From assembly GCA_023143455.1 (NCBI GenBank), contig JAGLHT010000004.1:1-64000 (forward strand): 64,000 nucleotides of DNA, read 5' to 3'. The DNA is from Desulfobacterales bacterium. Lineage in GTDB: Bacteria; Desulfobacterota; Desulfobacteria; Desulfobacterales; Desulfobacteraceae. The notes under the pieces were generated by a model. It saw only the letters and a program-made list of their open reading frames with translations. It searched no databases and was not told the DNA's origin. Shown here piece after piece: positions 1 to 64,000 of the stretch (position 1 is the stretch's first letter; every line of letters begins with the position of its first letter). Both the position numbers and the translations under genes were made by a program.

Positions 1-137
1 TGAATGGTTTCAACACCCTTTATATATATGTTTTAATTTCTATAATTAAATCTTTAATGGTATATTGCTTTAGTAAATGATAAAGTACAATAAATTTTCA
101 AAATTAAACACTACTTAATACAAACTATAATAGAAAA

Positions 138-2030
138 ATGATTAGAATAAAATCAATAATCAAAAAACTTAATGAGTTAAATATATCATTCTCTATTAAG
201 CTGTTTTTTGGGATCTTTATATTAGGATTTTTGCCTGCATCCCTAATGGGAGCACAAGCGAATAATACGGTAAATTTTTCCTGGACAAATATAGTTATCG
301 GAATTGCCGGGGGGCTTGCTTTTTTTCTATATGGTATGGAAAAAATGAGCGACGGCATGAAAAATACTGCTGGAAACAAAATGCGTTCAATTCTTGCTTC
401 TCTTACAAAAAATCGTATTATAGCGCTTTTTGTAGGTGCATTTGTGACCATGATAATTCAATCTAGCAGCGCTACAACTGTGATGCTTGTGAGTTTTGTT
501 CAGGCAGGCCTCTTGAATTTAGTTCAGTGTATGGGAGTGATTTTAGGAGCAGACATTGGAACCACCATTACAGCCCAGATGATTGCCTTTAAACTAACAG
601 ATTACGCTCTTCTTATGGTTGCAATTGGTTTTCTTTTAAAAATGTTCGGCAAAACAAAAAATATAAAAGATATAGGAGATATTGTCCTAGGGTTTGGGAT
701 TTTATTCTTTGGAATGAAACTGATGAGTGATGTTATGAAACCTTTAAGAACATATGCTCCATTCATTGATTTAATGAAAGATCTGGAAAACCCCTTTATG
801 GGAATTCTAATTGGGGCAGCCTTTACTGCTGTTGTCCAGTCCAGTAGTGCAACAACAGGCGTACTAATTGTACTTGCACAACAAGGCCTTGTCTCGCTTG
901 AAGCAGGCATCCCTATAATTTTTGGTGCCAATATCGGCACTTGCGTTACTGCAGCACTTGCAGGAATAGGTGCTTCAAGAGAGGCAAAACGCGTTGCAAT
1001 TGCCCATATTATGTTCAAAGTTGCAGGTGTGTGTCTATTTATTTTCTGGATTCCGCAATTTGCTGAAATTATCAAATCTATAGCTTTTAAATTTGGATCC
1101 GGACCAGCAAGGCAAATTGCAAATGCTCATACTATTTTCAATATAAGCTTAGGTCTATTTTTTCTTCCATTTACTCCGCTTTTTGCTAAACTAATCTATT
1201 TTATTTTTCCTGAAAAAGAAAAGAAAAAAAGCCTTATAATTACTACTCTTCATTTAGACAATGCTATCCTTGATACTCCAGCCCTATCAATTGACCTGGC
1301 TCGTTCTGAAATATCCCGGGTTGCAAAACTTCTAGGAAGAATGCTAACTTCTATATTAATTCCGTTTATTTCAGACAAAAAATATATACAGGGTAATCCC
1401 AAAAAAGACGAAGATACATTACACCTTATTAAAGAAATCCCAACTAGAGATCAAATATTCCCTGATCTAACACTTATAGAGGGTATTGATTTACGTGAAA
1501 GTAAAATAGATTTTTTAGAAGAAGAAATCACTACTTACTTAACTAAAATTGCACGGCGCGATATCACTAAAGATCAGGCAAAAGAAGTATTTGGTATGGT
1601 TTCGATCGTCAAAGATATGGAAAGTATGGGAGATATTATTCATAGAAATATGATACCTTTAATAGCTAAGAAAAAAGAACTTCTATATGATTTTTGTGAA
1701 GAAGGGAAAGAAGAACTTTTAATATATCAAAGCAAAGTCCTAAAACAAATAGAACTGTTACGTATAGCTTTCAGTACCTTTAATCCGGATGTTGCATATT
1801 CTATTATGAATAAGGAAAGAAAATATCTAGATCTTGAATCTAAGTACAGAACTACACATCTTAAAAGAATTATCTCAAAAAAAAGAGAATCTATTGAAAC
1901 AAGCGAAATTCATATGGAATTAATGGATCTTATGAAACAAATTTTATTATATTCTGCCAATATTGCCCAAACCTATGTTGGCAGCATTCCAGAAAAGGAC
2001 GAAAACCTTTCTAATATATCAGAAGATTAA
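138..2030 (+). CDS. Na+/phosphate cotransporter family protein (NptA/PhoU type)
   Basis: This is a 630-residue inner-membrane protein, predicted to import inorganic phosphate with sodium. The hallmark QSSSATT motif occurs twice, at about residues 108-114 and 234-240, one in each half of the inverted-repeat transporter domain (about residues 50-350). A soluble, helical PhoU-like domain follows (about 380-620), as in the long bacterial members of the family. The N-terminus has an extra hydrophobic stretch (about 20-40). The ATG at 138 has only a weak purine-rich ribosome site. The gene converges on rho and the two stop codons overlap, sharing the bases TTAA. The family is clear; phosphate as substrate is inferred from the family. 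Confidence 0.9.
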   Translation: MIRIKSIIKKLNELNISFSIKLFFGIFILGFLPASLMGAQANNTVNFSWTNIVIGIAGGLAFFLYGMEKMSDGMKNTAGNKMRSILASLTKNRIIALFVGAFVTMIIQSSSATTVMLVSFVQAGLLNLVQCMGVILGADIGTTITAQMIAFKLTDYALLMVAIGFLLKMFGKTKNIKDIGDIVLGFGILFFGMKLMSDVMKPLRTYAPFIDLMKDLENPFMGILIGAAFTAVVQSSSATTGVLIVLAQQGLVSLEAGIPIIFGANIGTCVTAALAGIGASREAKRVAIAHIMFKVAGVCLFIFWIPQFAEIIKSIAFKFGSGPARQIANAHTIFNISLGLFFLPFTPLFAKLIYFIFPEKEKKKSLIITTLHLDNAILDTPALSIDLARSEISRVAKLLGRMLTSILIPFISDKKYIQGNPKKDEDTLHLIKEIPTRDQIFPDLTLIEGIDLRESKIDFLEEEITTYLTKIARRDITKDQAKEVFGMVSIVKDMESMGDIIHRNMIPLIAKKKELLYDFCEEGKEELLIYQSKVLKQIELLRIAFSTFNPDVAYSIMNKERKYLDLESKYRTTHLKRIISKKRESIETSEIHMELMDLMKQILLYSANIAQTYVGSIPEKDENLSNISED

Positions 2031-3097
2031 AGTGAAAGGTGTTCGACAAGCTTTGACATAGAAGCCAGATCATTATCCCTGGGTAATCCTCTTCGAATTT
2101 TTATAGCTTCTTTATACTCGTCTTCACTCAAAAGAAGTTCTTCTTTACGAGTTCCTGATCGATCTACATTAATTGCAGGCCATATTCTATTTTCAGCACA
2201 CTCCTGACTGAGAACAAGATCCATATTCCCCGTGCCTTTAAATTCTTGATAAATTATATCGTCCATTCTACTGCCTGTATCTATAAGTATTGTGGCAATA
2301 ATTGTCAAAGATCCACCATTTTCAAGTTTTCGTGCTGCTCCAAAAATTTTTCTGGGGAACTCCATGGCATTGGCACCGAGACCACCTGTCAAAGTCTTAC
2401 CATGATTATTAGTCGTTTTATTAAAAGCTCTTGTCATTCTTGTTAAAGAATCAATAAACACTATTGCATCATTACCCGCTTCAACACAATTTATTGCTGC
2501 ATGTAATGCAAGGCGTGTCATTCGCATATGCTGATCAGTTTGCTGATCAGCTGATGAATAAAGCACATGAGCCCCTTCTACTCCTCTTTGAAAATCTGTT
2601 ACCTCTTCTGGTCGTTCATCTACCAGTAGTATGAAAACAATTGTATCCGGATGATTTTCGACAATGGAATTTGCCATATCTTTCAATATGGTTGTTTTGC
2701 CTGACTTTGGAGGAGCAATTATAAGTCCACGCTGTCCTTTTCCTAAAGGCGCTATAATATCTATAGCTTTTCCTGTGATGTCACCTGTATCTCTTGCAAG
2801 TGTGTATTTTTCAAATGGATTAATACTGGTTTGTTCCTGAAGTGATTGAACATTTGAAAATTCATCTATAGAAAGATTGTTTATTCTTTCAATGCTGGTA
2901 AGTGCAAGATTTTTTTTACCTGGAATCTTTTTATCTGCAAATCCCTCAATAAAACAACCTTCTCTAAGCCCAAACTTGCTGATCATACCATTGGAAACAT
3001 AAGTATTATCCATACCAGGTTTAAAATTGTTCTCAATTGATCTTAGAAAACCAAAACCACTATCCATCACTTCAAGATGTCCTTTTACTGGTTCCAC
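2027..3097 (-). CDS. rho: Short, divergent transcription termination factor Rho
   Basis: This 356-residue protein is a hexameric RNA-dependent ATPase of the Rho family. It begins directly with the cold-shock-like RNA-binding fold (GFGFLRS near residue 14) and lacks the N-terminal helical domain of typical Rho (about 420 residues). Walker A is APPKSGKT (about 128-135) and Walker B is VFIDSLTR. The R-loop segment EFKGTGNM and the C-terminal [10 protein letters not shown] are conserved. The start is a GTG preceded by AAGGAG at good spacing. It lies 37 bases downstream of deaD on the same strand, so the two are probably cotranscribed. The sequence differs from canonical Rho at many usually fixed positions, so a second paralogous copy is possible; the main rho would then lie elsewhere. 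Confidence 0.88.
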
Positions 3098-3134
3098 ATT
3101 ATACTCCTTGAAAAAATTTGGGTTCGATATTAGC

Positions 3135-4841
3135 TTATTTCATTTTAGATATTTTAAGTTGGCGCTGACAAATCCATACTTTTTTTAAAATCGTAAAAAT
3201 ACTTTTGGGCATACCATTGGGCAAGTCAACAGTACTAAATTTGTCATTAATCTCAATATTTCCAATCTGTATAGCTTTAAGACCAGTCTCGTTGACAATA
3301 GCACCTACGATATCACCAGGACCAACGCTATGGGAATAACCAACTTCAACGCGGAATGTATCCATTCCTTCTTCTTTAACAGCTCTTTGTTTTTTTTTAC
3401 GAACAGGTTTTCCAAAATCTTTTATATTGGTTTTAGCTTTTCCCTGTTTCTTAGGTTTATTTTTGTCAAAGGTTTGATTTGTGGCATATTCTTCTTTTGG
3501 TGGGCTATTTTTTTGTTTTGTCAATAACAATGGTTTATTCCCCTGAACCATTTTGGCAAGAGCTGCAGAAATATCAAGAGCCGGAACATCATATTCAAGC
3601 CTGTACTGATCCATGAGATCCCTGAAAGCGCTAAGGTTTTCCGAAGCCAGTGTATCTGTTATACTTTGTTTAAAATTAGCAATTCTTTTATTGTTGATTG
3701 TTTCATTGGAGGGAAGTTTCATAAGTTCCATTTTTTGCCTGCTTGCCTTTTCAATAACCCTGATCATCCATCTCTCTCTTGGTGATACAAAAAGAATTGC
3801 TTCTCCCTGCCGACCAGCACGACCTGTTCTTCCTACACGATGGATATAGGATTCAGCATTGTTTGGAATATCATAATTTATAACATGACTTATACGTTCC
3901 ACATCAAGACCTCGGGCTGCTACATCAGTTGCAACAAGAATATCAATTTTTCCATTTTTTAGTCGTTCAATAGTTCTTTCCCTGGACTTTTGAGCGATAT
4001 CACCATTCAAAGCTTCTGTGGCAAAACCACGAGCTTCCAGTTTTTCAGCAAGCTCGGCAGTTGCAGTTTTTGTCCGAACAAAAACTATAATTCCATCAAA
4101 AACTTCAGCCTCTAAAATCCTTGTAAGAGCATCTAATTTATGAGCACCCTTTACAATCCAATATCGTTGATTGATTGTCTCTGCTGTGGTGGTACGTTGT
4201 TTTATTATTATTTCTTGGGGGTCTTTTAGATATTTTTGTGCAATCTTTTTAATTGCATTGGGCATTGTTGCAGAAAAAAGTGCGATCTGACGTTGAGCAG
4301 GGATTTTTTCAAGAATCCATTCTACATCTTCAATAAAACCCATACGAAGCATTTCATCAGCTTCATCCAGTACAATACAGGAAAGTTCATCAAAATTAAC
4401 AGTTCCACGACGTATGTGATCCATCAATCTTCCGGGAGTCCCCACAATAACATGCACACCACGTTTAAGCTGTCTAAGCTGGCCCTCAATTCCTTGACCA
4501 CCATAAATTGGAAGTACATTAAAGCCTGTCATACGGGAAGCATATTGTTTAAAAGCTTCTGCGACCTGAATTGCAAGTTCACGTGTGGGTGCAAGAACAA
4601 GCACCTGTACTTTTTTCTTTCTAAGATTAATTTTTGACAATAATGGACAAGCAAAAGCAGCAGTCTTTCCAGTACCTGTCTGGGCTTGACCAATAATATC
4701 CTTTCCAGCCAGCATAGGAGGGATAGTCAAAGTTTGAATTGATGTTGGAGCTTCATATCCAACATCATTCAAAGCCTTTAAAACAGGGACAGAAAGCCCC
4801 ATTTCAGCAAATCCAGGCTGCAATAAAATTTCAGATGACAT
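3135..4841 (-). CDS. deaD: DEAD-box ATP-dependent RNA helicase DeaD/CsdA
   Basis: This 568-residue helicase unwinds RNA secondary structure in ribosome assembly and mRNA decay, typically in the cold. Visible motifs are motif I AQTGTGKT (53-60), PTRELA, TPGRL, DEAD (159-162), SAT (190-192) and HRVGRTGRAG. A basic linker (about 455-490) joins the helicase core to a C-terminal DbpA-type RNA-binding domain (about 493-560). Length and layout fit DeaD/CsdA. The gene has its own predicted promoter and a leader of roughly 85 bases. Rho follows 37 bases downstream. Confidence 0.95.
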   Translation of the reverse strand: MSSEILLQPGFAEMGLSVPVLKALNDVGYEAPTSIQTLTIPPMLAGKDIIGQAQTGTGKTAAFACPLLSKINLRKKKVQVLVLAPTRELAIQVAEAFKQYASRMTGFNVLPIYGGQGIEGQLRQLKRGVHVIVGTPGRLMDHIRRGTVNFDELSCIVLDEADEMLRMGFIEDVEWILEKIPAQRQIALFSATMPNAIKKIAQKYLKDPQEIIIKQRTTTAETINQRYWIVKGAHKLDALTRILEAEVFDGIIVFVRTKTATAELAEKLEARGFATEALNGDIAQKSRERTIERLKNGKIDILVATDVAARGLDVERISHVINYDIPNNAESYIHRVGRTGRAGRQGEAILFVSPRERWMIRVIEKASRQKMELMKLPSNETINNKRIANFKQSITDTLASENLSAFRDLMDQYRLEYDVPALDISAALAKMVQGNKPLLLTKQKNSPPKEEYATNQTFDKNKPKKQGKAKTNIKDFGKPVRKKKQRAVKEEGMDTFRVEVGYSHSVGPGDIVGAIVNETGLKAIQIGNIEINDKFSTVDLPNGMPKSIFTILKKVWICQRQLKISKMK

Positions 4842-4932
4842 GATTTTTTTTACCTTAAAATAATAAATATTGGAAACTCAATAGTAAGATGAATTAATAC
4901 TTAAAGAACTATCGATTATAAAATTTAATTGT

Positions 4933-4961
4933 TACTTATAAACTTATAACCTATTTGTCAA
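4933..4961 (-). promoter_or_regulatory. Predicted sigma-70 promoter for deaD-rho
   Basis: On the minus strand a perfect -35 box TTGACA (4961-4956) is followed after 17 bases by TAAGTA (4938-4933). An alternative -10, TATAAG, sits at 15-base spacing. Transcription would start near 4926 and give a leader of about 85 bases before deaD. Long leaders are known for cold-induced deaD genes; regulation here is inference. Confidence 0.5.
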
Positions 4962-5018
4962 ATTTTTTCAAGGTACTGCTTTTTATTTAAATAATTATTA
5001 ATGTAAAATATAAATTTT

Positions 5019-6518
5019 TTATATTCCAGTAATTACAAAGCTGAAAAGAAGCAGTACAGGTTTTGGATATATGCCCAAAATAATTGCTAAAATTGCCAAA
5101 AATAAAATTGGAAGGCTCATAGTTAAAGGAGGATCTTTGATGTGATCTGTATGCATTTTAGCTGGTCCAAAAAAGATTTTGAAGCCGGTTAAAAAGGTGT
5201 AAATCAAGGTCAATAGTGTAGATAAAATAGCCACTATCACAAGCAGAATGCCTGCGGGGTGTGACTTAAGAGCTTGAAATGCACCGGTAAAAAATAGCCA
5301 TTTTCCAACAAATCCACTTGTGGGAGGAAGGGCAGAAAGAATTAGTGCGGCAGACATCCATAAAATGCAAGTTAAAGGCATTTTTCTCCAAAGTCCGCCC
5401 ATTTTCCGTATATCTCGTGTGTGGGTTGTATAAACAAGTATTCCTGCTGTTGAAAATAAAAGAGCCTTACCGATTATATGGCTTAAAAAATAAAAAAGCC
5501 CTCCTTTAATACCCATAATTGTCATGGCACCAATACCGAATACCGAATACGATATCTGACTGATGGTGGAACAGGCACAAAACCGCTTGACATCTGTTTG
5601 CGAAAGGGTAAGAAACGCACCATAGATCATGGTAATTGTCGCAATAATCATAATAGGAATACTAAATATAAGCATGTCTTCATGAAGGGGCATAATCAAT
5701 ACTCTGACAGCGATATAGACTGCTATATTCGCATATACAGCAAGCAGCCCTGCAATGCAGGTGGGATGTTCAGCATGCACCCAAGGCATCCAGACATGAA
5801 AAGGAACAATGGCAAGTTTTGTAGACAAACCAGTCAAGATAAGTAGAATAATCCAGAATGTCTTAGGGTTACCTGAAAGTCTATAAAACTCACCAATCTC
5901 AAAACTTGCAATTTCATTAAATCCGATCATTATACCAATGAGAAAAAAGGTAGCGCCTGCTACACCCCAGAACAGGCACATCAAGGCCACCTTGTAACGA
6001 GTGATAAAATCAGAATATCCGAATTGGGCCATAATAAAATAAAGAGGTATTATAGTTAAAAGTTCGAGAAAAACATACATGGATATGAGATTTGTAGAAA
6101 ACACAACCCCCATAAATCCTGTTGGAAAAAACAAATATAAAAAGAAAAATCGTTTGTAATATAATGCATAGGTCTTCTTATCTGTATTGGGATAGATTTG
6201 TTCGATCCTGTAGTTAACATAATGGAAAGAATAAAAAGCAAGTGATAGGCATATAATATTAACAATCAAGGCAATGGGTAGGCTTAACCCGTCTGCAAGA
6301 AGATTTAAGGTTACATCGGGACCAAGAACATAGACCTCGAAAACAGGCTTTTTATTAAATATGCTTAATCCAGCTTTGCTTAAAAGTATACTATTGTATA
6401 ATAAAACACCGATGGTGATCCATCCAGCATGATGTCCTTTTTTTGAATCAGTAAAAAGAATAAGGATTGCTGCAATTATTGGTACAAAAATGGTCTGTAT
6501 TAAAATATGTGAGCTCAT
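5019..6518 (-). CDS. Antiporter-like membrane subunit, NuoM/MrpD family (fourth copy)
   Basis: This 499-residue polytopic protein belongs to the proton-translocating antiporter superfamily (NuoL/M/N, MrpA/D). The conserved glutamate (FLELL, near residue 150), the TM7 lysine in STKLAIVPFHVW and the late lysine in SGFVGKW are present. At the position of the usual TM8 lysine the sequence reads VYANIAVY, so the lysine appears to be asparagine. It is the last gene of the antiporter operon, 16 bases after the preceding antiporter-like gene. It probably forms one channel of a multi-subunit cation/proton complex. The exact subunit name cannot be fixed from sequence. Confidence 0.85.
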   Translation of the reverse strand: MSSHILIQTIFVPIIAAILILFTDSKKGHHAGWITIGVLLYNSILLSKAGLSIFNKKPVFEVYVLGPDVTLNLLADGLSLPIALIVNIICLSLAFYSFHYVNYRIEQIYPNTDKKTYALYYKRFFFLYLFFPTGFMGVVFSTNLISMYVFLELLTIIPLYFIMAQFGYSDFITRYKVALMCLFWGVAGATFFLIGIMIGFNEIASFEIGEFYRLSGNPKTFWIILLILTGLSTKLAIVPFHVWMPWVHAEHPTCIAGLLAVYANIAVYIAVRVLIMPLHEDMLIFSIPIMIIATITMIYGAFLTLSQTDVKRFCACSTISQISYSVFGIGAMTIMGIKGGLFYFLSHIIGKALLFSTAGILVYTTHTRDIRKMGGLWRKMPLTCILWMSAALILSALPPTSGFVGKWLFFTGAFQALKSHPAGILLVIVAILSTLLTLIYTFLTGFKIFFGPAKMHTDHIKDPPLTMSLPILFLAILAIILGIYPKPVLLLFSFVITGI

Positions 6519-6534
6519 TTTAAGTCTTTTTGGC

Positions 6535-8304
6535 TCATCCTCCTAAAAACAGTATGAAAAACAATATAAAAATAAAAGATGCAAAAATGTAAAGCAAATT
6601 CCACGAAATTTCCCTGGTTTCTGTTTTCAAAGGCTTCATCCAAGTGTAAATAGCAGATGGAAATGCCGTTAAAATTTTATGGAATATCTTATCAACTTTT
6701 TTTTCAATTATTTCAGAAACAGCGGGTGCCATGCAAGCCCATGCAACCATTTTTGAAATATGCGAACTTAAAGTGTCCCCTATGGTTTTCAAAGGACGAC
6801 CGCAAAACTTTATAAACGCCCTTCCAGGTATTCTGAGAAACCAGTCAGTATCCAGGTTTATAGCCCTTAATTCTGCCGGATAAAAACCAGACAGGATCAG
6901 AATTGTAAATGCCAGTGCGCCAAACATGAGAAGCTCTAACATCCCGATAACATGAAAAAGAGTATATGGTTGATAATCTACTGGAAAGGGTAAAAGACTA
7001 TACAATGGTGCAGGGTAAACGCCTAAGAAAACACAGATAAATGCTGCTATTCCCATTGCCAGACGCATGTTAAATGGTGGTTCACAAGTTTTTATCCCTG
7101 AATCATGGCCAAAAAATACAAAATAAGGAACTTTGATACCAGCATGGTGAAATACACCTGCAGAGGCGAAAAGCAACATCAGCCATATGATAGTTTGATT
7201 ATTTTCTGCCACGGCTGCTACGGTCAGGGACTTGCTGATAAAGCCTGAAAAAAGGGGAAGTGCAGAAATTGAGGCTGCGCCAATGATACAAAAAATTGCG
7301 GTCATGGGCATGTACTTATAAAGCCCTCCCAAATCTGTTGCTCTTATTTTGCCAGTCATATGAAGGACAGCGCCCATGGACATGAACAAAAGCGCTTTGT
7401 AAATAATATGACAGAATGCATGGGCAACAACCCCGTTAATAGCCAACTGGCTTCCTATACCGATGCCGCAGATCATAAACCCCACCTGGTTAATCAAACT
7501 GTAGGACAAAACACGACGCATATCATTGGCTATCACTGCATAAAAAATGGGGAAACAGGTCATAAAGGCACCTGCCCACATCAATACTTCAACTCCTGGA
7601 TAGGTGCGGGCCAAAATGTAGACAGCGCTCTTTGTGGTCATGGCACTCATAAAAACAGCTCCGGTGATGGTTGCCCGCGGATAGACGTCCGGCAGCCAGG
7701 AATGAAAAGGGAAAATAGCTGCATTCAGGCAAAAACCTACAAATATCAAAGCAGTTCCAAGATCGCTCAGACCAATGTAAGAAAAGGCTATTGTTCCCGT
7801 GGTCGAAACATAAAGAACAATCCCGGCAAGCAGGCATACCCCTCCAAAAAAGTGCCACATGAAATATCGAAAGGCAGCTCTTCTTGCATCTGTTGTTCTT
7901 TGTGCAAGAATTAAAAAAGTCGATGCCACAGCCATGAGTTCCCAGAAAAAATATAAAGAAAACAGGTCTCCAGTAAAAGTGACCCCTAAGGCACCGCCTG
8001 AATAACAGAATGCAGCCACATGCTGAATATCATCCTTAACATGAATGGCATAAATCATACCGATGAATGTGATCAGAATAAAGATATACCCGAATACAAG
8101 GCTTAAATTATCTATTCGGCTTAAAATAAGTGTATAATCAAGAAATCCTATTTCCCAGGATAACCCTTTCGGAAGAAAGATAAGATTAATAAAAGCCAAA
8201 ATGGGAAGTGACAACATATACACGGATTTTACCCTTCCTTTTAAAAATGGAATTAGAAAGGAACCAGCGATGAAAATAAATGCAACCGGAATGGATTTAA
8301 TCAT
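6535..8304 (-). CDS. Antiporter-like membrane subunit, NuoL/MrpA-D family (third copy)
   Basis: This 589-residue polytopic subunit belongs to the NuoL/MrpA/MrpD superfamily. The ATG at 8304 is chosen because GGAAGG lies six bases upstream and the start overlaps the previous stop as ATGATTAA; an upstream ATG at 8328 lacks such a site. The TM5 glutamate (FFWELM), the TM8 lysine (MTTKSAVY) and the late lysine (SGFISKS) are visible. In the usually lysine-bearing TM7 motif the sequence is LNAAIFPFHSWLPD, with asparagine in place of lysine. A C-terminal extension (about 450-589) ends in one further hydrophobic helix. It probably forms part of the Mrp-type complex encoded by this operon. Confidence 0.85.
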   Translation of the reverse strand: MIKSIPVAFIFIAGSFLIPFLKGRVKSVYMLSLPILAFINLIFLPKGLSWEIGFLDYTLILSRIDNLSLVFGYIFILITFIGMIYAIHVKDDIQHVAAFCYSGGALGVTFTGDLFSLYFFWELMAVASTFLILAQRTTDARRAAFRYFMWHFFGGVCLLAGIVLYVSTTGTIAFSYIGLSDLGTALIFVGFCLNAAIFPFHSWLPDVYPRATITGAVFMSAMTTKSAVYILARTYPGVEVLMWAGAFMTCFPIFYAVIANDMRRVLSYSLINQVGFMICGIGIGSQLAINGVVAHAFCHIIYKALLFMSMGAVLHMTGKIRATDLGGLYKYMPMTAIFCIIGAASISALPLFSGFISKSLTVAAVAENNQTIIWLMLLFASAGVFHHAGIKVPYFVFFGHDSGIKTCEPPFNMRLAMGIAAFICVFLGVYPAPLYSLLPFPVDYQPYTLFHVIGMLELLMFGALAFTILILSGFYPAELRAINLDTDWFLRIPGRAFIKFCGRPLKTIGDTLSSHISKMVAWACMAPAVSEIIEKKVDKIFHKILTAFPSAIYTWMKPLKTETREISWNLLYIFASFIFILFFILFLGG

Positions 8305-8557
8305 AATAGCCTTCCTTTCGTTTAACAATCCAACGAAGGATCTTGGCTATAAAAATTAAACCAACACACGCTGTAAAACCGTAAACTGCATTAAAAACAG
8401 GAACCTCTTCCCATGGAAAATGACCATGCCTTTCAAAAAGAAAAAAAGCAGCCAGATCAATGATAAGAAGGACACAAAGGATTATGTAAAAATATTTTCG
8501 AAATTTCTTTTGTGTTTCAGGAGCATCCAGAAAATTTAATGGCTTACCAGGCTTCAT
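8297..8557 (-). CDS. Small two-helix membrane protein in the antiporter operon
   Basis: This 86-residue protein has two predicted transmembrane helices (about 22-42 and 57-75) with a charged N-terminus and a basic C-terminus. It overlaps the next antiporter-like gene by eight bases and follows another small membrane gene by nine bases, so it belongs to the operon. I do not recognise a family. By position it is probably a small accessory or assembly subunit of the antiporter complex. Confidence 0.7.
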   Translation of the reverse strand: MKPGKPLNFLDAPETQKKFRKYFYIILCVLLIIDLAAFFLFERHGHFPWEEVPVFNAVYGFTACVGLIFIAKILRWIVKRKEGYYD

Positions 8558-8566
8558 CTTTTTCCC

Positions 8567-8761
8567 TTAATTAACACATGTAAAAACAGTTAAAAGATAC
8601 AAAAGTCCCATACTGATCAGAATATAAAAAATCTTTTTATACACTGGACTGCCTTGGTGGACAAGCTCCATTTTTTCTTCAATATTTGAAAACCAGGCAG
8701 TGGTTTCTCCATTTTCCTGTTGATATTCAAAGTGCTCATCTGTTTTTATAATTTTGCCCAT
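8567..8761 (-). CDS. Small single-helix membrane protein in the antiporter operon
   Basis: This 64-residue protein has a hydrophilic, acidic N-terminal part and one C-terminal transmembrane helix (about 43-62). The ATG at 8761 is preceded by AAGGAGGATATGC, a strong ribosome site. It sits between two antiporter-like genes with gaps of 11 and 9 bases. No family is recognised. The tail-anchored layout and tight packing suggest a small accessory subunit. Confidence 0.7.
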   Translation of the reverse strand: MGKIIKTDEHFEYQQENGETTAWFSNIEEKMELVHQGSPVYKKIFYILISMGLLYLLTVFTCVN

Positions 8762-8772
8762 GCATATCCTCC

Positions 8773-10263
8773 TTATGGAAACAGGTTATTACTCGCAAGG
8801 TTCACAAGATCAAGTATGTAAAACGTATTTGGGAAAAAACAAAAAATAATTGAAAAAATTGCTGTTATAGCCAATGGTACAATCATAAAAAGATAAAGGG
8901 GGTTTTGGGTTTCCATTGTGAATGCTTCCTGTTCAGGTGTTTTAAAAAATGCCTTTTGGATAATTGGAAAAAAATAAATCACATCCAAAATCGAGCTAAC
9001 AAGAATCACGCATAAAAAAATATAAGCGCCTGCCTGAATTGTGCCCAGACAAAGGAACCACTTACTGATGAACCCTGCCACCGGCGGTATTCCGCACATA
9101 CCAATGGCACCTATGGCAAAGGCAACCATTGTGATGGGCATTTTTTTTCCAATGCCGGAAAGTTGGCTTATCTGTTTCTTTCCTGAAATTACCATAATAG
9201 CTCCAGCACATAAAAACAGGGTGATTTTCATGAAGGCGTGAAAAGGAATATGTATCATCGCACCCTTTATTCCAAAGGGGCTTAAAAGTGCAATACCAAA
9301 CAGGATATATGAAAGCTGGCTAATGGTGGAATATGCCAGACGTCGTTTAAGATTATCTTCTGCTATGGCAAAAAATGATCCCACAAGCATGGTAAAAGAT
9401 GCAAAAATACCCAGAATCAGCCCAAGTCCCAATGCCTGGAAGAGATCAATGCCAAACACGTAACAAACAATCCTGACAAACCCGAACACACCTGCCTTGA
9501 CAACGGCAACCGCATGGAGCAAAGAACTGACCGGCGTCGGGGCAACCATAGCACTGGGTAGCCATGAATGAAACGGCATCCAGGCAGCTTTCATGGAACC
9601 CAGGGCAAAAAGGATAAAGAGAATTATCAGAGTGCTTTTAGAAGCAGTATTTGCCGTCAATATACCGCCTTTAATAAAGTCTGTGGTACCTGTCAAAGCA
9701 TAGGTCATAACAACTGCTGCAAACAAGAACCACCCGGAAATCAAAAGATATGCGAGGTATTTTTTTGCGCCTTCAAATGCCTCTTTATCTTCGTGATGGG
9801 CAACTAACCAATATGTGGAAAAAGTTAATGCCTCATAAAAAAAATAAAAAGTGATTAGATTTTTGGACATGGCAATACTGATTGCTGAAAAAATTGCCAA
9901 GGCAAAGTAAAAATAAAACCGGGTCTGGGCATGCTCATTTAACGCTCTCATATAACCAATAGAATAAATAGAAACCAGGATCCAAAGAAAAGAAGACGTA
10001 ATGGCAAACACCAAGCCAAATGCATCTACTTGAAATCCTAAATCAATACCAGGAGTAATGGTTAAAAGATGAGTTGTAATCAATTTGTTTTGTAATATTA
10101 TCGGTGCCAGGGAGATAATAATGGAGAACTGGATACTGGCTGCCACAAGGGTACACCCTTCCCTGAAGTTGGGCTTGTTTCTAAAAATCAGAATCAGCAG
10201 GCCGCACACTAAAGGACATGCCAGTGCTGCAAGGGGTCTTATGGATTCGACAACCGCTATCAT
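8773..10263 (-). CDS. Antiporter-like membrane subunit, MrpD/NuoN family (second copy)
   Basis: This 496-residue polytopic protein belongs to the proton-conducting antiporter superfamily. Conserved charged residues are visible: glutamate in FFYEALTFS, lysine in GSMKAAWMPFHSWLP, lysine in AVVKAGVFG and lysine in GFISKWFLC. The start overlaps the preceding mrpD-like stop as ATGA, indicating translational coupling. All expected channel residues appear intact, unlike in the next two copies. It probably works as one of four channel subunits in the complex. Confidence 0.87.
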   Translation of the reverse strand: MIAVVESIRPLAALACPLVCGLLILIFRNKPNFREGCTLVAASIQFSIIISLAPIILQNKLITTHLLTITPGIDLGFQVDAFGLVFAITSSFLWILVSIYSIGYMRALNEHAQTRFYFYFALAIFSAISIAMSKNLITFYFFYEALTFSTYWLVAHHEDKEAFEGAKKYLAYLLISGWFLFAAVVMTYALTGTTDFIKGGILTANTASKSTLIILFILFALGSMKAAWMPFHSWLPSAMVAPTPVSSLLHAVAVVKAGVFGFVRIVCYVFGIDLFQALGLGLILGIFASFTMLVGSFFAIAEDNLKRRLAYSTISQLSYILFGIALLSPFGIKGAMIHIPFHAFMKITLFLCAGAIMVISGKKQISQLSGIGKKMPITMVAFAIGAIGMCGIPPVAGFISKWFLCLGTIQAGAYIFLCVILVSSILDVIYFFPIIQKAFFKTPEQEAFTMETQNPLYLFMIVPLAITAIFSIIFCFFPNTFYILDLVNLASNNLFP

Positions 10264-11792
10264 TGAATGACTCCCAATCCAAAATTCAAATTAAGCGTGT
10301 TTAGGAATGGATTAAGCATCCCTGATATCCACACAAGACCAATAATGAATGTCAATGCTGCCATAATCACACTGGGTATCAACATGCTCCCAGGAAGTTC
10401 TTGTACCTCAACAGGCGTTTGTTGGTCAAATTTATTTTCTGGTTCATTCGGAGGCTTAATATACATGGTTTCAATAATGCGCCAAAAATAAACAAGCATT
10501 AAAAGAGTACTGATAAAAATAACTGCCACAAATGGATATTGACCAGCATCAATCACTGCAAGGATTAAATACCATTTGGAAACAAATCCTGCTCCTGGAG
10601 GCAACCCTATCATTGCAAGTGATGCTATGATTAAGACCAAGGCAGAATATGGCATTTTCCTGGATAGTCCTGTAAAGTCACTGATATTCCAAAGATTAAA
10701 TTTATATATAAATCCACAGGCAACCATGAACATAGCACTTTTGATAATTGCATGGTTTAATAAATGCATAATTACAGGAGTCAATCCAAGGGATGTTGAA
10801 GCTGCAAGACCAATCCCTAATACAATATACCCAACATTAGCAATGCTGGAATATGCCAGCATTCGTTTCAGGTTGTCTTGCACAATTGCATATACTGAAC
10901 CAACTATTATTGCCATTGCTGCAATCCAGCAAATTATATTAAATACTGGTAATACAGTTTTTATAAAGTTTATAGTATATACGGAAAAAATGATTCTTAT
11001 TAAAGCATAAATAAATGTTTTTGCCACGGCTGTGGAGATAATAATACTAACTGCAGACGGCGCATGGGTATAGGCATCCGGTTGCCATGCATGAAGCGGA
11101 AACAAAGCAATTTTTATGGCAAATCCGATAAAAATAAATACAAAAGATGTAATAACCGTCTTTGATTCATATATTGCCGGTAACAATTGTGCAAGTTCCC
11201 CCATATTCAAGGTGCCTGTTGCAATATATAGATAACCCACTCCTAAAAGGTAAAAACAAGCCCCGATGGTTCCAATGATCAGATATCTAAATCCTGCTAC
11301 AGTTGCCCTTTTGTTTCCAACAGCAACCAGTGAATAACCTGTCAGAGATGCCACCTCGAGGAGCACAAACAGGTTGAACAAATCCCCGGTTACAATAATG
11401 CCTAAAAGTCCTGTTATCAAGAGAAGATAAAGACACCAAAACAAAAAGACCTTATCCGGCATTTCTTTTTCAACAATTTTTTTGCTGTAGACAGCCGTGA
11501 GAAAACCCAAAAAAGATATTAAAACCAACATAAAGACAGCCAAATGATCGACCTTATATTCTATCCCCATAGGTGGCATCCATCCACCCATATGGTATTG
11601 CATGTCTCCCTGATTTAGAACGATACCAAAGAGTGAAACAGAGCTAATAAGACAAACAAACAAAGCAGTTATAGCCAAGAAAAATGTAAATCTCTTATAC
11701 CGCCACCCTATAAAAGAGATGACAAGTGAAGCGATTAAAGGAACAATAATAATAATGACTGGTAATTGTTGACCCATTTTTTTTCCAACCAT
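10260..11792 (-). CDS. mrpD: Monovalent cation/proton antiporter subunit D (MrpD-like)
   Basis: This 510-residue membrane protein is the first antiporter-like subunit of the operon and the closest to MrpD. It has about 14 hydrophobic helices. The glutamate in FVLLEVASLTGYS, the lysine in AIKIALFPLHAW, the lysine in AVAKTFIYAL and the lysine in GFVSKWYL are all present, so it should be an active channel. The start could be the ATG at 11792, or the ATG at 11777 with better-spaced TTGGAA; I keep the longer form. It lies 23 bases after the cyclic-nucleotide-binding gene and overlaps the next gene by four bases. Confidence 0.9.
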   Translation of the reverse strand: MVGKKMGQQLPVIIIIVPLIASLVISFIGWRYKRFTFFLAITALFVCLISSVSLFGIVLNQGDMQYHMGGWMPPMGIEYKVDHLAVFMLVLISFLGFLTAVYSKKIVEKEMPDKVFLFWCLYLLLITGLLGIIVTGDLFNLFVLLEVASLTGYSLVAVGNKRATVAGFRYLIIGTIGACFYLLGVGYLYIATGTLNMGELAQLLPAIYESKTVITSFVFIFIGFAIKIALFPLHAWQPDAYTHAPSAVSIIISTAVAKTFIYALIRIIFSVYTINFIKTVLPVFNIICWIAAMAIIVGSVYAIVQDNLKRMLAYSSIANVGYIVLGIGLAASTSLGLTPVIMHLLNHAIIKSAMFMVACGFIYKFNLWNISDFTGLSRKMPYSALVLIIASLAMIGLPPGAGFVSKWYLILAVIDAGQYPFVAVIFISTLLMLVYFWRIIETMYIKPPNEPENKFDQQTPVEVQELPGSMLIPSVIMAALTFIIGLVWISGMLNPFLNTLNLNFGLGVIQ

Positions 11793-11815
11793 ACCCTGAT
11801 ATAAGTTAGTTATTC

Positions 11816-12292
11816 CTACAAAAGATTGCCAATATCTGGATGAAATTTAATCGTCTTGACAAGCTGTCTGGTTCTGACATCATATCTTTTTTTAAGAACA
11901 TGCAGAAGTCGCTGACTGATCACAAATCCTAATGAATGATTTTCCTCCATTATTTTTTTTATTTTAAAGTCCCTGAATGAATATACCTGGCAGGTTTCAG
12001 AGCAGATCGCATTACTCGAATATACATCATTTTCAAGCATGGATGACCAGCCAAATGAAAAACCCGGCTTGATGGAACTCATGGAAACGGTTATTTTATC
12101 TGTAATCCGGTGTTCCAAAAGTACTTTACCCGTTTTTAACAAAAAAAGACGGTCTGCTTCCTCTCCTTGTTTGAAAACCATTTCATTTTCTTCAAAAAGA
12201 AGTATCTCCGTAATGGGGATAAGACTTTTGAGCATATCGTCCGATAAATAACCAAACATGACAAATTGCTTTAAATCCTGTACTGCTATCAT
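11816..12292 (-). CDS. Cyclic-nucleotide-binding domain protein within the antiporter operon
   Basis: This 158-residue soluble protein is almost entirely a Crp-type cNMP-binding beta-roll (about residues 10-125; FKQGEEADRLFLLKTGKV is typical). The C-terminal helix (about 125-150) is not followed by a helix-turn-helix, so it is unlikely to be a transcription factor. Some residues of the usual phosphate-binding cassette are not obvious, so nucleotide binding is uncertain. It is inserted between mrpC and mrpD on the same strand (gaps of 36 and 23 bases). It may be a regulatory subunit that gates the antiporter, which is inference from position. Confidence 0.8.
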   Translation of the reverse strand: MIAVQDLKQFVMFGYLSDDMLKSLIPITEILLFEENEMVFKQGEEADRLFLLKTGKVLLEHRITDKITVSMSSIKPGFSFGWSSMLENDVYSSNAICSETCQVYSFRDFKIKKIMEENHSLGFVISQRLLHVLKKRYDVRTRQLVKTIKFHPDIGNLL

Positions 12293-12328
12293 TATTATCC
12301 TCTTGAATATTAATGAGTCATTATTTAT

Positions 12329-12742
12329 TTATTCATTTTCAATTGTATCTTCTGCTGTTTGGAAAAGGATCTTGTCCTCTTCAATGGTTTTATAATCTTT
12401 GTAAATCTTGATAACCATTGCTAATGCCACTCCAAGTGTTGCCACAGCGACAACAATAGCAGTCAGCATAAGTACATGGGGCAACGGATTGATGTAGTTT
12501 ACAGCTTGTATTGCGACATTAGCGTCATGATCATTTTGAAGCTCAAGAATAGGTAAAGTTGCATTGTTTTTTGCTCCTATAGATATAAAAAACAGGATGA
12601 TTGAAGTTTGCAGGATATTCAGGCCGATGATCTTTTTCATATAGTTTTTTTTCATAAAAATGCCATACATTCCCAGCATCATCAATATAATGTAGATAAA
12701 ATAATTAATCTTTGAAATGATAAATGGTAGCACCTCATGCAT
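12329..12742 (-). CDS. mrpC: Antiporter subunit C (MrpC/NuoK-like)
   Basis: This 137-residue protein has three hydrophobic helices in the MrpC/NuoK pattern. It includes GIFMKKNYMKKIIGLNILQT early and HVLMLTAIVVAVATLGVALA in the last helix. It is slightly longer than usual because of an acidic C-terminal tail. It lies two bases downstream of the mrpB-like gene. MrpC forms part of the membrane core beside MrpD. Confidence 0.88.
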   Translation of the reverse strand: MHEVLPFIISKINYFIYIILMMLGMYGIFMKKNYMKKIIGLNILQTSIILFFISIGAKNNATLPILELQNDHDANVAIQAVNYINPLPHVLMLTAIVVAVATLGVALAMVIKIYKDYKTIEEDKILFQTAEDTIENE

Positions 12743-12744
12743 TT

Positions 12745-13575
12745 TTACAGTCCCTCTTTATGTTTTCCGCCTGAAGCTAGATTATAGTAAAGTAGTATCA
12801 TCACACCCATAACAGCAATGCCAACACCTATCTCCACAATTAATATGCCATAGGATCTTGCCGTGATAGGGTCTGTAGCAAAAAGAGATGCCAAGGCGCT
12901 GTAGTCCAGAAAATTGGATTTAAAAACCATACACAAAATCCCTGTACCTGCATAAATAAAAACACCAAGGGCACACATAAAAACAGTAATTTTTTCACTC
13001 ATCTGTCTGATAGCTAACCTAAGATTGAACCCTAGGGCAAAAAGTACAAATGATGCACCCAAAATTACACCTCCCTGGAATCCACCTCCCGGGCTGTAAT
13101 GCCCATGTGCAATAACATAGAAAGCAAACACCTGGATAAATGGGATGACCATCCTACAGGTAGTTCTGATAACTAAATCATAGGGTATCCAAACAGAATC
13201 AATTCGTTCAAAATGATCGGAGTGATCCGGAACCTTTCCTCCTTTTTCAATCCGCAATGTAATTCCAGTTGGAATATGTCGGTACATTCTTGATTCCGGT
13301 ATCGATGATTTGAATGTTCTTAAAAGAAAAATGCAGGCAATACCCGCAGTAAAAATTACAATGGTTTCAAACATGGTATCATAACCACGATAGTCTGCCA
13401 GAATTGATGTTACAACATTGGGTACAGAAGTATCTTCCATGGTATGTTCTATATAATAAGGCGATAAATGGCTGGATGCAGGTGAATTGGGATCTCCCCA
13501 GGAAGGAAAATCAATGGCTCCGTAAAATAAGAGACCACCTAGTGAAAAAAGTAAAATCAAGCCGGTTATTTTCAA
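12745..13575 (-). CDS. mrpB: Fused MbhE-like / MrpB antiporter subunit
   Basis: This 276-residue membrane protein has two parts. The N-terminal part (about 1-95), containing SILADYRGYDTMFETIVIF, matches the MbhE / MrpA C-terminal element. The C-terminal part (about 125-270) is a MnhB/MrpB domain with GGFQGGVILGASFVL. The fusion is common where MrpA is split, as here. It overlaps the DUF4040 gene by four bases and precedes mrpC by two, so expression is coupled. Confidence 0.88.
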   Translation of the reverse strand: MKITGLILLFSLGGLLFYGAIDFPSWGDPNSPASSHLSPYYIEHTMEDTSVPNVVTSILADYRGYDTMFETIVIFTAGIACIFLLRTFKSSIPESRMYRHIPTGITLRIEKGGKVPDHSDHFERIDSVWIPYDLVIRTTCRMVIPFIQVFAFYVIAHGHYSPGGGFQGGVILGASFVLFALGFNLRLAIRQMSEKITVFMCALGVFIYAGTGILCMVFKSNFLDYSALASLFATDPITARSYGILIVEIGVGIAVMGVMILLYYNLASGGKHKEGL

Positions 13576-13817
13576 TTATCAGTACTCCTTGTTGTTCGAT
13601 AAACTGCAGAAACAAACAATACCGTACTGATTCCTGCTCCAACCGAGGCTTCGGTAAATGCCACATCAACCGCTCCCATAATTGCCCATAAAAGGCATAA
13701 CATAAAACTATAGGCCCCAAACAAAATTGCAGCACTCAATAAGTCTTTGGTAGTCAGAGCCCCGATACCGAACAAGACGACCATGACCAGAATAATAAGT
13801 TCAATCTGCCATATCAT
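13572..13817 (-). CDS. DUF4040 (MbhD-like) antiporter subunit
   Basis: This 81-residue protein has two or three hydrophobic helices and the conserved AFTEASVGAGISTVLF segment of the MbhD/DUF4040 family. That family corresponds to a helix group near the MrpA C-terminus. It sits two bases after mrpG and overlaps the mrpB-like gene by four bases. Together with the next gene it supplies the part of MrpA that is missing as a single polypeptide. Confidence 0.85.
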   Translation of the reverse strand: MIWQIELIILVMVVLFGIGALTTKDLLSAAILFGAYSFMLCLLWAIMGAVDVAFTEASVGAGISTVLFVSAVYRTTRSTDN

Positions 13818-13819
13818 AT

Positions 13820-14140
13820 TTAATTATCCCCTGGTTTTTCCCAGGGCGTAAGCCCTGCTCTTACACCCGCATCTACAATGGAATGAATCGCGGTGGGACT
13901 TGTTATAAAAACAAATACTACAATTAAGATGATCTTTACGGATGTAATAATAGCGTCAAGAGAAAAAGGTTGTATGGTATACAATACAAAAGCTGACATT
14001 GTAATAACAAGACCTCCTGTATCAAGTTTGCCTGCAGGATGCAGTCGAGAATAAAAATCAGGGAACCTTATAATACCAATAGCCCCGCCTGCAAAAAAGA
14101 TAAGACCACATATTAAAATGATAGTGATTATAATAGTCAT
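13820..14140 (-). CDS. mrpG: Antiporter subunit G (MrpG)
   Basis: This 106-residue protein has three helices and the family signature GIIRFPDFYSRLHPAGK early in the chain. Length and signature are typical of MrpG/MnhG. It overlaps mrpF by four bases. It is a structural membrane subunit of the antiporter complex. Confidence 0.92.
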   Translation of the reverse strand: MTIIITIILICGLIFFAGGAIGIIRFPDFYSRLHPAGKLDTGGLVITMSAFVLYTIQPFSLDAIITSVKIILIVVFVFITSPTAIHSIVDAGVRAGLTPWEKPGDN

Positions 14141-14460
14141 ATTATTTTTGTCCTGTTTCTTGTTTCAGTAATCTTATTTTCCAGGGTTTCATCGTACAAT
14201 CCTTTTTGTTTATGAAAATATCGGGAAGCTGCCAACACAGCAATAAAGTTAAGCATGGCATAGGCCAGGGCAATATCCACAAACATATCCACACGCTTGT
14301 ATATCAAACCTATGAGTATCAATATGACAATTGTTTTACTGCCAATCGCATTTACCCCCACCAGCCGATCCAGAACTGTTGGCCCGACAAGAGATCTATA
14401 GGTTGGGAGCAGAAGCAGAAGACCTAAAAATATGCCAGCATATATAAAAATATCACTCAT
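14137..14460 (-). CDS. mrpF: Antiporter subunit F (MrpF)
   Basis: This 107-residue protein has three helices and the segment GPTVLDRLVGVNAIGSKT, which is characteristic of MrpF, followed by DIALAYAMLNFI. It overlaps both mrpE and mrpG by four bases. In other Mrp systems this subunit contributes to the cation path, which is known for the family rather than shown here. Confidence 0.93.
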   Translation of the reverse strand: MSDIFIYAGIFLGLLLLLPTYRSLVGPTVLDRLVGVNAIGSKTIVILILIGLIYKRVDMFVDIALAYAMLNFIAVLAASRYFHKQKGLYDETLENKITETRNRTKII

Positions 14461-15038
14461 AATTCATCAAAAACCTTTGCGATTTTTTTTTCCATTTCAC
14501 CCGGCAGATCCTTACCTGATTTGTCATCAATACAATGTATTACAAATTTTCCCATTACGTCGGCGTGCATTGTAATTGTTCCGGGAGTAAGGGTAATAGA
14601 ATTTGCAAAAGTAGTACGGGAAACATCACTTTTCAATTTAGTGTTAAACGTAATAATTTTAGGATTAATCATATCCATCATCCTTGGGTGGAGTGTCAGA
14701 TAGAGCACATGTAAATTTGAGATAAAAATTTGATAGAAAAGCCAGGGGAGATAACCAGCAAATTTGAGCCAACATTTAAAAAGACTGAATGATAAGGGAT
14801 TGGGAAATAGCAATCGGCTGCTGATTGACGATACAATAAGGCAGGATGCTACACCCAGAGATACATGAAAAAAATCAAACTTACCCGAGAAAAGCAGCCA
14901 GAAAAAGACAGTGATAATGAACGTCAAAAAAAATGAACCCAGGGTCAACTGATTTTTAGATTTGCGTTTTATTGGTCGATTTTGGTTTTTATCAAGACGA
15001 GTATTTTTATCTAAAGTCTTTTTACTGGTAGTATCCAA
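14457..15038 (-). CDS. mrpE: Antiporter subunit E (MrpE)
   Basis: This 193-residue protein has a basic N-terminal tail, two hydrophobic segments (about 28-68 and 82-105) and the MrpE signature NSITLTPGTITM near residue 145. The start is a TTG at 15038 preceded by AAGGAGG ten bases upstream; no ATG fits. It is the first antiporter gene of the operon, 84 bases downstream of an unrelated paralogous pair on the same strand. Confidence 0.9.
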   Translation of the reverse strand: MDTTSKKTLDKNTRLDKNQNRPIKRKSKNQLTLGSFFLTFIITVFFWLLFSGKFDFFHVSLGVASCLIVSSISSRLLFPNPLSFSLFKCWLKFAGYLPWLFYQIFISNLHVLYLTLHPRMMDMINPKIITFNTKLKSDVSRTTFANSITLTPGTITMHADVMGKFVIHCIDDKSGKDLPGEMEKKIAKVFDEL

Positions 15039-15122
15039 TTATTACAATCCTCCTTATTACATTCTCGTTTTGAGTTAGCTGATCATAACCATCATTTTTA
15101 AATGCGGGTTGCAATTTCCAGA

Positions 15123-15782
15123 TTAATCGATAACTAATTGATAGCTTGCAGATTTATACCCTTTTATTTTTTGGATAGAAAATGTAAGTATTCGACTGCG
15201 ATAGCATTCAATTAACTCTTTTAATTTTCGTTTTGCATTTTGGAATTTCTTGCTTTGTAGATTATTCATTAGGTTGTTTATATCCGTCACCCTACCTTCA
15301 CAAATTATTCCAGGCCCGTCACCAATGAGGACTTCCCATTCTCCAGCAATTGAAACACCCAATTCGTTAAGAACAGGGAAATATTCATTAATGACAAATT
15401 GATCATATTCCTCTTTTTTATGACTTAAGACATTCCACATTTGATTAAATTTAATAGTGTCTCGACGGATATCCATGGTGTAGGTGTCTATTTTACCACT
15501 GTTTACAAGAACTTTAGTTTGATAATTTTTTACAAACTTGTGTAAATTCTGTTTTAAGAGTTTGTATTGTTTATCCTTTAAAGCCTTTTCTATTATCTCC
15601 AGATCACTAGTTGTGTTCTCCATGATGATTTCACTATATGCACCAATGAGCACTGACCATACTGCTACGGTTTGAAGACCAAGGCTATTAATGCCAGGTA
15701 TGAATTTAGTAATTATAAATTTCACATACTCTTTTTCCATTTCAGGAATAATAGACCAATAGTGGTTCAGTTTAACTGGCAT
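15123..15782 (-). CDS. Hypothetical protein with duplicated NIPSNAP/ABM-like domain (copy 2)
   Basis: This 219-residue soluble protein is paralogous to its upstream neighbour over almost the whole length. Each copy has two halves: HYWSIIP near residue 6 with VWSVLIGAYSE, and QMWNVLSH near residue 115 with EWEVLIGDGPG. This suggests two ferredoxin-like dimeric alpha-beta barrel units. The ATG at 15782 is preferred because GGAGGG lies six bases upstream. I do not recognise a named family; the fold is inferred from the pattern. The C-terminus extends about 14 residues beyond the paralogue. Confidence 0.7.
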   Translation of the reverse strand: MPVKLNHYWSIIPEMEKEYVKFIITKFIPGINSLGLQTVAVWSVLIGAYSEIIMENTTSDLEIIEKALKDKQYKLLKQNLHKFVKNYQTKVLVNSGKIDTYTMDIRRDTIKFNQMWNVLSHKKEEYDQFVINEYFPVLNELGVSIAGEWEVLIGDGPGIICEGRVTDINNLMNNLQSKKFQNAKRKLKELIECYRSRILTFSIQKIKGYKSASYQLVID

Positions 15783-15867
15783 GGGGGACCCTCCTCTCAA
15801 AAAGTTTGCAGCATTAACTTAAAAGACCAGGTTAACCTAAAAGCTTCAGGTTAATAAAAATAAATAT

Positions 15868-16485
15868 TTAATTTTTGACATAAAAGGTTAGAATGCGGCT
15901 ACGATAATTTTCAATGTATTGTTTTAATTCACAGTTTACATTTTGAAATTTCTTGCTTTGCAGATTCAGTATCAAGTTGTTTATATCCGCCACCCTGCCT
16001 TCACAGATTATTCCAGGTCCGTCACCTATTAAAACTTCCCATTCCCCGGCAACTGCAATACCCAATTCGTTAAGAACAGGATAAAATTCATTGATGACAA
16101 ACTGGTCATATTTGTCCTTTTTGTGAGTCTGAACATTCCACATTTGATTAAATTTAATGGTATCTTGACTGATATCCATTGTGTAGGTATCTATTTTACC
16201 GGTATTGATAAGAACTTTTGATTGATAATTTTTTACATATTTATGTAAAGCCTGCTTTAAGAGCTTGTAACGTGTATCCTTTAACGCTTTTTCAATATTC
16301 TCAAAATCACTACTTGTGTTTTCCAGTACGATTTCACTGTATGCTCCAATTAACACTGACCATACTGCTACTGTATGGAGACCCAAATTATTAACACCGG
16401 GTATAAATTTATTGGTTACAAACTCCACGCACTCACCATCCATTCCAGGAATAATAGACCAATAGTGATTCAGCTTAACTGACAT
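15868..16485 (-). CDS. Hypothetical protein with duplicated NIPSNAP/ABM-like domain (copy 1)
   Basis: This 205-residue protein is highly similar to the next gene downstream, including the segments HYWSIIPGM and EWEVLIGDGPGIICEGRV, so the pair arose by recent tandem duplication. Each protein is itself an internal duplication. The ATG at 16485 has AGGAGG at ideal spacing. No catalytic motif is visible. The pair may be read through into the antiporter operon, since only 84 bases separate the second copy from mrpE, but functional linkage is unproven. Confidence 0.7.
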   Translation of the reverse strand: MSVKLNHYWSIIPGMDGECVEFVTNKFIPGVNNLGLHTVAVWSVLIGAYSEIVLENTSSDFENIEKALKDTRYKLLKQALHKYVKNYQSKVLINTGKIDTYTMDISQDTIKFNQMWNVQTHKKDKYDQFVINEFYPVLNELGIAVAGEWEVLIGDGPGIICEGRVADINNLILNLQSKKFQNVNCELKQYIENYRSRILTFYVKN

Positions 16486-16855
16486 TGAATAACCTCCTCT
16501 AATATGGATCAATCAAAATTATGATACACGACAAAAATTTATAACCAAATCCAAATTTAACAGGTTCCCATAAAATTTCTTTATTGAAAATAAGAGGTAA
16601 CCTGTAAAACAATTTTTTTAAGACTATGTAATAAATTATTTAATAATCAACCAATAAAAATTTTACAGTGAACTTAGAAAAAGTAAATTAGAGTAATAGT
16701 ATCAAGTCAGAACAAGCCAGTATTCAGAGGCGTACTATGATTTCACCATAACTGTACCTTTTTTATATGTCAAGTCAAAGATCAGAAATTACTTGATTCA
16801 TTGAAAAAAAGTGATACTAATTATCAAGATTGCCCACTATAACTGGATATGAGCA
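16486..16855. other. Non-coding stretch upstream of the MBL remnant
   Basis: This AT-rich stretch has no convincing gene. It contains a 7-base inverted repeat (ACAGGTT at 16560-16566 and AACCTGT at 16599-16605) with a 32-base loop and a following run of seven T. This could be a weak plus-strand terminator. It should also hold the promoter of the duplicated-domain gene pair, but I see no strong match. Confidence 0.4.
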
Positions 16856-17404
16856 ATGAAAAAAAATAGAACCACCAAACAAATAACTAGATGAAAAGCA
16901 ATTTTAATTCTTTTGGGAACTTTGGTATCCGCAACCTTTGGATTTGGAATCTTTGATTATATACAAAATATGCAAAAAAATTTCAAGTCGAATTATTTTA
17001 ATAATGGAAAATTTAAAAATATAACTCCTGTTGACATCATAAAAAAAGGTACAACGCTTAACACTGCTAAAAGATGATTTTTCAACAAAAAAAATACTTT
17101 CCTTAATAGAAAGTTTCATTTTTCCGCAGATAAAATCCCAAAGATGGTTTCCAAAGACTTGAAAATTATGTGGACAAGCCATTCATCAGTTTACATCGAA
17201 ATTGAAGGTAAGCGGTTTGTGATCCGGCCGTGAAAAGAACCTGTTGAAAGGCTTATTATCGCTGCTGAACAAAACAATATTAAACTATCACTTCCAAAAC
17301 CGGGGCAATTACTTTCGGAAAATGAATTTGTAATAAATTCTAAATGGTGGGAAATAAATCAGATATTCCTGAAACCCAATTCATTGCCCCATAATTATAA
17401 TTAG
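16856..17404 (+). pseudogene. Remnant of a membrane-anchored MBL-fold hydrolase with three in-frame TGA codons
   Basis: One frame runs 183 codons from an ATG to a TAG and is broken only by TGA at 16892, 17075 and 17231; there is no TAA or TAG inside. The translation has an N-terminal hydrophobic anchor (ILILLGTLVSATFGFGIF) and a linker (NGKFKNITPVD). It then has the strand that opens the metallo-beta-lactamase fold (MWTSHSSVYIEIEGKRFVI) and the family's C-terminal end (KEPVERLIIAAEQNN, then KWWE). The central metal-binding core with HxHxDH is missing, as if deleted between the second part and the tail. The TGA codons fall where tryptophan would be plausible in the family, while TGG also occurs in the frame. 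I read it as a decayed gene. Confidence 0.65.
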
Positions 17405-17545
17405 CTTACATCAAAAAAACTTACAATGTAAAAAAAACAATTCGAAAAACAACCGCAAAATTCTTTACATTTTTAAAACTGAAACTCTAAAATGAGTTGA
17501 CAAATAGGGCTCTTCAGGTATACTTGTTTTTCTTGATTTTGATGC

Positions 17546-17643
17546 GGAAGTGCGCGGCTCACTGGTGGGGCCCTCGGACTTCAAATCCGATGTGGGGTGC
17601 TAAAACCGCCCCGGGTGGGTTCGATTCCCATGCACTTCCGCCA
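17546..17643 (+). tRNA. selC: Selenocysteine tRNA, anticodon TCA
   Basis: This 98-base gene has an 8-bp acceptor stem (GGAAGTGC paired with GCACTTCC), the TCA anticodon at 17581-17583 in the loop CTTCAAA, a long variable arm, the T arm with TTCGATT, and an encoded G-CCA end. These are the hallmarks of bacterial tRNA-Sec, so the organism should decode some UGA codons as selenocysteine. The gene stands alone in a region of gene remnants; selC is a known integration site for genomic islands. Confidence 0.96.
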
Positions 17644-17721
17644 ATTACTTCAATAAAATCAAATAGTTAGTTCTCATAAACCAGTTCCCCAAAGTATTAA
17701 ACAATATATTTTTTTCTCCCC

Positions 17722-18090
17722 CTATTTATCGTTATTGTCATATTCATAGTTGGTGGTAACCACACCATCGTCTGCAGAAACAAGTCGACTTGCAGTATCA
17801 TAAGTCATCTGTTTCATGTTGTTTTCTGGTTTTTTAACTGAGGTTAGTTTACCTGTTTCATCATAGGTATTTGTGGTTGTTTCTCTGGCAATGGATTTTA
17901 TTACAAGACCACTGATATTTTTGGATTGTATCATGCCATAGGCAAGATGATTCGTTGGAATTGCTATGTTTATAACTAAAATAGTTAAGATGAATTTAAA
18001 AACTATTTGAACTTTTTTTATACCAGGGCAAGATTTGTTAAGTACACTGCTCATAAAATATTTGATAACATTTACTAAAATTTTAAACAA
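17722..18090 (-). pseudogene. Truncated RHS/YD-repeat protein fragment
   Basis: This 122-codon frame encodes a basic N-terminus with a hydrophobic signal segment (about 27-50). It is followed by YD-repeat sequence (NTYDETGKLTSVKKP, MTYDTASRLVSADDG, TNYEYDNNDK) and then stops. Full RHS proteins exceed a thousand residues, so this looks like the ends of a larger gene joined after loss of its middle. It lies just downstream of selC on the opposite strand. It could still be expressed as a short secreted peptide. Confidence 0.6.
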
Positions 18091-18128
18091 GATTCTTATC
18101 TGTAATCATCCTCTTATTTAAAAATCTC

Positions 18129-18978
18129 TTGCAGGCAAAACTCTCACATGATAATTATCCTTGCATGGATAACAACATTACAAACTCCCATGACAAGCTT
18201 TTTAAAGAAGTCTACAGCAATAAACTCAATGCTATATCCTTTTTAGAAAATTATCTGCCTGAAAAAATATTAGAACTCACAGACCTTGACTCACTTGAAC
18301 TTTGTAAGGACTCTTTTATAGAAAAAAATTTGCAGAAATTTTATTCTGACATGGAGAACAAAAGAGAACCTGTCAAGTATTCTTAACTGCCCCACTGACC
18401 TGCTTGCTGAATACATACCAGACTTTAAATATATCCTTTATGACCTGTCTAAATACTCAGACGATAAAATCAAAGGTACAAAAATCAATCAAATTACCCT
18501 GTTATCCTTTAAATATGTCTTTGGTGAAGACTTTGTTGATAAACTACCTGAGATATTTGCTCTTTTTAAAACCCTGTTTGATAAAAAAACAGATTTGCAA
18601 TTTTTTGAAACTTTGATACTATACATCTTAAGCAATGTTGAGAATATTACAACTGAACAACTTGTTTCTAAAGTAAAAGATACATTGCCTAAAGGAAAAG
18701 GAGATATTATTATGACACTTGCAGAACAACTTAGAAATGAAGGTCATCAGAAAGGTCATCAAAGAGGACTTGAACAAGGTCTTGGACAAGGTCTTGAACA
18801 AGGTCTTGGACAAGGTCTTGAATTTGCCATTGATATGAAATATGGCAATACGCCTGATGCCAAATCAGCCATAGCCATCATAAAAAATATTAAAAATATA
18901 CATCAGTTAAAAGCAATACAAAAATCAATAAAAAAGGCAAAAACAGCCTCTGAACTGATAAAACTGATTAATCGTTAA
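18129..18978 (+). pseudogene. Rpn-family recombination-promoting nuclease remnant, core deleted and frameshifted
   Basis: The N-terminal segment (frame from 18129, HDKLFKEVYSNKLNAISFL) and the C-terminal segment (frame 1, from about 18368, containing YIPDFKYILYDLSKYSDD and running to 18978) match the two ends of the Rpn/PD-(D/E)XK nuclease family. The roughly 100-residue region holding the nuclease catalytic residues is absent, and the two parts lie in different frames near 18365. The C-terminal part carries tandem EQGL/GQGL repeats. The intact family promotes RecA-independent recombination; this copy cannot encode an active nuclease. Confidence 0.75.
18769..18822 (+). repeat. 12-base tandem repeat encoding LEQG/LGQG
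   Basis: Four complete and one partial copies of a 12-base unit alternate between CTTGAACAAGGT and CTTGGACAAGGT, forming two 24-base higher-order repeats. They lie within the C-terminal part of the Rpn remnant and encode glutamine-glycine repeats. Such repeats are common near the C-termini of this family and can vary in copy number. Confidence 0.85.
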
Positions 18979-19283
18979 AGATATTTAAAAAATCAATTTT
19001 ATATAGAATGCACTTTAGGGGAGCAAATGCATCATATTTGCTCCCCTTATTTTTTGCTCATTTTGCCGGATGCATCATAAGCAAAAAGCACTATATATAG
19101 TAGGCAGAGCAGGGTTTTATACAAATTCGAGCTGAAATCCTCTCCAAAATACCGGTTTAATTTGGCAAAACGCAAAAAATCGGCAAATTCTTATGACATA
19201 TAATTTTGATAGCTGAACAAAAGCAAATATTGATTTGAATAATTAGGATATAATTTTTATACATAATAGAAAAGCGAGAAATC
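18979..19283. other. Non-coding stretch between Rpn remnant and amphi-Trp gene
   Basis: Apart from the terminator at 19018-19056, no gene is visible in this AT-rich stretch. It should contain the promoter of the downstream amphi-Trp gene. A TATAAT is present at about 19249-19254, but no well-spaced -35 box accompanies it. Confidence 0.4.
19018..19056 (+). terminator. Strong intrinsic terminator after the Rpn remnant
   Basis: A perfect 11-bp stem (GGGGAGCAAAT at 19018-19028, ATTTGCTCCCC at 19036-19046) with a 7-base loop is followed by TTATTTTTTG. It lies 40 bases after the end of the Rpn remnant on the plus strand. Confidence 0.88.
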
Positions 19284-19523
19284 ATGTCAAAACGAAAAGT
19301 TAAGCCCGAAAGAGATTTGGAAGAAACTTATTCTACAAAAGAATTCGTGGGCAAATTAAGAAGACTTGCTGATTCTATTGAAAAGAAAAAAAGGTTCAGA
19401 ATACAAATTTCTGGAGAAAGGATTTCTGTTCCTCCCAATTCTATATTTAATATAGAACATGAAAGAGAGGGAAATAATGAGGAGATTGAGTTTCAGTTAA
19501 AATGGGTAGTTCCTGAAAACTAA
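19284..19523 (+). CDS. Amphi-Trp domain protein
   Basis: This 79-residue acidic and basic protein fits the small amphi-Trp domain family. It has the STKEFVGKLRRLADSIE helix, a two-strand segment (RFRIQISGERISVP), and a C-terminal EIEFQLKWVVP strand with the characteristic tryptophan. The ATG at 19284 follows a purine-rich AAAAGCGAG. Its function is unknown. It appears intact although its neighbours are decayed. Confidence 0.8.
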   Translation: MSKRKVKPERDLEETYSTKEFVGKLRRLADSIEKKKRFRIQISGERISVPPNSIFNIEHEREGNNEEIEFQLKWVVPEN

Positions 19524-19536
19524 TCTTTATAATTTA

Positions 19537-19692
19537 TTACCAAGTAATATATTTATTGCTGCCACGTACTCTTTGGTGGTTAAATGGTTCCTTAGATAAA
19601 ATTCTATATAAAACATCAGGAATACTTTTTTCATCTTCTACAAGTAAAACACATCTGTCAAGGGTAAGAACCCGGGCAAAGAAATTAAAGAA
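19537..19692 (-). pseudogene. Open 51-codon stretch after the HemN-like stop, unrecognised remnant
   Basis: Immediately after the TAA of the HemN-like gene the same frame stays open for 51 codons and reads like protein (DRCVLLVEDEKSIPDVL, then FNHQRVRGSNKYITW) before a TAA at 19537. It has no start codon of its own near the beginning. I do not recognise the family. It may be the end of a lost gene joined to the HemN-like gene, or chance. Confidence 0.3.
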
Positions 19693-21060
19693 TTATAATC
19701 TTGATGATGTACTCCCAAGGGAATTCGGATTTCTTTTTAAATCTTTTGATTCAAGGTTTAAAGCAAAATCTATTATAAAATCACAAACATCTTCAACAAA
19801 AAATGCACCATTTTCAGTAAGACAGATATGAGTGTCAGTTATCTTAACAAGATCAAATTCTTGTAAGTTTTGAAGTAAAACTTTAAAAATATCAAGTCCG
19901 TTTTCATTAAACCTTTCTTTAAATTCAGCTAAAGAGAGTCCTTTTAAAGCTTGTAAGTTTAAAAAAAGAGTGCGGTACATCTGGTCATCTTTTGATAATT
20001 TAATATATCTTCCAATAGGAAGGATATTTTTATCTATAAGCTTTGAATAAATCTGTGTATCTTCGTGTTTGTCCCAGCTGATTAATTTTGAATAGGATCT
20101 CGCCCTTGAACCAAATGCAATAATTGGCATCTGGTTAATCCAATGATGTCTGTATTCCCAATATTTCTTATCTGTAAAATATCCATTCTGTTCATATCCT
20201 TGCTTTTGCATCCAACTTTGCATCATATATACCATCTGGAAAAGATCTTCATCCTTTACAAGAAGGTCTGGGTTTTTTTTATATATTTCAACAGCAAGAG
20301 GGTTTACGATTTCATGACGAAGATATTCAACAGCAACGGGTTTAATCTCTTCTAATATCTCCATGTCACGTTTAAGGCTTTCTATTGTCTGTCCTGGTAA
20401 TCCTGTCATCATATCGATATTGTTTAGCATATTCAAATCATTCAATGTTGTAATGATTTTTTTAATACTCTCTTTAGTATGTGAACGTTTACATATCTTG
20501 AGAACTTCAGGATCAAAGGTTTGGCATCCAATGCTAACTCGATTGATTCCTATTTCAGAAAGCCCTTTAATTCTATCACTGCTTTTTAATGTTGATGGAT
20601 GAGCTTCAGTTGTGATGCTTGCACCCTCGACAATATTAATATAGTCTTTTAATTTATTTATAATATCCTTTAAATTATCATTAGAGAAAGTTGTGGGAGT
20701 CCCTCCGCCAAAATAGATACATTGCACTTCTCTTCCATCAAAAAGACCTGTTTTAGCAAAAAGTTCAATCTCTTTAAGAATACTTTTAAAATAAAGTTCT
20801 TGTTGTTTCTTATCTGTTTTATGAGGAAATGAATTACAAAACACACATTCTGAAAAACAAAAAGGAAGATGAATATAAATTAATAGCCTTTTATCATTGA
20901 TTATGCTTATTTTTAAATCATCTAAAAAACTATTTATAGTTGATGGCGAAACCATTTGATATTTATGTGGTAAAAAAAGATCAGGTTGATTTTTCGTATA
21001 CTCTAAAGAGCCCTGGAAGAAATTTTTTTTTATTTTTTCAAGCTTATTAATGTCTATCAT
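19693..21060 (-). CDS. HemN/HemW-like radical SAM protein
   Basis: This 455-residue enzyme has the radical SAM cluster motif C68-x3-C72-x2-C75 within YIHLPFCFSECVFCNS, GGGTP at 118-122, and the HemN-family segments TTEAHP, GINRVSIGCQ and MTGLPGQT. A C-terminal HemN-type domain follows (about 350-455). It is not the standard HemN, which has an additional cysteine after the cluster. It could be a heme chaperone (HemW-like), a coproporphyrinogen oxidase relative or a class C methylase. Its proximity to the biosynthetic locus makes a tailoring role possible, but the integrase gene lies between. Confidence 0.8.
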   Translation of the reverse strand: MIDINKLEKIKKNFFQGSLEYTKNQPDLFLPHKYQMVSPSTINSFLDDLKISIINDKRLLIYIHLPFCFSECVFCNSFPHKTDKKQQELYFKSILKEIELFAKTGLFDGREVQCIYFGGGTPTTFSNDNLKDIINKLKDYINIVEGASITTEAHPSTLKSSDRIKGLSEIGINRVSIGCQTFDPEVLKICKRSHTKESIKKIITTLNDLNMLNNIDMMTGLPGQTIESLKRDMEILEEIKPVAVEYLRHEIVNPLAVEIYKKNPDLLVKDEDLFQMVYMMQSWMQKQGYEQNGYFTDKKYWEYRHHWINQMPIIAFGSRARSYSKLISWDKHEDTQIYSKLIDKNILPIGRYIKLSKDDQMYRTLFLNLQALKGLSLAEFKERFNENGLDIFKVLLQNLQEFDLVKITDTHICLTENGAFFVEDVCDFIIDFALNLESKDLKRNPNSLGSTSSRL

Positions 21061-21180
21061 AATACTCCACTAAAACTTTATTTTTTAGAAATTTTTTTTA
21101 AAACCAAAGCTTAATAATATAATATCCAGCTATTATGTCAAATTGAATGTTAAGCAAGGTTCTCATTCTTAAAGCAGACC

Positions 21181-22197
21181 CTATACTTTCCAATTAGGGA
21201 AGTCAAGGCAAGTATCAAGAGGACTTATTACTGGAGGCGGTTCTTTTTTCATGGCTTTGATATAAACTTCTGTCATTTTGACATTTGCATGTCCCATTAG
21301 TTTTTGAACTGTTTTTATGTCTGTTCCATTTTCAAGTAGATGTGTTGCAAATGAATGCCTAAATGTATGGCAAGTAATATGTTTATTAATACCTGCACGC
21401 TTTGCTGCAATTTTAACTGCTTTTTGAAGGCCTGATTCAAGGACGTGATGTCGTCTTATTTCACCTGAACGAGGATCTTTTGAAATTTTTTTTGCGCCAA
21501 ACAAATATTGAAAATCAAATGATTTAACTGAAGTAATTGGTTTTGAAGACATTGCTTCCGGCAGACCGATTGCTCCATATCCCATTTTTAAATCATTTTG
21601 ATGAACACTTCTGACTTTTTCTTTTTGAGCAATCAAATTATCTCTTATAGAACCAGGAAGCATTATAGTTCGGTCTTTTCCTCCTTTTACAGAACGTACA
21701 TATATTTTATTTATTTCAAAATTTATATCCTGGATGCGTAATCTTAAACATTCCATAAGCCTTAACCCACAACCATATAATAACTTTACCATGAGAAGAT
21801 GATTATTTTTCATAAATGAAAAAACTTTAATAACCTCTTCTTGTGCCAGAACAACAGGCAGATTATTTGACTTCTTAATTTTAATAAGTTCAATTTTTTT
21901 TGAAGTTTCTTTATCAAGGACTTTTTGATAAAGAAAAAATAGTGAATTTAAAGCTTGTTTTTGAGTGGCTGGTGATACTTTTTTATCCAATGCCAGGTGC
22001 CTTAAAAAAACTTCAATTTCTTTGCCTTCCATCTCAGAAGAATAGTTAAGGGAATTAAAAAACTTTATATATTTAACAATCCAGCCACAATATATTTTTT
22101 CTGTGTTGTAAGAGTAGTTGTAATATCGTAAAACTTGACGAACCTGATCCATAAGTTTCAATTTTGGATCAGGTTTAAATTTTTTAATATCTTCCAT
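21181..22197 (-). CDS. Integron-type tyrosine recombinase (IntI family)
   Basis: This 338-residue site-specific recombinase has the complete tyrosine recombinase set R146, K171/K174, H277, R280, H303 and Y312. The N-terminal SAM-like domain ([20 protein letters not shown]) resembles IntI. The chain also contains the extra segment between the conserved patches that separates integron integrases from XerC/D (about 210-250, GLPEAM to SGEIRRHH). It appears intact. No attC array or attI is evident beside it, so it looks like an orphan integrase. It lies between decayed genes near selC and the biosynthetic locus. Confidence 0.9.
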
Positions 22198-22237
22198 TAT
22201 TTTACATTATATTCTTAATAAATTTATTCAATGATAT

Positions 22238-22666
22238 TTATAACTTCCCCTTTCTGTCAAGGGCTCCAAGTCGAGACAGGGAATTTTTTTTATTAGATGT
22301 AATAAGATTAATATATTGAGTAACAGGCATTTTCATATGTTGATAATTATAAGAAAAATAAATATTTTGCCCTGTATCTACTCTCTGTAAAATAAAACCC
22401 TTAGACCATTCTTTTAAGTTAACTTTGGTATTTAAAGGTACAATAGAATGACCGCTAAATGGTCCTATCCACTTTGTATAATGAGCTTTAATATCTCTTC
22501 CATTATTCATTACATGAATATTATATTTTGTATAAAGGCTTGCTGCCCCAACCTTTTTTACAGGTGCTTTTTCAGGCGTTGCTATAGGTGGAGACCCAGA
22601 GGTTCTGCACCCAAAAACTATTAAGAGTAATGATACCAAAATTAATAATAAATAATTTCTTTTCAT
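22238..22666 (-). CDS. Small predicted lipoprotein
   Basis: This 142-residue protein begins with a lipoprotein signal (MKRNYLLLILVSLLLIVFGC), so the mature cysteine is residue 20. The ATG at 22666 has AGGAGG at ideal spacing; a longer in-frame start at 22684 has none. The mature part contains WIGPFSGHSIVPLNTKVNL and is soluble. The gene lies 45 bases downstream of the ammonia-lyase gene on the same strand, so it may belong to the biosynthetic operon. No family is recognised. Confidence 0.75.
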   Translation of the reverse strand: MKRNYLLLILVSLLLIVFGCRTSGSPPIATPEKAPVKKVGAASLYTKYNIHVMNNGRDIKAHYTKWIGPFSGHSIVPLNTKVNLKEWSKGFILQRVDTGQNIYFSYNYQHMKMPVTQYINLITSNKKNSLSRLGALDRKGKL

Positions 22667-22711
22667 AAAGAACCTCCTAATCAATTTTTATTGACATTGG
22701 AAATATATAAT

Positions 22712-24304
22712 TTATTCTTTTAAATAGCCATTTAAATCATCAAAAAGTTGAGTAGAGAAAAGTAATGTTCTAAATTTCTTAATATCTTCATTGAAAATTC
22801 TGGTATTATCATATACCTCAAAATCTTTAAGCAGAATATTGTAAATTTTTGAAGTTCCATATCCCATTTTATCAGCATTTCTAAATGACAATGCTTGTAG
22901 ATCAGCTAAGGTTTCAAGAGTTAGAATATGTTTTGCATTGCTTACAAGTCCAAAAGCTTTTCTTGCTGCTACAGTACCCATACTTACAACATCCTGATTA
23001 TTTTGATTGCATGAAATTGAATTTACACTCATAGGAGCTGCAAGATTTCTATTTTCTGCTGCAGATGATGTAGCAAGATATTGTGCACCCATAAAACCCA
23101 TTGTAAGCCCAATTTCTCCTGGTATTAAATGCTCAGGAAGACCTTCGTTTAAATTTTTATCTAAAAGCTTGTTTAACCGTCTTTCCGAAAGATTACAAAG
23201 AGTTGACATTGCGATACATAAAGAATCCATTGCAAACGCAATGCTCTGTCCATGAAAGTTACCACCATGAAGTATTTTATTTTCTTCAGGAATAATTATA
23301 GGATTATCATTGGTTGAATTTGCTTCTATTTCTATGGTTTTAATACAACTATCAATGGTTTCTTTTACAGGAGCAAGAATCTGGGGGGTACACCTGATAG
23401 AATAAACATCCTGGACATTAATATTTGTTTCAAAAACAATGGAATCATTATCTGCCTGTTCTCGAATCTTTTTATGCATATCTTCACGTAATGTAAGGTT
23501 TGAAGTACCTTTATACAAATCTGAGATTATTTTAGATGTTGCAACCTGTCCAGGATGTGGTTTTAAGTTATGTAGGGACATATCAAATGCATCATCAATT
23601 CCACCGAAAATCTCAATTGCAAATGATGCATTTACAATAGCAACATTATAAACCTTTTGGGCTCCAAACATTGCAAAAGCTGCAATACCAGTCATTGCAG
23701 CAGTTCCATTTATTAAAGCAAGCCCTTCTTTATACTGAAGTCTTAATGGCTTTAATTGAGTTCTTCTAAATGCCTCTTTTACGTCAACTAATTCTTTTTT
23801 ATGATAGACTTCGCCTCTCCCAATTAATGCAAGAGACATGTGGGCGAGATGAATCAAATCTCCTGATGCTCCAACACTGCCAGATTTTGGAATATATGGT
23901 GCAATCTGGTTGTTTATCATGTCTCGCATAAGTTCTAAAAGTTCGATTCTGATACCGGAATATCCTTTAATAAGAGTATTTAATCTTACTAAAAGGATGC
24001 CAAGAGAAATATAAGGTAAAATAGGTGCACCCATACCAGCCGCATGACTTATAATTAAATTTTCCTGGAGAGTCTCAAGTTCATCTTTATTAATTATTCT
24101 ATTACACATGGGACCAAAGGAAGTATTAACTCCATAAATAACTTTTTGAGAATCAATGGCATCCTTTAAATAATTTCTGGAAGCTTTACATTTTTCCAAT
24201 GCTTCTTCATCAAGCTCAACTCTTTTATCACCGATTCCAACAGCTACAATATCTTTGTAAGTAAGATCTTTTCCATTTAATATAATACTTGGTCTTTTAT
24301 CCAT
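22712..24304 (-). CDS. Aromatic amino acid ammonia-lyase (HAL/PAL/TAL family)
   Basis: This 530-residue enzyme eliminates ammonia from an aromatic amino acid. The Ala-Ser-Gly triad that cyclises into the MIO cofactor is at 146-148 (GSVGASGDL), and the catalytic tyrosine is in YGVNTSFG (Y58). At the substrate selectivity pair it has Ser86-His87, as in HutH and some tyrosine lyases. Where HutH has glutamate it has glutamine (NNQDVVSMG), which argues against a plain histidine lyase. Next to the adenylating enzyme, the likely product is coumarate or cinnamate as polyene starter. A lyase also starts flexirubin-type pathways. Substrate choice is inference. Confidence 0.88.
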   Translation of the reverse strand: MDKRPSIILNGKDLTYKDIVAVGIGDKRVELDEEALEKCKASRNYLKDAIDSQKVIYGVNTSFGPMCNRIINKDELETLQENLIISHAAGMGAPILPYISLGILLVRLNTLIKGYSGIRIELLELMRDMINNQIAPYIPKSGSVGASGDLIHLAHMSLALIGRGEVYHKKELVDVKEAFRRTQLKPLRLQYKEGLALINGTAAMTGIAAFAMFGAQKVYNVAIVNASFAIEIFGGIDDAFDMSLHNLKPHPGQVATSKIISDLYKGTSNLTLREDMHKKIREQADNDSIVFETNINVQDVYSIRCTPQILAPVKETIDSCIKTIEIEANSTNDNPIIIPEENKILHGGNFHGQSIAFAMDSLCIAMSTLCNLSERRLNKLLDKNLNEGLPEHLIPGEIGLTMGFMGAQYLATSSAAENRNLAAPMSVNSISCNQNNQDVVSMGTVAARKAFGLVSNAKHILTLETLADLQALSFRNADKMGYGTSKIYNILLKDFEVYDNTRIFNEDIKKFRTLLFSTQLFDDLNGYLKE

Positions 24305-24330
24305 AATTTTCTCTCTTTCTATGTTTTTAA

Positions 24331-25683
24331 CTATCTTTTATCAAAAAATGTTTGTCTTTTTCGTTTTTTATCGAATTGATAGATTTTATTATTTGCATGG
24401 TTCTGCGAAATGATTTTAACTTCCGGGGCAACCCTTATTTTCGCTCTTAATTTTTCTCGTATCCAGTCTGGTTCTTTATCTTCATTAACATCATTGTCAG
24501 AAAGAGAAGCATATAAAATAACACGATCAGTGCCATCATTATTTTTAACAGCTTCTACATAACCGCTATGAAATCTTGGCTCTCCTTCAAGTATTGAAAT
24601 AATAGATTCAGGGAAAATAGTAGTTCCTTTGTATTTCAACATCTGATTTTTTCTACCGAGTATTGGACCCAGCCTTTTAGTTTTCCTCCCGCATTCACAC
24701 TTTTCTTTAATGATAAAAGAAACGTCGCCGGTTTTGAATCTGATCAATGGCATTCCTGTTACTCCCAATGGTGTTGTAACAACTTCTCCCACATTACCAT
24801 CTTCTACATTGTTTCCATTTCCATCAACTATCTCAACAACATTTAATTCTGGTCTTACATGTCCGCCTTGTTGTTGTTCGCACTCACAAAACGTAGTTGC
24901 AATTTCAGAGGAGGCATAGGTTGAAAAGATTTTTGCATTCCACATCTTTTCCAGTTGAGCAGCAACAGGAATTAAATTCAAATCTTTGTTTCTGATGGGT
25001 TCACCGATTGCAATAAGTTTCCTGACTTTAGACTTTGCAGGGTCATTACCATTTTTTAAAGCATATTGACCAATCCTGTATATTAATGAAGGCACCCCAA
25101 CTATAACAGTTGCGTCAGTAAAATTTATCATCTCCCAACTCTGAGCTGAATCATTTGAGCCGGCTCTAACCATTCTGGCGTTAAGCTTTACTCCGCCTAA
25201 AAAATATGCAATCCCAGCCATAAAGCATTTATCAATTGCAGCACAAATCAACATTGTGTCTGAGCTAGTAACTCCTGCAATTTTAAAAGCAATCTCTTCA
25301 TTAAAAGCTAATCTTGCAAGATCTTTTGATGTTAAAGGAATAATTGTCGGAACTCCTGATGTCCCAGAAGTGAGGCTTAAATCTACAATTGCTTCCTGAT
25401 CAACACAAATGAAATCATTATTGATATCATTTTTTTTTGTAAAAGGGAGTTTTATAATATCATCAATGGTTTTTATTTCATCAATATCAAGTCCAATAGA
25501 CGAATAAAGGTTTTTATAAAAAGGGCTGTTATTAATTACATAATTAAAATGCTCAAGGAAAAGTTTGTTTTGTATAACTTTAATCGCCTTAACATCTGAA
25601 TATTGTAAGTTTGCATATTCATTATACCAAAACCCATTTATCAATTGAGTATCATTTAAGTGACTATTGTTTTTAATATTCAT
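24331..25683 (-). CDS. PaaK-like aryl-acid adenylating enzyme
   Basis: This 450-residue adenylate-forming enzyme resembles phenylacetate-CoA ligase. It has the P-loop LTSGTSGVP (104-112), the YASSEIATTF motif, RFKTGDVSF and a cysteine-containing CECGRKTKR segment, and a C-terminal mobile domain ending in a basic tail. It lies 26 bases upstream of the ammonia-lyase and is transcribed with it. I infer that it activates the aromatic acid made by the lyase and transfers it to CoA or to one of the carrier proteins. It is divergent from the large plus-strand operon. Confidence 0.87.
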   Translation of the reverse strand: MNIKNNSHLNDTQLINGFWYNEYANLQYSDVKAIKVIQNKLFLEHFNYVINNSPFYKNLYSSIGLDIDEIKTIDDIIKLPFTKKNDINNDFICVDQEAIVDLSLTSGTSGVPTIIPLTSKDLARLAFNEEIAFKIAGVTSSDTMLICAAIDKCFMAGIAYFLGGVKLNARMVRAGSNDSAQSWEMINFTDATVIVGVPSLIYRIGQYALKNGNDPAKSKVRKLIAIGEPIRNKDLNLIPVAAQLEKMWNAKIFSTYASSEIATTFCECEQQQGGHVRPELNVVEIVDGNGNNVEDGNVGEVVTTPLGVTGMPLIRFKTGDVSFIIKEKCECGRKTKRLGPILGRKNQMLKYKGTTIFPESIISILEGEPRFHSGYVEAVKNNDGTDRVILYASLSDNDVNEDKEPDWIREKLRAKIRVAPEVKIISQNHANNKIYQFDKKRKRQTFFDKR

Positions 25684-25825
25684 AGCTTTCTATCAAATTA
25701 ATTAAAAATATTTTGGTTAATAGTTAAAGTTAATTCACACCTGATTGAATTAACACGTCAAAATAAAAAAATAAAGTGGCTTGCCCGAATCCAGTTGAAT
25801 TCAGTAGCAAAATAAAAAAATTCCC

Positions 25826-25854
25826 TTGCACTTTCAAAGCCTAGATTATATAAA
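25826..25854 (+). promoter_or_regulatory. Predicted sigma-70 promoter of the large biosynthetic operon
   Basis: TTGCAC (25826-25831) and TATAAA (25849-25854) are separated by exactly 17 bases. A start near 25861 would leave a leader of about 60 bases ending in AAGGTGG before the CrtI-like gene. The divergent adenylating-enzyme gene begins at 25683, so this 237-base gap is the control region for both directions. A TTGACG at 25756-25761 on the minus strand is a possible but weak element for the other side. Confidence 0.6.
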
Positions 25855-25920
25855 CCCATATTGTAGATTACTAAATAAAACATAATCTTTATCTATAGAA
25901 TTGATTGTTAAGGTGGATAA

Positions 25921-27411
25921 ATGAATAACTATGATGATATTGTTGTTGGAAGTGGAATAAGTGGATTAACTACAGCTTTGATTTTAGGCATGAATCAAAG
26001 AAAAGTGCTTTTATTAGAAAAATCACCTAAGATAGGTGGATCTCTATCTAGGTTTTATAAAAAAGGGATCCCTTTTGACACTGGCTTCCATTTTACAGGT
26101 GGATTTGCCAATGATTTAATCCTTTCAGACATGCTTTCAGTTCTGTCATTAAATGATGATATTCACCCAGAATTTATTAAAAACCCGGAAGATAATAGAT
26201 TTATTTTTGAAAACCAGGGAAAATCATTTGAATTCCATTCTGGTTTTGAACAAAATAAAAAAGACATGCTCTCTTATTTTCCTGATGAAAAAAATGCCAT
26301 AAATTCTTATTTCTCCAAAGTCAAAAATGTAAGGATGAATACAAAAGCTATGAACATCCGAGCTGAATTTGTGATGCAACAGCCTTTGGAAGAAGATTTT
26401 ATAAGTTTAAAAGAAGTGCTTGACTCTCTTACTGATAATAAAACTTTAAAAACACTTTTCAGTGCATTTTCCATGTGCCATGGGACAGAACCTTCACAGA
26501 TCTCATTTGCAAATCACTCAAGAGTTACCTATAGTCTTTATGAATCCATTGCCCGTGTAAAAGATGGAGGGAATGCTTTTATTAAAGCATTTAAAAACAA
26601 ATTAAAAGAATATAATGTCGATATAAAAACAAACACTTTTATTTCTTCATGTGAAGATATTGCAAAAAGAAAAGTCGGAACTTTCGTGCTTAACAATGGC
26701 ATTAAATTAAAAGCAGACAATTGTGTTTTTACAATCCATCCGGAAGAGATTTTAAAAACTTTTCAAGAAAAAAATACCTCCAAAGCCTTTATAGATAGAG
26801 TAAAAAATTTTGAAGAGTCTGTTGGCTTTTTCCTTACTTTCATAAAACTTACAAAAAAAGATCAAAAACCCCTTAATCCCGCTGTTATTACATTATATCC
26901 AGATAACGACTTAGATAAACTCTTTGACCCCAAATATAAAGGTGACCTGCCATTAGTTTTGGTAAAAAATTCCGAAGAAGTAAAAAACGAAAAAATTAAT
27001 ATTATAAATGCTTTTGAACTGTCCCATTGGGAGCATGTTAAACAATGGGCTGATTCAACTACAGGAAAAAGAAGTATAGAATATAAAGAATACAAAAAAA
27101 ATAGAACTGACCGAATTATCCAACGCATAACTACTATGTTTCCTGAATATAAAAATTGTCTTGAAGTTATTGACTCTGCATCCATGCTGACTTTCCGCGA
27201 TTATTTGAATAATCCATATGGAAGCGCCTATGGAATTAAACAAAAAATTGGGCAATTTAATCTTTTTGGACGTGTTCAATATAAAAATACTTATGCTGCT
27301 GGACAAAGCTCAATATTACCTGGAGTTTTGGGAGCAATGATGTCAGGCTTTACCATTTGCCGATATATATTGAGTAAAGAAGTTTATGCTAAATTTATAG
27401 AAAATAATTAA
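25921..27411 (+). CDS. CrtI/RetSat-like FAD-dependent oxidoreductase
   Basis: This 496-residue flavoprotein has an N-terminal Rossmann motif (VVGSGISGLTTAL; glycines at 10-15) and GFHFTGGF. Its C-terminal family motif is AAGQSSILPGVLGAMMSG. It belongs to the phytoene desaturase/carotenoid isomerase group. It is the first gene of the plus-strand operon and has a good ribosome site (AAGGTGG). Carotenoid-type substrates are unlikely because no phytoene synthase is present. I infer action on the polyene or acyl chain (desaturation, saturation or isomerisation). Such enzymes occur in proposed ladderane gene sets. Confidence 0.85.
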   Translation: MNNYDDIVVGSGISGLTTALILGMNQRKVLLLEKSPKIGGSLSRFYKKGIPFDTGFHFTGGFANDLILSDMLSVLSLNDDIHPEFIKNPEDNRFIFENQGKSFEFHSGFEQNKKDMLSYFPDEKNAINSYFSKVKNVRMNTKAMNIRAEFVMQQPLEEDFISLKEVLDSLTDNKTLKTLFSAFSMCHGTEPSQISFANHSRVTYSLYESIARVKDGGNAFIKAFKNKLKEYNVDIKTNTFISSCEDIAKRKVGTFVLNNGIKLKADNCVFTIHPEEILKTFQEKNTSKAFIDRVKNFEESVGFFLTFIKLTKKDQKPLNPAVITLYPDNDLDKLFDPKYKGDLPLVLVKNSEEVKNEKINIINAFELSHWEHVKQWADSTTGKRSIEYKEYKKNRTDRIIQRITTMFPEYKNCLEVIDSASMLTFRDYLNNPYGSAYGIKQKIGQFNLFGRVQYKNTYAAGQSSILPGVLGAMMSGFTICRYILSKEVYAKFIENN

Positions 27412-27424
27412 GGGAATTAATATC

Positions 27425-28663
27425 TTGAAAAGAAGAGTTGTTGTTACCGGAACAGGGAGTATTTCTGCTCTGGGCAATTGTATGAAAGAATTAATAGATT
27501 CTATTGAAAGGCAAGTTTGCGGTACAAAGCAAATGGAGACATGGAATCAATATAAAGGTTTACAAAGCCTTGTGGGAGCACCCGCAGAGCTGCCGGATAT
27601 AAAAATAATCCCAAGGAAAATGCGACGCTCAATGGGTAGAATGAGCCTTTTGGCTGTTTTTGCTGTAAACGAAGCCTTAGAGTCAGCCGGTCTAGAAAAA
27701 AATGAAATTACAAATGAAAGATATGGTTGTGTTGCCGGTTCTACAATGGGCAGTGCTGAGGCTCTGAATGACACGTTTGAAATCATGCTTCCTGATCACG
27801 ATCTGACTTTACTTACCTCCATGAGCTTTTTTCAATGTATTTCCCATACTGTATCCATGAATATTGCCCAATATCTTGGAATTACCGGAAGTGTTATTGC
27901 AACATCAGCTGCTTGTGCATCATCTCTTCAAGCTATTGGTACAGGTTTTGATCTTATTCGAAATAACACCCAGGATATTGTTCTTTGCGGAGGTTCAGAA
28001 GAACTGCATCCAACTGTAACGGGTTCCTTTGATATATTATTTGCAACTTCTACTAAATTTAATGAAACTCCAAAAAAAACACCTCGCCCTTTTGATAAGA
28101 ACCGTGACGGATTAGTCTGTGGTGAAGGTGCTGGAATAATTGTGCTTGAAGAACTTGAACATGCAAAAAAAAGAGGTGCTAATATTCTTGCTGAGGTTGT
28201 AGGATATAATACATGTGGAAGCGGAACCCATATAAGCCAGCCAGACAGACAAGCAATGATTCAATGCATGAAAGCAGCATTAGCAGATGCCGGAATAAAA
28301 CCTGAAAATATCGATTTTGTAAGCGCACATGCCACTGCTACCTTGCAGGGAGATCATGAGGAAGCAGCAGCAATTTATGAGGTCTTTGGATCACAAACCC
28401 CTGTTAATAGTTTAAAGGGGTATTTAGGACATACTCTGGGAGCTAGTGGTGCAATTGAACTTGCAGTAGCAATTGAAATGATGAATAACAGCATTATTTA
28501 TCCGACATTAAACCTCACAGATATTGATGAAGGTTGCAGCATGATAAAACATGTAAAAACAAAACTAAAAAAGAATATTAACTTTATACTTAAAAACTGC
28601 TTTGCCTTTGGTGGTATAAATGCTTCTATTATTTGTAAAAAATACGAGGAAATAAATGAGTAA
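27425..28663 (+). CDS. Beta-ketoacyl-ACP synthase (FabF-like), KS1
   Basis: This 412-residue condensing enzyme has an intact triad: Cys164 in SAACASS, His302 in SAHATAT and His336 in GYLGHTLGASG. The start is a TTG at 27425 preceded by AAGGG. The conserved N-terminal strand VVVTGTGSISALG begins right after it, which supports the TTG. It lies 13 bases after the CrtI-like gene and overlaps the ACP gene by eight bases, so KS1 and ACP1 are coupled. It has no chain-length partner beside it, unlike the other two synthases. Confidence 0.92.
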   Translation: MKRRVVVTGTGSISALGNCMKELIDSIERQVCGTKQMETWNQYKGLQSLVGAPAELPDIKIIPRKMRRSMGRMSLLAVFAVNEALESAGLEKNEITNERYGCVAGSTMGSAEALNDTFEIMLPDHDLTLLTSMSFFQCISHTVSMNIAQYLGITGSVIATSAACASSLQAIGTGFDLIRNNTQDIVLCGGSEELHPTVTGSFDILFATSTKFNETPKKTPRPFDKNRDGLVCGEGAGIIVLEELEHAKKRGANILAEVVGYNTCGSGTHISQPDRQAMIQCMKAALADAGIKPENIDFVSAHATATLQGDHEEAAAIYEVFGSQTPVNSLKGYLGHTLGASGAIELAVAIEMMNNSIIYPTLNLTDIDEGCSMIKHVKTKLKKNINFILKNCFAFGGINASIICKKYEEINE

Positions 28664-28910
28664 TAAAATTGAACTAATGATTAATGAAGTTTTTCAAGAA
28701 TCTTTTGAAATTGAAAAAAATCAACTTAAACCTGAAGCTAATATCTTTGAAGATTTAGGACTGGATAGCTTAGATGTAGTTGACCTTGTTGTAGCCTTAC
28801 AAAATAAATTCAAGGTGGAAATAAGAACTGACGAAAGAATCAAAGAGATAAGAACACTTAAAGATCTTTGTATATTCATAAAAGAATTGCAGTCTGAAGG
28901 TTCTAGTTAA
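28656..28910 (+). CDS. Acyl carrier protein, ACP1
   Basis: This 84-residue acidic four-helix protein has the phosphopantetheine attachment site GLDSLD with Ser38. It is translationally coupled to KS1 (8-base overlap) and to the acyltransferase that follows (1-base overlap). It probably carries the growing chain or the aryl starter. Confidence 0.93.
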   Translation: MSNKIELMINEVFQESFEIEKNQLKPEANIFEDLGLDSLDVVDLVVALQNKFKVEIRTDERIKEIRTLKDLCIFIKELQSEGSS

Positions 28911-29653
28911 TGGTTTTTTTAAAAAATCTATTGTTTTTTATTCTTTTTGTTACTTTTACAATAGATTTTTTTTTATTTTTTGGAATTGTTTTAATATTTA
29001 TCCATCTTCTATTTTCAAAAAAAACTGCTCAAAAAACTTTAAGATTTTTAATTGTCATTTATGGAAGAATCATTATTTTTGGTTTTGCAAGACTACTTGT
29101 AAAAGTCCGATTTATTGATTCTACTAAAGGAAAGATTGCACATGATCCTTGTGTTTATGTGGCAAACCATAGATCAGCTTCAGATCCCTTTTTAATGGGA
29201 GTTCTTCCCGGCGAATTTGTGCAGATTGTAAATTTATGGCCATTTAAGCTACCTATATTTGGTTTATGCGCACAGCTTGCAGGATATTTAAGTGTCAGAA
29301 GTATGCCCTATACTGATTTTTCAACAGAATGTCAAAAATTATTCTCCCAAAAAATTTCTATAGTTGGTTTCCCTGAAGGAACAAGATCAGCTTCTCCTAA
29401 AATAGGGCAGTTCCACAGCACCTTATTCAGAATAGCAGCAGAAAACAAACTTAAAATTGTACCTTTAATTATTTTAGGAAATGCAGATAAACCAAAACGA
29501 AAAAGCTTAAAAATAAACCCTGGGAAAATTGAAATTCATAAACTTCCTGCAATAGATCATACTGAATATGAAAACTTTAGTAGTTTTGAGCTAAAAAACC
29601 ACGTACGAGAAACAATGCAAGCTTTTATTGACAAACAAACAGACCTTATATGA
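28910..29653 (+). CDS. PlsC-like 1-acyl-glycerol-3-phosphate acyltransferase
   Basis: This 247-residue membrane-associated acyltransferase has the HX4D motif NHRSASD (His87, Asp92) and the PEGTR motif (155-159). A hydrophobic N-terminal anchor spans about residues 5-35. It is coupled to ACP1 upstream and overlaps the fused radical SAM/dehydratase gene by four bases. PlsC-like enzymes occur in aryl polyene clusters, where they are thought to move the chain to a lipid anchor. The acceptor here is unknown. Confidence 0.88.
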   Translation: MVFLKNLLFFILFVTFTIDFFLFFGIVLIFIHLLFSKKTAQKTLRFLIVIYGRIIIFGFARLLVKVRFIDSTKGKIAHDPCVYVANHRSASDPFLMGVLPGEFVQIVNLWPFKLPIFGLCAQLAGYLSVRSMPYTDFSTECQKLFSQKISIVGFPEGTRSASPKIGQFHSTLFRIAAENKLKIVPLIILGNADKPKRKSLKINPGKIEIHKLPAIDHTEYENFSSFELKNHVRETMQAFIDKQTDLI

Positions 29654-30738
29654 ATTGTTCTATATATCCAGATAGTATTGAGACAATAATACAAAACAAA
29701 CAACTTTTCTGTTTGGAAATTGATCTTAAAGGGAAATGTAACCATAATTGTTCTTTTTGTTATTTAACTAATGTTATAACCCCTGATCAGATCAATGAAA
29801 ATGAACTTTCATTTAATGAAATAACAGATTTAATTTCTCAAGCTCATGGGCTTGGAGCAAAAAAATTAATCTTATATGCAAGCCAATCTAATCCACGTCC
29901 TGACATTACAAAAATCGGTAAGTTTATTGTTGAAAAAAATTTACAAATAGATTGTTCTTTTAATGGAACCATTAGCACCCTGCCCTCGGATTTAAGTAAC
30001 ATTAAATGCTTAAAACATAAGTATTCATGTTTTATCGCATCAGACGGAAGTGTTTACCCCTGTGCTGGGATGCCTTTGTTAATTGGCAACATACGTAATA
30101 ATACACTTGAAAAGATACTTTCAGACAGTGAGGTTGTTGAAAACCTGAGAAACCATGAAATTAATATAAAAGGACCCTGTCGTAATTGTGACAAATTTTC
30201 AAATTGTTACGGTTGTCGTGGAAGAACGTTTTCTTTAACGGGTGACTATCTGGGTTCTGATCCGTTATGCCCTGAAAATCAAAGCAAGCTTGACAAAATT
30301 ACATATCTTCCAATGTCAGTTGAAAACTTGATACCACAAAAGTTAGGAATGCGTGTTGTTTCTTCATTATTAAAAGTTGGGGAACGAACTGCAAAAATAG
30401 AATCTATTTTTACAGAAAAAAGCCCTTTTGTAAAACCCGATGGAAGTATAGAAGAAATTGCTTACATGGAAATGATGGCACAATCAGCTGCTGCAATGAA
30501 TGGTTTTGAAAAATTTGACACTGACAGACCAGATCCCGGAGGTTTTTTAATTGGGGGACAAAAAATAAACATATATTGTAAAGCTTATATTAAAGAAAGA
30601 TTAATAATAGATATTTCTAAACAAGCTAAATTTGGAAACTTTGGTATTCTTACAGCAACAATTAAAAGAAACAATGATTTAATAGCTGAGGGTGAAATTA
30701 AAATTTATAAAAATGATGGGGCAAACAATGAGATTTAA
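29650..30738 (+). CDS. Fusion of truncated radical SAM/SPASM domain with hotdog dehydratase
   Basis: This 362-residue protein has two parts. The N-terminal part has the radical SAM cysteines C30-x3-C34-x2-C37 (CNHNCSFC) and a SPASM-like cysteine set (C120, C127, C138, C177, C180, C186, C189, C207). Only about 85 residues separate the two, too few for the full barrel, and the usual GGEP motif reads YASQSNPRPD. The C-terminal part (about 218-362) is a hotdog domain like the 3-hydroxyacyl-ACP dehydratase of aryl polyene clusters (MSVENLIPQKLGMRVV, YMEMMAQSAAAMNGF, GGFLIGG). The dehydratase is probably functional. The radical SAM part may be degenerate or have a binding role. It overlaps the upstream gene by four bases. 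Confidence 0.75.
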   Translation: MNCSIYPDSIETIIQNKQLFCLEIDLKGKCNHNCSFCYLTNVITPDQINENELSFNEITDLISQAHGLGAKKLILYASQSNPRPDITKIGKFIVEKNLQIDCSFNGTISTLPSDLSNIKCLKHKYSCFIASDGSVYPCAGMPLLIGNIRNNTLEKILSDSEVVENLRNHEINIKGPCRNCDKFSNCYGCRGRTFSLTGDYLGSDPLCPENQSKLDKITYLPMSVENLIPQKLGMRVVSSLLKVGERTAKIESIFTEKSPFVKPDGSIEEIAYMEMMAQSAAAMNGFEKFDTDRPDPGGFLIGGQKINIYCKAYIKERLIIDISKQAKFGNFGILTATIKRNNDLIAEGEIKIYKNDGANNEI

Positions 30739-31375
30739 AATTATATTGGGAACACCTTTTAGAGTAATTTTTCTAATACTGTTATTTTTATTTCTAAGTC
30801 AGAATACTTTTTCTGCTGATATCGACACATTTTTATCTGATGTAGAAAAAAACATGAGCAGTATTCAAACTGTTCAAACATCCTTTATTCAAAAAAAGCA
30901 TATGGCCATGTTTGATATGCCTATTATAATCAAAGGAAAAATCTTTATTCAAAATCCGAACAAATTTGCATGGGTTGTTACTGAGCCTATTGTATACACA
31001 TTAATAATCAGTAAAGACGAGGTTAAAAAATGGGATGCATCAAGTGGGATCCAAGTACTTTCCTTAAATGAAAATCCTATGTTCAAAGCAATGATTGAAC
31101 AGATTACCTTTTGGTTCTCAGGTTCATATGCTTCATGTAAAAATGATTATGATATTAAACTTCTTGTTAAAGAACCTGGTGTTTTAGAATTCACTCCAAA
31201 AAAACATAACCCTGCTTCACAAATGCTTAGTAGCATAACTCTTCAATTTCAAAATGATAAAAAATATATTTCAAAAATTAAGTTATTTGAAAAAAATAAG
31301 GACTCAACGGAAATTCTTTTCACAGATGTGTTAATCAATTCTAAAATTGCTGACTCTGTGTGGGAACTAAATTAA
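30728..31375 (+). CDS. LolA-like outer-membrane lipoprotein carrier
   Basis: This 215-residue periplasmic protein has a signal peptide (hydrophobic residues about 8-25, cleavage near FSA-DID). The body resembles LolA-type carriers (MSSIQTVQTSFIQKK near the mature start, then FIQNPNKFAWVV). The ATG at 30728 is chosen because it gives a normal signal peptide; an earlier start at 30692 is possible. It overlaps the dehydratase gene by 11 bases. With the MMPL and DUF3261 genes downstream it forms the export module typical of aryl polyene loci. Confidence 0.82.
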   Translation: MRFKIILGTPFRVIFLILLFLFLSQNTFSADIDTFLSDVEKNMSSIQTVQTSFIQKKHMAMFDMPIIIKGKIFIQNPNKFAWVVTEPIVYTLIISKDEVKKWDASSGIQVLSLNENPMFKAMIEQITFWFSGSYASCKNDYDIKLLVKEPGVLEFTPKKHNPASQMLSSITLQFQNDKKYISKIKLFEKNKDSTEILFTDVLINSKIADSVWELN

Positions 31376-31377
31376 AT

Positions 31378-33750
31378 ATGACTGAAATAAAAACTGACAA
31401 AAAGCCAAAAACTAAATTCGACAGATTGTTTAATTTTATCGGAAAAAATAAACTGATTTTTCTTTTTTTATTTTTTCTCCTAATAACTATTTCCTTTGCA
31501 CGAATTATTAAGGTCAATTTTGTTAATGATATCTCTGTTATGTTACCAGACACCCTTGAATTAAAAAGATCAATTCATTTTATTAATAATTCAGATATGT
31601 CCGATACTATAGCTTTTTCCATAACTTCTAAAAAAAATGGTTCAAATAAAAATTTATTATCTAGAACAGATGAATTTTCTAAAAAATTAAGAAGCGTATC
31701 CATGATTACTGAAGTACTAACTGGGATTGAAAGCTTTGACATTTCTGCGCTTAAAAAAAATATTGCAACGCACTTACCCTTATTTATACCGAAAGAAGAA
31801 TATCAAATATTCAAAGATACAGAAAAAGAAGAACATATTTCACAAAAAGTAAAACAGATGTTTATTATGTTGACAACACCTGGGAGTTCCTTTTTACAGT
31901 CCTCTTTGAACACAGATCCTTTTGGATGGTCTAACAATATACTTAATAAACTTCAAATATTAACAAAATCAATGGGATTTGATGTTGAACTTAGTAATAA
32001 TCATTTTGTAGACAAAACTCATAATTACTCACTTGTAATAGCAAAAACCTCTGTTCCAGTGACAGATGCTAAAAAATCTGAAGATCTGCTTTTGGCTGTA
32101 GATAATATTATAGAATCATTTGCTGATCTTGAGATAGTTACTATATGCGGTCATAAGCATACTTTAAGCAATCAAAAAGTTGTTAAAAAAGATATATATA
32201 TTACTACAATAATTATATCTATTAGCTTTACACTTTTAATGCTTTTTATATTTAAAACATTTGATGCTTTTTCAATATTTATTCTACCTTTTTTTGCAAT
32301 TGTTATTTCTGTATTTTTATCAAGTTTTATTCTTAAGTCTTTGTCCTTTTTTATGATAGGATTTTCTGCAGTTATAGCAGGAATTTCTGTTGACTATGGA
32401 ATTCATTTGTTTACAGCCTGGAAGACTAAGGACTTTAACGGGTTTAAAGATACAATTAAACCTGTTCTTATAGCATCTTTAAGTACTATCGGGGTCTTTG
32501 TTTCTTTTTTCATATCCTCAGTACAAGGCTACAAGGAACTTGCAATCTTTTCCATCTTAAGTATTGTGATCTGTGTTGTTTTATCAATTCTGTTCTTACC
32601 CCATTTCTGGAAAAAGAAAAACTTAATCTCAAATATTAATATACCAGCCCAATTATCTGTTGGCAAAAGTAAAATTGTTATAATTGTATGGGGTATAATT
32701 TTCTTTTTTTCCGTAATATGCCTTATAAATTCTGATTTCCTTAAAGCAACTGATATTTCGGCATTTGATGGAAGTGAACAAAGTGTTTTTGATGCTGAAA
32801 CAAAATTTTATAGTGTGTGGGGCGGAGAAAAAAAACCTGGGGTTATAGTTACAAAAGGTGAAAATATTGAAACTGCATGGCAAGATTATGAATTAATAAC
32901 AAATAAACTAAAAAATAATATTGATGGCTTTAACTCACTTGCAATACTTTTACCTTCAATAAAACAGCAAAGACAAAATTTAAAAGATTTTAAAAAATAC
33001 TGGACAAAAGACAAAATTTTACAAGTTAAAAGGAAATTTTTAAAAGCAACCGCTCCTTATGGTTTTCAAAAGAGTTCCTTTGAAAATTTTTTTCTTTTGC
33101 TTGAATCAAACGATCTTTTAGTAGAAAATCAAATCCCAGAGACATTACAGGTATTTGAAAAACATTTTGTGAAAGAAATTGAATCAACTATTCTTCTTTC
33201 ATATTTTAATGATACAAAAGAAAATCTTACAAAAATTGAATCTGTTTTAAAGGATCATCCTGATTCTTACATAGTATCAAGAAGGGAGTTGTCTTCTGTA
33301 ATAGGCAAACAATTAATCCTTGACTTGAAAAAAATATCATTATTTGCATTTTGTTGGATATTTGTACTTATTATTCTTTTTTTAAAAAAACCCGGGCATA
33401 TTTTCCTATCATTGCTTCCAGTTATTAGCTCAATCGCATTTGTCTTTCTTGTTTTAAACCTTCTTGCAATTGAAGTTTCAGCCTTTATTCTTATAACTTT
33501 AATAATCATTCTTGGATTAAGCCTTGATTATGGCGTTTTTATTTCAAGTGCCGATTCTATAAAAAATCGAGAGTCTGTTATCATTGCTGCAACTTTTTCC
33601 ATGTTAACAAGTTTGATGGGAGCTGGTGCACTTTTATTCGCGTCTCACCCTGTCATGTTTTCTATTGGAGTAACTTTGGTAAGTGGTATTATAGCAGCCT
33701 ATCTAAGTGCTGTTTTTTGTATTCCAGCTTTTAAAAAGGTGTTAAAATGA
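31378..33750 (+). CDS. MMPL/RND-family lipid exporter
   Basis: This 790-residue inner-membrane protein has two repeats of one helix, a large periplasmic loop and five helices (membrane blocks about 25-45, 270-410, 430-450 and 645-790). Segments such as GISVDYGIHLFTAW and LGLSLDYGVFISSA show the paired RND aspartates. I start at the ATG two bases after the lolA-like stop; an ATG at 31360 overlaps that gene. It is the predicted exporter of the polyene or lipid, working with LolA-like and DUF3261 partners. Confidence 0.9.
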   Translation: MTEIKTDKKPKTKFDRLFNFIGKNKLIFLFLFFLLITISFARIIKVNFVNDISVMLPDTLELKRSIHFINNSDMSDTIAFSITSKKNGSNKNLLSRTDEFSKKLRSVSMITEVLTGIESFDISALKKNIATHLPLFIPKEEYQIFKDTEKEEHISQKVKQMFIMLTTPGSSFLQSSLNTDPFGWSNNILNKLQILTKSMGFDVELSNNHFVDKTHNYSLVIAKTSVPVTDAKKSEDLLLAVDNIIESFADLEIVTICGHKHTLSNQKVVKKDIYITTIIISISFTLLMLFIFKTFDAFSIFILPFFAIVISVFLSSFILKSLSFFMIGFSAVIAGISVDYGIHLFTAWKTKDFNGFKDTIKPVLIASLSTIGVFVSFFISSVQGYKELAIFSILSIVICVVLSILFLPHFWKKKNLISNINIPAQLSVGKSKIVIIVWGIIFFFSVICLINSDFLKATDISAFDGSEQSVFDAETKFYSVWGGEKKPGVIVTKGENIETAWQDYELITNKLKNNIDGFNSLAILLPSIKQQRQNLKDFKKYWTKDKILQVKRKFLKATAPYGFQKSSFENFFLLLESNDLLVENQIPETLQVFEKHFVKEIESTILLSYFNDTKENLTKIESVLKDHPDSYIVSRRELSSVIGKQLILDLKKISLFAFCWIFVLIILFLKKPGHIFLSLLPVISSIAFVFLVLNLLAIEVSAFILITLIIILGLSLDYGVFISSADSIKNRESVIIAATFSMLTSLMGAGALLFASHPVMFSIGVTLVSGIIAAYLSAVFCIPAFKKVLK

Positions 33751-34427
33751 GATTATTAATAATTATTTTTTCCTTGTTACTTTCTTCCTGTTCAACGTTT
33801 ATACCTAAACATGACCTTGTTTTACTCAATAATATGAACCAGGTATCAGCTGCTTTTGAAATAAATCAATATAATGATTCATTAATACAAAAAGCACAAA
33901 TAATCAGTACTACCATTTTCAATTTTAAAGGCAGGAAAATGACTGCACTGGGAGCAACTGAAATTGATGAAAAACAACAAACATACAAAGTTGCCGCACT
34001 AAATCCTATGGGACTTACTCTTTTTCAAATAAAGGTTGCTAACAATATAATTGTATCAAGCTATGTAATACCGCAATTTGGTGAAAATAATGCTGATAAA
34101 GCTGCCGAAATGATTAGTAAAGATATTGCATATATCTATTTTAACAGAAATGTCGATGTTAAGAAAAACTCTATAAACCTTGATAAATACAAAGCTACAA
34201 CCAATGTAAAAATAGATAATGATAGTCATTACAAATATATCTTTAGTGGTAAACCTTTAAAATTAACTACTAAATCAAAATATGAAAACAACAAGAAAAC
34301 ATGGTCAGTAAATTATTATGATTACCAAAAAACAGGTAATGGAGAAATGCCATTTAGAATAATATTTCAAAACCATAAATATGGCTATATGCTTGAAACA
34401 GTGACAAAAAAAATTAATAGTTTTTAG
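33747..34427 (+). CDS. DUF3261 family lipoprotein
   Basis: This 226-residue lipoprotein has a lipobox near residue 15 (LLSSC) and the middle segment MTALGATEIDEKQQTYKVAALNPMG typical of DUF3261 proteins in aryl polyene clusters. It overlaps the MMPL gene by four bases, so the two are coupled. It probably sits at the outer membrane and aids insertion of the product. The molecular role of the family is not known. Confidence 0.82.
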   Translation: MRLLIIIFSLLLSSCSTFIPKHDLVLLNNMNQVSAAFEINQYNDSLIQKAQIISTTIFNFKGRKMTALGATEIDEKQQTYKVAALNPMGLTLFQIKVANNIIVSSYVIPQFGENNADKAAEMISKDIAYIYFNRNVDVKKNSINLDKYKATTNVKIDNDSHYKYIFSGKPLKLTTKSKYENNKKTWSVNYYDYQKTGNGEMPFRIIFQNHKYGYMLETVTKKINSF

Positions 34428-34560
34428 AGTTCTTTTGGTTATTTTCGATATTTTTATCAGATTCACTACCATTCTTTTTAATAATTAACTAAATTTTATT
34501 TAAAAATTAGAAATATTGTTATATGGTGGACGTTTTAGATTGAAACTTTTGGGCATAAAT

Positions 34561-34950
34561 ATGAGCAGATTAAATACGCAGCTAACTGACTTAATAAAAG
34601 ATAAGCTTAAGATTAATGGACCTGATCTCAATGCTGAAATTAAATTTGATAAAAATTTTATTGGGTTTAATGGGCATTTCCCTGAAAATCCCGTTTTACC
34701 AGGAGTTGTGATGATTAAGGTTATGATCGTTATGATAGAGTTATGTAAACAAAAAAGATATATATTATCCCAAATTAAACAGGCTAAATTTATTGAACCT
34801 GTTTTTGCTGAAACTCCCACATTATTTTCTATCCGATCAGATAAAGATAAAGATGGAATCAGGCTTCAGGGCAAAGTCTTTAATTCAGAAAAAATTATTG
34901 CAAAAATTTCTCTCATTTTACAGAAATATAGGATTTCAAAACAAAATTAA
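34561..34950 (+). CDS. FabZ/ApeI-like 3-hydroxyacyl-ACP dehydratase
   Basis: This 129-residue hotdog protein has the dehydratase signature NGHFPENPVLPGVV with catalytic His39. It is shorter than FabZ and closest in layout to the second dehydratase of aryl polyene loci. The ATG at 34561 fits the domain start; a longer frame from 34516 exists. It follows the DUF3261 gene after a 133-base gap, so an additional promoter is possible there. It would dehydrate the 3-hydroxyacyl chain in each elongation round. Confidence 0.83.
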   Translation: MSRLNTQLTDLIKDKLKINGPDLNAEIKFDKNFIGFNGHFPENPVLPGVVMIKVMIVMIELCKQKRYILSQIKQAKFIEPVFAETPTLFSIRSDKDKDGIRLQGKVFNSEKIIAKISLILQKYRISKQN

Positions 34951-35004
34951 TGATATACTCTCAAAAAAAACTACCTATTTTTAATATTTCTTAGGACAGA
35001 AAAT

Positions 35005-36369
35005 ATGAAATGTTTTTTAGTTGATTCAAATGTAGCCACCTCACCCTATCCTGTATACCCTTTAGGTATGAGTATGGTTGCAAATGCTCTTATAAAAGCT
35101 GGACACGAAGTATTTCAGTTCGATTTTCTACAAAATAACAGCTCTTACGAAAAATTAGGTGCTGATATTATAAAAGAAGACCCACAAATAGTTGGTATAT
35201 CAATGAGAAACATTGATAATGTGAATTCTCTTCATGAAGAAAAATATACAAGTGTTGTAAAATCAATAGTTACTAAAATTAAATCAGTTAGTAATGCCAC
35301 AGTGGTTCTTGGAGGGACTGCCTTTTCCATTTTACCGGAAAAACTGCTTGAAGAAATTGGTGCAGATTATGGTGTTGTTGGTGAAGGTGAGGAATTAATG
35401 GTAGAGCTTGCAGTAAAAATTCAAGCTGGTAAAATTCCATCAGATAAAATCTTAAAAGCAGAATCAAAACTCAAAGGGATTCAAATACCAAGAGCTTATT
35501 ATAACAAAGAAATAATGAACTATTATCTTCAAAATGGATCAATTGCAAATGTTCAAACCAAACGTGGATGCATTCATAAATGCACATATTGTTCGTATCC
35601 TTATTTGGAAGGGAATATATTTCGACAACGTGATCATAAAGAAACCATTGATGATATTGAATTTCTTATAAATGATTGTAAAGCAAAAATGATATTTTTC
35701 ACTGATTCAGTTTTTAATGATAAACAAGGTTATTACATTGAACTTTTGGAGGAAATGGTCAAACGAAATGTTTCTATACCCTGGACGGCATATATTAAAC
35801 CAGAAAAATTTCCTAGGTCAGTCATGGATCTTATGCTTAAAACTGGTATTAGAGGAGTAGAAATTGGCTCTGATGGTGCTTCTGATGAATCGCTTGTAGG
35901 ATTGGGTAAATCTTTCAGATTTGAGGATATTATTGAATGTAATGAAAGCTTTACTGATAAAGGTATTGCAACAGCAAATTTCTTTATGTTTGGCGGACCT
36001 CGTGAGACAAAAGAGACAATTAGAATTGGAATAGACAATATTATCAATTTAAAAAAGACAGTCTCTTTTATTTTTCAGGGAATTAGAATTCTTCCCAATA
36101 CGATCTTGCATAATATAGCAATCAAACAAGGGATTATAAACAAAGAGAATGATCTGCTGGAATCTGTTTATTATATCGCACCCGGGCTTGATAAAGACTG
36201 GATGGAAGCTTTTTTAACTGATCATTTTAAACCCTATAGACATTGTGTTTTCCCACCCAATGCCCTTGAAAATAGTGTAAAATTTTTACATAAACTCGGA
36301 CATACCGGGCTTATGTGGGATCTTCTTATACCAGACAAGGACAAAAGCAAGAATAAAAAAAGAAAATAA
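35005..36369 (+). CDS. B12-binding radical SAM protein 1
   Basis: This 454-residue enzyme combines an N-terminal cobalamin-binding-like Rossmann domain (about 1-145, with VVLGGTAFS and GVVGEGEE) with a radical SAM domain carrying C189-x3-C193-x2-C196 (CIHKCTYC). A C-terminal extension follows (about 390-454). The usual DxHxxG cobalamin motif is not evident, so bound B12 is uncertain. Enzymes of this class methylate unactivated carbons, form rings or join carbons. It is followed after one base by the glycosyltransferase gene. Confidence 0.87.
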   Translation: MKCFLVDSNVATSPYPVYPLGMSMVANALIKAGHEVFQFDFLQNNSSYEKLGADIIKEDPQIVGISMRNIDNVNSLHEEKYTSVVKSIVTKIKSVSNATVVLGGTAFSILPEKLLEEIGADYGVVGEGEELMVELAVKIQAGKIPSDKILKAESKLKGIQIPRAYYNKEIMNYYLQNGSIANVQTKRGCIHKCTYCSYPYLEGNIFRQRDHKETIDDIEFLINDCKAKMIFFTDSVFNDKQGYYIELLEEMVKRNVSIPWTAYIKPEKFPRSVMDLMLKTGIRGVEIGSDGASDESLVGLGKSFRFEDIIECNESFTDKGIATANFFMFGGPRETKETIRIGIDNIINLKKTVSFIFQGIRILPNTILHNIAIKQGIINKENDLLESVYYIAPGLDKDWMEAFLTDHFKPYRHCVFPPNALENSVKFLHKLGHTGLMWDLLIPDKDKSKNKKRK

Positions 36370-36370
36370 G

Positions 36371-37549
36371 ATGGAAATAAATAAAGATTCAATCTGGTGT
36401 GTAATACCAGTATATAACAATTCTGGTACTATTTTAAATATTGTTAAACAAAGTTTTAAATTTATACAAAATATTCTTGTCATAGATGACGGTAGCAATG
36501 ATGCAAACCTTGAAGAACTTTTAAAAGATACTAAAGCAAAGGTTATCCGCCATGATAAAAATAAAGGCAAAGGGACATCTATATTAACTGCATTAAAATA
36601 CCTTAAAGATCAAGATGCTCTTTCAATGATAACCATGGATGGCGACGGGCAACATCTTCCAAAAGACCTTCCCTTTTTCATTGATTCTATTAATAAAAAC
36701 TCTGATTCCATATATATTGGTGTTCGCGATTTTAATCAGCCTTCTGTTCCGGGTTCCAGTCGTTTTGGTCGAAAATTTTCTAACATGTGGTTTAAAGTAG
36801 AAACAGGCAAAGAGTGTAGCGACACTCAAAGCGGTTTTAGAGCATATCCTATCGACCTTATTTCAAAATTAAATCTTTACGGCTCTTTTTATGATTTTGA
36901 AATAGAAATAATAGCAAGAGCAGCATGGGCAGGAATTCCAATTGCTGAAATCAATATCTCTGTGATTTATGAGTCACCTGAAACGCGTATTTCCCATTTT
37001 AATAAGTTTAAAGACAATTTACGTATCTCGTTAATGCATGCACGCCTGATTGGTCGCCGCCTTGTACCACTGCCTCATAAGAAATTAATGGATGATAATA
37101 AAACCCCAAAGCAATCTTTTCTTTTACATCCAATTGATTTTTTAAAGATGCTTCTAAATGAAAACACATCTCCAATGGCATTGGCTTTATCAGCTTCAGT
37201 TGGAACTTTTTTGGCAGTGCTTCCGATTATAGGTCTTCACTCAATTGCTATTATATATGTAACCGCACGTTTGCATTTAAATAAAATTATGGCTTTAAGT
37301 ATCCAAATTCTTTATTCCCCTCCTTTTGTACCATTTATATGTATTGAGGTAGGGCATTTTTTGCGTAAAGGGTATTGGATTACAGAATTAACTCTATCTA
37401 CATTTAAGACCAATTGGCAGGAGTATTTTTTTGACTGGTTTACAGGATCTCTGATTATGGCACCTTTTTATGCAATAGTTGCATTTGCAGGAGTATATTT
37501 TACAGCACTTAAAATTCAAAATAGAATATCAAAAACTAAATATGTCTGA
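36371..37549 (+). CDS. Family 2 glycosyltransferase fused to DUF2062
   Basis: This 392-residue protein has a GT-A fold N-terminal part (about 1-235; PVYNNSGTI, VIDDGSND, and the DxD-containing TMDGDGQH). The C-terminal membrane domain (about 255-390) is DUF2062, with SASVGTFLAVLPIIGLHS and YSPPFVPF. This combination is typical of aryl polyene clusters. It probably glycosylates the lipid head or a carrier. It overlaps the next acyltransferase gene by eight bases. Confidence 0.9.
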   Translation: MEINKDSIWCVIPVYNNSGTILNIVKQSFKFIQNILVIDDGSNDANLEELLKDTKAKVIRHDKNKGKGTSILTALKYLKDQDALSMITMDGDGQHLPKDLPFFIDSINKNSDSIYIGVRDFNQPSVPGSSRFGRKFSNMWFKVETGKECSDTQSGFRAYPIDLISKLNLYGSFYDFEIEIIARAAWAGIPIAEINISVIYESPETRISHFNKFKDNLRISLMHARLIGRRLVPLPHKKLMDDNKTPKQSFLLHPIDFLKMLLNENTSPMALALSASVGTFLAVLPIIGLHSIAIIYVTARLHLNKIMALSIQILYSPPFVPFICIEVGHFLRKGYWITELTLSTFKTNWQEYFFDWFTGSLIMAPFYAIVAFAGVYFTALKIQNRISKTKYV

Positions 37550-38435
37550 AACAACAGAACAAACTCACAGAGGCAATACAATTGGCTTCTGGTTTTTTAA
37601 AACGTTTTTACGCTTTGGTGGGCTCTGGACCGCATATATGCTATTATCAGGAGTTACTCTTCACTACTGGCTTTTTGATAGAAAAGCTGTCAAAAGTGCC
37701 GCAGCTTATCTAAAAAGGCGTTTCCCCCTAAACTCTAAAGTTTTAATACGTTTTAAAGTATATAAATTATTTTTCAGTCAAGGCAAACAATTAATAGACC
37801 GTATTGCATATATCTCTGGATTAGTTGAATTTGATTTTGATTTTTTAGGCCAGGATATGCTTGACAAAGTTACAGCCGAAGGAAAAGGTTTTATCCTTTT
37901 AACTGCCCATGCTGGTAACTGGCAACTTTCAATGACAAAACTAAACCGATTCAATAAAAAAATTTTTCTTGTCCTTCGATCTGAAAATAACAAAGCTGTT
38001 AAAAAAGCTTTAAATATTAACGAAGAAAGTAAAATATTTGGCATAATCTCTCCTGAAGAGCACTTAGGTGGGATTGTTCCAGTTGTTAAGGAACTTAATA
38101 ATGGTAATATTGTTTCCTATATGGGAGACAGACCCTATGGATTTGAATCTGTAGAAGTTGATTTTATGGGTTCTAAAGCCAATTTCCCTTATGGAGCTTT
38201 TGCAATAGCAGCAGCCACTAAAGTACCAATTGTAACAGCGTTAGCGTCAAAAACAGGTTTTAAAAGTTATAAAGTTGACTTTACAAATATAATAAAACCA
38301 GAGTATAAAGGTCGTAAAAATAAAAAAAACCAACTATCAGAATGGGTGCAAGAATATGCTGATATACTTAATAATTTTTTTGAAGAATATCCATATCAGT
38401 GCTTTCTTTTTCATGATGTCTGGGAAATAAAGTAA
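37542..38435 (+). CDS. LpxL/HtrB-like lysophospholipid acyltransferase
   Basis: This 297-residue protein belongs to the lipid A acyltransferase superfamily, with an N-terminal hydrophobic anchor (about 13-45). At the catalytic HX4(D/E) site it reads HAGNWQ (His123, Gln128), so the acidic residue of the motif appears to be glutamine. The ATG at 37542 overlaps the glycosyltransferase stop by eight bases; an upstream in-frame ATG at 37479 would overlap much more. It likely adds the aryl or acyl chain to a lipid. Confidence 0.87.
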   Translation: MSETTEQTHRGNTIGFWFFKTFLRFGGLWTAYMLLSGVTLHYWLFDRKAVKSAAAYLKRRFPLNSKVLIRFKVYKLFFSQGKQLIDRIAYISGLVEFDFDFLGQDMLDKVTAEGKGFILLTAHAGNWQLSMTKLNRFNKKIFLVLRSENNKAVKKALNINEESKIFGIISPEEHLGGIVPVVKELNNGNIVSYMGDRPYGFESVEVDFMGSKANFPYGAFAIAAATKVPIVTALASKTGFKSYKVDFTNIIKPEYKGRKNKKNQLSEWVQEYADILNNFFEEYPYQCFLFHDVWEIK

Positions 38436-38453
38436 TATTTAATAGGAGAACTT

Positions 38454-38726
38454 ATGCCAGAAAAGCAAAACTTAGAAGAAATCCGTCAACAACTAAAAGA
38501 AGAATTAATAGAAAACCTTTCTTTAGAAGATATTGAACCAAAAGATATTAAAAATGATGAAATATTATTTGGTGATGATGGACTTGGGCTTGACTCACTT
38601 GATGCTGTTGAAATAGTTGTTTTTTTGCAACGGATATGGGGTATTGAAATTAAAGATATGGAGCAGGGTAGAGAAATCCTTGTAACAGTAGATACCATGG
38701 CTAACCATATCTATTCTAACGCTTAA
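38454..38726 (+). CDS. Acyl carrier protein, ACP2
   Basis: This 90-residue acidic protein has the phosphopantetheine site LGLDSLDAVE with Ser48 and a slightly longer N-terminal helix than ACP1. It has a strong ribosome site (AGGAGA). It lies between the LpxL-like gene and KS2, so it probably serves KS2 and its chain-length partner. Confidence 0.92.
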   Translation: MPEKQNLEEIRQQLKEELIENLSLEDIEPKDIKNDEILFGDDGLGLDSLDAVEIVVFLQRIWGIEIKDMEQGREILVTVDTMANHIYSNA

Positions 38727-38744
38727 ATTTTATAATTATTTATT

Positions 38745-39926
38745 ATGAATAATGAAAAAATATTCATAACAGGCACTGGCATTATATCTGCTCTGGGTAA
38801 TTCTATAGAAGAAACTTTTGAAGCATTATTAAAAAATCAAATTAATGTTGGAAAAATTGATTCTTTTGATTGTGATATAAACAAACCTGTTTTTAAAGCC
38901 ATGACAACAAGCAATTTAACAAGTTCGATGATGCGTACAAAAGAACTTGCTGATATTGCTTTTCTGCAAGCAATTGACCAGGCAAAAATCAATGATTCAG
39001 ACAACCCTATTTCAGAAAAATTAAAAATAGGAATCTGTTGTGGGACAACAGTTGCAAGCCAACTTAACGATATAGAATTTTATAAAAAATTCCGTATGGG
39101 TATTGTAAAATCATATGACCCTGTAAAACATTTTATAGCAGGTAATCTTTCAGAAGCACTTCTTTTAGAACACAATTATTCAGGTCCAGGTTTTAATGTT
39201 GTAAATGCATGTTCTTCCGGCACTGATTCAATTGGGGTGGCTATGGCATGGATAAAAAACAGAGTTTGTGACATTGTAATTGCTGGTGGCGCAGATGAAC
39301 TAAATCGTGTTCCCATGGCCGGGTTTAATTCTTTAGGAATACTTAGTGACTCCATATGCAAGCCCTTTGATAAAAACAGAGATGGCTTAAATCTTGGCGA
39401 AGGTGCAGGCTTTCTTGTCCTTGAAAAAGAATCAACTGCAAAAGCACGAAAAGCTGAAATATTAGCTGAATGTTGTTCATATTCAACTACAGCAGATAGC
39501 TATCATTTAACAGCACCAAGACCAGATGGCAAAGGTTTAGAATATGCAATTAAAAAAGCTTTATTAAATGCAAATTTAAATATAGAAGATATAAATTTTA
39601 TAAATGCCCATGGGACTGCAACAAAAAACAATGACTTTGTTGAAGGTTATGTATTTAAAAAGATGTTCCCAAAAAATATCAAAGTATTTTCAACAAAAGG
39701 ATACACTGGGCATACACTCGGTGCTGCAGGCGCAATAGATGCAGTTCTAACTGTATTATCACTTAAGAAACAATGGATTCCAATGAATGCGGGATTTTCC
39801 CGAGAAGATCCAGAAATTGGGTTTAGCCCGGTAAAAAAATCCACCAGTCTTAAAGCTAAGTATGCATTATCAACATCGCTTGCTTTTGGAGGAGTAAATT
39901 CTGCGGTTATTTTCAGGAGAATATAA
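38745..39926 (+). CDS. Beta-ketoacyl-ACP synthase (FabF-like), KS2
   Basis: This 393-residue condensing enzyme has the intact triad Cys156 (NACSSGT), His289 (NAHGTAT) and His323 (GYTGHTLGAAG). A chain-length-factor-like gene begins two bases after its stop, the layout of a KS/CLF heterodimer. It probably performs iterative elongation of the polyene chain. Confidence 0.93.
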   Translation: MNNEKIFITGTGIISALGNSIEETFEALLKNQINVGKIDSFDCDINKPVFKAMTTSNLTSSMMRTKELADIAFLQAIDQAKINDSDNPISEKLKIGICCGTTVASQLNDIEFYKKFRMGIVKSYDPVKHFIAGNLSEALLLEHNYSGPGFNVVNACSSGTDSIGVAMAWIKNRVCDIVIAGGADELNRVPMAGFNSLGILSDSICKPFDKNRDGLNLGEGAGFLVLEKESTAKARKAEILAECCSYSTTADSYHLTAPRPDGKGLEYAIKKALLNANLNIEDINFINAHGTATKNNDFVEGYVFKKMFPKNIKVFSTKGYTGHTLGAAGAIDAVLTVLSLKKQWIPMNAGFSREDPEIGFSPVKKSTSLKAKYALSTSLAFGGVNSAVIFRRI

Positions 39927-39928
39927 AA

Positions 39929-40510
39929 GTGAATATACTTGGCAAAGGGTTTGCTGACAATCAAGAAAAAATAAAAGGTATTCGCAGGGCTGACAACTTT
40001 GCAAAAATGGCTGTGTCTGCTTCAAACAAAGCATGTTTAAATTTCAAGTTTTCAAACGAAGACACTGACATATCAATTATTTTATGTACACAGTTTGGAC
40101 CCCATGTTACAACTTTTAAATTCTTAAATAATCTTTTAGATTACTCAGACTCTGGCGTCTCACCCACAACATTTTCTCATTCAGTTCATAATGCTGCTGC
40201 CTCTTATATTGCATCTTCCCTTGGAATCATGGGACAATCAATTACAATCACTTCTTTTCAGGACCCTTTAAAACAAGCATTGATTCTGGCTGACGCCTGG
40301 TTTGCTTGTAGCCAAGCAAAGAAAATTATTGTATGTTATGTGGATGAAGAATCCGAACCTATAAGCGCTGCTCATAAGCATTGTACATTCCCTTCTTATT
40401 CAAAAGATTCATTATCTACTGGAGCTGCGGCAATTTTAGTAGAAAAAGGCGATGATATTGAAATCCCAGAAAAAATTTTTAACCCTTTTACTTATATTAA
40501 GGAAATATAA
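39929..40510 (+). CDS. Ketosynthase-like chain length factor, CLF1
   Basis: This 193-residue protein matches the short ketosynthase N-terminal-like family of aryl polyene loci (FGPHVTTFKFLNNLL, GVSPTTFSHSVHNAAASYIA). The active-site cysteine of true ketosynthases is absent; the corresponding segment reads TITSFQDPLKQAL. The start is a GTG with AGGAGA upstream. It should pair with KS2 and set chain length rather than condense by itself. Confidence 0.85.
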   Translation: MNILGKGFADNQEKIKGIRRADNFAKMAVSASNKACLNFKFSNEDTDISIILCTQFGPHVTTFKFLNNLLDYSDSGVSPTTFSHSVHNAAASYIASSLGIMGQSITITSFQDPLKQALILADAWFACSQAKKIIVCYVDEESEPISAAHKHCTFPSYSKDSLSTGAAAILVEKGDDIEIPEKIFNPFTYIKEI

Positions 40511-40514
40511 AAAT

Positions 40515-40772
40515 TTGGAACAAATAACTATAAAAGAAATTAAAGCAAAACTAATTGATCAAATTGCATTGTCTCTAGGTGAAGAACCATCTGATATTCA
40601 ATCACATATGCTGATGCATGAACTTGGCATGGACTCACTGGGACTTGTTGAATTGTTTGTCTTTATAGAAAAAGAATTCAATATTAAGCTTATGAAATCA
40701 GGCATTTCCCAAGAAGATATAATGAAAATTGATTCTTTAGCTGAAAGTATTAACAAGGCCATAAAAAAATAA
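40515..40772 (+). CDS. Acyl carrier protein, ACP3
   Basis: This protein of about 85 residues has the attachment site ELGMDSLGLVE (Ser41). A TTG at 40515 with AAGGAA ten bases upstream gives a normal ACP length; the only upstream ATG, at 40452, would add residues buried in the preceding gene. It overlaps the condensation-like acyltransferase gene by one base. Confidence 0.85.
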   Translation: MEQITIKEIKAKLIDQIALSLGEEPSDIQSHMLMHELGMDSLGLVELFVFIEKEFNIKLMKSGISQEDIMKIDSLAESINKAIKK

Positions 40773-42088
40773 TGACAATCATTAAAACTTCTAATCGTTA
40801 TTATTTAAATGGAATTGACTGGGTAATGGCAGCTCTTAACATGCTGAACATTAAGCGTACTGGCATTGGCAATCATTCTCAGCTTGTTCTTGTATTAAAA
40901 GGATACCTTGATCAAGATTATTTAGGGCAAAGACTTTCTTTGATACTCTCTAAAAGCCCCTTTTTAAAAGGTAGAGTAAAACGTGCATGGCACCTTGCGC
41001 CATACTGGATTTCAGAACAACAAAGTTTTGATTCTAAAGATATGCGGTTCTTTAAAATAACATCGGGAGGCAAGAAAGATCTTGACTCAATTATTCAAGA
41101 TTGTGCAAGAACCCCTTTTAAGGATGATAAAACACTTCTTGATTTTGATCTTATACATTTTAAGAAACAAACTTATTTGATTATGAGATTTGATCATAAA
41201 ATGTTTGATGCAAGGGGAGCTGAAGCATTGCTTGAATATATTTTAGACAAACAAAATCATTACAAAGAATATAACCTGCCCTCCCAGGGCGCTAATCTTC
41301 ATTCATGGAAAAGTCGTTTTTTATCAGGGCAATGCATAAACCGTTTTCTACGATCAATATATTCAAAAAAAACAAAAGTAGTATCTTTAAAGCAAAATAA
41401 TAATAAGGAACAATTTAGTGCTCATAATTTTTACTACACCACATTTTCCAATGAGCAGACCAGGACAATTGATGACAATACCATAAATAGTGCCGGATAT
41501 CTCATGAATGGTGTTTACATTTTAAGCATTGTTGCAAAGGCATTTGATTCTTTATTTAAAAAACACAAATATACAGGCAAAATCCTAATTCCAATAAATG
41601 TGGATGTACGCGAAGCCAAATTTAACAATGAAAAAATATTCTTTAATAATCTTTCTTTTATGTTATTTAAGCTCAAGCAAGGGTTAAGCACAAAAGAATA
41701 TATAAAAATTTTAAAAACCCAATTTATTGATCAGATAAAAAACAAAATACCCTTTCATTTTATTAATGCTTCATTACTTATGCGCATTATGCCTTTAAAA
41801 ACTCTTGCTTTTTATATGAACTTGAGAATGAAAAAAAAACCTTGTTCTTTTTCATTCTCATATATTGCAGAACAAGCATTTAATTTGACACATATACAAA
41901 ATCTTGAAGTTGTTAACCTTTTCCATATGCCTTTAGTCCCAATAAACCCAGGCGTTGGAGTATTTTTTACACGATTTAATAATAAATTAAATATGATCAT
42001 ATCAAGTTATGAAAACACACTTACCGAAAAAGATGGCAAATTTTTGCAAGAAAAAATAATTTCAGGAACAATTAATGGAAAAGCGTAA
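40772..42088 (+). CDS. Condensation/WES-like acyltransferase
   Basis: This 438-residue protein has the CoA-dependent acyltransferase fold of condensation domains and wax-ester synthases. The catalytic HxxxD appears as FDHKMFDARGAE (His142, Asp146), and the second half has the expected strand-rich layout. It is coupled to ACP3 (1-base overlap) and to the next flavoprotein (14-base overlap). It likely forms an ester or amide from an ACP-bound acyl chain. It is the third unrelated acyltransferase type in the locus. Confidence 0.78.
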   Translation: MTIIKTSNRYYLNGIDWVMAALNMLNIKRTGIGNHSQLVLVLKGYLDQDYLGQRLSLILSKSPFLKGRVKRAWHLAPYWISEQQSFDSKDMRFFKITSGGKKDLDSIIQDCARTPFKDDKTLLDFDLIHFKKQTYLIMRFDHKMFDARGAEALLEYILDKQNHYKEYNLPSQGANLHSWKSRFLSGQCINRFLRSIYSKKTKVVSLKQNNNKEQFSAHNFYYTTFSNEQTRTIDDNTINSAGYLMNGVYILSIVAKAFDSLFKKHKYTGKILIPINVDVREAKFNNEKIFFNNLSFMLFKLKQGLSTKEYIKILKTQFIDQIKNKIPFHFINASLLMRIMPLKTLAFYMNLRMKKKPCSFSFSYIAEQAFNLTHIQNLEVVNLFHMPLVPINPGVGVFFTRFNNKLNMIISSYENTLTEKDGKFLQEKIISGTINGKA

Positions 42089-43220
42089 AGAAAAATTTGA
42101 TGTCACAATTGTTGGGGCAGGCATTGCCGGTCTTTGCTCTGCTCTAACAGCAGTTAGATTGGGAATGCGGACTGCTCTTGTGGAAAGAGAAAATTTTATA
42201 GGAGGAGCTGCAAAAGATTGTTTTCACACATATATTTGTGGTCTTTTTAAAAACGATCCGGTGACACCCTTTCAGTTAGCAAATCCTGGATTATGCTCTG
42301 ATATTTTTAAATTTCTAAATGATTGTTATGGTAACAAATGCCTGGTTAAAATTGGAAAAGTTGAAATACTTGCTTTTATTCAAAAAGATTTATGGGATTT
42401 TTTTTATAAATATTTGCAAAATGATAAATTCACTCTTTTTACAAAAACTAAGTGTGTCAAAGTCATATCTTCAGATGAAAAAATTCAAAAAATTAAAATT
42501 GTGTCTCAGAAAAAAGATATCAACCTTTTTTCTGATGTTTTCATTGATGCCACCGGGTGCTCTTATTTCTCAGAAAAGTATCTTGAAAATGATATGCCTT
42601 TTAAAAATGATACCCAACTTGGAGGTTATTGTATATTACTTAAAGGTGACCAAAACAAAAAGCTGTCTTTACTTGTCCCCTATACTGCTCGCAAGCTTGT
42701 TAAGGAGTACAACCTTAATAATTATCTTAAGTTTGTAACTATAACTTATAACTTTTTAACAAAAAATTATATCTTGAAATTTTCAACCAAAAATCCTGAA
42801 GATATTGAAAAATGTAATTTTTTATATGAAAAACTAAATGAAAATATAAAAGAATTATCGCTGTTAAAATTTCTTAAATCTTCTGAAAAAATTCATTCAA
42901 GAGCATGTAATAACATGTCTGACAACATTTCATTAAAAGCAAATTCAAACCCTGATACAAATTGTGCAGTTAAAAGTTACTGGCCCCAGGAAAAATGGAA
43001 CATGAACAAAGGTCCTAAATATGAATACAATAAAAATAACAAACCCTTTTGCATCCCGATTTCTGCTTTAAAAGATAAAAAATTTATTAATCTTTTTCTG
43101 GCTGGAAAAAATATAAGAGTACCAGAACATGTTCATACATCAACAAGAGTAATGGGAGTATGTATGGCAACTGGTGAGCAGGCAATAATTAGTGCATCAA
43201 AATATTTAAAAGAGAATTGA
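42075..43220 (+). CDS. FAD-dependent oxidoreductase (geranylgeranyl-reductase/FAD_oxidored type)
   Basis: This 381-residue flavoprotein has an N-terminal dinucleotide motif TIVGAGIAGL (14-19) and VERENFIGGAAKD. Its C-terminal flavin contact segment is FLAGKNIRVPEHVHTSTRVMGVCMATG. It differs from the CrtI-like enzyme at the start of the operon. The family contains reductases and dehydrogenases; the substrate is probably the acyl or polyene chain. It overlaps the upstream acyltransferase gene by 14 bases. Confidence 0.85.
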   Translation: MEKRKEKFDVTIVGAGIAGLCSALTAVRLGMRTALVERENFIGGAAKDCFHTYICGLFKNDPVTPFQLANPGLCSDIFKFLNDCYGNKCLVKIGKVEILAFIQKDLWDFFYKYLQNDKFTLFTKTKCVKVISSDEKIQKIKIVSQKKDINLFSDVFIDATGCSYFSEKYLENDMPFKNDTQLGGYCILLKGDQNKKLSLLVPYTARKLVKEYNLNNYLKFVTITYNFLTKNYILKFSTKNPEDIEKCNFLYEKLNENIKELSLLKFLKSSEKIHSRACNNMSDNISLKANSNPDTNCAVKSYWPQEKWNMNKGPKYEYNKNNKPFCIPISALKDKKFINLFLAGKNIRVPEHVHTSTRVMGVCMATGEQAIISASKYLKEN

Positions 43221-43221
43221 T

Positions 43222-44715
43222 ATGAAAGTCCTATTAGTTAAACCGCATACTGATCTAAAAGTTGCAAAAAGACTTCAGGAAGGTTTTTTACATCTTGAAC
43301 CCCTCGAACTTGAAATAACCGCTGCCGGTATTGATCTTAAACACGAGACCCGTATCCTTGACCTTAGCGTTGAAAAAAAGCCTTCAGAAATATTTTTCAA
43401 AACCATCAAAGAATTTAGACCTGATTTAATTGGCTTTTCTTCTTACAGTACAGGTATACATATAGTAAAAGACCTTGCCATCAAAACAAAAGAAATCTTA
43501 CCTCAATCACATATTATCATTGGTGGAGTTCATGCCACCTTACGTCCCTATGATTTTAATTGTGATTATTTCTCGGCTATTGTTCGGGGCGAAGGCGCTA
43601 ATGCTATAGCAGAAATTATTCAAAAACTTGAGCAGAAAACCAAAATTGGTAATAATACAAACATCCTTGCACCAACAGATCCTGATTTTGAAACAAATGC
43701 CAGGACCAATCCTCCGCCCTATGTTAAAGCAAGTGCAATACCTCTTCCAAGACGTGATTTAGTTGACAGATCAAAATATTTCTGTATCTGGACCCATAGC
43801 GATACAGGCAAATTAGACAATATGTTTCCCCAGGTAGCAAGTCTAAGAACTTCTTTGGGATGCCCTTTTTCATGCTCTTTTTGTGTTATACATCATGTTA
43901 TGAACAAGGTCTATCTACAGCGGACACCTGAGGATGTTGTAGATGAAATTGAAAATATAAAAGAAGATTATATCTATTTTGTTGATGATGAAATGTTCAT
44001 TAATGTTAAACGTGTTACTAAAATAGCCCAGCTGTTAAAGATAAGAAATATAAAGAAGAAATATATAAGCTGGGCACGAAGCGATACAATTGCTAAACAC
44101 CCTGAAGTCTTTAAGCTCTGGAAAGAAGTTGGGTTAGATGTAGTATATGTTGGTCTTGAATCAATGGATCAACAAAGACTTAAAGATTATAATAAAAAAA
44201 CTGACTTTGAAACAAACATGAAAGCCATAAAAATTCTTAAATTTTATGGGATAATGCTGCACGCAGCTTTTATTGTCCACCCTAATTTTGATAAACAGGA
44301 TTTTAAACGCCTTGAAAAAAATGTTATAGACCTTTCTCCGGCAGAAATTACCTTTACGGTTCTATCACCTTCTCCCGGGACCAAGCTCTTTGAAGATCAT
44401 AAGCATGAGTTTATCTGTAACCCATTTAAATACTATGATTGCATGCACACTATTATCCCAACTACTATGAAACTTAAAAGATTTTACCAGCATTTTGGCC
44501 GTTTATATGCCATTGCTTTGCGACATAATCCTCTGAGGATGAATAGAATTAAAATTAAACCCAAAGATTTTTTCAGAGCACTCTTTTTTGGAACAAGATA
44601 TGTTTTTTCACTCTACGGTATATATAAGGACTACCCTGAAGCAATGTATCAACAAAAAAAAGAAAAACTCCTTGAGGTTTCAAAAAAAACAGGGTTTTCA
44701 TCCTATGACAATTAA
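43222..44715 (+). CDS. B12-binding radical SAM protein 2
   Basis: This 497-residue protein has a cobalamin-binding-like domain (about 1-140, IIGGVHATL and VRGEG), the cluster motif C214-x3-C218-x2-C221 (CPFSCSFC) and a C-terminal extension (about 410-497). It is followed by the AMP-ligase gene with an 11-base overlap. It resembles the BchE/HpnR group in layout. A cyclase, methylase or oxidative function on the chain is inferred, not shown. Confidence 0.88.
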   Translation: MKVLLVKPHTDLKVAKRLQEGFLHLEPLELEITAAGIDLKHETRILDLSVEKKPSEIFFKTIKEFRPDLIGFSSYSTGIHIVKDLAIKTKEILPQSHIIIGGVHATLRPYDFNCDYFSAIVRGEGANAIAEIIQKLEQKTKIGNNTNILAPTDPDFETNARTNPPPYVKASAIPLPRRDLVDRSKYFCIWTHSDTGKLDNMFPQVASLRTSLGCPFSCSFCVIHHVMNKVYLQRTPEDVVDEIENIKEDYIYFVDDEMFINVKRVTKIAQLLKIRNIKKKYISWARSDTIAKHPEVFKLWKEVGLDVVYVGLESMDQQRLKDYNKKTDFETNMKAIKILKFYGIMLHAAFIVHPNFDKQDFKRLEKNVIDLSPAEITFTVLSPSPGTKLFEDHKHEFICNPFKYYDCMHTIIPTTMKLKRFYQHFGRLYAIALRHNPLRMNRIKIKPKDFFRALFFGTRYVFSLYGIYKDYPEAMYQQKKEKLLEVSKKTGFSSYDN

Positions 44716-46129
44716 AAACAAACAAAGAATTAATATTGTTGATCTGATTAAAACAGAAATTGTCGGGGATGAAGATAACCTTGCAGTAACGAGATCGGTT
44801 AAGGACTCAATAACCTATTCAAAACTTTTAAAAGAGGTAGAAAAACATAGTAAATACCTGTCTAAAATCAATTTTGCCTCCCACGACCGTGTAGCCCTTT
44901 TTTGTGAAGATTCAATAGAGTATATTATTATGGCTTTATCTATTTTAGATACAGGGGCGGTTATTGTTCCGATCTCTCCTTCTTTATCCTCTAATGAATT
45001 AGAATCTTTATGCAAACGTATAAAAGTAAAATATATTTTATCTGAAAAAAAACTTACAAAGTATTCAATACTTTCTGAAAAATATCTTGATAAACTTTAT
45101 CTACATGAAATTGATAAAGACATAATATATTCAAAAGAATATTTAGAAGTTGATTACCCTGCATTTATACGCTTTTCATCAGGCACAACCGGAGAAAGCA
45201 AAGGAGTTTTATTGACTCACAATGCAATAATTGAAAGGACATCTACAGCCAATGCAAGTCTTAATATTTCTTCAAATGATATTATAGGCTGGTTTTTATC
45301 CATGAGCTTTCATTTTGTGGTCAGCATACTTCTTTTTTTACGCAAAGGAGCTCACATAGTTTTATCACAAGATAATTTCCCAACTGGTATTATTACTGCC
45401 TTTGAGACTGCCAAGCCAACTTTTTTATATGCTTCACCTTTTCATTACAATTTACTTGCGACACATACTAATATTTCTAATAAATTATTGTCAAATGTTC
45501 GAAAGGCTGTTGTAACTGCAGTATCATTAAATAAAAAAACTGATCAACATTTTTTTGAAAAGTTCAAAATTCATCTTAGCCAGGCTTATGGAATAATCGA
45601 AGTTGGTTTGCCATTTATTAATGATAAATTTGATGATGAACATGTTTGCTCTGTTGGCAAAATTCTACCAGGCTATGATTTAAAAATACAAAATCCAGAT
45701 GAAAAAGGGCAAGGTATTATTTTACTTAAAGGGAAAGGAATGTATCATGCTTATATATCACCCTGGAAAAAACGAACTGAATGGTTTGATACAGGTGATA
45801 TTGGATATATAAAAAATTCTTATCTTTTTATTTCAGGCAGGAGTAAAAACCTTATTAATTTTGCCGGCATGAAAATATTTCCTGAAGAAGTAGAAGAAGT
45901 TATTTTAGAGTTTGATCAAATTTCAGAGGTAAGAGTCTTTGCTGAACAACATGATATCTACGGGCAACTACCCATAGCTGAAGTTGTGCTTACAACAAAA
46001 GAGAAACTTGATATTTTCAGGCTAAAAAAACATTGTTTGCAAAAACTTGATTCATATAAAATACCAAAGGAATTCATTGAAGTTAAATCCATAGAAAAAA
46101 CAACAAGTAACAAAATAAAAAGAACGTAA
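44705..46129 (+). CDS. Acyl/aryl-ACP or CoA ligase (AMP-forming)
   Basis: This 474-residue adenylate-forming enzyme has the P-loop SSGTTGESKG (158-167), the motif DTGDIGYI and a C-terminal GRSKNLINFAGMKIFPEEVEE hinge. The ATG at 44705 overlaps the radical SAM gene by 11 bases. It is shorter than most acyl-CoA synthetases, and its last residues end in NKIKRT, so the usual catalytic lysine in the SNKIKR motif is present. It could load a starter onto one of the carrier proteins. It differs from the PaaK-like ligase on the other strand. Confidence 0.87.
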   Translation: MTIKNKQRINIVDLIKTEIVGDEDNLAVTRSVKDSITYSKLLKEVEKHSKYLSKINFASHDRVALFCEDSIEYIIMALSILDTGAVIVPISPSLSSNELESLCKRIKVKYILSEKKLTKYSILSEKYLDKLYLHEIDKDIIYSKEYLEVDYPAFIRFSSGTTGESKGVLLTHNAIIERTSTANASLNISSNDIIGWFLSMSFHFVVSILLFLRKGAHIVLSQDNFPTGIITAFETAKPTFLYASPFHYNLLATHTNISNKLLSNVRKAVVTAVSLNKKTDQHFFEKFKIHLSQAYGIIEVGLPFINDKFDDEHVCSVGKILPGYDLKIQNPDEKGQGIILLKGKGMYHAYISPWKKRTEWFDTGDIGYIKNSYLFISGRSKNLINFAGMKIFPEEVEEVILEFDQISEVRVFAEQHDIYGQLPIAEVVLTTKEKLDIFRLKKHCLQKLDSYKIPKEFIEVKSIEKTTSNKIKRT

Positions 46130-46151
46130 CTTTATCATTTCGGAGATAAAT

Positions 46152-46886
46152 ATGAATGATACAATAGACCAAATAGTATTAGTAACAGGTGCCAGCAAGG
46201 GTATTGGGAAAGCAATTGCTGTTGAACTAGGCCAAAAAGGACGTTTTGTTTATGTAAACTTTCAATCAGATGAAAAAGGCGCTCTTGAAACCTGTAAATT
46301 AATTGAAAAAAACAGTGGCAAAGCCAAAGCTATACAATTTGATGTTAGCGATGCAAGTTTATCTGAACAGGCTGTAAAATCAATACTTGAGACCCATGGT
46401 AAGGTTGATATTTTAGTTAATAATGCTGGCATCAGGAATGATAAACTAATGGCATGGATGCAGGAGCCTGACTGGAAAAATGTTTTAGACACTAACCTTG
46501 CATCTTTTTTTAATGTTTCAAAGCTGATTGTTAAAAATATGATTACAAAGCGTTATGGAAGAATAATAAACATAACATCAACATCAGGACAAGTTGGTAA
46601 TGCAGGTCAGGTAAATTACTCTGCTGCAAAAGCAGGACTAATTGGAGCTACAATGGCCCTTTCAAAAGAAATTGCCAAAAGAAATATAACTGTTAATGCT
46701 GTATCTCCTGGATTTATTGATACTGGTATGCTTGATGGTATGCCCATTGATGAAATTTCAAAAATGATACCATGCGGACGACTTGGAAAAGTTGAAGAAG
46801 TAAGCGCTCTGGTAGGCTTTTTGTGTTCAGATAAGGCTTCATATATTACAGGACAGATTATTGGAGTTAATGGCGGGATAACATAA
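46152..46886 (+). CDS. fabG: 3-oxoacyl-ACP reductase FabG
   Basis: This 244-residue short-chain dehydrogenase reduces 3-ketoacyl intermediates. TGASKGIG (12-19) binds NADPH, NNAG is at 90-93, and the catalytic Tyr156-x3-Lys160 lies in NYSAAK with Ser143/145 upstream. The ribosome site is GGAGATAAATATG. Its presence with the dehydratases and without any FabI-like reductase fits a chain left unsaturated, as in polyenes. Confidence 0.94.
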   Translation: MNDTIDQIVLVTGASKGIGKAIAVELGQKGRFVYVNFQSDEKGALETCKLIEKNSGKAKAIQFDVSDASLSEQAVKSILETHGKVDILVNNAGIRNDKLMAWMQEPDWKNVLDTNLASFFNVSKLIVKNMITKRYGRIINITSTSGQVGNAGQVNYSAAKAGLIGATMALSKEIAKRNITVNAVSPGFIDTGMLDGMPIDEISKMIPCGRLGKVEEVSALVGFLCSDKASYITGQIIGVNGGIT

Positions 46887-46908
46887 ATCTTTTAAGTAAA
46901 ATTAAAAA

Positions 46909-47367
46909 ATGAAAAAACCATATTTCAAAGAAGTAAAAGATGCACCAAAGCCTTTAAACACCATTGTAAAAACTGTGACAAGGTTTGAAGAAATTGATGC
47001 CATGGGGATTGCCTGGCATGGTAGATTTGCAAGCTATTTTGAAGATGCCAGAGTATCTTTAGGTGAAAAATTTAAAATAGGCTATTTTGACCTTTTCGAC
47101 AATGGTATTTTGGCTCCATTAAAAAAGATCCATATTGACTTTAAAACACCAATTTTTTTTAGAGAAGAAATATCCATCGAATGTATATTGCATTATACTC
47201 AAGCTTCAAAAATATTAACTGAATATATTATTAAAAAACAGGACAATACTATTGCTGCAACTGGATATGTTATTCAAATGCTACTTAACCCTGATTATGA
47301 ACTTTTCTTAACTCAACCTAAGTATTATAAAAATTTCTGTGAGATGTGGAAAAAGGGTGAAATTTAA
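46909..47367 (+). CDS. Hotdog acyl thioesterase (4-hydroxybenzoyl-CoA type)
   Basis: This 152-residue hotdog protein has the thioesterase signature EEIDAMGIAWHGRFASYFEDAR (Asp30, His37). It lies between fabG and KS3 and overlaps KS3 by one base. Thioesterases of this type occur in aryl polyene clusters. It probably releases or proofreads the chain, though a dehydratase-like role cannot be excluded. Confidence 0.86.
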   Translation: MKKPYFKEVKDAPKPLNTIVKTVTRFEEIDAMGIAWHGRFASYFEDARVSLGEKFKIGYFDLFDNGILAPLKKIHIDFKTPIFFREEISIECILHYTQASKILTEYIIKKQDNTIAATGYVIQMLLNPDYELFLTQPKYYKNFCEMWKKGEI

Positions 47368-48497
47368 TGAGAAAAGTTAATATTTCTCAAACTACTATTG
47401 TAACATCCCTGGGTGAAGACCTGGCATCAAATTTTCAAGCTCTTTTAAATAAAAAATCTGGCATTAATAAAGTTGATAGATTTAATACAAAAAACTATAG
47501 AAGTGAGTATGCAGCACACATTAAAGATATTGAAACACCCGAAAACAGAAGTAGTTTTTTAAATCTAACTGATTTAATCTTAAAACCTCTAAAAGATATC
47601 CCAAAAGATTGCACTTTATTAACAGCTACAACAAAAGCATGTATTGATTTACTTGAAAAAAACGAACAAAACATATGTCCAATAAATAAATATTTAATCC
47701 CTTCAAATATTTCAAAATATATTGCTGAAAAATTAGATATAAAAAGTTGCGGAATAAATATCAGTTCAGCATGTGCATCTTCCACTATTGCTATTATAAA
47801 AGGTGCACAAATGATTATAAATAAAAGAGCTGATTCTGTTTTAATATTTTGCGCTGATATTATAAGTGAATTTGTTTATTCAGGCTTTTCTGCTCTTAAT
47901 GCTCTTTCTGACATTCCTACTCAGCCCTTTGATATTAATAGAAAAGGATTGACCCTTGGAGAAGGAGGAGCTGCAATTCTTCTTGTGGCTGATGACTTTG
48001 CAAAAAAAAATGATATTGTTTGTAACACATCAATAGCAGGGTTTGGGATTGCAAGTGATGCAAGTCATATTACAGCTCCTGCCCGGGATGGGCGCGGTTT
48101 GATCATGGCAATTAAAAAAGCACTTAAAACTGCAAAAATTATTCCTGATCAGATTGGTGCCATAAACACCCATGGCACTGGTACTGTTTATAATGATTCA
48201 ATGGAAATCAAAGCTCTTAAGAGCATTTTTAAAGATAAAAAAACACTAGGGAATTCAATAAAAGGCTCAATAGGACATACTTTAGCTGGTGCAGGAGGGA
48301 TTGAAGCAGCTCTGGGGACATTAATACTTAAAGAACATATACTGCCCAGCACCCTTGGTTTTTTAAATCCCGATAAAGACACTGAAAACTTTATTAGTTC
48401 TGAAAATGTTACTTTTTTGAAGAATTATTTTCTTACTACAAATTCTGGCTTTGGTGGAACAAATGCTGCTTTAATTTTAAAGAAAGAAGGACTTTAA
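47367..48497 (+). CDS. Beta-ketoacyl-ACP synthase (FabF-like), KS3
   Basis: This 376-residue condensing enzyme has Cys136 (SSACASS), His269 (NTHGTGT) and His304 (SIGHTLAGAG). It is shorter at the N-terminus than KS1. It overlaps the thioesterase gene by one base and shares TAATG with the following ketosynthase-like gene, so KS3 and CLF2 should be made in equal amounts. Confidence 0.92.
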   Translation: MRKVNISQTTIVTSLGEDLASNFQALLNKKSGINKVDRFNTKNYRSEYAAHIKDIETPENRSSFLNLTDLILKPLKDIPKDCTLLTATTKACIDLLEKNEQNICPINKYLIPSNISKYIAEKLDIKSCGINISSACASSTIAIIKGAQMIINKRADSVLIFCADIISEFVYSGFSALNALSDIPTQPFDINRKGLTLGEGGAAILLVADDFAKKNDIVCNTSIAGFGIASDASHITAPARDGRGLIMAIKKALKTAKIIPDQIGAINTHGTGTVYNDSMEIKALKSIFKDKKTLGNSIKGSIGHTLAGAGGIEAALGTLILKEHILPSTLGFLNPDKDTENFISSENVTFLKNYFLTTNSGFGGTNAALILKKEGL

Positions 48498-49237
48498 TGA
48501 GTTATTATATTTGCGGCATTGGTTTTGTTACACAAGAAGCAATGGGATGTGGCAGAGAATTTGAAACATTTAATACAAAATCAAGAACGCTTTCACCTAT
48601 CTTTAGAAAAGATATTCTTGATAAACCTTATAAGTCATTTGGAAGAATGGATTTTTTTTCAAAGATTGGTTTTGCAGGAATATATTTTGCATATAAGGAC
48701 GCTGGGTTAATTATTCCTGAATCAATGAATTCTAATAAAACTTCAAATACAAGCATTCTTGCATCAACACTTTATGGATGTCTTGATACTGATAAGGATT
48801 TCTTTAATACTATTAAATTTGAAAATGGTAAAGCAGCCAGCCCTGCCCTATTTGCATATACTCTTCCTAATACATTTTTAGGCGAAGCTTCTATTTTTCT
48901 TAAGGCGACAGGTGAAAGCTTTGTTATTAACAAAGATCCCACAAATGGAATCACAGCACTTAAAATGAGTTTTGATATATTAGATTCTGAAAAATCTGAT
49001 TTCGTTTTATGCGGCCTTTGTGATACGTACAACCCACCAGAATCATTAAAAGTTTCAACAAATTATTTTGCCGGAAGTTTGTTTTTTACATTAAGTAAAA
49101 AAAAAGAAACTTTTTGCTATGGAAAATTAAAAGAAAATAAAAACGGAGACATATTCTATAAAGAAAAATATATTGAAAATCTCCTTGATCTTGCGCAAGC
49201 TTGTATAAAAATAAAAAAAAATAAACTTAAGGAATAA
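48497..49237 (+). CDS. Ketosynthase-like partner, CLF2
   Basis: This 246-residue protein follows the thiolase-like ketosynthase N-terminal fold (YICGIGFVTQEAMG, SILASTLYGC, YTLPNTFLGEASIFL). At the nucleophile position it reads INKDPTNGI, with no cysteine, and the second half with the catalytic histidines is missing. It is coupled to KS3 by a TAATG overlap. I infer a chain-length or scaffold partner. It is more divergent than CLF1. Confidence 0.78.
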   Translation: MSYYICGIGFVTQEAMGCGREFETFNTKSRTLSPIFRKDILDKPYKSFGRMDFFSKIGFAGIYFAYKDAGLIIPESMNSNKTSNTSILASTLYGCLDTDKDFFNTIKFENGKAASPALFAYTLPNTFLGEASIFLKATGESFVINKDPTNGITALKMSFDILDSEKSDFVLCGLCDTYNPPESLKVSTNYFAGSLFFTLSKKKETFCYGKLKENKNGDIFYKEKYIENLLDLAQACIKIKKNKLKE

Positions 49238-49245
49238 TTATTATT

Positions 49246-50511
49246 ATGAAAATGCAGCTTATATATCCAGAATGGAAAAAACTCAGACATCAAACAGTAT
49301 TCCATCTTCCTCCCCACGCACCTGTTGTCTTTTCTGCAGCTTTACCAGAGTATGTTGATCTACATTTTTTTGATGAAAATGTACAAACCCTTGAATATGA
49401 TAATTCCTATGATATAATTGCAATTTCAGTGCTTCTTACCTGCCAGATCCAAAGAGCTTTTGAAATAGCTGACAAATATAGAAGAGAAGGAATGATAGTA
49501 ATCTTTGGTGGCATTGCAACAATGCTGCACTCTAAAGAAGTTATGGAACATGCTGACTCTGTATTTCTTGGTGAAGTTGAAAATGGTAGACTTACAAAAG
49601 TTCTTGAAGATTTTAAAAATGGTAAACTTAAAAAAGTTTATGATTATATGCAAAACCATCCTGACACAAATACTATTCATTCTGCCAGGAGAGATATACT
49701 TAATAATGACCTTTATGCATACAGAGGGATTCAAATGGTTGACCTTGTCCACGCATCCCGTGGTTGCAAATTTAATTGTTTCCCATGTTGCAACAACTTT
49801 CTAGGTGGTGGACAATTTAGACCACGCCCTATAGATAAAGTTATTGAAGAAATGGAAGGAATAAAAAACAATCGGCTTTTTATTGTGGACAATTCCCTTG
49901 CTCAGGATAAAGAGTGGGTTATGGACCTTTTCCGAGAGATGATACCATTAAAAAAGAAATGGGTCTCCCACCCGATAGTGTATGATGATGATGTACTTAA
50001 ACTTGCTGCGGATGCTGGTTGTTGGTATGTTTACCAGGCAATTGTAGATACATCAGATGTTATCAAAAATAGAATCAAACTCCTCCATGATCATGGAATT
50101 GGAGTTGAAGGAACTATTCTTTTAGGAACTGACAAACAGGACGAAGATTATATTAAAAGATTGATTGATTTTCTCATGGAAATTAACCTTGATATGGCAG
50201 AGTTTACAATTCTCACTCCTTTCCCTGAAAGTCCTATCAGGAAACAATTTGAAAAAGAAGGTAGGATTCTGCATAATAACTGGAAAAAATACTCTTGTGA
50301 TAATGTGGTCTTCCAGCCAAAACAAATATCTCCTGAAAGACTTGAAGCCATGTATGATTTAGCATGGAATACATTTTATGCTGATGGTGGGCAACAAACA
50401 AAAATGGGATCTCTTTTTTATAAGGTTATTCAAAAAGAAATTAAAGATGGAACGTACAGAAGATATAATCCAAAAACAAAAAGGTCTTTTAAAAGAATAA
50501 TAAAACAATGA
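49246..50511 (+). CDS. B12-binding radical SAM protein 3
   Basis: This 421-residue protein has a short cobalamin-binding-like N-terminal domain (about 1-120, VIFGGIATML, FLGEVENG) and a radical SAM domain with C174-x3-C178-x2-C181 (CKFNCFPC, followed by another Cys). A C-terminal DUF4070-like tail ends in a basic segment. It overlaps the next radical SAM gene by four bases. Its target chemistry is unknown. Confidence 0.87.
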   Translation: MKMQLIYPEWKKLRHQTVFHLPPHAPVVFSAALPEYVDLHFFDENVQTLEYDNSYDIIAISVLLTCQIQRAFEIADKYRREGMIVIFGGIATMLHSKEVMEHADSVFLGEVENGRLTKVLEDFKNGKLKKVYDYMQNHPDTNTIHSARRDILNNDLYAYRGIQMVDLVHASRGCKFNCFPCCNNFLGGGQFRPRPIDKVIEEMEGIKNNRLFIVDNSLAQDKEWVMDLFREMIPLKKKWVSHPIVYDDDVLKLAADAGCWYVYQAIVDTSDVIKNRIKLLHDHGIGVEGTILLGTDKQDEDYIKRLIDFLMEINLDMAEFTILTPFPESPIRKQFEKEGRILHNNWKKYSCDNVVFQPKQISPERLEAMYDLAWNTFYADGGQQTKMGSLFYKVIQKEIKDGTYRRYNPKTKRSFKRIIKQ

Positions 50512-51965
50512 ACAAACAAAATTTAAAAAAAATTCTTCTTGTACATCCTCTGGGATACAAATCTGACAAGGCATCAAGTGACATCTCCAGAGTCGCCAAT
50601 ATCATGCCTCCACTCGGGATTGCAAGCATTTGTGCCTATCTGTTACAAGAACAAATCAACTGTGATATCATTGATTGTTATGCCCATCCTGATGCAGATA
50701 TTAAAATTAAAAAATATATTGAGACTGAACAACCCGATTACATAGGCTTTTCTTGCTCAACATCATCTTTTCTAGATGGGATTCGACTTGCACAAATTGC
50801 TAAGTCAATAAAATTTGATATTAAAACTGTTTTTGGCGGCGCCCATGTATCTGCTTTAAAAGAAACTATTATAAAAAATTTTGAATGTGTCGATTATGTT
50901 GTTGTAGGTGAAGGAGAACAAACTCTTACTGAACTTATTCAAGCTGATAACGACGATGTTTCAAACATAAAAAATATAGTCTATAAAAACTCTAATGGAG
51001 AAGTTATCTTTACAGGGTACAGAAAAGAACTGCTTGACCTGGATTCACTACCCTTCCCTGCCTATGAAAAACTTGATGGGTATCCTGAAAAGTATAAACT
51101 CCCAATTTTTAATTACCCAAAGACCCCTAATACTAGCTGTATTTCCAGCAGAGGGTGTCCATATTCATGCAGCTATTGTGATAGATCTGTTTTTAAAAAA
51201 AGCTTTAGATTTAATAATGCCCAATACCTTTTTGATCATTTAAAATATTTAAATGAAAAATATGGAATCAAACATATCAATTTTTATGATGATCAATTCA
51301 CATTTAATAAAAAACGAGTTATAAAATTTTGTGATCTTATGGTTTCAGGTAATCTTAAAATGACTTTTAATTGTGCTGCAAGAGCAGAACATCTCGATTT
51401 TGAACTTCTTACCGCAATGAAAGCTGCTGGATGCTGGATGATTAGTCTTGGCATTGAAACAGGAGATGAAAATCTTCTTGCACAACATAGACAAAATGCA
51501 GACCTAGAAATGCTTCGAAAAAAAGTAATCTTAATTAAAAAAGCAAAAATCCGTGTAAAAGCTCTTCTAATGATGGGGCTTCCAGGTGAAACAGAAGAGA
51601 GTATATCAAAGAGTAAAAAATATGTCTTTTCTCTGCCTATAGATGACTTTAATCTTGCCAAATTTACACCCTTCCCTGGTTCTCCAATTTATCAACAGAT
51701 CAAAGAAGGTGCTTTATTAGGAATTTTCACAGAAGATTGGGAAAAAATGGATTGTATGGAATTTATTTTTATTCCCAATGGGATTAATAAAACAAAATTA
51801 GATGAGCTATTTATAGATTTTTATAAATCTCATTTCATGAGACATAAAGTTCTTTTCGGATATATCTCCATGATCTGGAAATCTCCGGATAGCTGGCGCA
51901 GATTTTTTATAAGTTTTTTCTCTTTTATGAGCTTTATTAAAAGGAATAAAAGACATAAAGATTAA
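50508..51965 (+). CDS. B12-binding radical SAM protein 4
   Basis: This 485-residue protein is the last gene of the operon. It has a cobalamin-binding-like domain (about 10-145, VFGGAHVSA and VVVGEGEQ) and C217-x3-C221-x2-C224 (CPYSCSYC), followed by a full radical SAM barrel (INFYDDQFTF, GIETGDE, LMMGLPGET). The C-terminal tail is basic. Of the four it looks closest to the general BchE-like group. Its stop overlaps the stop of the convergent M48 peptidase gene by four bases. Confidence 0.9.
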   Translation: MNKQNLKKILLVHPLGYKSDKASSDISRVANIMPPLGIASICAYLLQEQINCDIIDCYAHPDADIKIKKYIETEQPDYIGFSCSTSSFLDGIRLAQIAKSIKFDIKTVFGGAHVSALKETIIKNFECVDYVVVGEGEQTLTELIQADNDDVSNIKNIVYKNSNGEVIFTGYRKELLDLDSLPFPAYEKLDGYPEKYKLPIFNYPKTPNTSCISSRGCPYSCSYCDRSVFKKSFRFNNAQYLFDHLKYLNEKYGIKHINFYDDQFTFNKKRVIKFCDLMVSGNLKMTFNCAARAEHLDFELLTAMKAAGCWMISLGIETGDENLLAQHRQNADLEMLRKKVILIKKAKIRVKALLMMGLPGETEESISKSKKYVFSLPIDDFNLAKFTPFPGSPIYQQIKEGALLGIFTEDWEKMDCMEFIFIPNGINKTKLDELFIDFYKSHFMRHKVLFGYISMIWKSPDSWRRFFISFFSFMSFIKRNKRHKD

Positions 51966-53806
51966 TTATCACATCTTTGTTTAATTTTTTTATATTGATT
52001 TATAAAATATTCATTTTTATCTGAACCTGCTTTTTCCATAGCTTCTTTTGATGCATCTAAAGCTTTATTACAAAAACCATTTACCAAGCACGCTTCAGCA
52101 TAGGTATCTAATACGTAAGCAACTCTTTTGATATCAATGGCTTTTAAAGCAAACTCATACGCTTTTGTTTTGTTCCTTAATGTTTTATCTTCACATGTTG
52201 CATATAGCCAAGCCAGATTATTTAAAGCATGAAGATTATTAGAATCAACTTTTAACACATTTTGCCATGCTGTTTCAGCATTTTTAAATTCTTTTAGATT
52301 GAATGAGTAGTCTCCTATCATCGCATAAAGCTTAGTGTTCTCATGACCAGTCCTATATTCTTGATGTAAAATTTTCAAGGCAATATATTTATTTAAATAT
52401 TTACTCCCCTTACCAAAATTAATTGAATAGCCAGCAACGCAAACAATTAAAAGTGCCAAAACAAAACCAAAAATTATCTTTACTACCTTCTTGTTATGTT
52501 TAGCTATTTTTGATGAATCTGCCTGACAGTCTCTTAAAAATTCAATTCTTTCTGTTATGCTGTAATGGTGCCAATTTGGTTTATCAGGAGATTGCCCACT
52601 GTATTTTATTATTTTATAAAATGTTGTAATAAGTCCAAAGGCATCTCCCATGACAGAAAAAACATAAGCATCAGCCTGTCGTTCAAAATTTCTCATAAAA
52701 AAACCAAAAACATACCTGAAATAGAAAAGAAAAACAGAGATCAGAGCTAAACTGAAAACAATTGGTATTAAAGTGTCATGATTTATTTTAAAAAATAGAG
52801 CAGATTTATATAACATGCTTGAAGAGTAAATCAACAACATTAACGGATCAAAAAGAAAGTATACAATTGACATGTATCCTGCAAAAAACAAGACATAAAG
52901 ATAAAGATGCTTCTTTTTTATATGACCAATTTCATGGGATATAACAGCATCTATCTCATTATTCTCAAGAAGGTTGACTAATGCCGGAGTTACAAGTAAA
53001 TATCTAAATTTACTCCAAAGTCCCATAACGCCAGCAGTTATCATGGTACCACCAAAAAGCTCCCATTTTAAAATATTAGAATATTTAAAATTTGTTTTAA
53101 AACATAATTCTTGAATACGTTTTCTTGTCTCTCCATTTTCAAGGGGTTTGCATTTCCATAATTTTTGTATTAGTAAAGGTCCAAAAACTACCATGGCAAT
53201 TAAGAAAAGCATTATATAGCAAATCTCACCCAGCCCTGTTGATAAAAAATTTGAAGCGGTTTCAAATGGTAATATATGAATTATATCTGCAATAATTGAT
53301 AACAAAAACCAGGGTATAAGGGCTGGCAGAGAAAAAGAAATATTTGATATTATAAAATCTTTTCGGGTGACAGACACAGGAAAAAATCGTTTTTGAACAA
53401 TCCAGGCTGAGTCCCAAACAATAATCAAATAAAATAAAAATAAAAGTAAAAAAAGAACTGCTTGAAGGGTTGGGAAAAGATGAAAAATTTTATAATCTGA
53501 TAAAAATAGTTTTAATCTGAAAAAATAAAGATCAATACAATAGATTCCCAATGCAAGAATAGAAAGTTTTAAAATGTATGAATTAAGTTTATGGTCAAGT
53601 TGAGTTTTTTGAATATTACCTGTGAAATATTTTTTGGCAAGTCTTATAAATAAAACCCGGCACATTAAAGCAAAAAATATAATAGTAAAAAAGGCGTAGA
53701 CAATTGCATTATCAGGAGCATTATAAACCCCTTCCGGATAATAGCAGGTAGTATAAAGAATTAAGGCTGTAAGAAAATAAATAAAATTTGTAAACATTTT
53801 AAACAA
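51962..53806 (-). CDS. M48-family zinc metalloprotease with TPR tail
   Basis: This 614-residue membrane protease has the zinc motif HEIGH at 291-295 and a downstream glutamate in ERQADAYVF. Several hydrophobic helices surround the motif and the N-terminus. The C-terminal part (about 475-610) contains TPR-like repeats (NNLHALNNLAWLYAT). It overlaps the HlyIII-like gene by eight bases. It converges on the biosynthetic operon and marks its right edge. A role in membrane-protein quality control is inferred from the family. Confidence 0.88.
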   Translation of the reverse strand: MFKMFTNFIYFLTALILYTTCYYPEGVYNAPDNAIVYAFFTIIFFALMCRVLFIRLAKKYFTGNIQKTQLDHKLNSYILKLSILALGIYCIDLYFFRLKLFLSDYKIFHLFPTLQAVLFLLLFLFYLIIVWDSAWIVQKRFFPVSVTRKDFIISNISFSLPALIPWFLLSIIADIIHILPFETASNFLSTGLGEICYIMLFLIAMVVFGPLLIQKLWKCKPLENGETRKRIQELCFKTNFKYSNILKWELFGGTMITAGVMGLWSKFRYLLVTPALVNLLENNEIDAVISHEIGHIKKKHLYLYVLFFAGYMSIVYFLFDPLMLLIYSSSMLYKSALFFKINHDTLIPIVFSLALISVFLFYFRYVFGFFMRNFERQADAYVFSVMGDAFGLITTFYKIIKYSGQSPDKPNWHHYSITERIEFLRDCQADSSKIAKHNKKVVKIIFGFVLALLIVCVAGYSINFGKGSKYLNKYIALKILHQEYRTGHENTKLYAMIGDYSFNLKEFKNAETAWQNVLKVDSNNLHALNNLAWLYATCEDKTLRNKTKAYEFALKAIDIKRVAYVLDTYAEACLVNGFCNKALDASKEAMEKAGSDKNEYFINQYKKIKQRCDN

Positions 53807-54458
53807 CTATCAAATATTTAAAAACAACCCAGAAATGACAGAAACTTCCTAATATTACAAAAATATGCCATATCTCATGAAATCCGAAAATACCTGGAAA
53901 AGGGTTTGGCCTTTTTAAGGAATAAATTACTGCTCCAATACTGTAAAAAAGCCCTCCGGCAAAAAGCCAAGCAACACACGCGCCTTGCAGAATTGTCACT
54001 ATGGGATATATTGCCACAACACAAACCCATCCCATAATCAAGTATATTATAGTTGAAACCAATCTTGGGGCATTCATAAAAAATATTTTTAGTATGATTC
54101 CTATCAAAGCCAATCCCCAGACAACACCAAAGATACTCCAACCCCATGCCCCCCTTAAAGGGACAAGGCAAACAGGAGTATAAGTTCCCGCAATTAAAAG
54201 AAAAATCATGATATGGTCAATTCGCCTAAAGATAGCAAGCTTTGCATCAGAAATTCTTAAACCATGATAGAGAGAACTTGAAGTAAACATCATAACAAGT
54301 GTAAAACCAAAAATTGTAAATGATACAATATGCCAGACTGAGCCTTTTAATGAAGAAAATACGATTAAAAGAGCTAAACCTACTAATGAGGCTATAGCAC
54401 CTGCTGCATGGGAAATTGAATTTATCGGTTCTCTTAAAAAATGATCAATATTACACAT
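53799..54458 (-). CDS. Hemolysin III / PAQR-like membrane protein
   Basis: This 219-residue protein has seven predicted helices and the HlyIII/PAQR motifs: EPINSISHAAGAIASLVG at the start, SSSLYHGLRIS and RRIDHIMIFLLIAGTYTP. The last helix carries HEIWHIFVILGSFCHF with the conserved metal-binding histidines. Known members are membrane proteins of uncertain function. It probably shares an mRNA with the M48 peptidase gene that follows. Confidence 0.9.
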   Translation of the reverse strand: MCNIDHFLREPINSISHAAGAIASLVGLALLIVFSSLKGSVWHIVSFTIFGFTLVMMFTSSSLYHGLRISDAKLAIFRRIDHIMIFLLIAGTYTPVCLVPLRGAWGWSIFGVVWGLALIGIILKIFFMNAPRLVSTIIYLIMGWVCVVAIYPIVTILQGACVAWLFAGGLFYSIGAVIYSLKRPNPFPGIFGFHEIWHIFVILGSFCHFWVVFKYLIVV

Positions 54459-54618
54459 AAGTTAAAATTCTTTCAAAAATTTAGTATAATTCTTTATACT
54501 TTATTACCTTTTTTTATCAAAAATTTCAATCGCCATTTTTATTTATATGTAGCTCTATGCAAACAATAATGATTATGATATTCACAAGAAGGTTTAGTTT
54601 TGGAACTATCTTTGTATA

Positions 54619-54647
54619 AAAAATGAATATTAATTATGTTCATTTTT
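54619..54647. promoter_or_regulatory. Inverted repeat upstream of aapJ, candidate operator
   Basis: AAAAATGAA (54619-54627) and TTCATTTTT (54639-54647) form a perfect 9-base inverted repeat with an 11-base AT-rich spacer, 37 bases upstream of the aapJ start. The symmetry and position suit a repressor or activator site for the amino-acid transporter operon. The regulator is unknown. Confidence 0.35.
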
Positions 54648-54683
54648 ATATATGTTAATAATATAAACTTATAGGAGGGTATC

Positions 54684-55802
54684 ATGTCTAAAACAAAATT
54701 AGTTATTATCTCAAGTGTTTTCCTGTTTCTTACCTTAACTCTTTTCTCATGCGGAGAGAAGGAAGAATCACAAGAAGTTAATAATCTTAAATCCGAAATT
54801 ACCGATCTGAAAACCCAATTAGAAAAAAAATCAGAACCAGTACCAGCTTCAAAAGGAACTTTAGAAACTGTACTCAAAAAAGGTTTTATTCAAGTTGGTG
54901 TTAACGGTTCTGTATTTGGTTTTGGAAAAGCCGATGATAAAGGTGTCTGGAAAGGTCTTGATGTTGATTGTGCAAAGGCTGTTTCTATTGCGGTTTTTGG
55001 TAGTCCAGATAAGCTAAAATTCACACCTCTGACTGCTAAAACAAGATTCACAGCATTACAGTCAGGAGAAATTGATATGCTTTTCAGGAACTGTACACAG
55101 ACATTAAGCAGGGATACAGCTCTTGGTTTAGATTTTTGCGTAGTCAATTACTATGACGGTCAAGGATTTCTCATTCCGAAAAAACTTGGTATTAAAAGCG
55201 CTAAAGATCTTGATGGTGCTACAGTATGTGTTCTTCCTGGAACTACTACAGAATTGAATGTTGCTGATTATTTCAGAACAAATGGAATGAAAATGAATCC
55301 TGTTGTAATTGAAAATACAGCTGAATTAAACAAAGCTTTTTTTGCCGGAAGATGTGACTGTCTGACATCTGATGCATCTCAACTTGCCGGACAACGTGCA
55401 GTTGCTCCAAACCCAGATGATTACATGATTCTTCCTGAAATTATTTCAAAAGAACCTTTAGCTCCTGCTGTTCGACATGGAGATAACAAATGGAAAGATA
55501 TTGTTAATTATTCTGTTTTAGCTTTAATCAATGCTGAAGAACTTGGAATCACATCTAAAAATGTAGATGAAATGCTGAAGAGTGAAAATCCAAAAATAAA
55601 AAGATTTTTAGGGGTTACAGAAGGTAATGGAAAAGCTCTTGGCCTTGATGAAAATTTCGCATACAATATCATTAAAATGGTTGGTAATTACGGCGAAATC
55701 TTTGAAAGAAATGTTGGTGTTAATACTCAGCTTGGTATAGAAAGAGGACTTAATGCGCTTTGGACAGATGGTGGTCTAATGTACTCTCCTCCATTCAAAT
55801 AA
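54684..55802 (+). CDS. aapJ: General L-amino acid ABC transporter, substrate-binding protein AapJ
   Basis: This 372-residue lipoprotein starts with a signal ending in a lipobox (LTLFSC), then an acidic coiled-coil-like linker (about 28-50) and the family 3 solute-binding fold (GVWKGLDVDCAKAV, LDFCVVNYYDGQGF). The C-terminal region (LGLDENFAYNIIKMVGNYGEIFERN, LNALWTDGGL) is typical of AapJ. Most AapJ proteins are soluble; this one appears membrane-anchored. AGGAGGG precedes the start. A strong hairpin follows before aapQ. Confidence 0.93.
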   Translation: MSKTKLVIISSVFLFLTLTLFSCGEKEESQEVNNLKSEITDLKTQLEKKSEPVPASKGTLETVLKKGFIQVGVNGSVFGFGKADDKGVWKGLDVDCAKAVSIAVFGSPDKLKFTPLTAKTRFTALQSGEIDMLFRNCTQTLSRDTALGLDFCVVNYYDGQGFLIPKKLGIKSAKDLDGATVCVLPGTTTELNVADYFRTNGMKMNPVVIENTAELNKAFFAGRCDCLTSDASQLAGQRAVAPNPDDYMILPEIISKEPLAPAVRHGDNKWKDIVNYSVLALINAEELGITSKNVDEMLKSENPKIKRFLGVTEGNGKALGLDENFAYNIIKMVGNYGEIFERNVGVNTQLGIERGLNALWTDGGLMYSPPFK

Positions 55803-55818
55803 TATAAATTGTAAGTAT

Positions 55819-55853
55819 AGTATGGTGCAATTATCATTGCACCATACTTTTTT
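55819..55853 (+). terminator. Hairpin between aapJ and aapQ
   Basis: A perfect 13-bp stem (AGTATGGTGCAAT and ATTGCACCATACT) with loop TATC is followed by six T. In many transporter operons such a structure limits read-through so that the binding protein is made in excess over the permease; that role is inferred here. Confidence 0.85.
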
Positions 55854-55873
55854 AAAAATAATTAAGAAGTATA

Positions 55874-57058
55874 ATGAATAAAGCTATAAAAAATAAAAAT
55901 TCGGAACATATATCGTTCTGGTATGACCCTGACAAACGATCAATAATTTATCAGATTGGAGCAGCTTGTTTATTTGCTTTTGTAGCATGGTATCTTGTTT
56001 CAAACACAATGACCAATCTTGAAAGACAATCAATTGCGACAGGATTCGGATTCTTGAATAACGAAGCAGCCTTTGAAATTGGAGAATCTTTAATTGAGTA
56101 CTCAGCAGCTGATAGATATATGAAAGCACTTTCCGTCGGCTTTTTAAATACATTACTAGTATCATTTATTGGTGTCACATTAACTGTTATTTTAGGAACC
56201 TTTCTCGGGATAGCAAGATTATCAAAAAACTGGCTTGTTAGCAAATGTGCAGCAGGCTACATTGAATTATTTCAAGATATACCTGTCTTATTACAACTTT
56301 TTTTCTGGTATGCTTTTTTTTATGAAATGCTACCTTCCCCAAAATCCGCTTTGAGTCCATTCAATGGTATATTTTTATGCAATAGGGGATTAATTGTTGG
56401 AATTCCACAAACACACCCTGTGTATAAATATATGTTTCTTGCTTTTATTATCGCTGTTGTTCTTATTTTTTTAATTAAAAAATGGGCGAAAAAAAGACAA
56501 GACAGAACTGGTAAACAATTCCCAATTTTTTTCACCTCTATCTTTTTAATAATCGGATTTCCATTTATATGTTGGCTTTTTGGCGGAACTCCAACTGGAA
56601 TGAGTGTGCCTGTATTAAAAGGATTTAACTTTACGGGTGGGTTAACTATCAGCCCTGAATTTGCAGCTTTACTTTTAGGACTTGTTTTATATACAGCAGC
56701 TTTTGTCGCAGAAGTTGTAAGAGCTGGGATTCAATCAGTAAGCAAAGGTCAGACTGAAGCTGCAAAGGCAATCGGCTTAAAACCTGGCAAGGTTTTAAAT
56801 CTAATAATTCTACCCCAGGCTTTAAGAGTTATTATTCCTCCCTTAACTAGCCAGATGCTTAATCTCACAAAAAATAGTTCTTTGGCAGTAGCCATAGGAT
56901 ACCCAGATTTTGTTTCTGTTGCCGGAACAGCTATTAATCAAACTGGGCAAGCAATTGAGGGAGTTATGTTAATCATGATTGTATATCTTATATTCAGTCT
57001 ATCTACCTCTGCTTTTATGAACTGGTATAATAAAAAAATGGCAATAGTAGAAAGATAA
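55874..57058 (+). CDS. aapQ: General L-amino acid ABC transporter, permease AapQ
   Basis: This 394-residue inner-membrane permease is of the HisM/GlnP family. Transmembrane blocks span about 25-45, 90-120, 180-215 and 255-390. The loop typical of the family is EVVRAGIQSVSKGQTEAAKAIGL, followed by LPQALRVIIPPLTSQ. The long inserted region (about 165-250) is characteristic of AapQ. It follows the intercistronic hairpin and precedes aapM by 20 bases. Confidence 0.93.
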   Translation: MNKAIKNKNSEHISFWYDPDKRSIIYQIGAACLFAFVAWYLVSNTMTNLERQSIATGFGFLNNEAAFEIGESLIEYSAADRYMKALSVGFLNTLLVSFIGVTLTVILGTFLGIARLSKNWLVSKCAAGYIELFQDIPVLLQLFFWYAFFYEMLPSPKSALSPFNGIFLCNRGLIVGIPQTHPVYKYMFLAFIIAVVLIFLIKKWAKKRQDRTGKQFPIFFTSIFLIIGFPFICWLFGGTPTGMSVPVLKGFNFTGGLTISPEFAALLLGLVLYTAAFVAEVVRAGIQSVSKGQTEAAKAIGLKPGKVLNLIILPQALRVIIPPLTSQMLNLTKNSSLAVAIGYPDFVSVAGTAINQTGQAIEGVMLIMIVYLIFSLSTSAFMNWYNKKMAIVER

Positions 57059-57078
57059 TAGCTATTAAACAGGTTTAT

Positions 57079-58170
57079 ATGGAATCAAATATAATAAATA
57101 AAAACAAGGTGATAATCAAACCTCCAATAGCAAGTGTTGGCATTATAGGATGGATCAGGGAAAATTTATTCAGCAGCCCTTTGAATACCATTCTTACTGT
57201 CATTATTATCAGTATTTTATGGTTTTCAGTCATTCCTTTTTTAAATTGGGCTTTAATAGATAGTTGCTGGCAGCCTGATGCCAATTGCAGAGAAACCAGC
57301 GGTGCATGCTGGTCAATAATTTCAAGTAATTATAAAATTATTCTGTTTGGGTTTTACCCTCAGGATATCCTGTGGCGCCCCGTAACCGCTATTTTAATGT
57401 TAGTATCATTGCTTGTCATAAGTAGAAATAGAAATTACTGGAATGCAATTCTTGGGTATTCCTGGATAATTGGCCTGATTGTTATGGGGATATTATTAAA
57501 AGGCGGTATTTTTGGACTTGAACCTGTTGATATTGGTAAATGGGGCGGTATTATTCTTACATTGCTTTTATCTGTTTTCGGTTTGACTGCTGCATACCCC
57601 TTAGGTATTATCCTAGCACTTGGACGACAGTCAAAAATGCCTATCATTAAAACATTTTGTATCTTTTATATTGAACTGATACGTGGTGTCCCTCTGATCA
57701 GTTTATTATTTATGTCATCGGTAGTTTTCCCTTTATTTCTCCCAGAAGGTGTATCAATAAATGGAATTTTAAGAGCCCAAATTGCAATTATTATGTTTAC
57801 AGCAGCTTACATAGCAGAAGTTGTCAGAGGCGGACTACAAGGCATGAATAAAGGACAATTTGAAGCCGCTGATTCCATTGGATTAAACTATGTAAAAACG
57901 ATGAGATTAATAATTCTACCCCAGGCATTAAAAATTGTTATTCCACCATCTGTTAGTGTTTTGATTTCTGCTTTTAAGGATACGTCCCTTGTTGTTATAA
58001 TCGGATTATATGATTTATTAAAAACAACACAATCAACATTGTCTGAACCGAAGTGGATGAGATTTTCAGCCGAAGCGTATATATTCATTGCGCTAATTTA
58101 TTTTGTATGCTGCTTTTTCATGTCTAACTATAGCAGAAAACTTGAAAAAGAACTTGATACAGGTTTGTAA
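57079..58170 (+). CDS. aapM: General L-amino acid ABC transporter, permease AapM
   Basis: This 363-residue permease is the partner of AapQ. Its family loop reads EVVRGGLQGMNKGQFEAADSIGL, followed by LPQALKIVIPPSVSV. The N-terminal insert with FWSVIPF-like hydrophobic residues and a cysteine pair (about 60-80) is typical of AapM. Gaps to aapQ (20 bases) and aapP (39 bases) indicate one operon. Confidence 0.93.
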   Translation: MESNIINKNKVIIKPPIASVGIIGWIRENLFSSPLNTILTVIIISILWFSVIPFLNWALIDSCWQPDANCRETSGACWSIISSNYKIILFGFYPQDILWRPVTAILMLVSLLVISRNRNYWNAILGYSWIIGLIVMGILLKGGIFGLEPVDIGKWGGIILTLLLSVFGLTAAYPLGIILALGRQSKMPIIKTFCIFYIELIRGVPLISLLFMSSVVFPLFLPEGVSINGILRAQIAIIMFTAAYIAEVVRGGLQGMNKGQFEAADSIGLNYVKTMRLIILPQALKIVIPPSVSVLISAFKDTSLVVIIGLYDLLKTTQSTLSEPKWMRFSAEAYIFIALIYFVCCFFMSNYSRKLEKELDTGL

Positions 58171-58209
58171 TAATAATTAATAACAACTTTATTTATAAAG
58201 CGATTATCT

Positions 58210-58983
58210 ATGAACAAAGAAAAAACTAAAAAAGTTGATATTTCAAGCGAAGACACTGTAATTGAAATTATCAATATGCACAAATGGTTTGGTGATTTCC
58301 ATGTTTTAAACGACATTAACCTGAATGTTAAAAAACGCGAGCGTATTGTTGTTTGCGGTCCATCTGGATCTGGAAAGTCAACACTTATAAGATGCATCAA
58401 TAGGCTTGAGGAGCATCAAAAAGGTCAAATAATTGTAGATGGTATTGAGCTCACCAAAGACCTTAAAAATATTGAAAAAGTCAGATCAGAAGTTGGAATG
58501 GTATTCCAGCACTTCAACCTTTTTCCTCATCTAACAATTGTTGAAAATTTAACAATTGGGCCTATATGGGTTAGAAAGACACCTAAAAAAGAAGCTGAAG
58601 AAATAGCAATGCATTATCTTGAAAAAGTGCAGATTGCTGAACAGGCAGCAAAATTTCCTGGACAATTATCTGGTGGACAGCAACAAAGAGTTGCAATAGC
58701 CAGAAGTCTTTGTATGAAACCAAATATAATGCTTTTTGATGAAGCTACATCAGCCCTTGATCCTGAAATGGTAAAAGAAGTTTTAGATGTTATGATAAGC
58801 TTGGCACAGGATGGAATGACTATGATTGTGGTTACCCATGAAATGGGTTTTGCAAAGAGTGTTGCACACAGGGTTCTTTTTATGGACGAAGGTCAAATCA
58901 TTGAAGAAAATGAACCTGAAGAATTTTTCAACCACCCTCAAAACGAAAGAACAAAACTATTTTTAAGCCAAATTTTGTATTAA
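58210..58983 (+). CDS. aapP: General L-amino acid ABC transporter, ATPase AapP
   Basis: This 257-residue ATPase has Walker [10 protein letters not shown], signature [12 protein letters not shown], Walker [15 protein letters not shown] and the H-loop VVTHEMGF. The N-terminal tail is basic. It energises AapQM. It is followed by a bidirectional terminator and the convergent korAB operon. Confidence 0.95.
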
Positions 58984-59009
58984 TCATTTTTTTAATAACA
59001 AACTAAAAC

Positions 59010-59042
59010 AGGTTTTATTATATAAGATTTATAATAAAGCCT
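59010..59042. terminator. Hairpin between convergent aapP and korB
   Basis: A 13-bp stem with one G-T pair (AGGTTTTATTATA and TATAATAAAGCCT) and a 7-base loop lies between the two convergent gene ends, flanked by AT-rich tracts on both sides. It could stop transcription from either direction. Confidence 0.6.
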
Positions 59043-59065
59043 ATTTTATATTGAAAAATTATTGT

Positions 59066-60382
59066 TTATTGAGCAACCTTATTAATAATTTCAATTGAAG
59101 AATCAATGATTTTTGTTTTACCCTTAAATTGAAATTCAACAGCTTTTTTTAACATATCTAAATCAATAATATTTCCAATTGCTGCAAGTGCAGCTAAAGC
59201 ACCTAAAGCTCTGTCCGTTGATTTAACTTTTAGTTTTTTAAAATCAATACTAATTACATTCGAATCTGTCGCTTTGATTCCATCAATTTCAAGATCATTT
59301 GCCTTAATAACAATAGTTTGATCTGATAATTTTTTAAATAAATCTTTTCTTCTATTAACACCTTGTTCTGATATAGCAATAATTATATCGGGGTTCTCTA
59401 TCCCTGAAAAATTTATCTCTCTGCCTTGCAATACAACTTCTGTAATAGAATGACCCCGTAGTACAGTAATAGGGTAATCACTTTTCTGGCTTGCATTAAG
59501 ACCCGAAGTTATCCCTGCTAATGCTAACAACTCCCCTGCAGTTATTATTCGTTGTCCAGCACCCCCAAGAAAAATAATTTCTTTTCGGTCGGAAAATAAT
59601 TTTTCAAACTCTTTTGGAATCACTTTTTGAATTATTTGAGGGATACCAACACTTTTTTGTTTTGCTGATTCTTCAAAATATCTTTCAGTGTATTCTTTAA
59701 CACCAGTTGAAGATTCACCGACAAACTTTGGCATTTTTTCAATTAATAAATCAATATCTTTGGGCACAATTTCATTGCTTTTAGTATATCTTCCTGTACA
59801 TATCCCCATAATATCAACCATTGAAAACCCTTTGAAATTAATGGCATTTTCCAGCTGAGTTGAAAGGTCATTTTGATAACATGAAAGTCTGTTAATATAT
59901 TGTCCCCCTGCTCCTTTTGCGAGGAAACAAGGGTCAATTGGATTATCAATTTTATTTAAGAAACCTGATGCCAAAACAGCATGTTCTGGCGAAGTTGAAG
60001 ATGCCTGCCCGCCTGTCATACCATAATTAAAATTATTCAATACAAGCAGTGTTAGATCAATATTTTTTCTGATTGTACTAATAAAATGGGCTCCTCCGAT
60101 TCCAAGACCACCATCTCCCATTGTTACAATAACCTTAAGGTCAGGGCGTGTCATTTTTATACCAACTGCATAAGTTAGTGCTCTTCCATGGAGGCCATGG
60201 AACGCGTGGGTATTAAAAAAAGTATCAAAAAGTCCAGAGCAGCCAATATCACTAATAATTACAACCTTGGACCCATCAATATCCATATTTACAAGTGCTT
60301 TATCCAGAGCATGTACAACTTTTTCGTGGGAACATCCAGGGCAGAAGACTAATGGACGTTCTTTATTTATAAGAGTTTCCAT
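59066..60382 (-). CDS. korB: 2-oxoacid:ferredoxin oxidoreductase, fused beta and gamma subunits
   Basis: This 438-residue protein has the beta-type thiamine diphosphate domain (about 1-270; CPGCSHE, GDGGLGIGGAH and NFNYGMTGG). It is followed by a gamma-type domain (about 270-435; FLGGAGQRIITAGELLALAG). The ATG directly follows the TAA of the alpha gene with no gap. The enzyme decarboxylates a 2-oxoacid with CoA and ferredoxin. The two-gene layout and fusion suit a KorAB-like 2-oxoglutarate enzyme, but other branched or aryl substrates are possible. No ferredoxin-type delta subunit is encoded beside it. Confidence 0.88.
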   Translation of the reverse strand: METLINKERPLVFCPGCSHEKVVHALDKALVNMDIDGSKVVIISDIGCSGLFDTFFNTHAFHGLHGRALTYAVGIKMTRPDLKVIVTMGDGGLGIGGAHFISTIRKNIDLTLLVLNNFNYGMTGGQASSTSPEHAVLASGFLNKIDNPIDPCFLAKGAGGQYINRLSCYQNDLSTQLENAINFKGFSMVDIMGICTGRYTKSNEIVPKDIDLLIEKMPKFVGESSTGVKEYTERYFEESAKQKSVGIPQIIQKVIPKEFEKLFSDRKEIIFLGGAGQRIITAGELLALAGITSGLNASQKSDYPITVLRGHSITEVVLQGREINFSGIENPDIIIAISEQGVNRRKDLFKKLSDQTIVIKANDLEIDGIKATDSNVISIDFKKLKVKSTDRALGALAALAAIGNIIDLDMLKKAVEFQFKGKTKIIDSSIEIINKVAQ

Positions 60383-61498
60383 TTATTTTATAACCTCTAA
60401 AATCTCGTGGGGTTTGATTAAACTCCCATTCATTCTTCCAAGGAATTGAACCTTTTTATCACATAGCACTCGTCTAATTTCATTCACATATTGTCCCTGA
60501 TTCATCTCAACAACTAGTATATTATTATAACCTTTAGCTTTTTCTTTAATCAGATCTTCACATACAGGCCATAAAGTTTTAAGAGTCAAAACGGAAATAT
60601 TTTGTGAAATTTTTTCAGCTATATGTGAGGCTTCGATTGCTGAGGACGATGAAACTCCGTATGTAATTATCAATGTATCACTGTCTGGCTTTATCACTTC
60701 ATTATAAAACAAAAATTCATCCAAAGATTTTTCAACCTTTTTTTGAAGCCTTAAATTAATATCTGAAATTTCTTTCGGGTCGATACTTATATAACCATTT
60801 ATACCGTGTGTGGAAGAAGTCTGGCGCACTAAAGTCTCAGAACCTATTGGCAAAAAAGCTGGTGCAGTATCATCAGAATCAACTTCAAATGGTAAAAACT
60901 TTTCATTCTCGACCGATTGAACTCTGTTTATTATTTTTGGTAACTTAATTGATTCAAGATCCACACTTTTTTTTGTTAAAGCAATCTCTTTGTTTGATAA
61001 AATAAAAACAGGGCATCGTAATTTTTCGGCAATATTAAATGCATTGACCGTTAATAAATAACAATCTAATACATCTGCCGGAGCCAGAACATACGCAGGG
61101 ATTCCTCCTGTATTACAATATCGGATAAAATTAACATCACCATCAGCACCTTTAGTAGCAGATCCTGTTGAAGGACCCAACCTTTGAACATTTATAATAA
61201 CAATAGGAATTTCACTTCCAATTGCAAATGAAATATTTTCACTATATAGACTGATTCCTGGACCTGAAGTTGCAGTCATCACTTTTTTCCCGACCATTGC
61301 AGCGCCAAGACAGTATCCAATAGATGCAATCTCATCTTCACCCTGAAGACAGATCCCATCTTTTTCTGGCATTGCATTTAGCATGTAATTAAATATAGAA
61401 GTTGCAGGTGTAATGGGATATCCGGCAAAAAAATCACATCCTGCTGCAATTGCGCCCGCAGCACAAGCATCATTTCCATCAATAAAATTAGTACTCAT
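60383..61498 (-). CDS. korA: 2-oxoacid:ferredoxin oxidoreductase, alpha subunit
   Basis: This 371-residue subunit has the alpha-type motifs GNDACAAGAIAAGCDFFAGY with PITPATSI, QGEDEIASIG, TSGPGISLYSE, and GPSTGSATKGADGD. The ATG at 61498 is chosen for its AAGGAGGG at ideal spacing; an upstream ATG at 61522 has no such site. It is immediately followed by the fused beta-gamma gene. It is divergent from argC. Confidence 0.9.
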   Translation of the reverse strand: MSTNFIDGNDACAAGAIAAGCDFFAGYPITPATSIFNYMLNAMPEKDGICLQGEDEIASIGYCLGAAMVGKKVMTATSGPGISLYSENISFAIGSEIPIVIINVQRLGPSTGSATKGADGDVNFIRYCNTGGIPAYVLAPADVLDCYLLTVNAFNIAEKLRCPVFILSNKEIALTKKSVDLESIKLPKIINRVQSVENEKFLPFEVDSDDTAPAFLPIGSETLVRQTSSTHGINGYISIDPKEISDINLRLQKKVEKSLDEFLFYNEVIKPDSDTLIITYGVSSSSAIEASHIAEKISQNISVLTLKTLWPVCEDLIKEKAKGYNNILVVEMNQGQYVNEIRRVLCDKKVQFLGRMNGSLIKPHEILEVIK

Positions 61499-61725
61499 CA
61501 AGCCCTCCTTAAAAGTTTGCAATATAGTATATGAAGTTGTTTTGTTTGTCTACTTTTTATGCGGGTTTTTCTTGCATAATCCGAATGAATTAACGGCATA
61601 AACAAAATTTGCCGATTTTATTATTATTAAAACTAATAATTATATAATTATTGAAAATTACAAACCAATTTGTTAATTAATATCTTAACTCTAATATTTT
61701 TTTTTAATAACAGGAATTAATAATT

Positions 61726-62751
61726 ATGATAAAAGTTGGGATTATAGGCGCAACTGGATATACTGGGGCAGAACTGATAAAATTAATTTTCAACCACCCT
61801 GAAGCCAAACTTTCTATTATCACATCAAAAACTTTTGAGGGACAACCTATTTCAGACGTTTTCCCTATTTTCAATAACATCATAAACAATAAATGCCAAC
61901 ACCTTGACGTTGATGCCATTTCCGAGCAGGCTGACATTATTTTTCTTTGCTTGCCCCATAAAATTTCTATGGAATATGTTCCTCAATTTTTCAAAAATGG
62001 AGTGAAAGTTATTGATCTTTCTGCTGATTACAGATTTAACAATGTTGCTTGCTATGAATCAGCCTACCAGGAGCATACTTCAAAAGAACTTTTTGAATTC
62101 AGTGCTTATGGATTAAGCGAAATATATAAAAATGAGATAAAAAATTCAAAGATAATTGGAAACCCTGGATGTTATCCGACTAGTTTTCTTCTTCCTATGA
62201 TTCCCCTTGTAAAAGAAAAAATTATTGAAACTGACTTTATTATTTCAGATTCAAAATCCGGAGTTAGTGGTGCTGGCAGGTCAGCATCACTAGCAACTCA
62301 TTTTTGTGAAACAAATGAATCTTTTAAGCCTTATATGATTGATAATCATAGACATATTCCTGAAATGGAAGAAAAACTAACTGAAAACGCTGGCAAAGAA
62401 ATCAAAATTACTTTTGTCCCTCATTTACTTCCCATAACAAGAGGAATGTTAACTACTATTTATACAAATATTAAGGGGAAAATTACAAGAACCGATATCG
62501 AAGAAATATTTCATAATTATTATAAGAAAAAATTTTTCATTAGACTTTTGCAAAAAGGGAATTATCCTGATATACTAAGCGTTAAGGGTACAAACTTTTG
62601 TGATATAGGATTTCATAAAAATGAGGATTCAGGAAGATTAATAATTGTTTCAGCCATTGACAATCTTCTAAAAGGTGCAGCAGGACAGGCTGTACAAAAC
62701 ATGAACATCATTTTTAACCTTGAGGAGTATACGGGATTAAATAAAATCTAA
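61726..62751 (+). CDS. argC: N-acetyl-gamma-glutamyl-phosphate reductase ArgC
   Basis: This 341-residue NADPH-dependent reductase catalyses the third step of arginine biosynthesis. GIIGATGYTGAELIKL binds the cofactor, the catalytic cysteine is in GNPGCYPTS, and the later FVPHLLPITRGML segment with the conserved histidine is present. Length is typical for the short (type I) form. No other arginine gene is in view. Confidence 0.96.
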   Translation: MIKVGIIGATGYTGAELIKLIFNHPEAKLSIITSKTFEGQPISDVFPIFNNIINNKCQHLDVDAISEQADIIFLCLPHKISMEYVPQFFKNGVKVIDLSADYRFNNVACYESAYQEHTSKELFEFSAYGLSEIYKNEIKNSKIIGNPGCYPTSFLLPMIPLVKEKIIETDFIISDSKSGVSGAGRSASLATHFCETNESFKPYMIDNHRHIPEMEEKLTENAGKEIKITFVPHLLPITRGMLTTIYTNIKGKITRTDIEEIFHNYYKKKFFIRLLQKGNYPDILSVKGTNFCDIGFHKNEDSGRLIIVSAIDNLLKGAAGQAVQNMNIIFNLEEYTGLNKI

Positions 62752-62819
62752 CTGAATATTTAGTTTTTTATTCAATTATTCCTTGACACAAGCCAAATAT
62801 ACCTTTAGAAAAGGATGTA

Positions 62820-63746
62820 ATGAAAAAAAATTGTAAAATATGGTTTCACACAGGATTAGAAACAAATATTAAAGAGCTAAATGTTCCACAATACATTGCT
62901 TACTTATTTTTTCTTATTATATTCTTCATTTTTTCTGGTCTTCTCTATACTGGTTTTGACTATTACAAGCTTAAATCCAACTCTTTAAATAATTATTTTT
63001 TAAGCAATCAAATTTCAGATCAAAAAAATGAAATCCAATCCCAAAGAAAACAAATACAGAATTTTGCTGAAACAATTACAGACCTTAAAACTCAGGTTAA
63101 AAATCTTTGTATATTCGAAAACAGAGTAAGATTAATTGCTGACATTGGACAATCTACTGACTCAGGAGGACTTATAGGTATTGGTGGTATTCCCAATATC
63201 GATTTGGATTATAACTTAGAACCTGACCTCAAGCATAATAATCTCATAAGAGAAATGCATGAACAAGTAAAACAGACAAATCTCGCTGTTATAAAACAAA
63301 CTCAAGATTTCGAAGAATTAATAAAAGAACTTCATAAAAAGAAAAACATACTTGCAGCAACCCCTTCGGTTAAACCAGTTCACGGTTGGATATCCTCTAA
63401 TTTTGGATATAGAAGATCTCCTTTTACCGGACTAAATGAATTTCATTCAGGTCTTGATATTGCCAACAAAAAAGGTACTGAAATTATAGCGCCCGCTAAT
63501 GGAAAAGTTTCATATGCAGGGCAGAAATTATTAATAGGTAACCTTATAACTATTGACCATGGACATGGCATTGTAACCAAATTTGGACACTTGGATAAAC
63601 TGTTTGTTAATTTTGGACAAAATGTAAAACGTGGTGATGTTATAGGTTTAATGGGAAACACTGGAAGAAGTACAGGTCCACATGTTCATTATGAAATAAG
63701 AATAAATGGTGCACCAGTAAATCCTAGAAAATATATTCTTAATTAA
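62820..63746 (+). CDS. M23-family (LytM) peptidase with membrane anchor
   Basis: This 308-residue protein has one N-terminal transmembrane helix (about 25-45), a periplasmic coiled-coil region (about 55-95) and a C-terminal LytM domain with the zinc-binding motifs HSGLD and HVHYE. It can cleave peptidoglycan peptide links or activate amidases. The start has AAAGGATGTA upstream, and TTGACA at 62783 may be a promoter element. It lies directly upstream of secA, an order often seen in related bacteria. Confidence 0.92.
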   Translation: MKKNCKIWFHTGLETNIKELNVPQYIAYLFFLIIFFIFSGLLYTGFDYYKLKSNSLNNYFLSNQISDQKNEIQSQRKQIQNFAETITDLKTQVKNLCIFENRVRLIADIGQSTDSGGLIGIGGIPNIDLDYNLEPDLKHNNLIREMHEQVKQTNLAVIKQTQDFEELIKELHKKKNILAATPSVKPVHGWISSNFGYRRSPFTGLNEFHSGLDIANKKGTEIIAPANGKVSYAGQKLLIGNLITIDHGHGIVTKFGHLDKLFVNFGQNVKRGDVIGLMGNTGRSTGPHVHYEIRINGAPVNPRKYILN

Positions 63747-63860
63747 ATAATCAAGTCTGAAAACCCCAATTTTTTTTTATTTTTCCTTTTTATTTCTTAA
63801 AAAATGATTATATATTTCAATTAGAATTAATTTAATTATACTTACAGATAGGAAACTTTA

Positions 63861-64000
63861 ATGTTTTTAAACTTCTTTACAAAACTATTTGGCTCAAATA
63901 ATGAAAGAGTAATTAAAATAATGCATCCTCTGGTTGAGCTTATTAACGAGCTAGAGCCAGAAATGCAAAAACTTGACGATAATGATTTTCCTCAAAAGAC
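63861..64000 (+). CDS. secA: Preprotein translocase ATPase SecA, N-terminal part only
   Basis: The frame from the ATG at 63861 runs off the window end after 46 codons. It begins MFLNFFTKLFGSNNER and continues ELEPEMQKLDDNDF, which matches the conserved N-terminus of SecA. A ribosome site (AGATAGGA) precedes the start. SecA drives protein export through SecYEG. Only the extreme N-terminus can be judged. Confidence 0.88.
   Translation, partial: MFLNFFTKLFGSNNERVIKIMHPLVELINELEPEMQKLDDNDFPQK

Follow-up and report, generated by a model that had tools for sequence, protein, structure and literature searches.

Introduction

The ApeI and ApeP proteins of aryl-polyene biosynthesis pair into a heterodimer that has only one active site, and a fusion known from this system links ApeI with ApeH, rather than ApeP with an iron-sulphur domain (PMC8041823). 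SPASM domains are known as tails of radical SAM enzymes, in which the clusters of the tail take part in substrate binding or electron transfer. In anSMEcpe, the first auxiliary cluster (AuxI) is ligated by C255, C261, C276 and C330, and the second (AuxII) by C317, C320, C326 and C348, with such clusters having been proposed to act in electron transfer in both PqqE and anSME (PMC5715301). Clusters for ladderanes and polyunsaturated hydrocarbons have been described in Kuenenia and Desulfotalea (Rattray 2009, PMC2649909). This work analyses a gene encoding an ApeP-type dehydratase subunit that carries a SPASM domain and the remnant of a radical SAM barrel. It lies within what is here called the window, the whole stretch of 64,000 nucleotides analysed from contig JAGLHT010000004.1 of a Desulfobacterales bacterium (GCA_023143455.1).

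Results

Domain structure of the fusion protein

The gene is one open frame encoding 362 aa, from an ATG at 29,650 to a stop at 30,738, that overlaps both the stop of the acyltransferase gene upstream and the LolA gene downstream (Table 1). An earlier note, made from the sequence alone, had claimed that this frame combines a radical SAM cluster motif, a series of SPASM-like cysteines and an ApeP-like dehydratase, and it held in each respect, with exact coordinates, an intact CX3CX2C motif and a Pfam match to SPASM. The separation of the motif from the SPASM cysteines, given as about 85 residues, was counted as 82 (C37 to C120), and the replacement of the SAM-binding GGEP by YASQSNPRPD was confirmed, with ASQS occupying the GGEP columns in an alignment with complete homologues. 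This GGE(P) motif is absent from the window protein, and present as GGEP in all eight complete fusions and all eight unfused homologues.

The Pfam SPASM profile matches residues 120-181, and every cysteine position of the motif CX9-15GX4C..CX2CX5CX3C..C is filled, although the last spacing is CX2C, not CX3C. A relaxed version of the seven-cysteine pattern occurs only once across the six frames of the window, in the fusion frame. The Pfam Radical_SAM profile matches residues 29-112, below its cut-off, and only over the first half of its length (positions 6-91 of 166). The C-terminal domain had no Pfam match at an E value of 0.01, and the Pfam ApeP-like profile gave only matches below its cut-off in the relatives. 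Yet a profile built from hotdog homologues matches PDB chain 6qsr_B (E = 1e-18), and the same chain, 'Dehydratase Heterocomplex ApeI:P', ranks first in a Foldseek search with the window model (E = 7e-10). The ApeP-like assignment therefore held, refined to one partner, ApeP, of a heterodimeric dehydratase. In the VIA structural ranking, FabZ chains tie with 6qsr_B for the hotdog; the entries of this table reflect the hotdog domain and are of little use for the SPASM part, which was assigned from sequence and from the model of a complete relative (L041). Selenocysteine or stop read-through was rejected, as the TGA in the relative G033 sits 5' of the real start, outside the protein.

The AlphaFold2 model of the window protein (mean pLDDT 87.7, pTM 0.87, 33 aligned sequences) places barrel strands at residues 21-25, 72-77 and 99-104, with their helices, ahead of the SPASM domain, a linker helix and the hotdog. 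The loop bearing CX3CX2C is of low confidence, with residues 31-33 having a pLDDT under 50. The model of L041 (518 aa, pLDDT 86.1) has six barrel strands ahead of its SPASM domain, and matches the structures of PqqE, SuiB, SkfB and anSME, as well as the ApeP of ApeI:P. Hence the (beta/alpha)6 partial barrel is predicted to be incomplete in the window protein, which has three modelled strands against the six of L041: strands 1-3 are kept and 4-6 are gone, with about 130 residues missing by length comparison with homologues.

Table 1. Features of the fusion gene and its operon, in window coordinates
Feature	Position	Strand	Support or remarks
Phytoene-desaturase-like FAD protein, first gene of conserved operon	25921..27411	+	
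Ketosynthase KS1 of operon	27425..28663	+	
Acyl carrier protein	28656..28910	+	
Acyltransferase	28910..29653	+	Directly upstream of fusion gene, overlapping
Fusion gene: radical SAM half-barrel remnant, SPASM, ApeP-type hotdog dehydratase subunit	29650..30738	+	362 aa
Radical SAM remnant, strands 1-3 of (beta/alpha)6 barrel, residues 21-104	29710..29961	+	Homologue alignment, model
CX3CX2C of fusion protein (C30/C34/C37)	29737..29760	+	
Deletion scar, strand 3 to first SPASM cysteine	29962..30006	+	15 residues; 145 in complete homologues
SPASM domain	30007..30270	+	Pfam PF13186, E = 2e-10; ligands by homology to anSMEcpe
ApeP-type hotdog domain	30292..30714	+	Invariant Glu274; no FabZ-type His
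LolA-type protein (flexirubin LolA2-like)	30692..31375	+	Overlaps fusion gene end
MMPL/HAE3-type exporter	31360..33750	+	
DUF3261/LolB-like lipoprotein	33747..34427	+	
ApeI-like subunit	34516..34950	+	Catalytic GHFP His present, FabZ Glu position replaced; FabA 3e-6, ApeI-like 4e-4
TIGR04072 'lipid biosynthesis B12-binding/radical SAM protein'	35005..36369	+	E = 6e-190, above curated cut-off

Complete, inactive and barrel-less fusions

The earlier note knew of no such fusion, and read as uniqueness this failed: a hotdog profile run over 389 genomes of the order Desulfobacterales, followed by inspection of reading frames, found 22. Eight are complete (L032-L037, L040 and L041, from six genomes of group f24 g119 plus G106 and G098), with CX3CX2C, GGEP, a six-strand barrel, SPASM and ApeP. 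Two bear the barrel but are dead, having lost the radical SAM motif (G002 and G006). The remaining twelve, including that of the window, are barrel-less (G000, G001, G033 and G380; seven genomes of f4 g17; and G131 of f7). Strand 3 is separated from the first SPASM cysteine by 145 residues in each complete fusion and each of the eight unfused homologues, against 15-17 in the window group, 16 in f4 and 22 in f7. These figures, together with the existence of the complete fusions, support the earlier proposal that the barrel was cut out and a remnant kept. The junction sequences of the three barrel-less groups are dissimilar to each other, and the same segment measures 128 and 183 residues in the two dead full-length fusions. 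CX3CX2C has been lost from nine of the twelve barrel-less forms, being intact only in the window protein, G033 and G380; in G001, of the same genus as the window, two of its three cysteines are replaced (C, H, D). The dead full-length fusions were located at 1495-2928 (-) of L008 and 1492-3078 (-) of L009, the latter having a long insert within its barrel.

A complete, separate radical SAM gene in the homologues would have counted against this interpretation, as the earlier note recognised. No match to a separate gene for the missing barrel was found in any of the twelve barrel-less genomes, with all four positive controls recovered at E = 1e-62 or better; the window genome is only about 79% complete, which limits this claim of absence. 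Nor was a separate intact copy of the radical SAM enzyme, or a plasmid-borne relative, found in the genomes searched. In G077 and G111, the place of the fusion in the operon is taken by a free-standing ApeP, and complete unfused radical SAM/SPASM relatives elsewhere in the phylum belong to operons of ACP, KS, AT and B12-radical SAM genes. It was the order-wide profile searches that proved productive: scanning genome contigs with the whole protein, which reaches close relatives only, returned just one, and among the listed matches of a whole-protein profile over 395 phylum genomes, only G000 and G061, both of this order, were full-length.

In a tree of the SPASM and hotdog domains, the two dead fusions that still bear a barrel form the sister of the window group (100/99), with f4 and f7 placed elsewhere. 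A single barrel-less clade was not formally rejected by an AU test on the fusion gene alone (p = 0.063), but was rejected by the operon tree of seven flanking genes and 2434 columns (AU p = 1.6e-50). Hence the barrel was likely lost at least twice, although one loss followed by transfer of the gene remains possible, as it is not formally excluded.

Conservation of the SPASM domain

By homology to anSMEcpe, the AuxI ligands of the window protein are C120, C127, C138 and C189, and its AuxII ligands are C177, C180, C186 and C207, the last standing just ahead of the linker helix to ApeP; that clusters occupy these sites is inferred. The AuxII set is complete in all 22 fusions, as is the glutamate of the hotdog equivalent to Glu274, and the AuxI set is complete in 11 of the 12 barrel-less forms. 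The dead full-length pair have lost four and three of their four AuxI ligands, respectively, but no AuxII ligand.

Pairwise dN/dS values agree with this pattern. The estimates use the simple Nei-Gojobori method, and several dS values were saturated. Those for SPASM are mostly 0.07-0.2, in barrel-less and complete groups alike, with one very close pair at 0.36, and those for the ApeP domain are 0.06-0.35. The barrel remnant of the barrel-less groups reaches 0.2-0.76, against 0.14-0.24 for an intact barrel, and falls near 0.2-0.25 among the window protein, G033 and G380, which retain CX3CX2C. Between species of the window group, identity is 72-80% in SPASM and 32-59% in the remnant. The SPASM domain is under purifying selection, and the barrel remnant is relaxed; the expectation that conserved cysteines would reveal a domain kept under selection was therefore met.

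The operon and its ApeI partner

The common operon order is phytoene-desaturase-like protein, KS, ACP, AT, (CoA ligase), fusion, LolA, MMPL, DUF3261 and ApeI. An aryl-polyene/flexirubin-type gene set is present, comprising KS, ACP, AT, a DH pair, KR, LolA, the MMPL exporter and the DUF3261 lipoprotein; the LolA protein scored 118 bits against the flexirubin LolA2 profile, which has a cut-off of 125 bits. Judged on gene content, the operon is of an aryl-polyene/ladderane-like type, although the ladderane side rests only on TIGR04072 and general gene content, so that a ladderane product is no more than a possibility. In having the TIGR04072 gene and further B12-radical SAM genes, the window is reminiscent of the ladderane-like clusters described in PMC2649909; in the polyene/lipid cluster of the window there are four such genes, the others being at 43222-44715, 49246-50511 and 50508-51965 (all +). 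Two incomplete ketosynthase-like frames, of 193 and 246 aa, lie beside complete ketosynthases at 39929-40510 (+) and 48497-49237 (+).

The ApeI-like protein has GHFP without a FabZ-type glutamate, and the fused ApeP has the glutamate without the histidine, and so the two are expected, by analogy with ApeI:P, to form a heterodimer that shares one active site. Neither the heterodimer nor dehydratase activity has been shown. GHFP is kept in all ApeI relatives of nine other operons. In other genomes of the order, frames of about 300 aa carry two tandem hotdogs (L046, 1423-2364, +; L048, 1048-1950, -), the first ApeP-like and the second ApeI-like with GHFP, as if the heterodimer were joined in one chain. 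No SPASM domain was found in a class of hotdog frames of about 250-330 aa (L046-L051), judged on three members.

A gene for a PaaK-type CoA ligase lies directly upstream of all eight complete fusions and none of the 14 inactive ones, all of which follow an acyltransferase gene instead. This split may hint at the lost chemistry, but few independent events lie behind it. The loci behind this comparison were the window (24331-25683, -), L032-L037, L040, L041, L087-L089 and L100. Both the window and G002 have a related CoA ligase near the cluster, accompanied by an aromatic amino-acid lyase gene; in the window this pair (22712-25683, -) sits between genes that are adjacent in G001 (L098), as if it had been inserted in the former or lost in the latter. 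A link to the aromatic amino-acid lyase was discarded, as the gene is present in some genomes and absent in others, histidine lyases confound its detection, and no clear pattern emerged.

Discussion

The architecture of the fusion, its series of losses, and the conservation of and selection on its SPASM domain are shown by sequences and trees, and there is good support for descent from an active radical SAM/SPASM-ApeP fusion that lost its motifs and barrel. In the history proposed here, a complete radical SAM/SPASM enzyme would have been joined in frame to ApeP, a subunit of the heterodimeric 3-hydroxyacyl-ACP dehydratase ApeI:P, within an aryl-polyene/ladderane-type operon, a state persisting in eight genomes. 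With its SAM site intact, the radical SAM part is inferred to have probably acted on a carrier-bound polyene, or a starter, handled by the dehydratase. Several lineages would then have given up this chemistry, losing the SAM motifs, with strands 4-6 deleted in at least two lineages, leaving behind the SPASM domain with its cluster ligands and a half-barrel stub. At present, this would be a non-catalytic module, stabilised by iron-sulphur clusters, that serves ApeP, and hence ApeI:P, in a structural or docking capacity, placing the assembly with the ACP or other operon proteins. The one active site would still draw its glutamate, Glu274, from ApeP and its histidine from ApeI.

The retention of SPASM, the durability of AuxII above all, and the position of C207 ahead of the ApeP linker helix together suggest such a structural or docking role. 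The balance of evidence tips modestly towards this account of lost chemistry, in which cluster binding, the heterodimer, the docking role and the ancestral substrate are all inferred; the binding or docking function suggested earlier for the remnant likewise remains an inference. Several points weigh against it. Firstly, there is no experiment on the clusters, complex formation or role. Secondly, CX3CX2C is kept in the window protein and two close relatives, and a pure scaffold would not need this motif. Further reservations are the single barrel loss that the fusion-gene tree leaves open, and the simple method and saturated dS values behind the dN/dS estimates. It is also possible that SPASM persists merely because its removal would misfold ApeP, without any docking partner. 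A bolder reading, which could as readily prove wrong as right, is that SPASM outlives the radical SAM enzyme as an independent iron-sulphur module, with two or three lineages having independently cut the barrel and converged on half-barrel, SPASM and ApeP, and SPASM organising or regulating the dehydratase complex.

The main rival, considered unlikely, is a redox module, in which the SPASM clusters exchange electrons with a second enzyme of the operon, such as the desaturase-like flavoprotein or a B12-radical SAM protein, with the dehydratase as an anchor. In its favour are the retention of all eight ligands of both clusters in 11 of the 12 barrel-less forms, the electron transfer proposed for PqqE and anSME, and the presence of flavoprotein and radical SAM genes in the same cluster. 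However, no dedicated partner has been shown, and the dead full-length fusions keep only the AuxII set, such that a two-cluster path is dispensable at least there. A structural role is therefore preferred to electron transfer, as these forms lost AuxI ligands and no AuxII ligand.

It is very unlikely that the N-terminal part is a still-functional minimal radical SAM or iron-sulphur enzyme in the window protein and its close relatives. The intact CX3CX2C in three proteins, and the low dN/dS of the remnant among them, speak for this possibility; against it, GGEP and strands 4-6 are missing, the motif loop is poorly modelled, and G001 has replaced two of the three cysteines. The minimal iron-sulphur protein entertained by the earlier note is thus unlikely as a general account, because most barrel-less relatives have lost the motif, but it is not excluded for the window protein, for which residual radical SAM activity remains a possibility that sequence cannot dismiss.

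Equally improbable is that the N-terminal half is merely vestigial and decaying neutrally, with the dehydratase alone mattering. The stepwise loss of motifs, the relaxed barrel remnant, the repeated deletions and the existence, elsewhere in the order, of a standalone ApeP that has no SPASM domain (L017, L045) are consistent with decay. But SPASM is under constraint no weaker than that on ApeP, its identity in the window group far exceeds that of the remnant, and its ligands are kept over large distances, when neutral decay would lose them. An artefact of assembly or sequencing joining two genes, conceivable in a draft genome of 109 contigs, is all but excluded by the conserved operon order and the occurrence of the fusion across 22 genomes, with the barrel-less architecture recurring, outside the window's own genome, in Desulfobacula sp. 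GMC6 (L021), in G033, which is complete in a single contig, and in nine others.

Hence one fusion gene in one operon provides a natural series from complete, through dead, to amputated enzyme, in which selection on the tail after loss of the enzyme suggests that it has a job of its own. A role for auxiliary clusters apart from SAM chemistry becomes directly testable through closely related proteins. The carriers are relatives of Desulfobacula, the dehydratase is of a pigment-lipid type, and an unknown radical SAM step is tied, in anaerobic polyene or ladderane-like lipids, to the dehydratase ApeI:P.

Each of the parts is known. A radical SAM-dehydratase fusion was not found in the open-access literature searched, which is no proof of its absence elsewhere, and neither was a SPASM domain that had survived barrel loss attached to a dehydratase subunit, with intermediates still extant. 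At the level of kinds of gene, the Kuenenia and Desulfotalea clusters share with the window a phytoene-desaturase-like protein, several ketosynthases, radical SAM proteins including a B12-binding one, and a CoA ligase; unlike the window, no such fusion is mentioned for them (PMC2649909). Two NCBIfam models, TIGR04347 (pseudo_SAM_Halo) and TIGR04304 (GeoRSP_SPASM), score weakly on the SPASM part of the window protein. The former, a named pseudo-SAM/SPASM family, is a precedent for SPASM proteins with degenerate radical SAM sites, but neither family (models of about 290-390 positions) is known to have a dehydratase fusion or to have lost strands 4-6.

PqqE, anSMEcpe, SuiB and SkfB resemble the window protein in SPASM, in all eight ligands and in CX3CX2C, and the complete relatives represent the full enzyme; the window protein differs in lacking half the barrel and GGEP, in being fused to a dehydratase subunit, and in residing in a lipid/polyene operon rather than a peptide-maturation locus. 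The unfused radical SAM/SPASM proteins of ladderane-like lipid operons (L054, L063, L082-L084, L101) are, overall, about 40% identical to the window protein, a figure that rises to 60-64% against the complete fusions. They are likely the parent of the radical SAM half, although they are complete, with intact catalytic motifs and no ApeP domain, and belong to ACP/KS/AT/B12-radical SAM operons rather than to the LolA/MMPL operon. For the C-terminal half, the closest system is the ApeI:P of aryl-polyene clusters (PDB 6QSR, Xenorhabdus doucetiae), which provides the best match in sequence and structure, divides glutamate and histidine between ApeP and a separate ApeI in the same way, and has its gene between acyltransferase and LolA/MMPL genes. 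Yet the ApeP of known clusters is free-standing, whereas that of the window bears a SPASM domain and the remnant of a radical SAM barrel.
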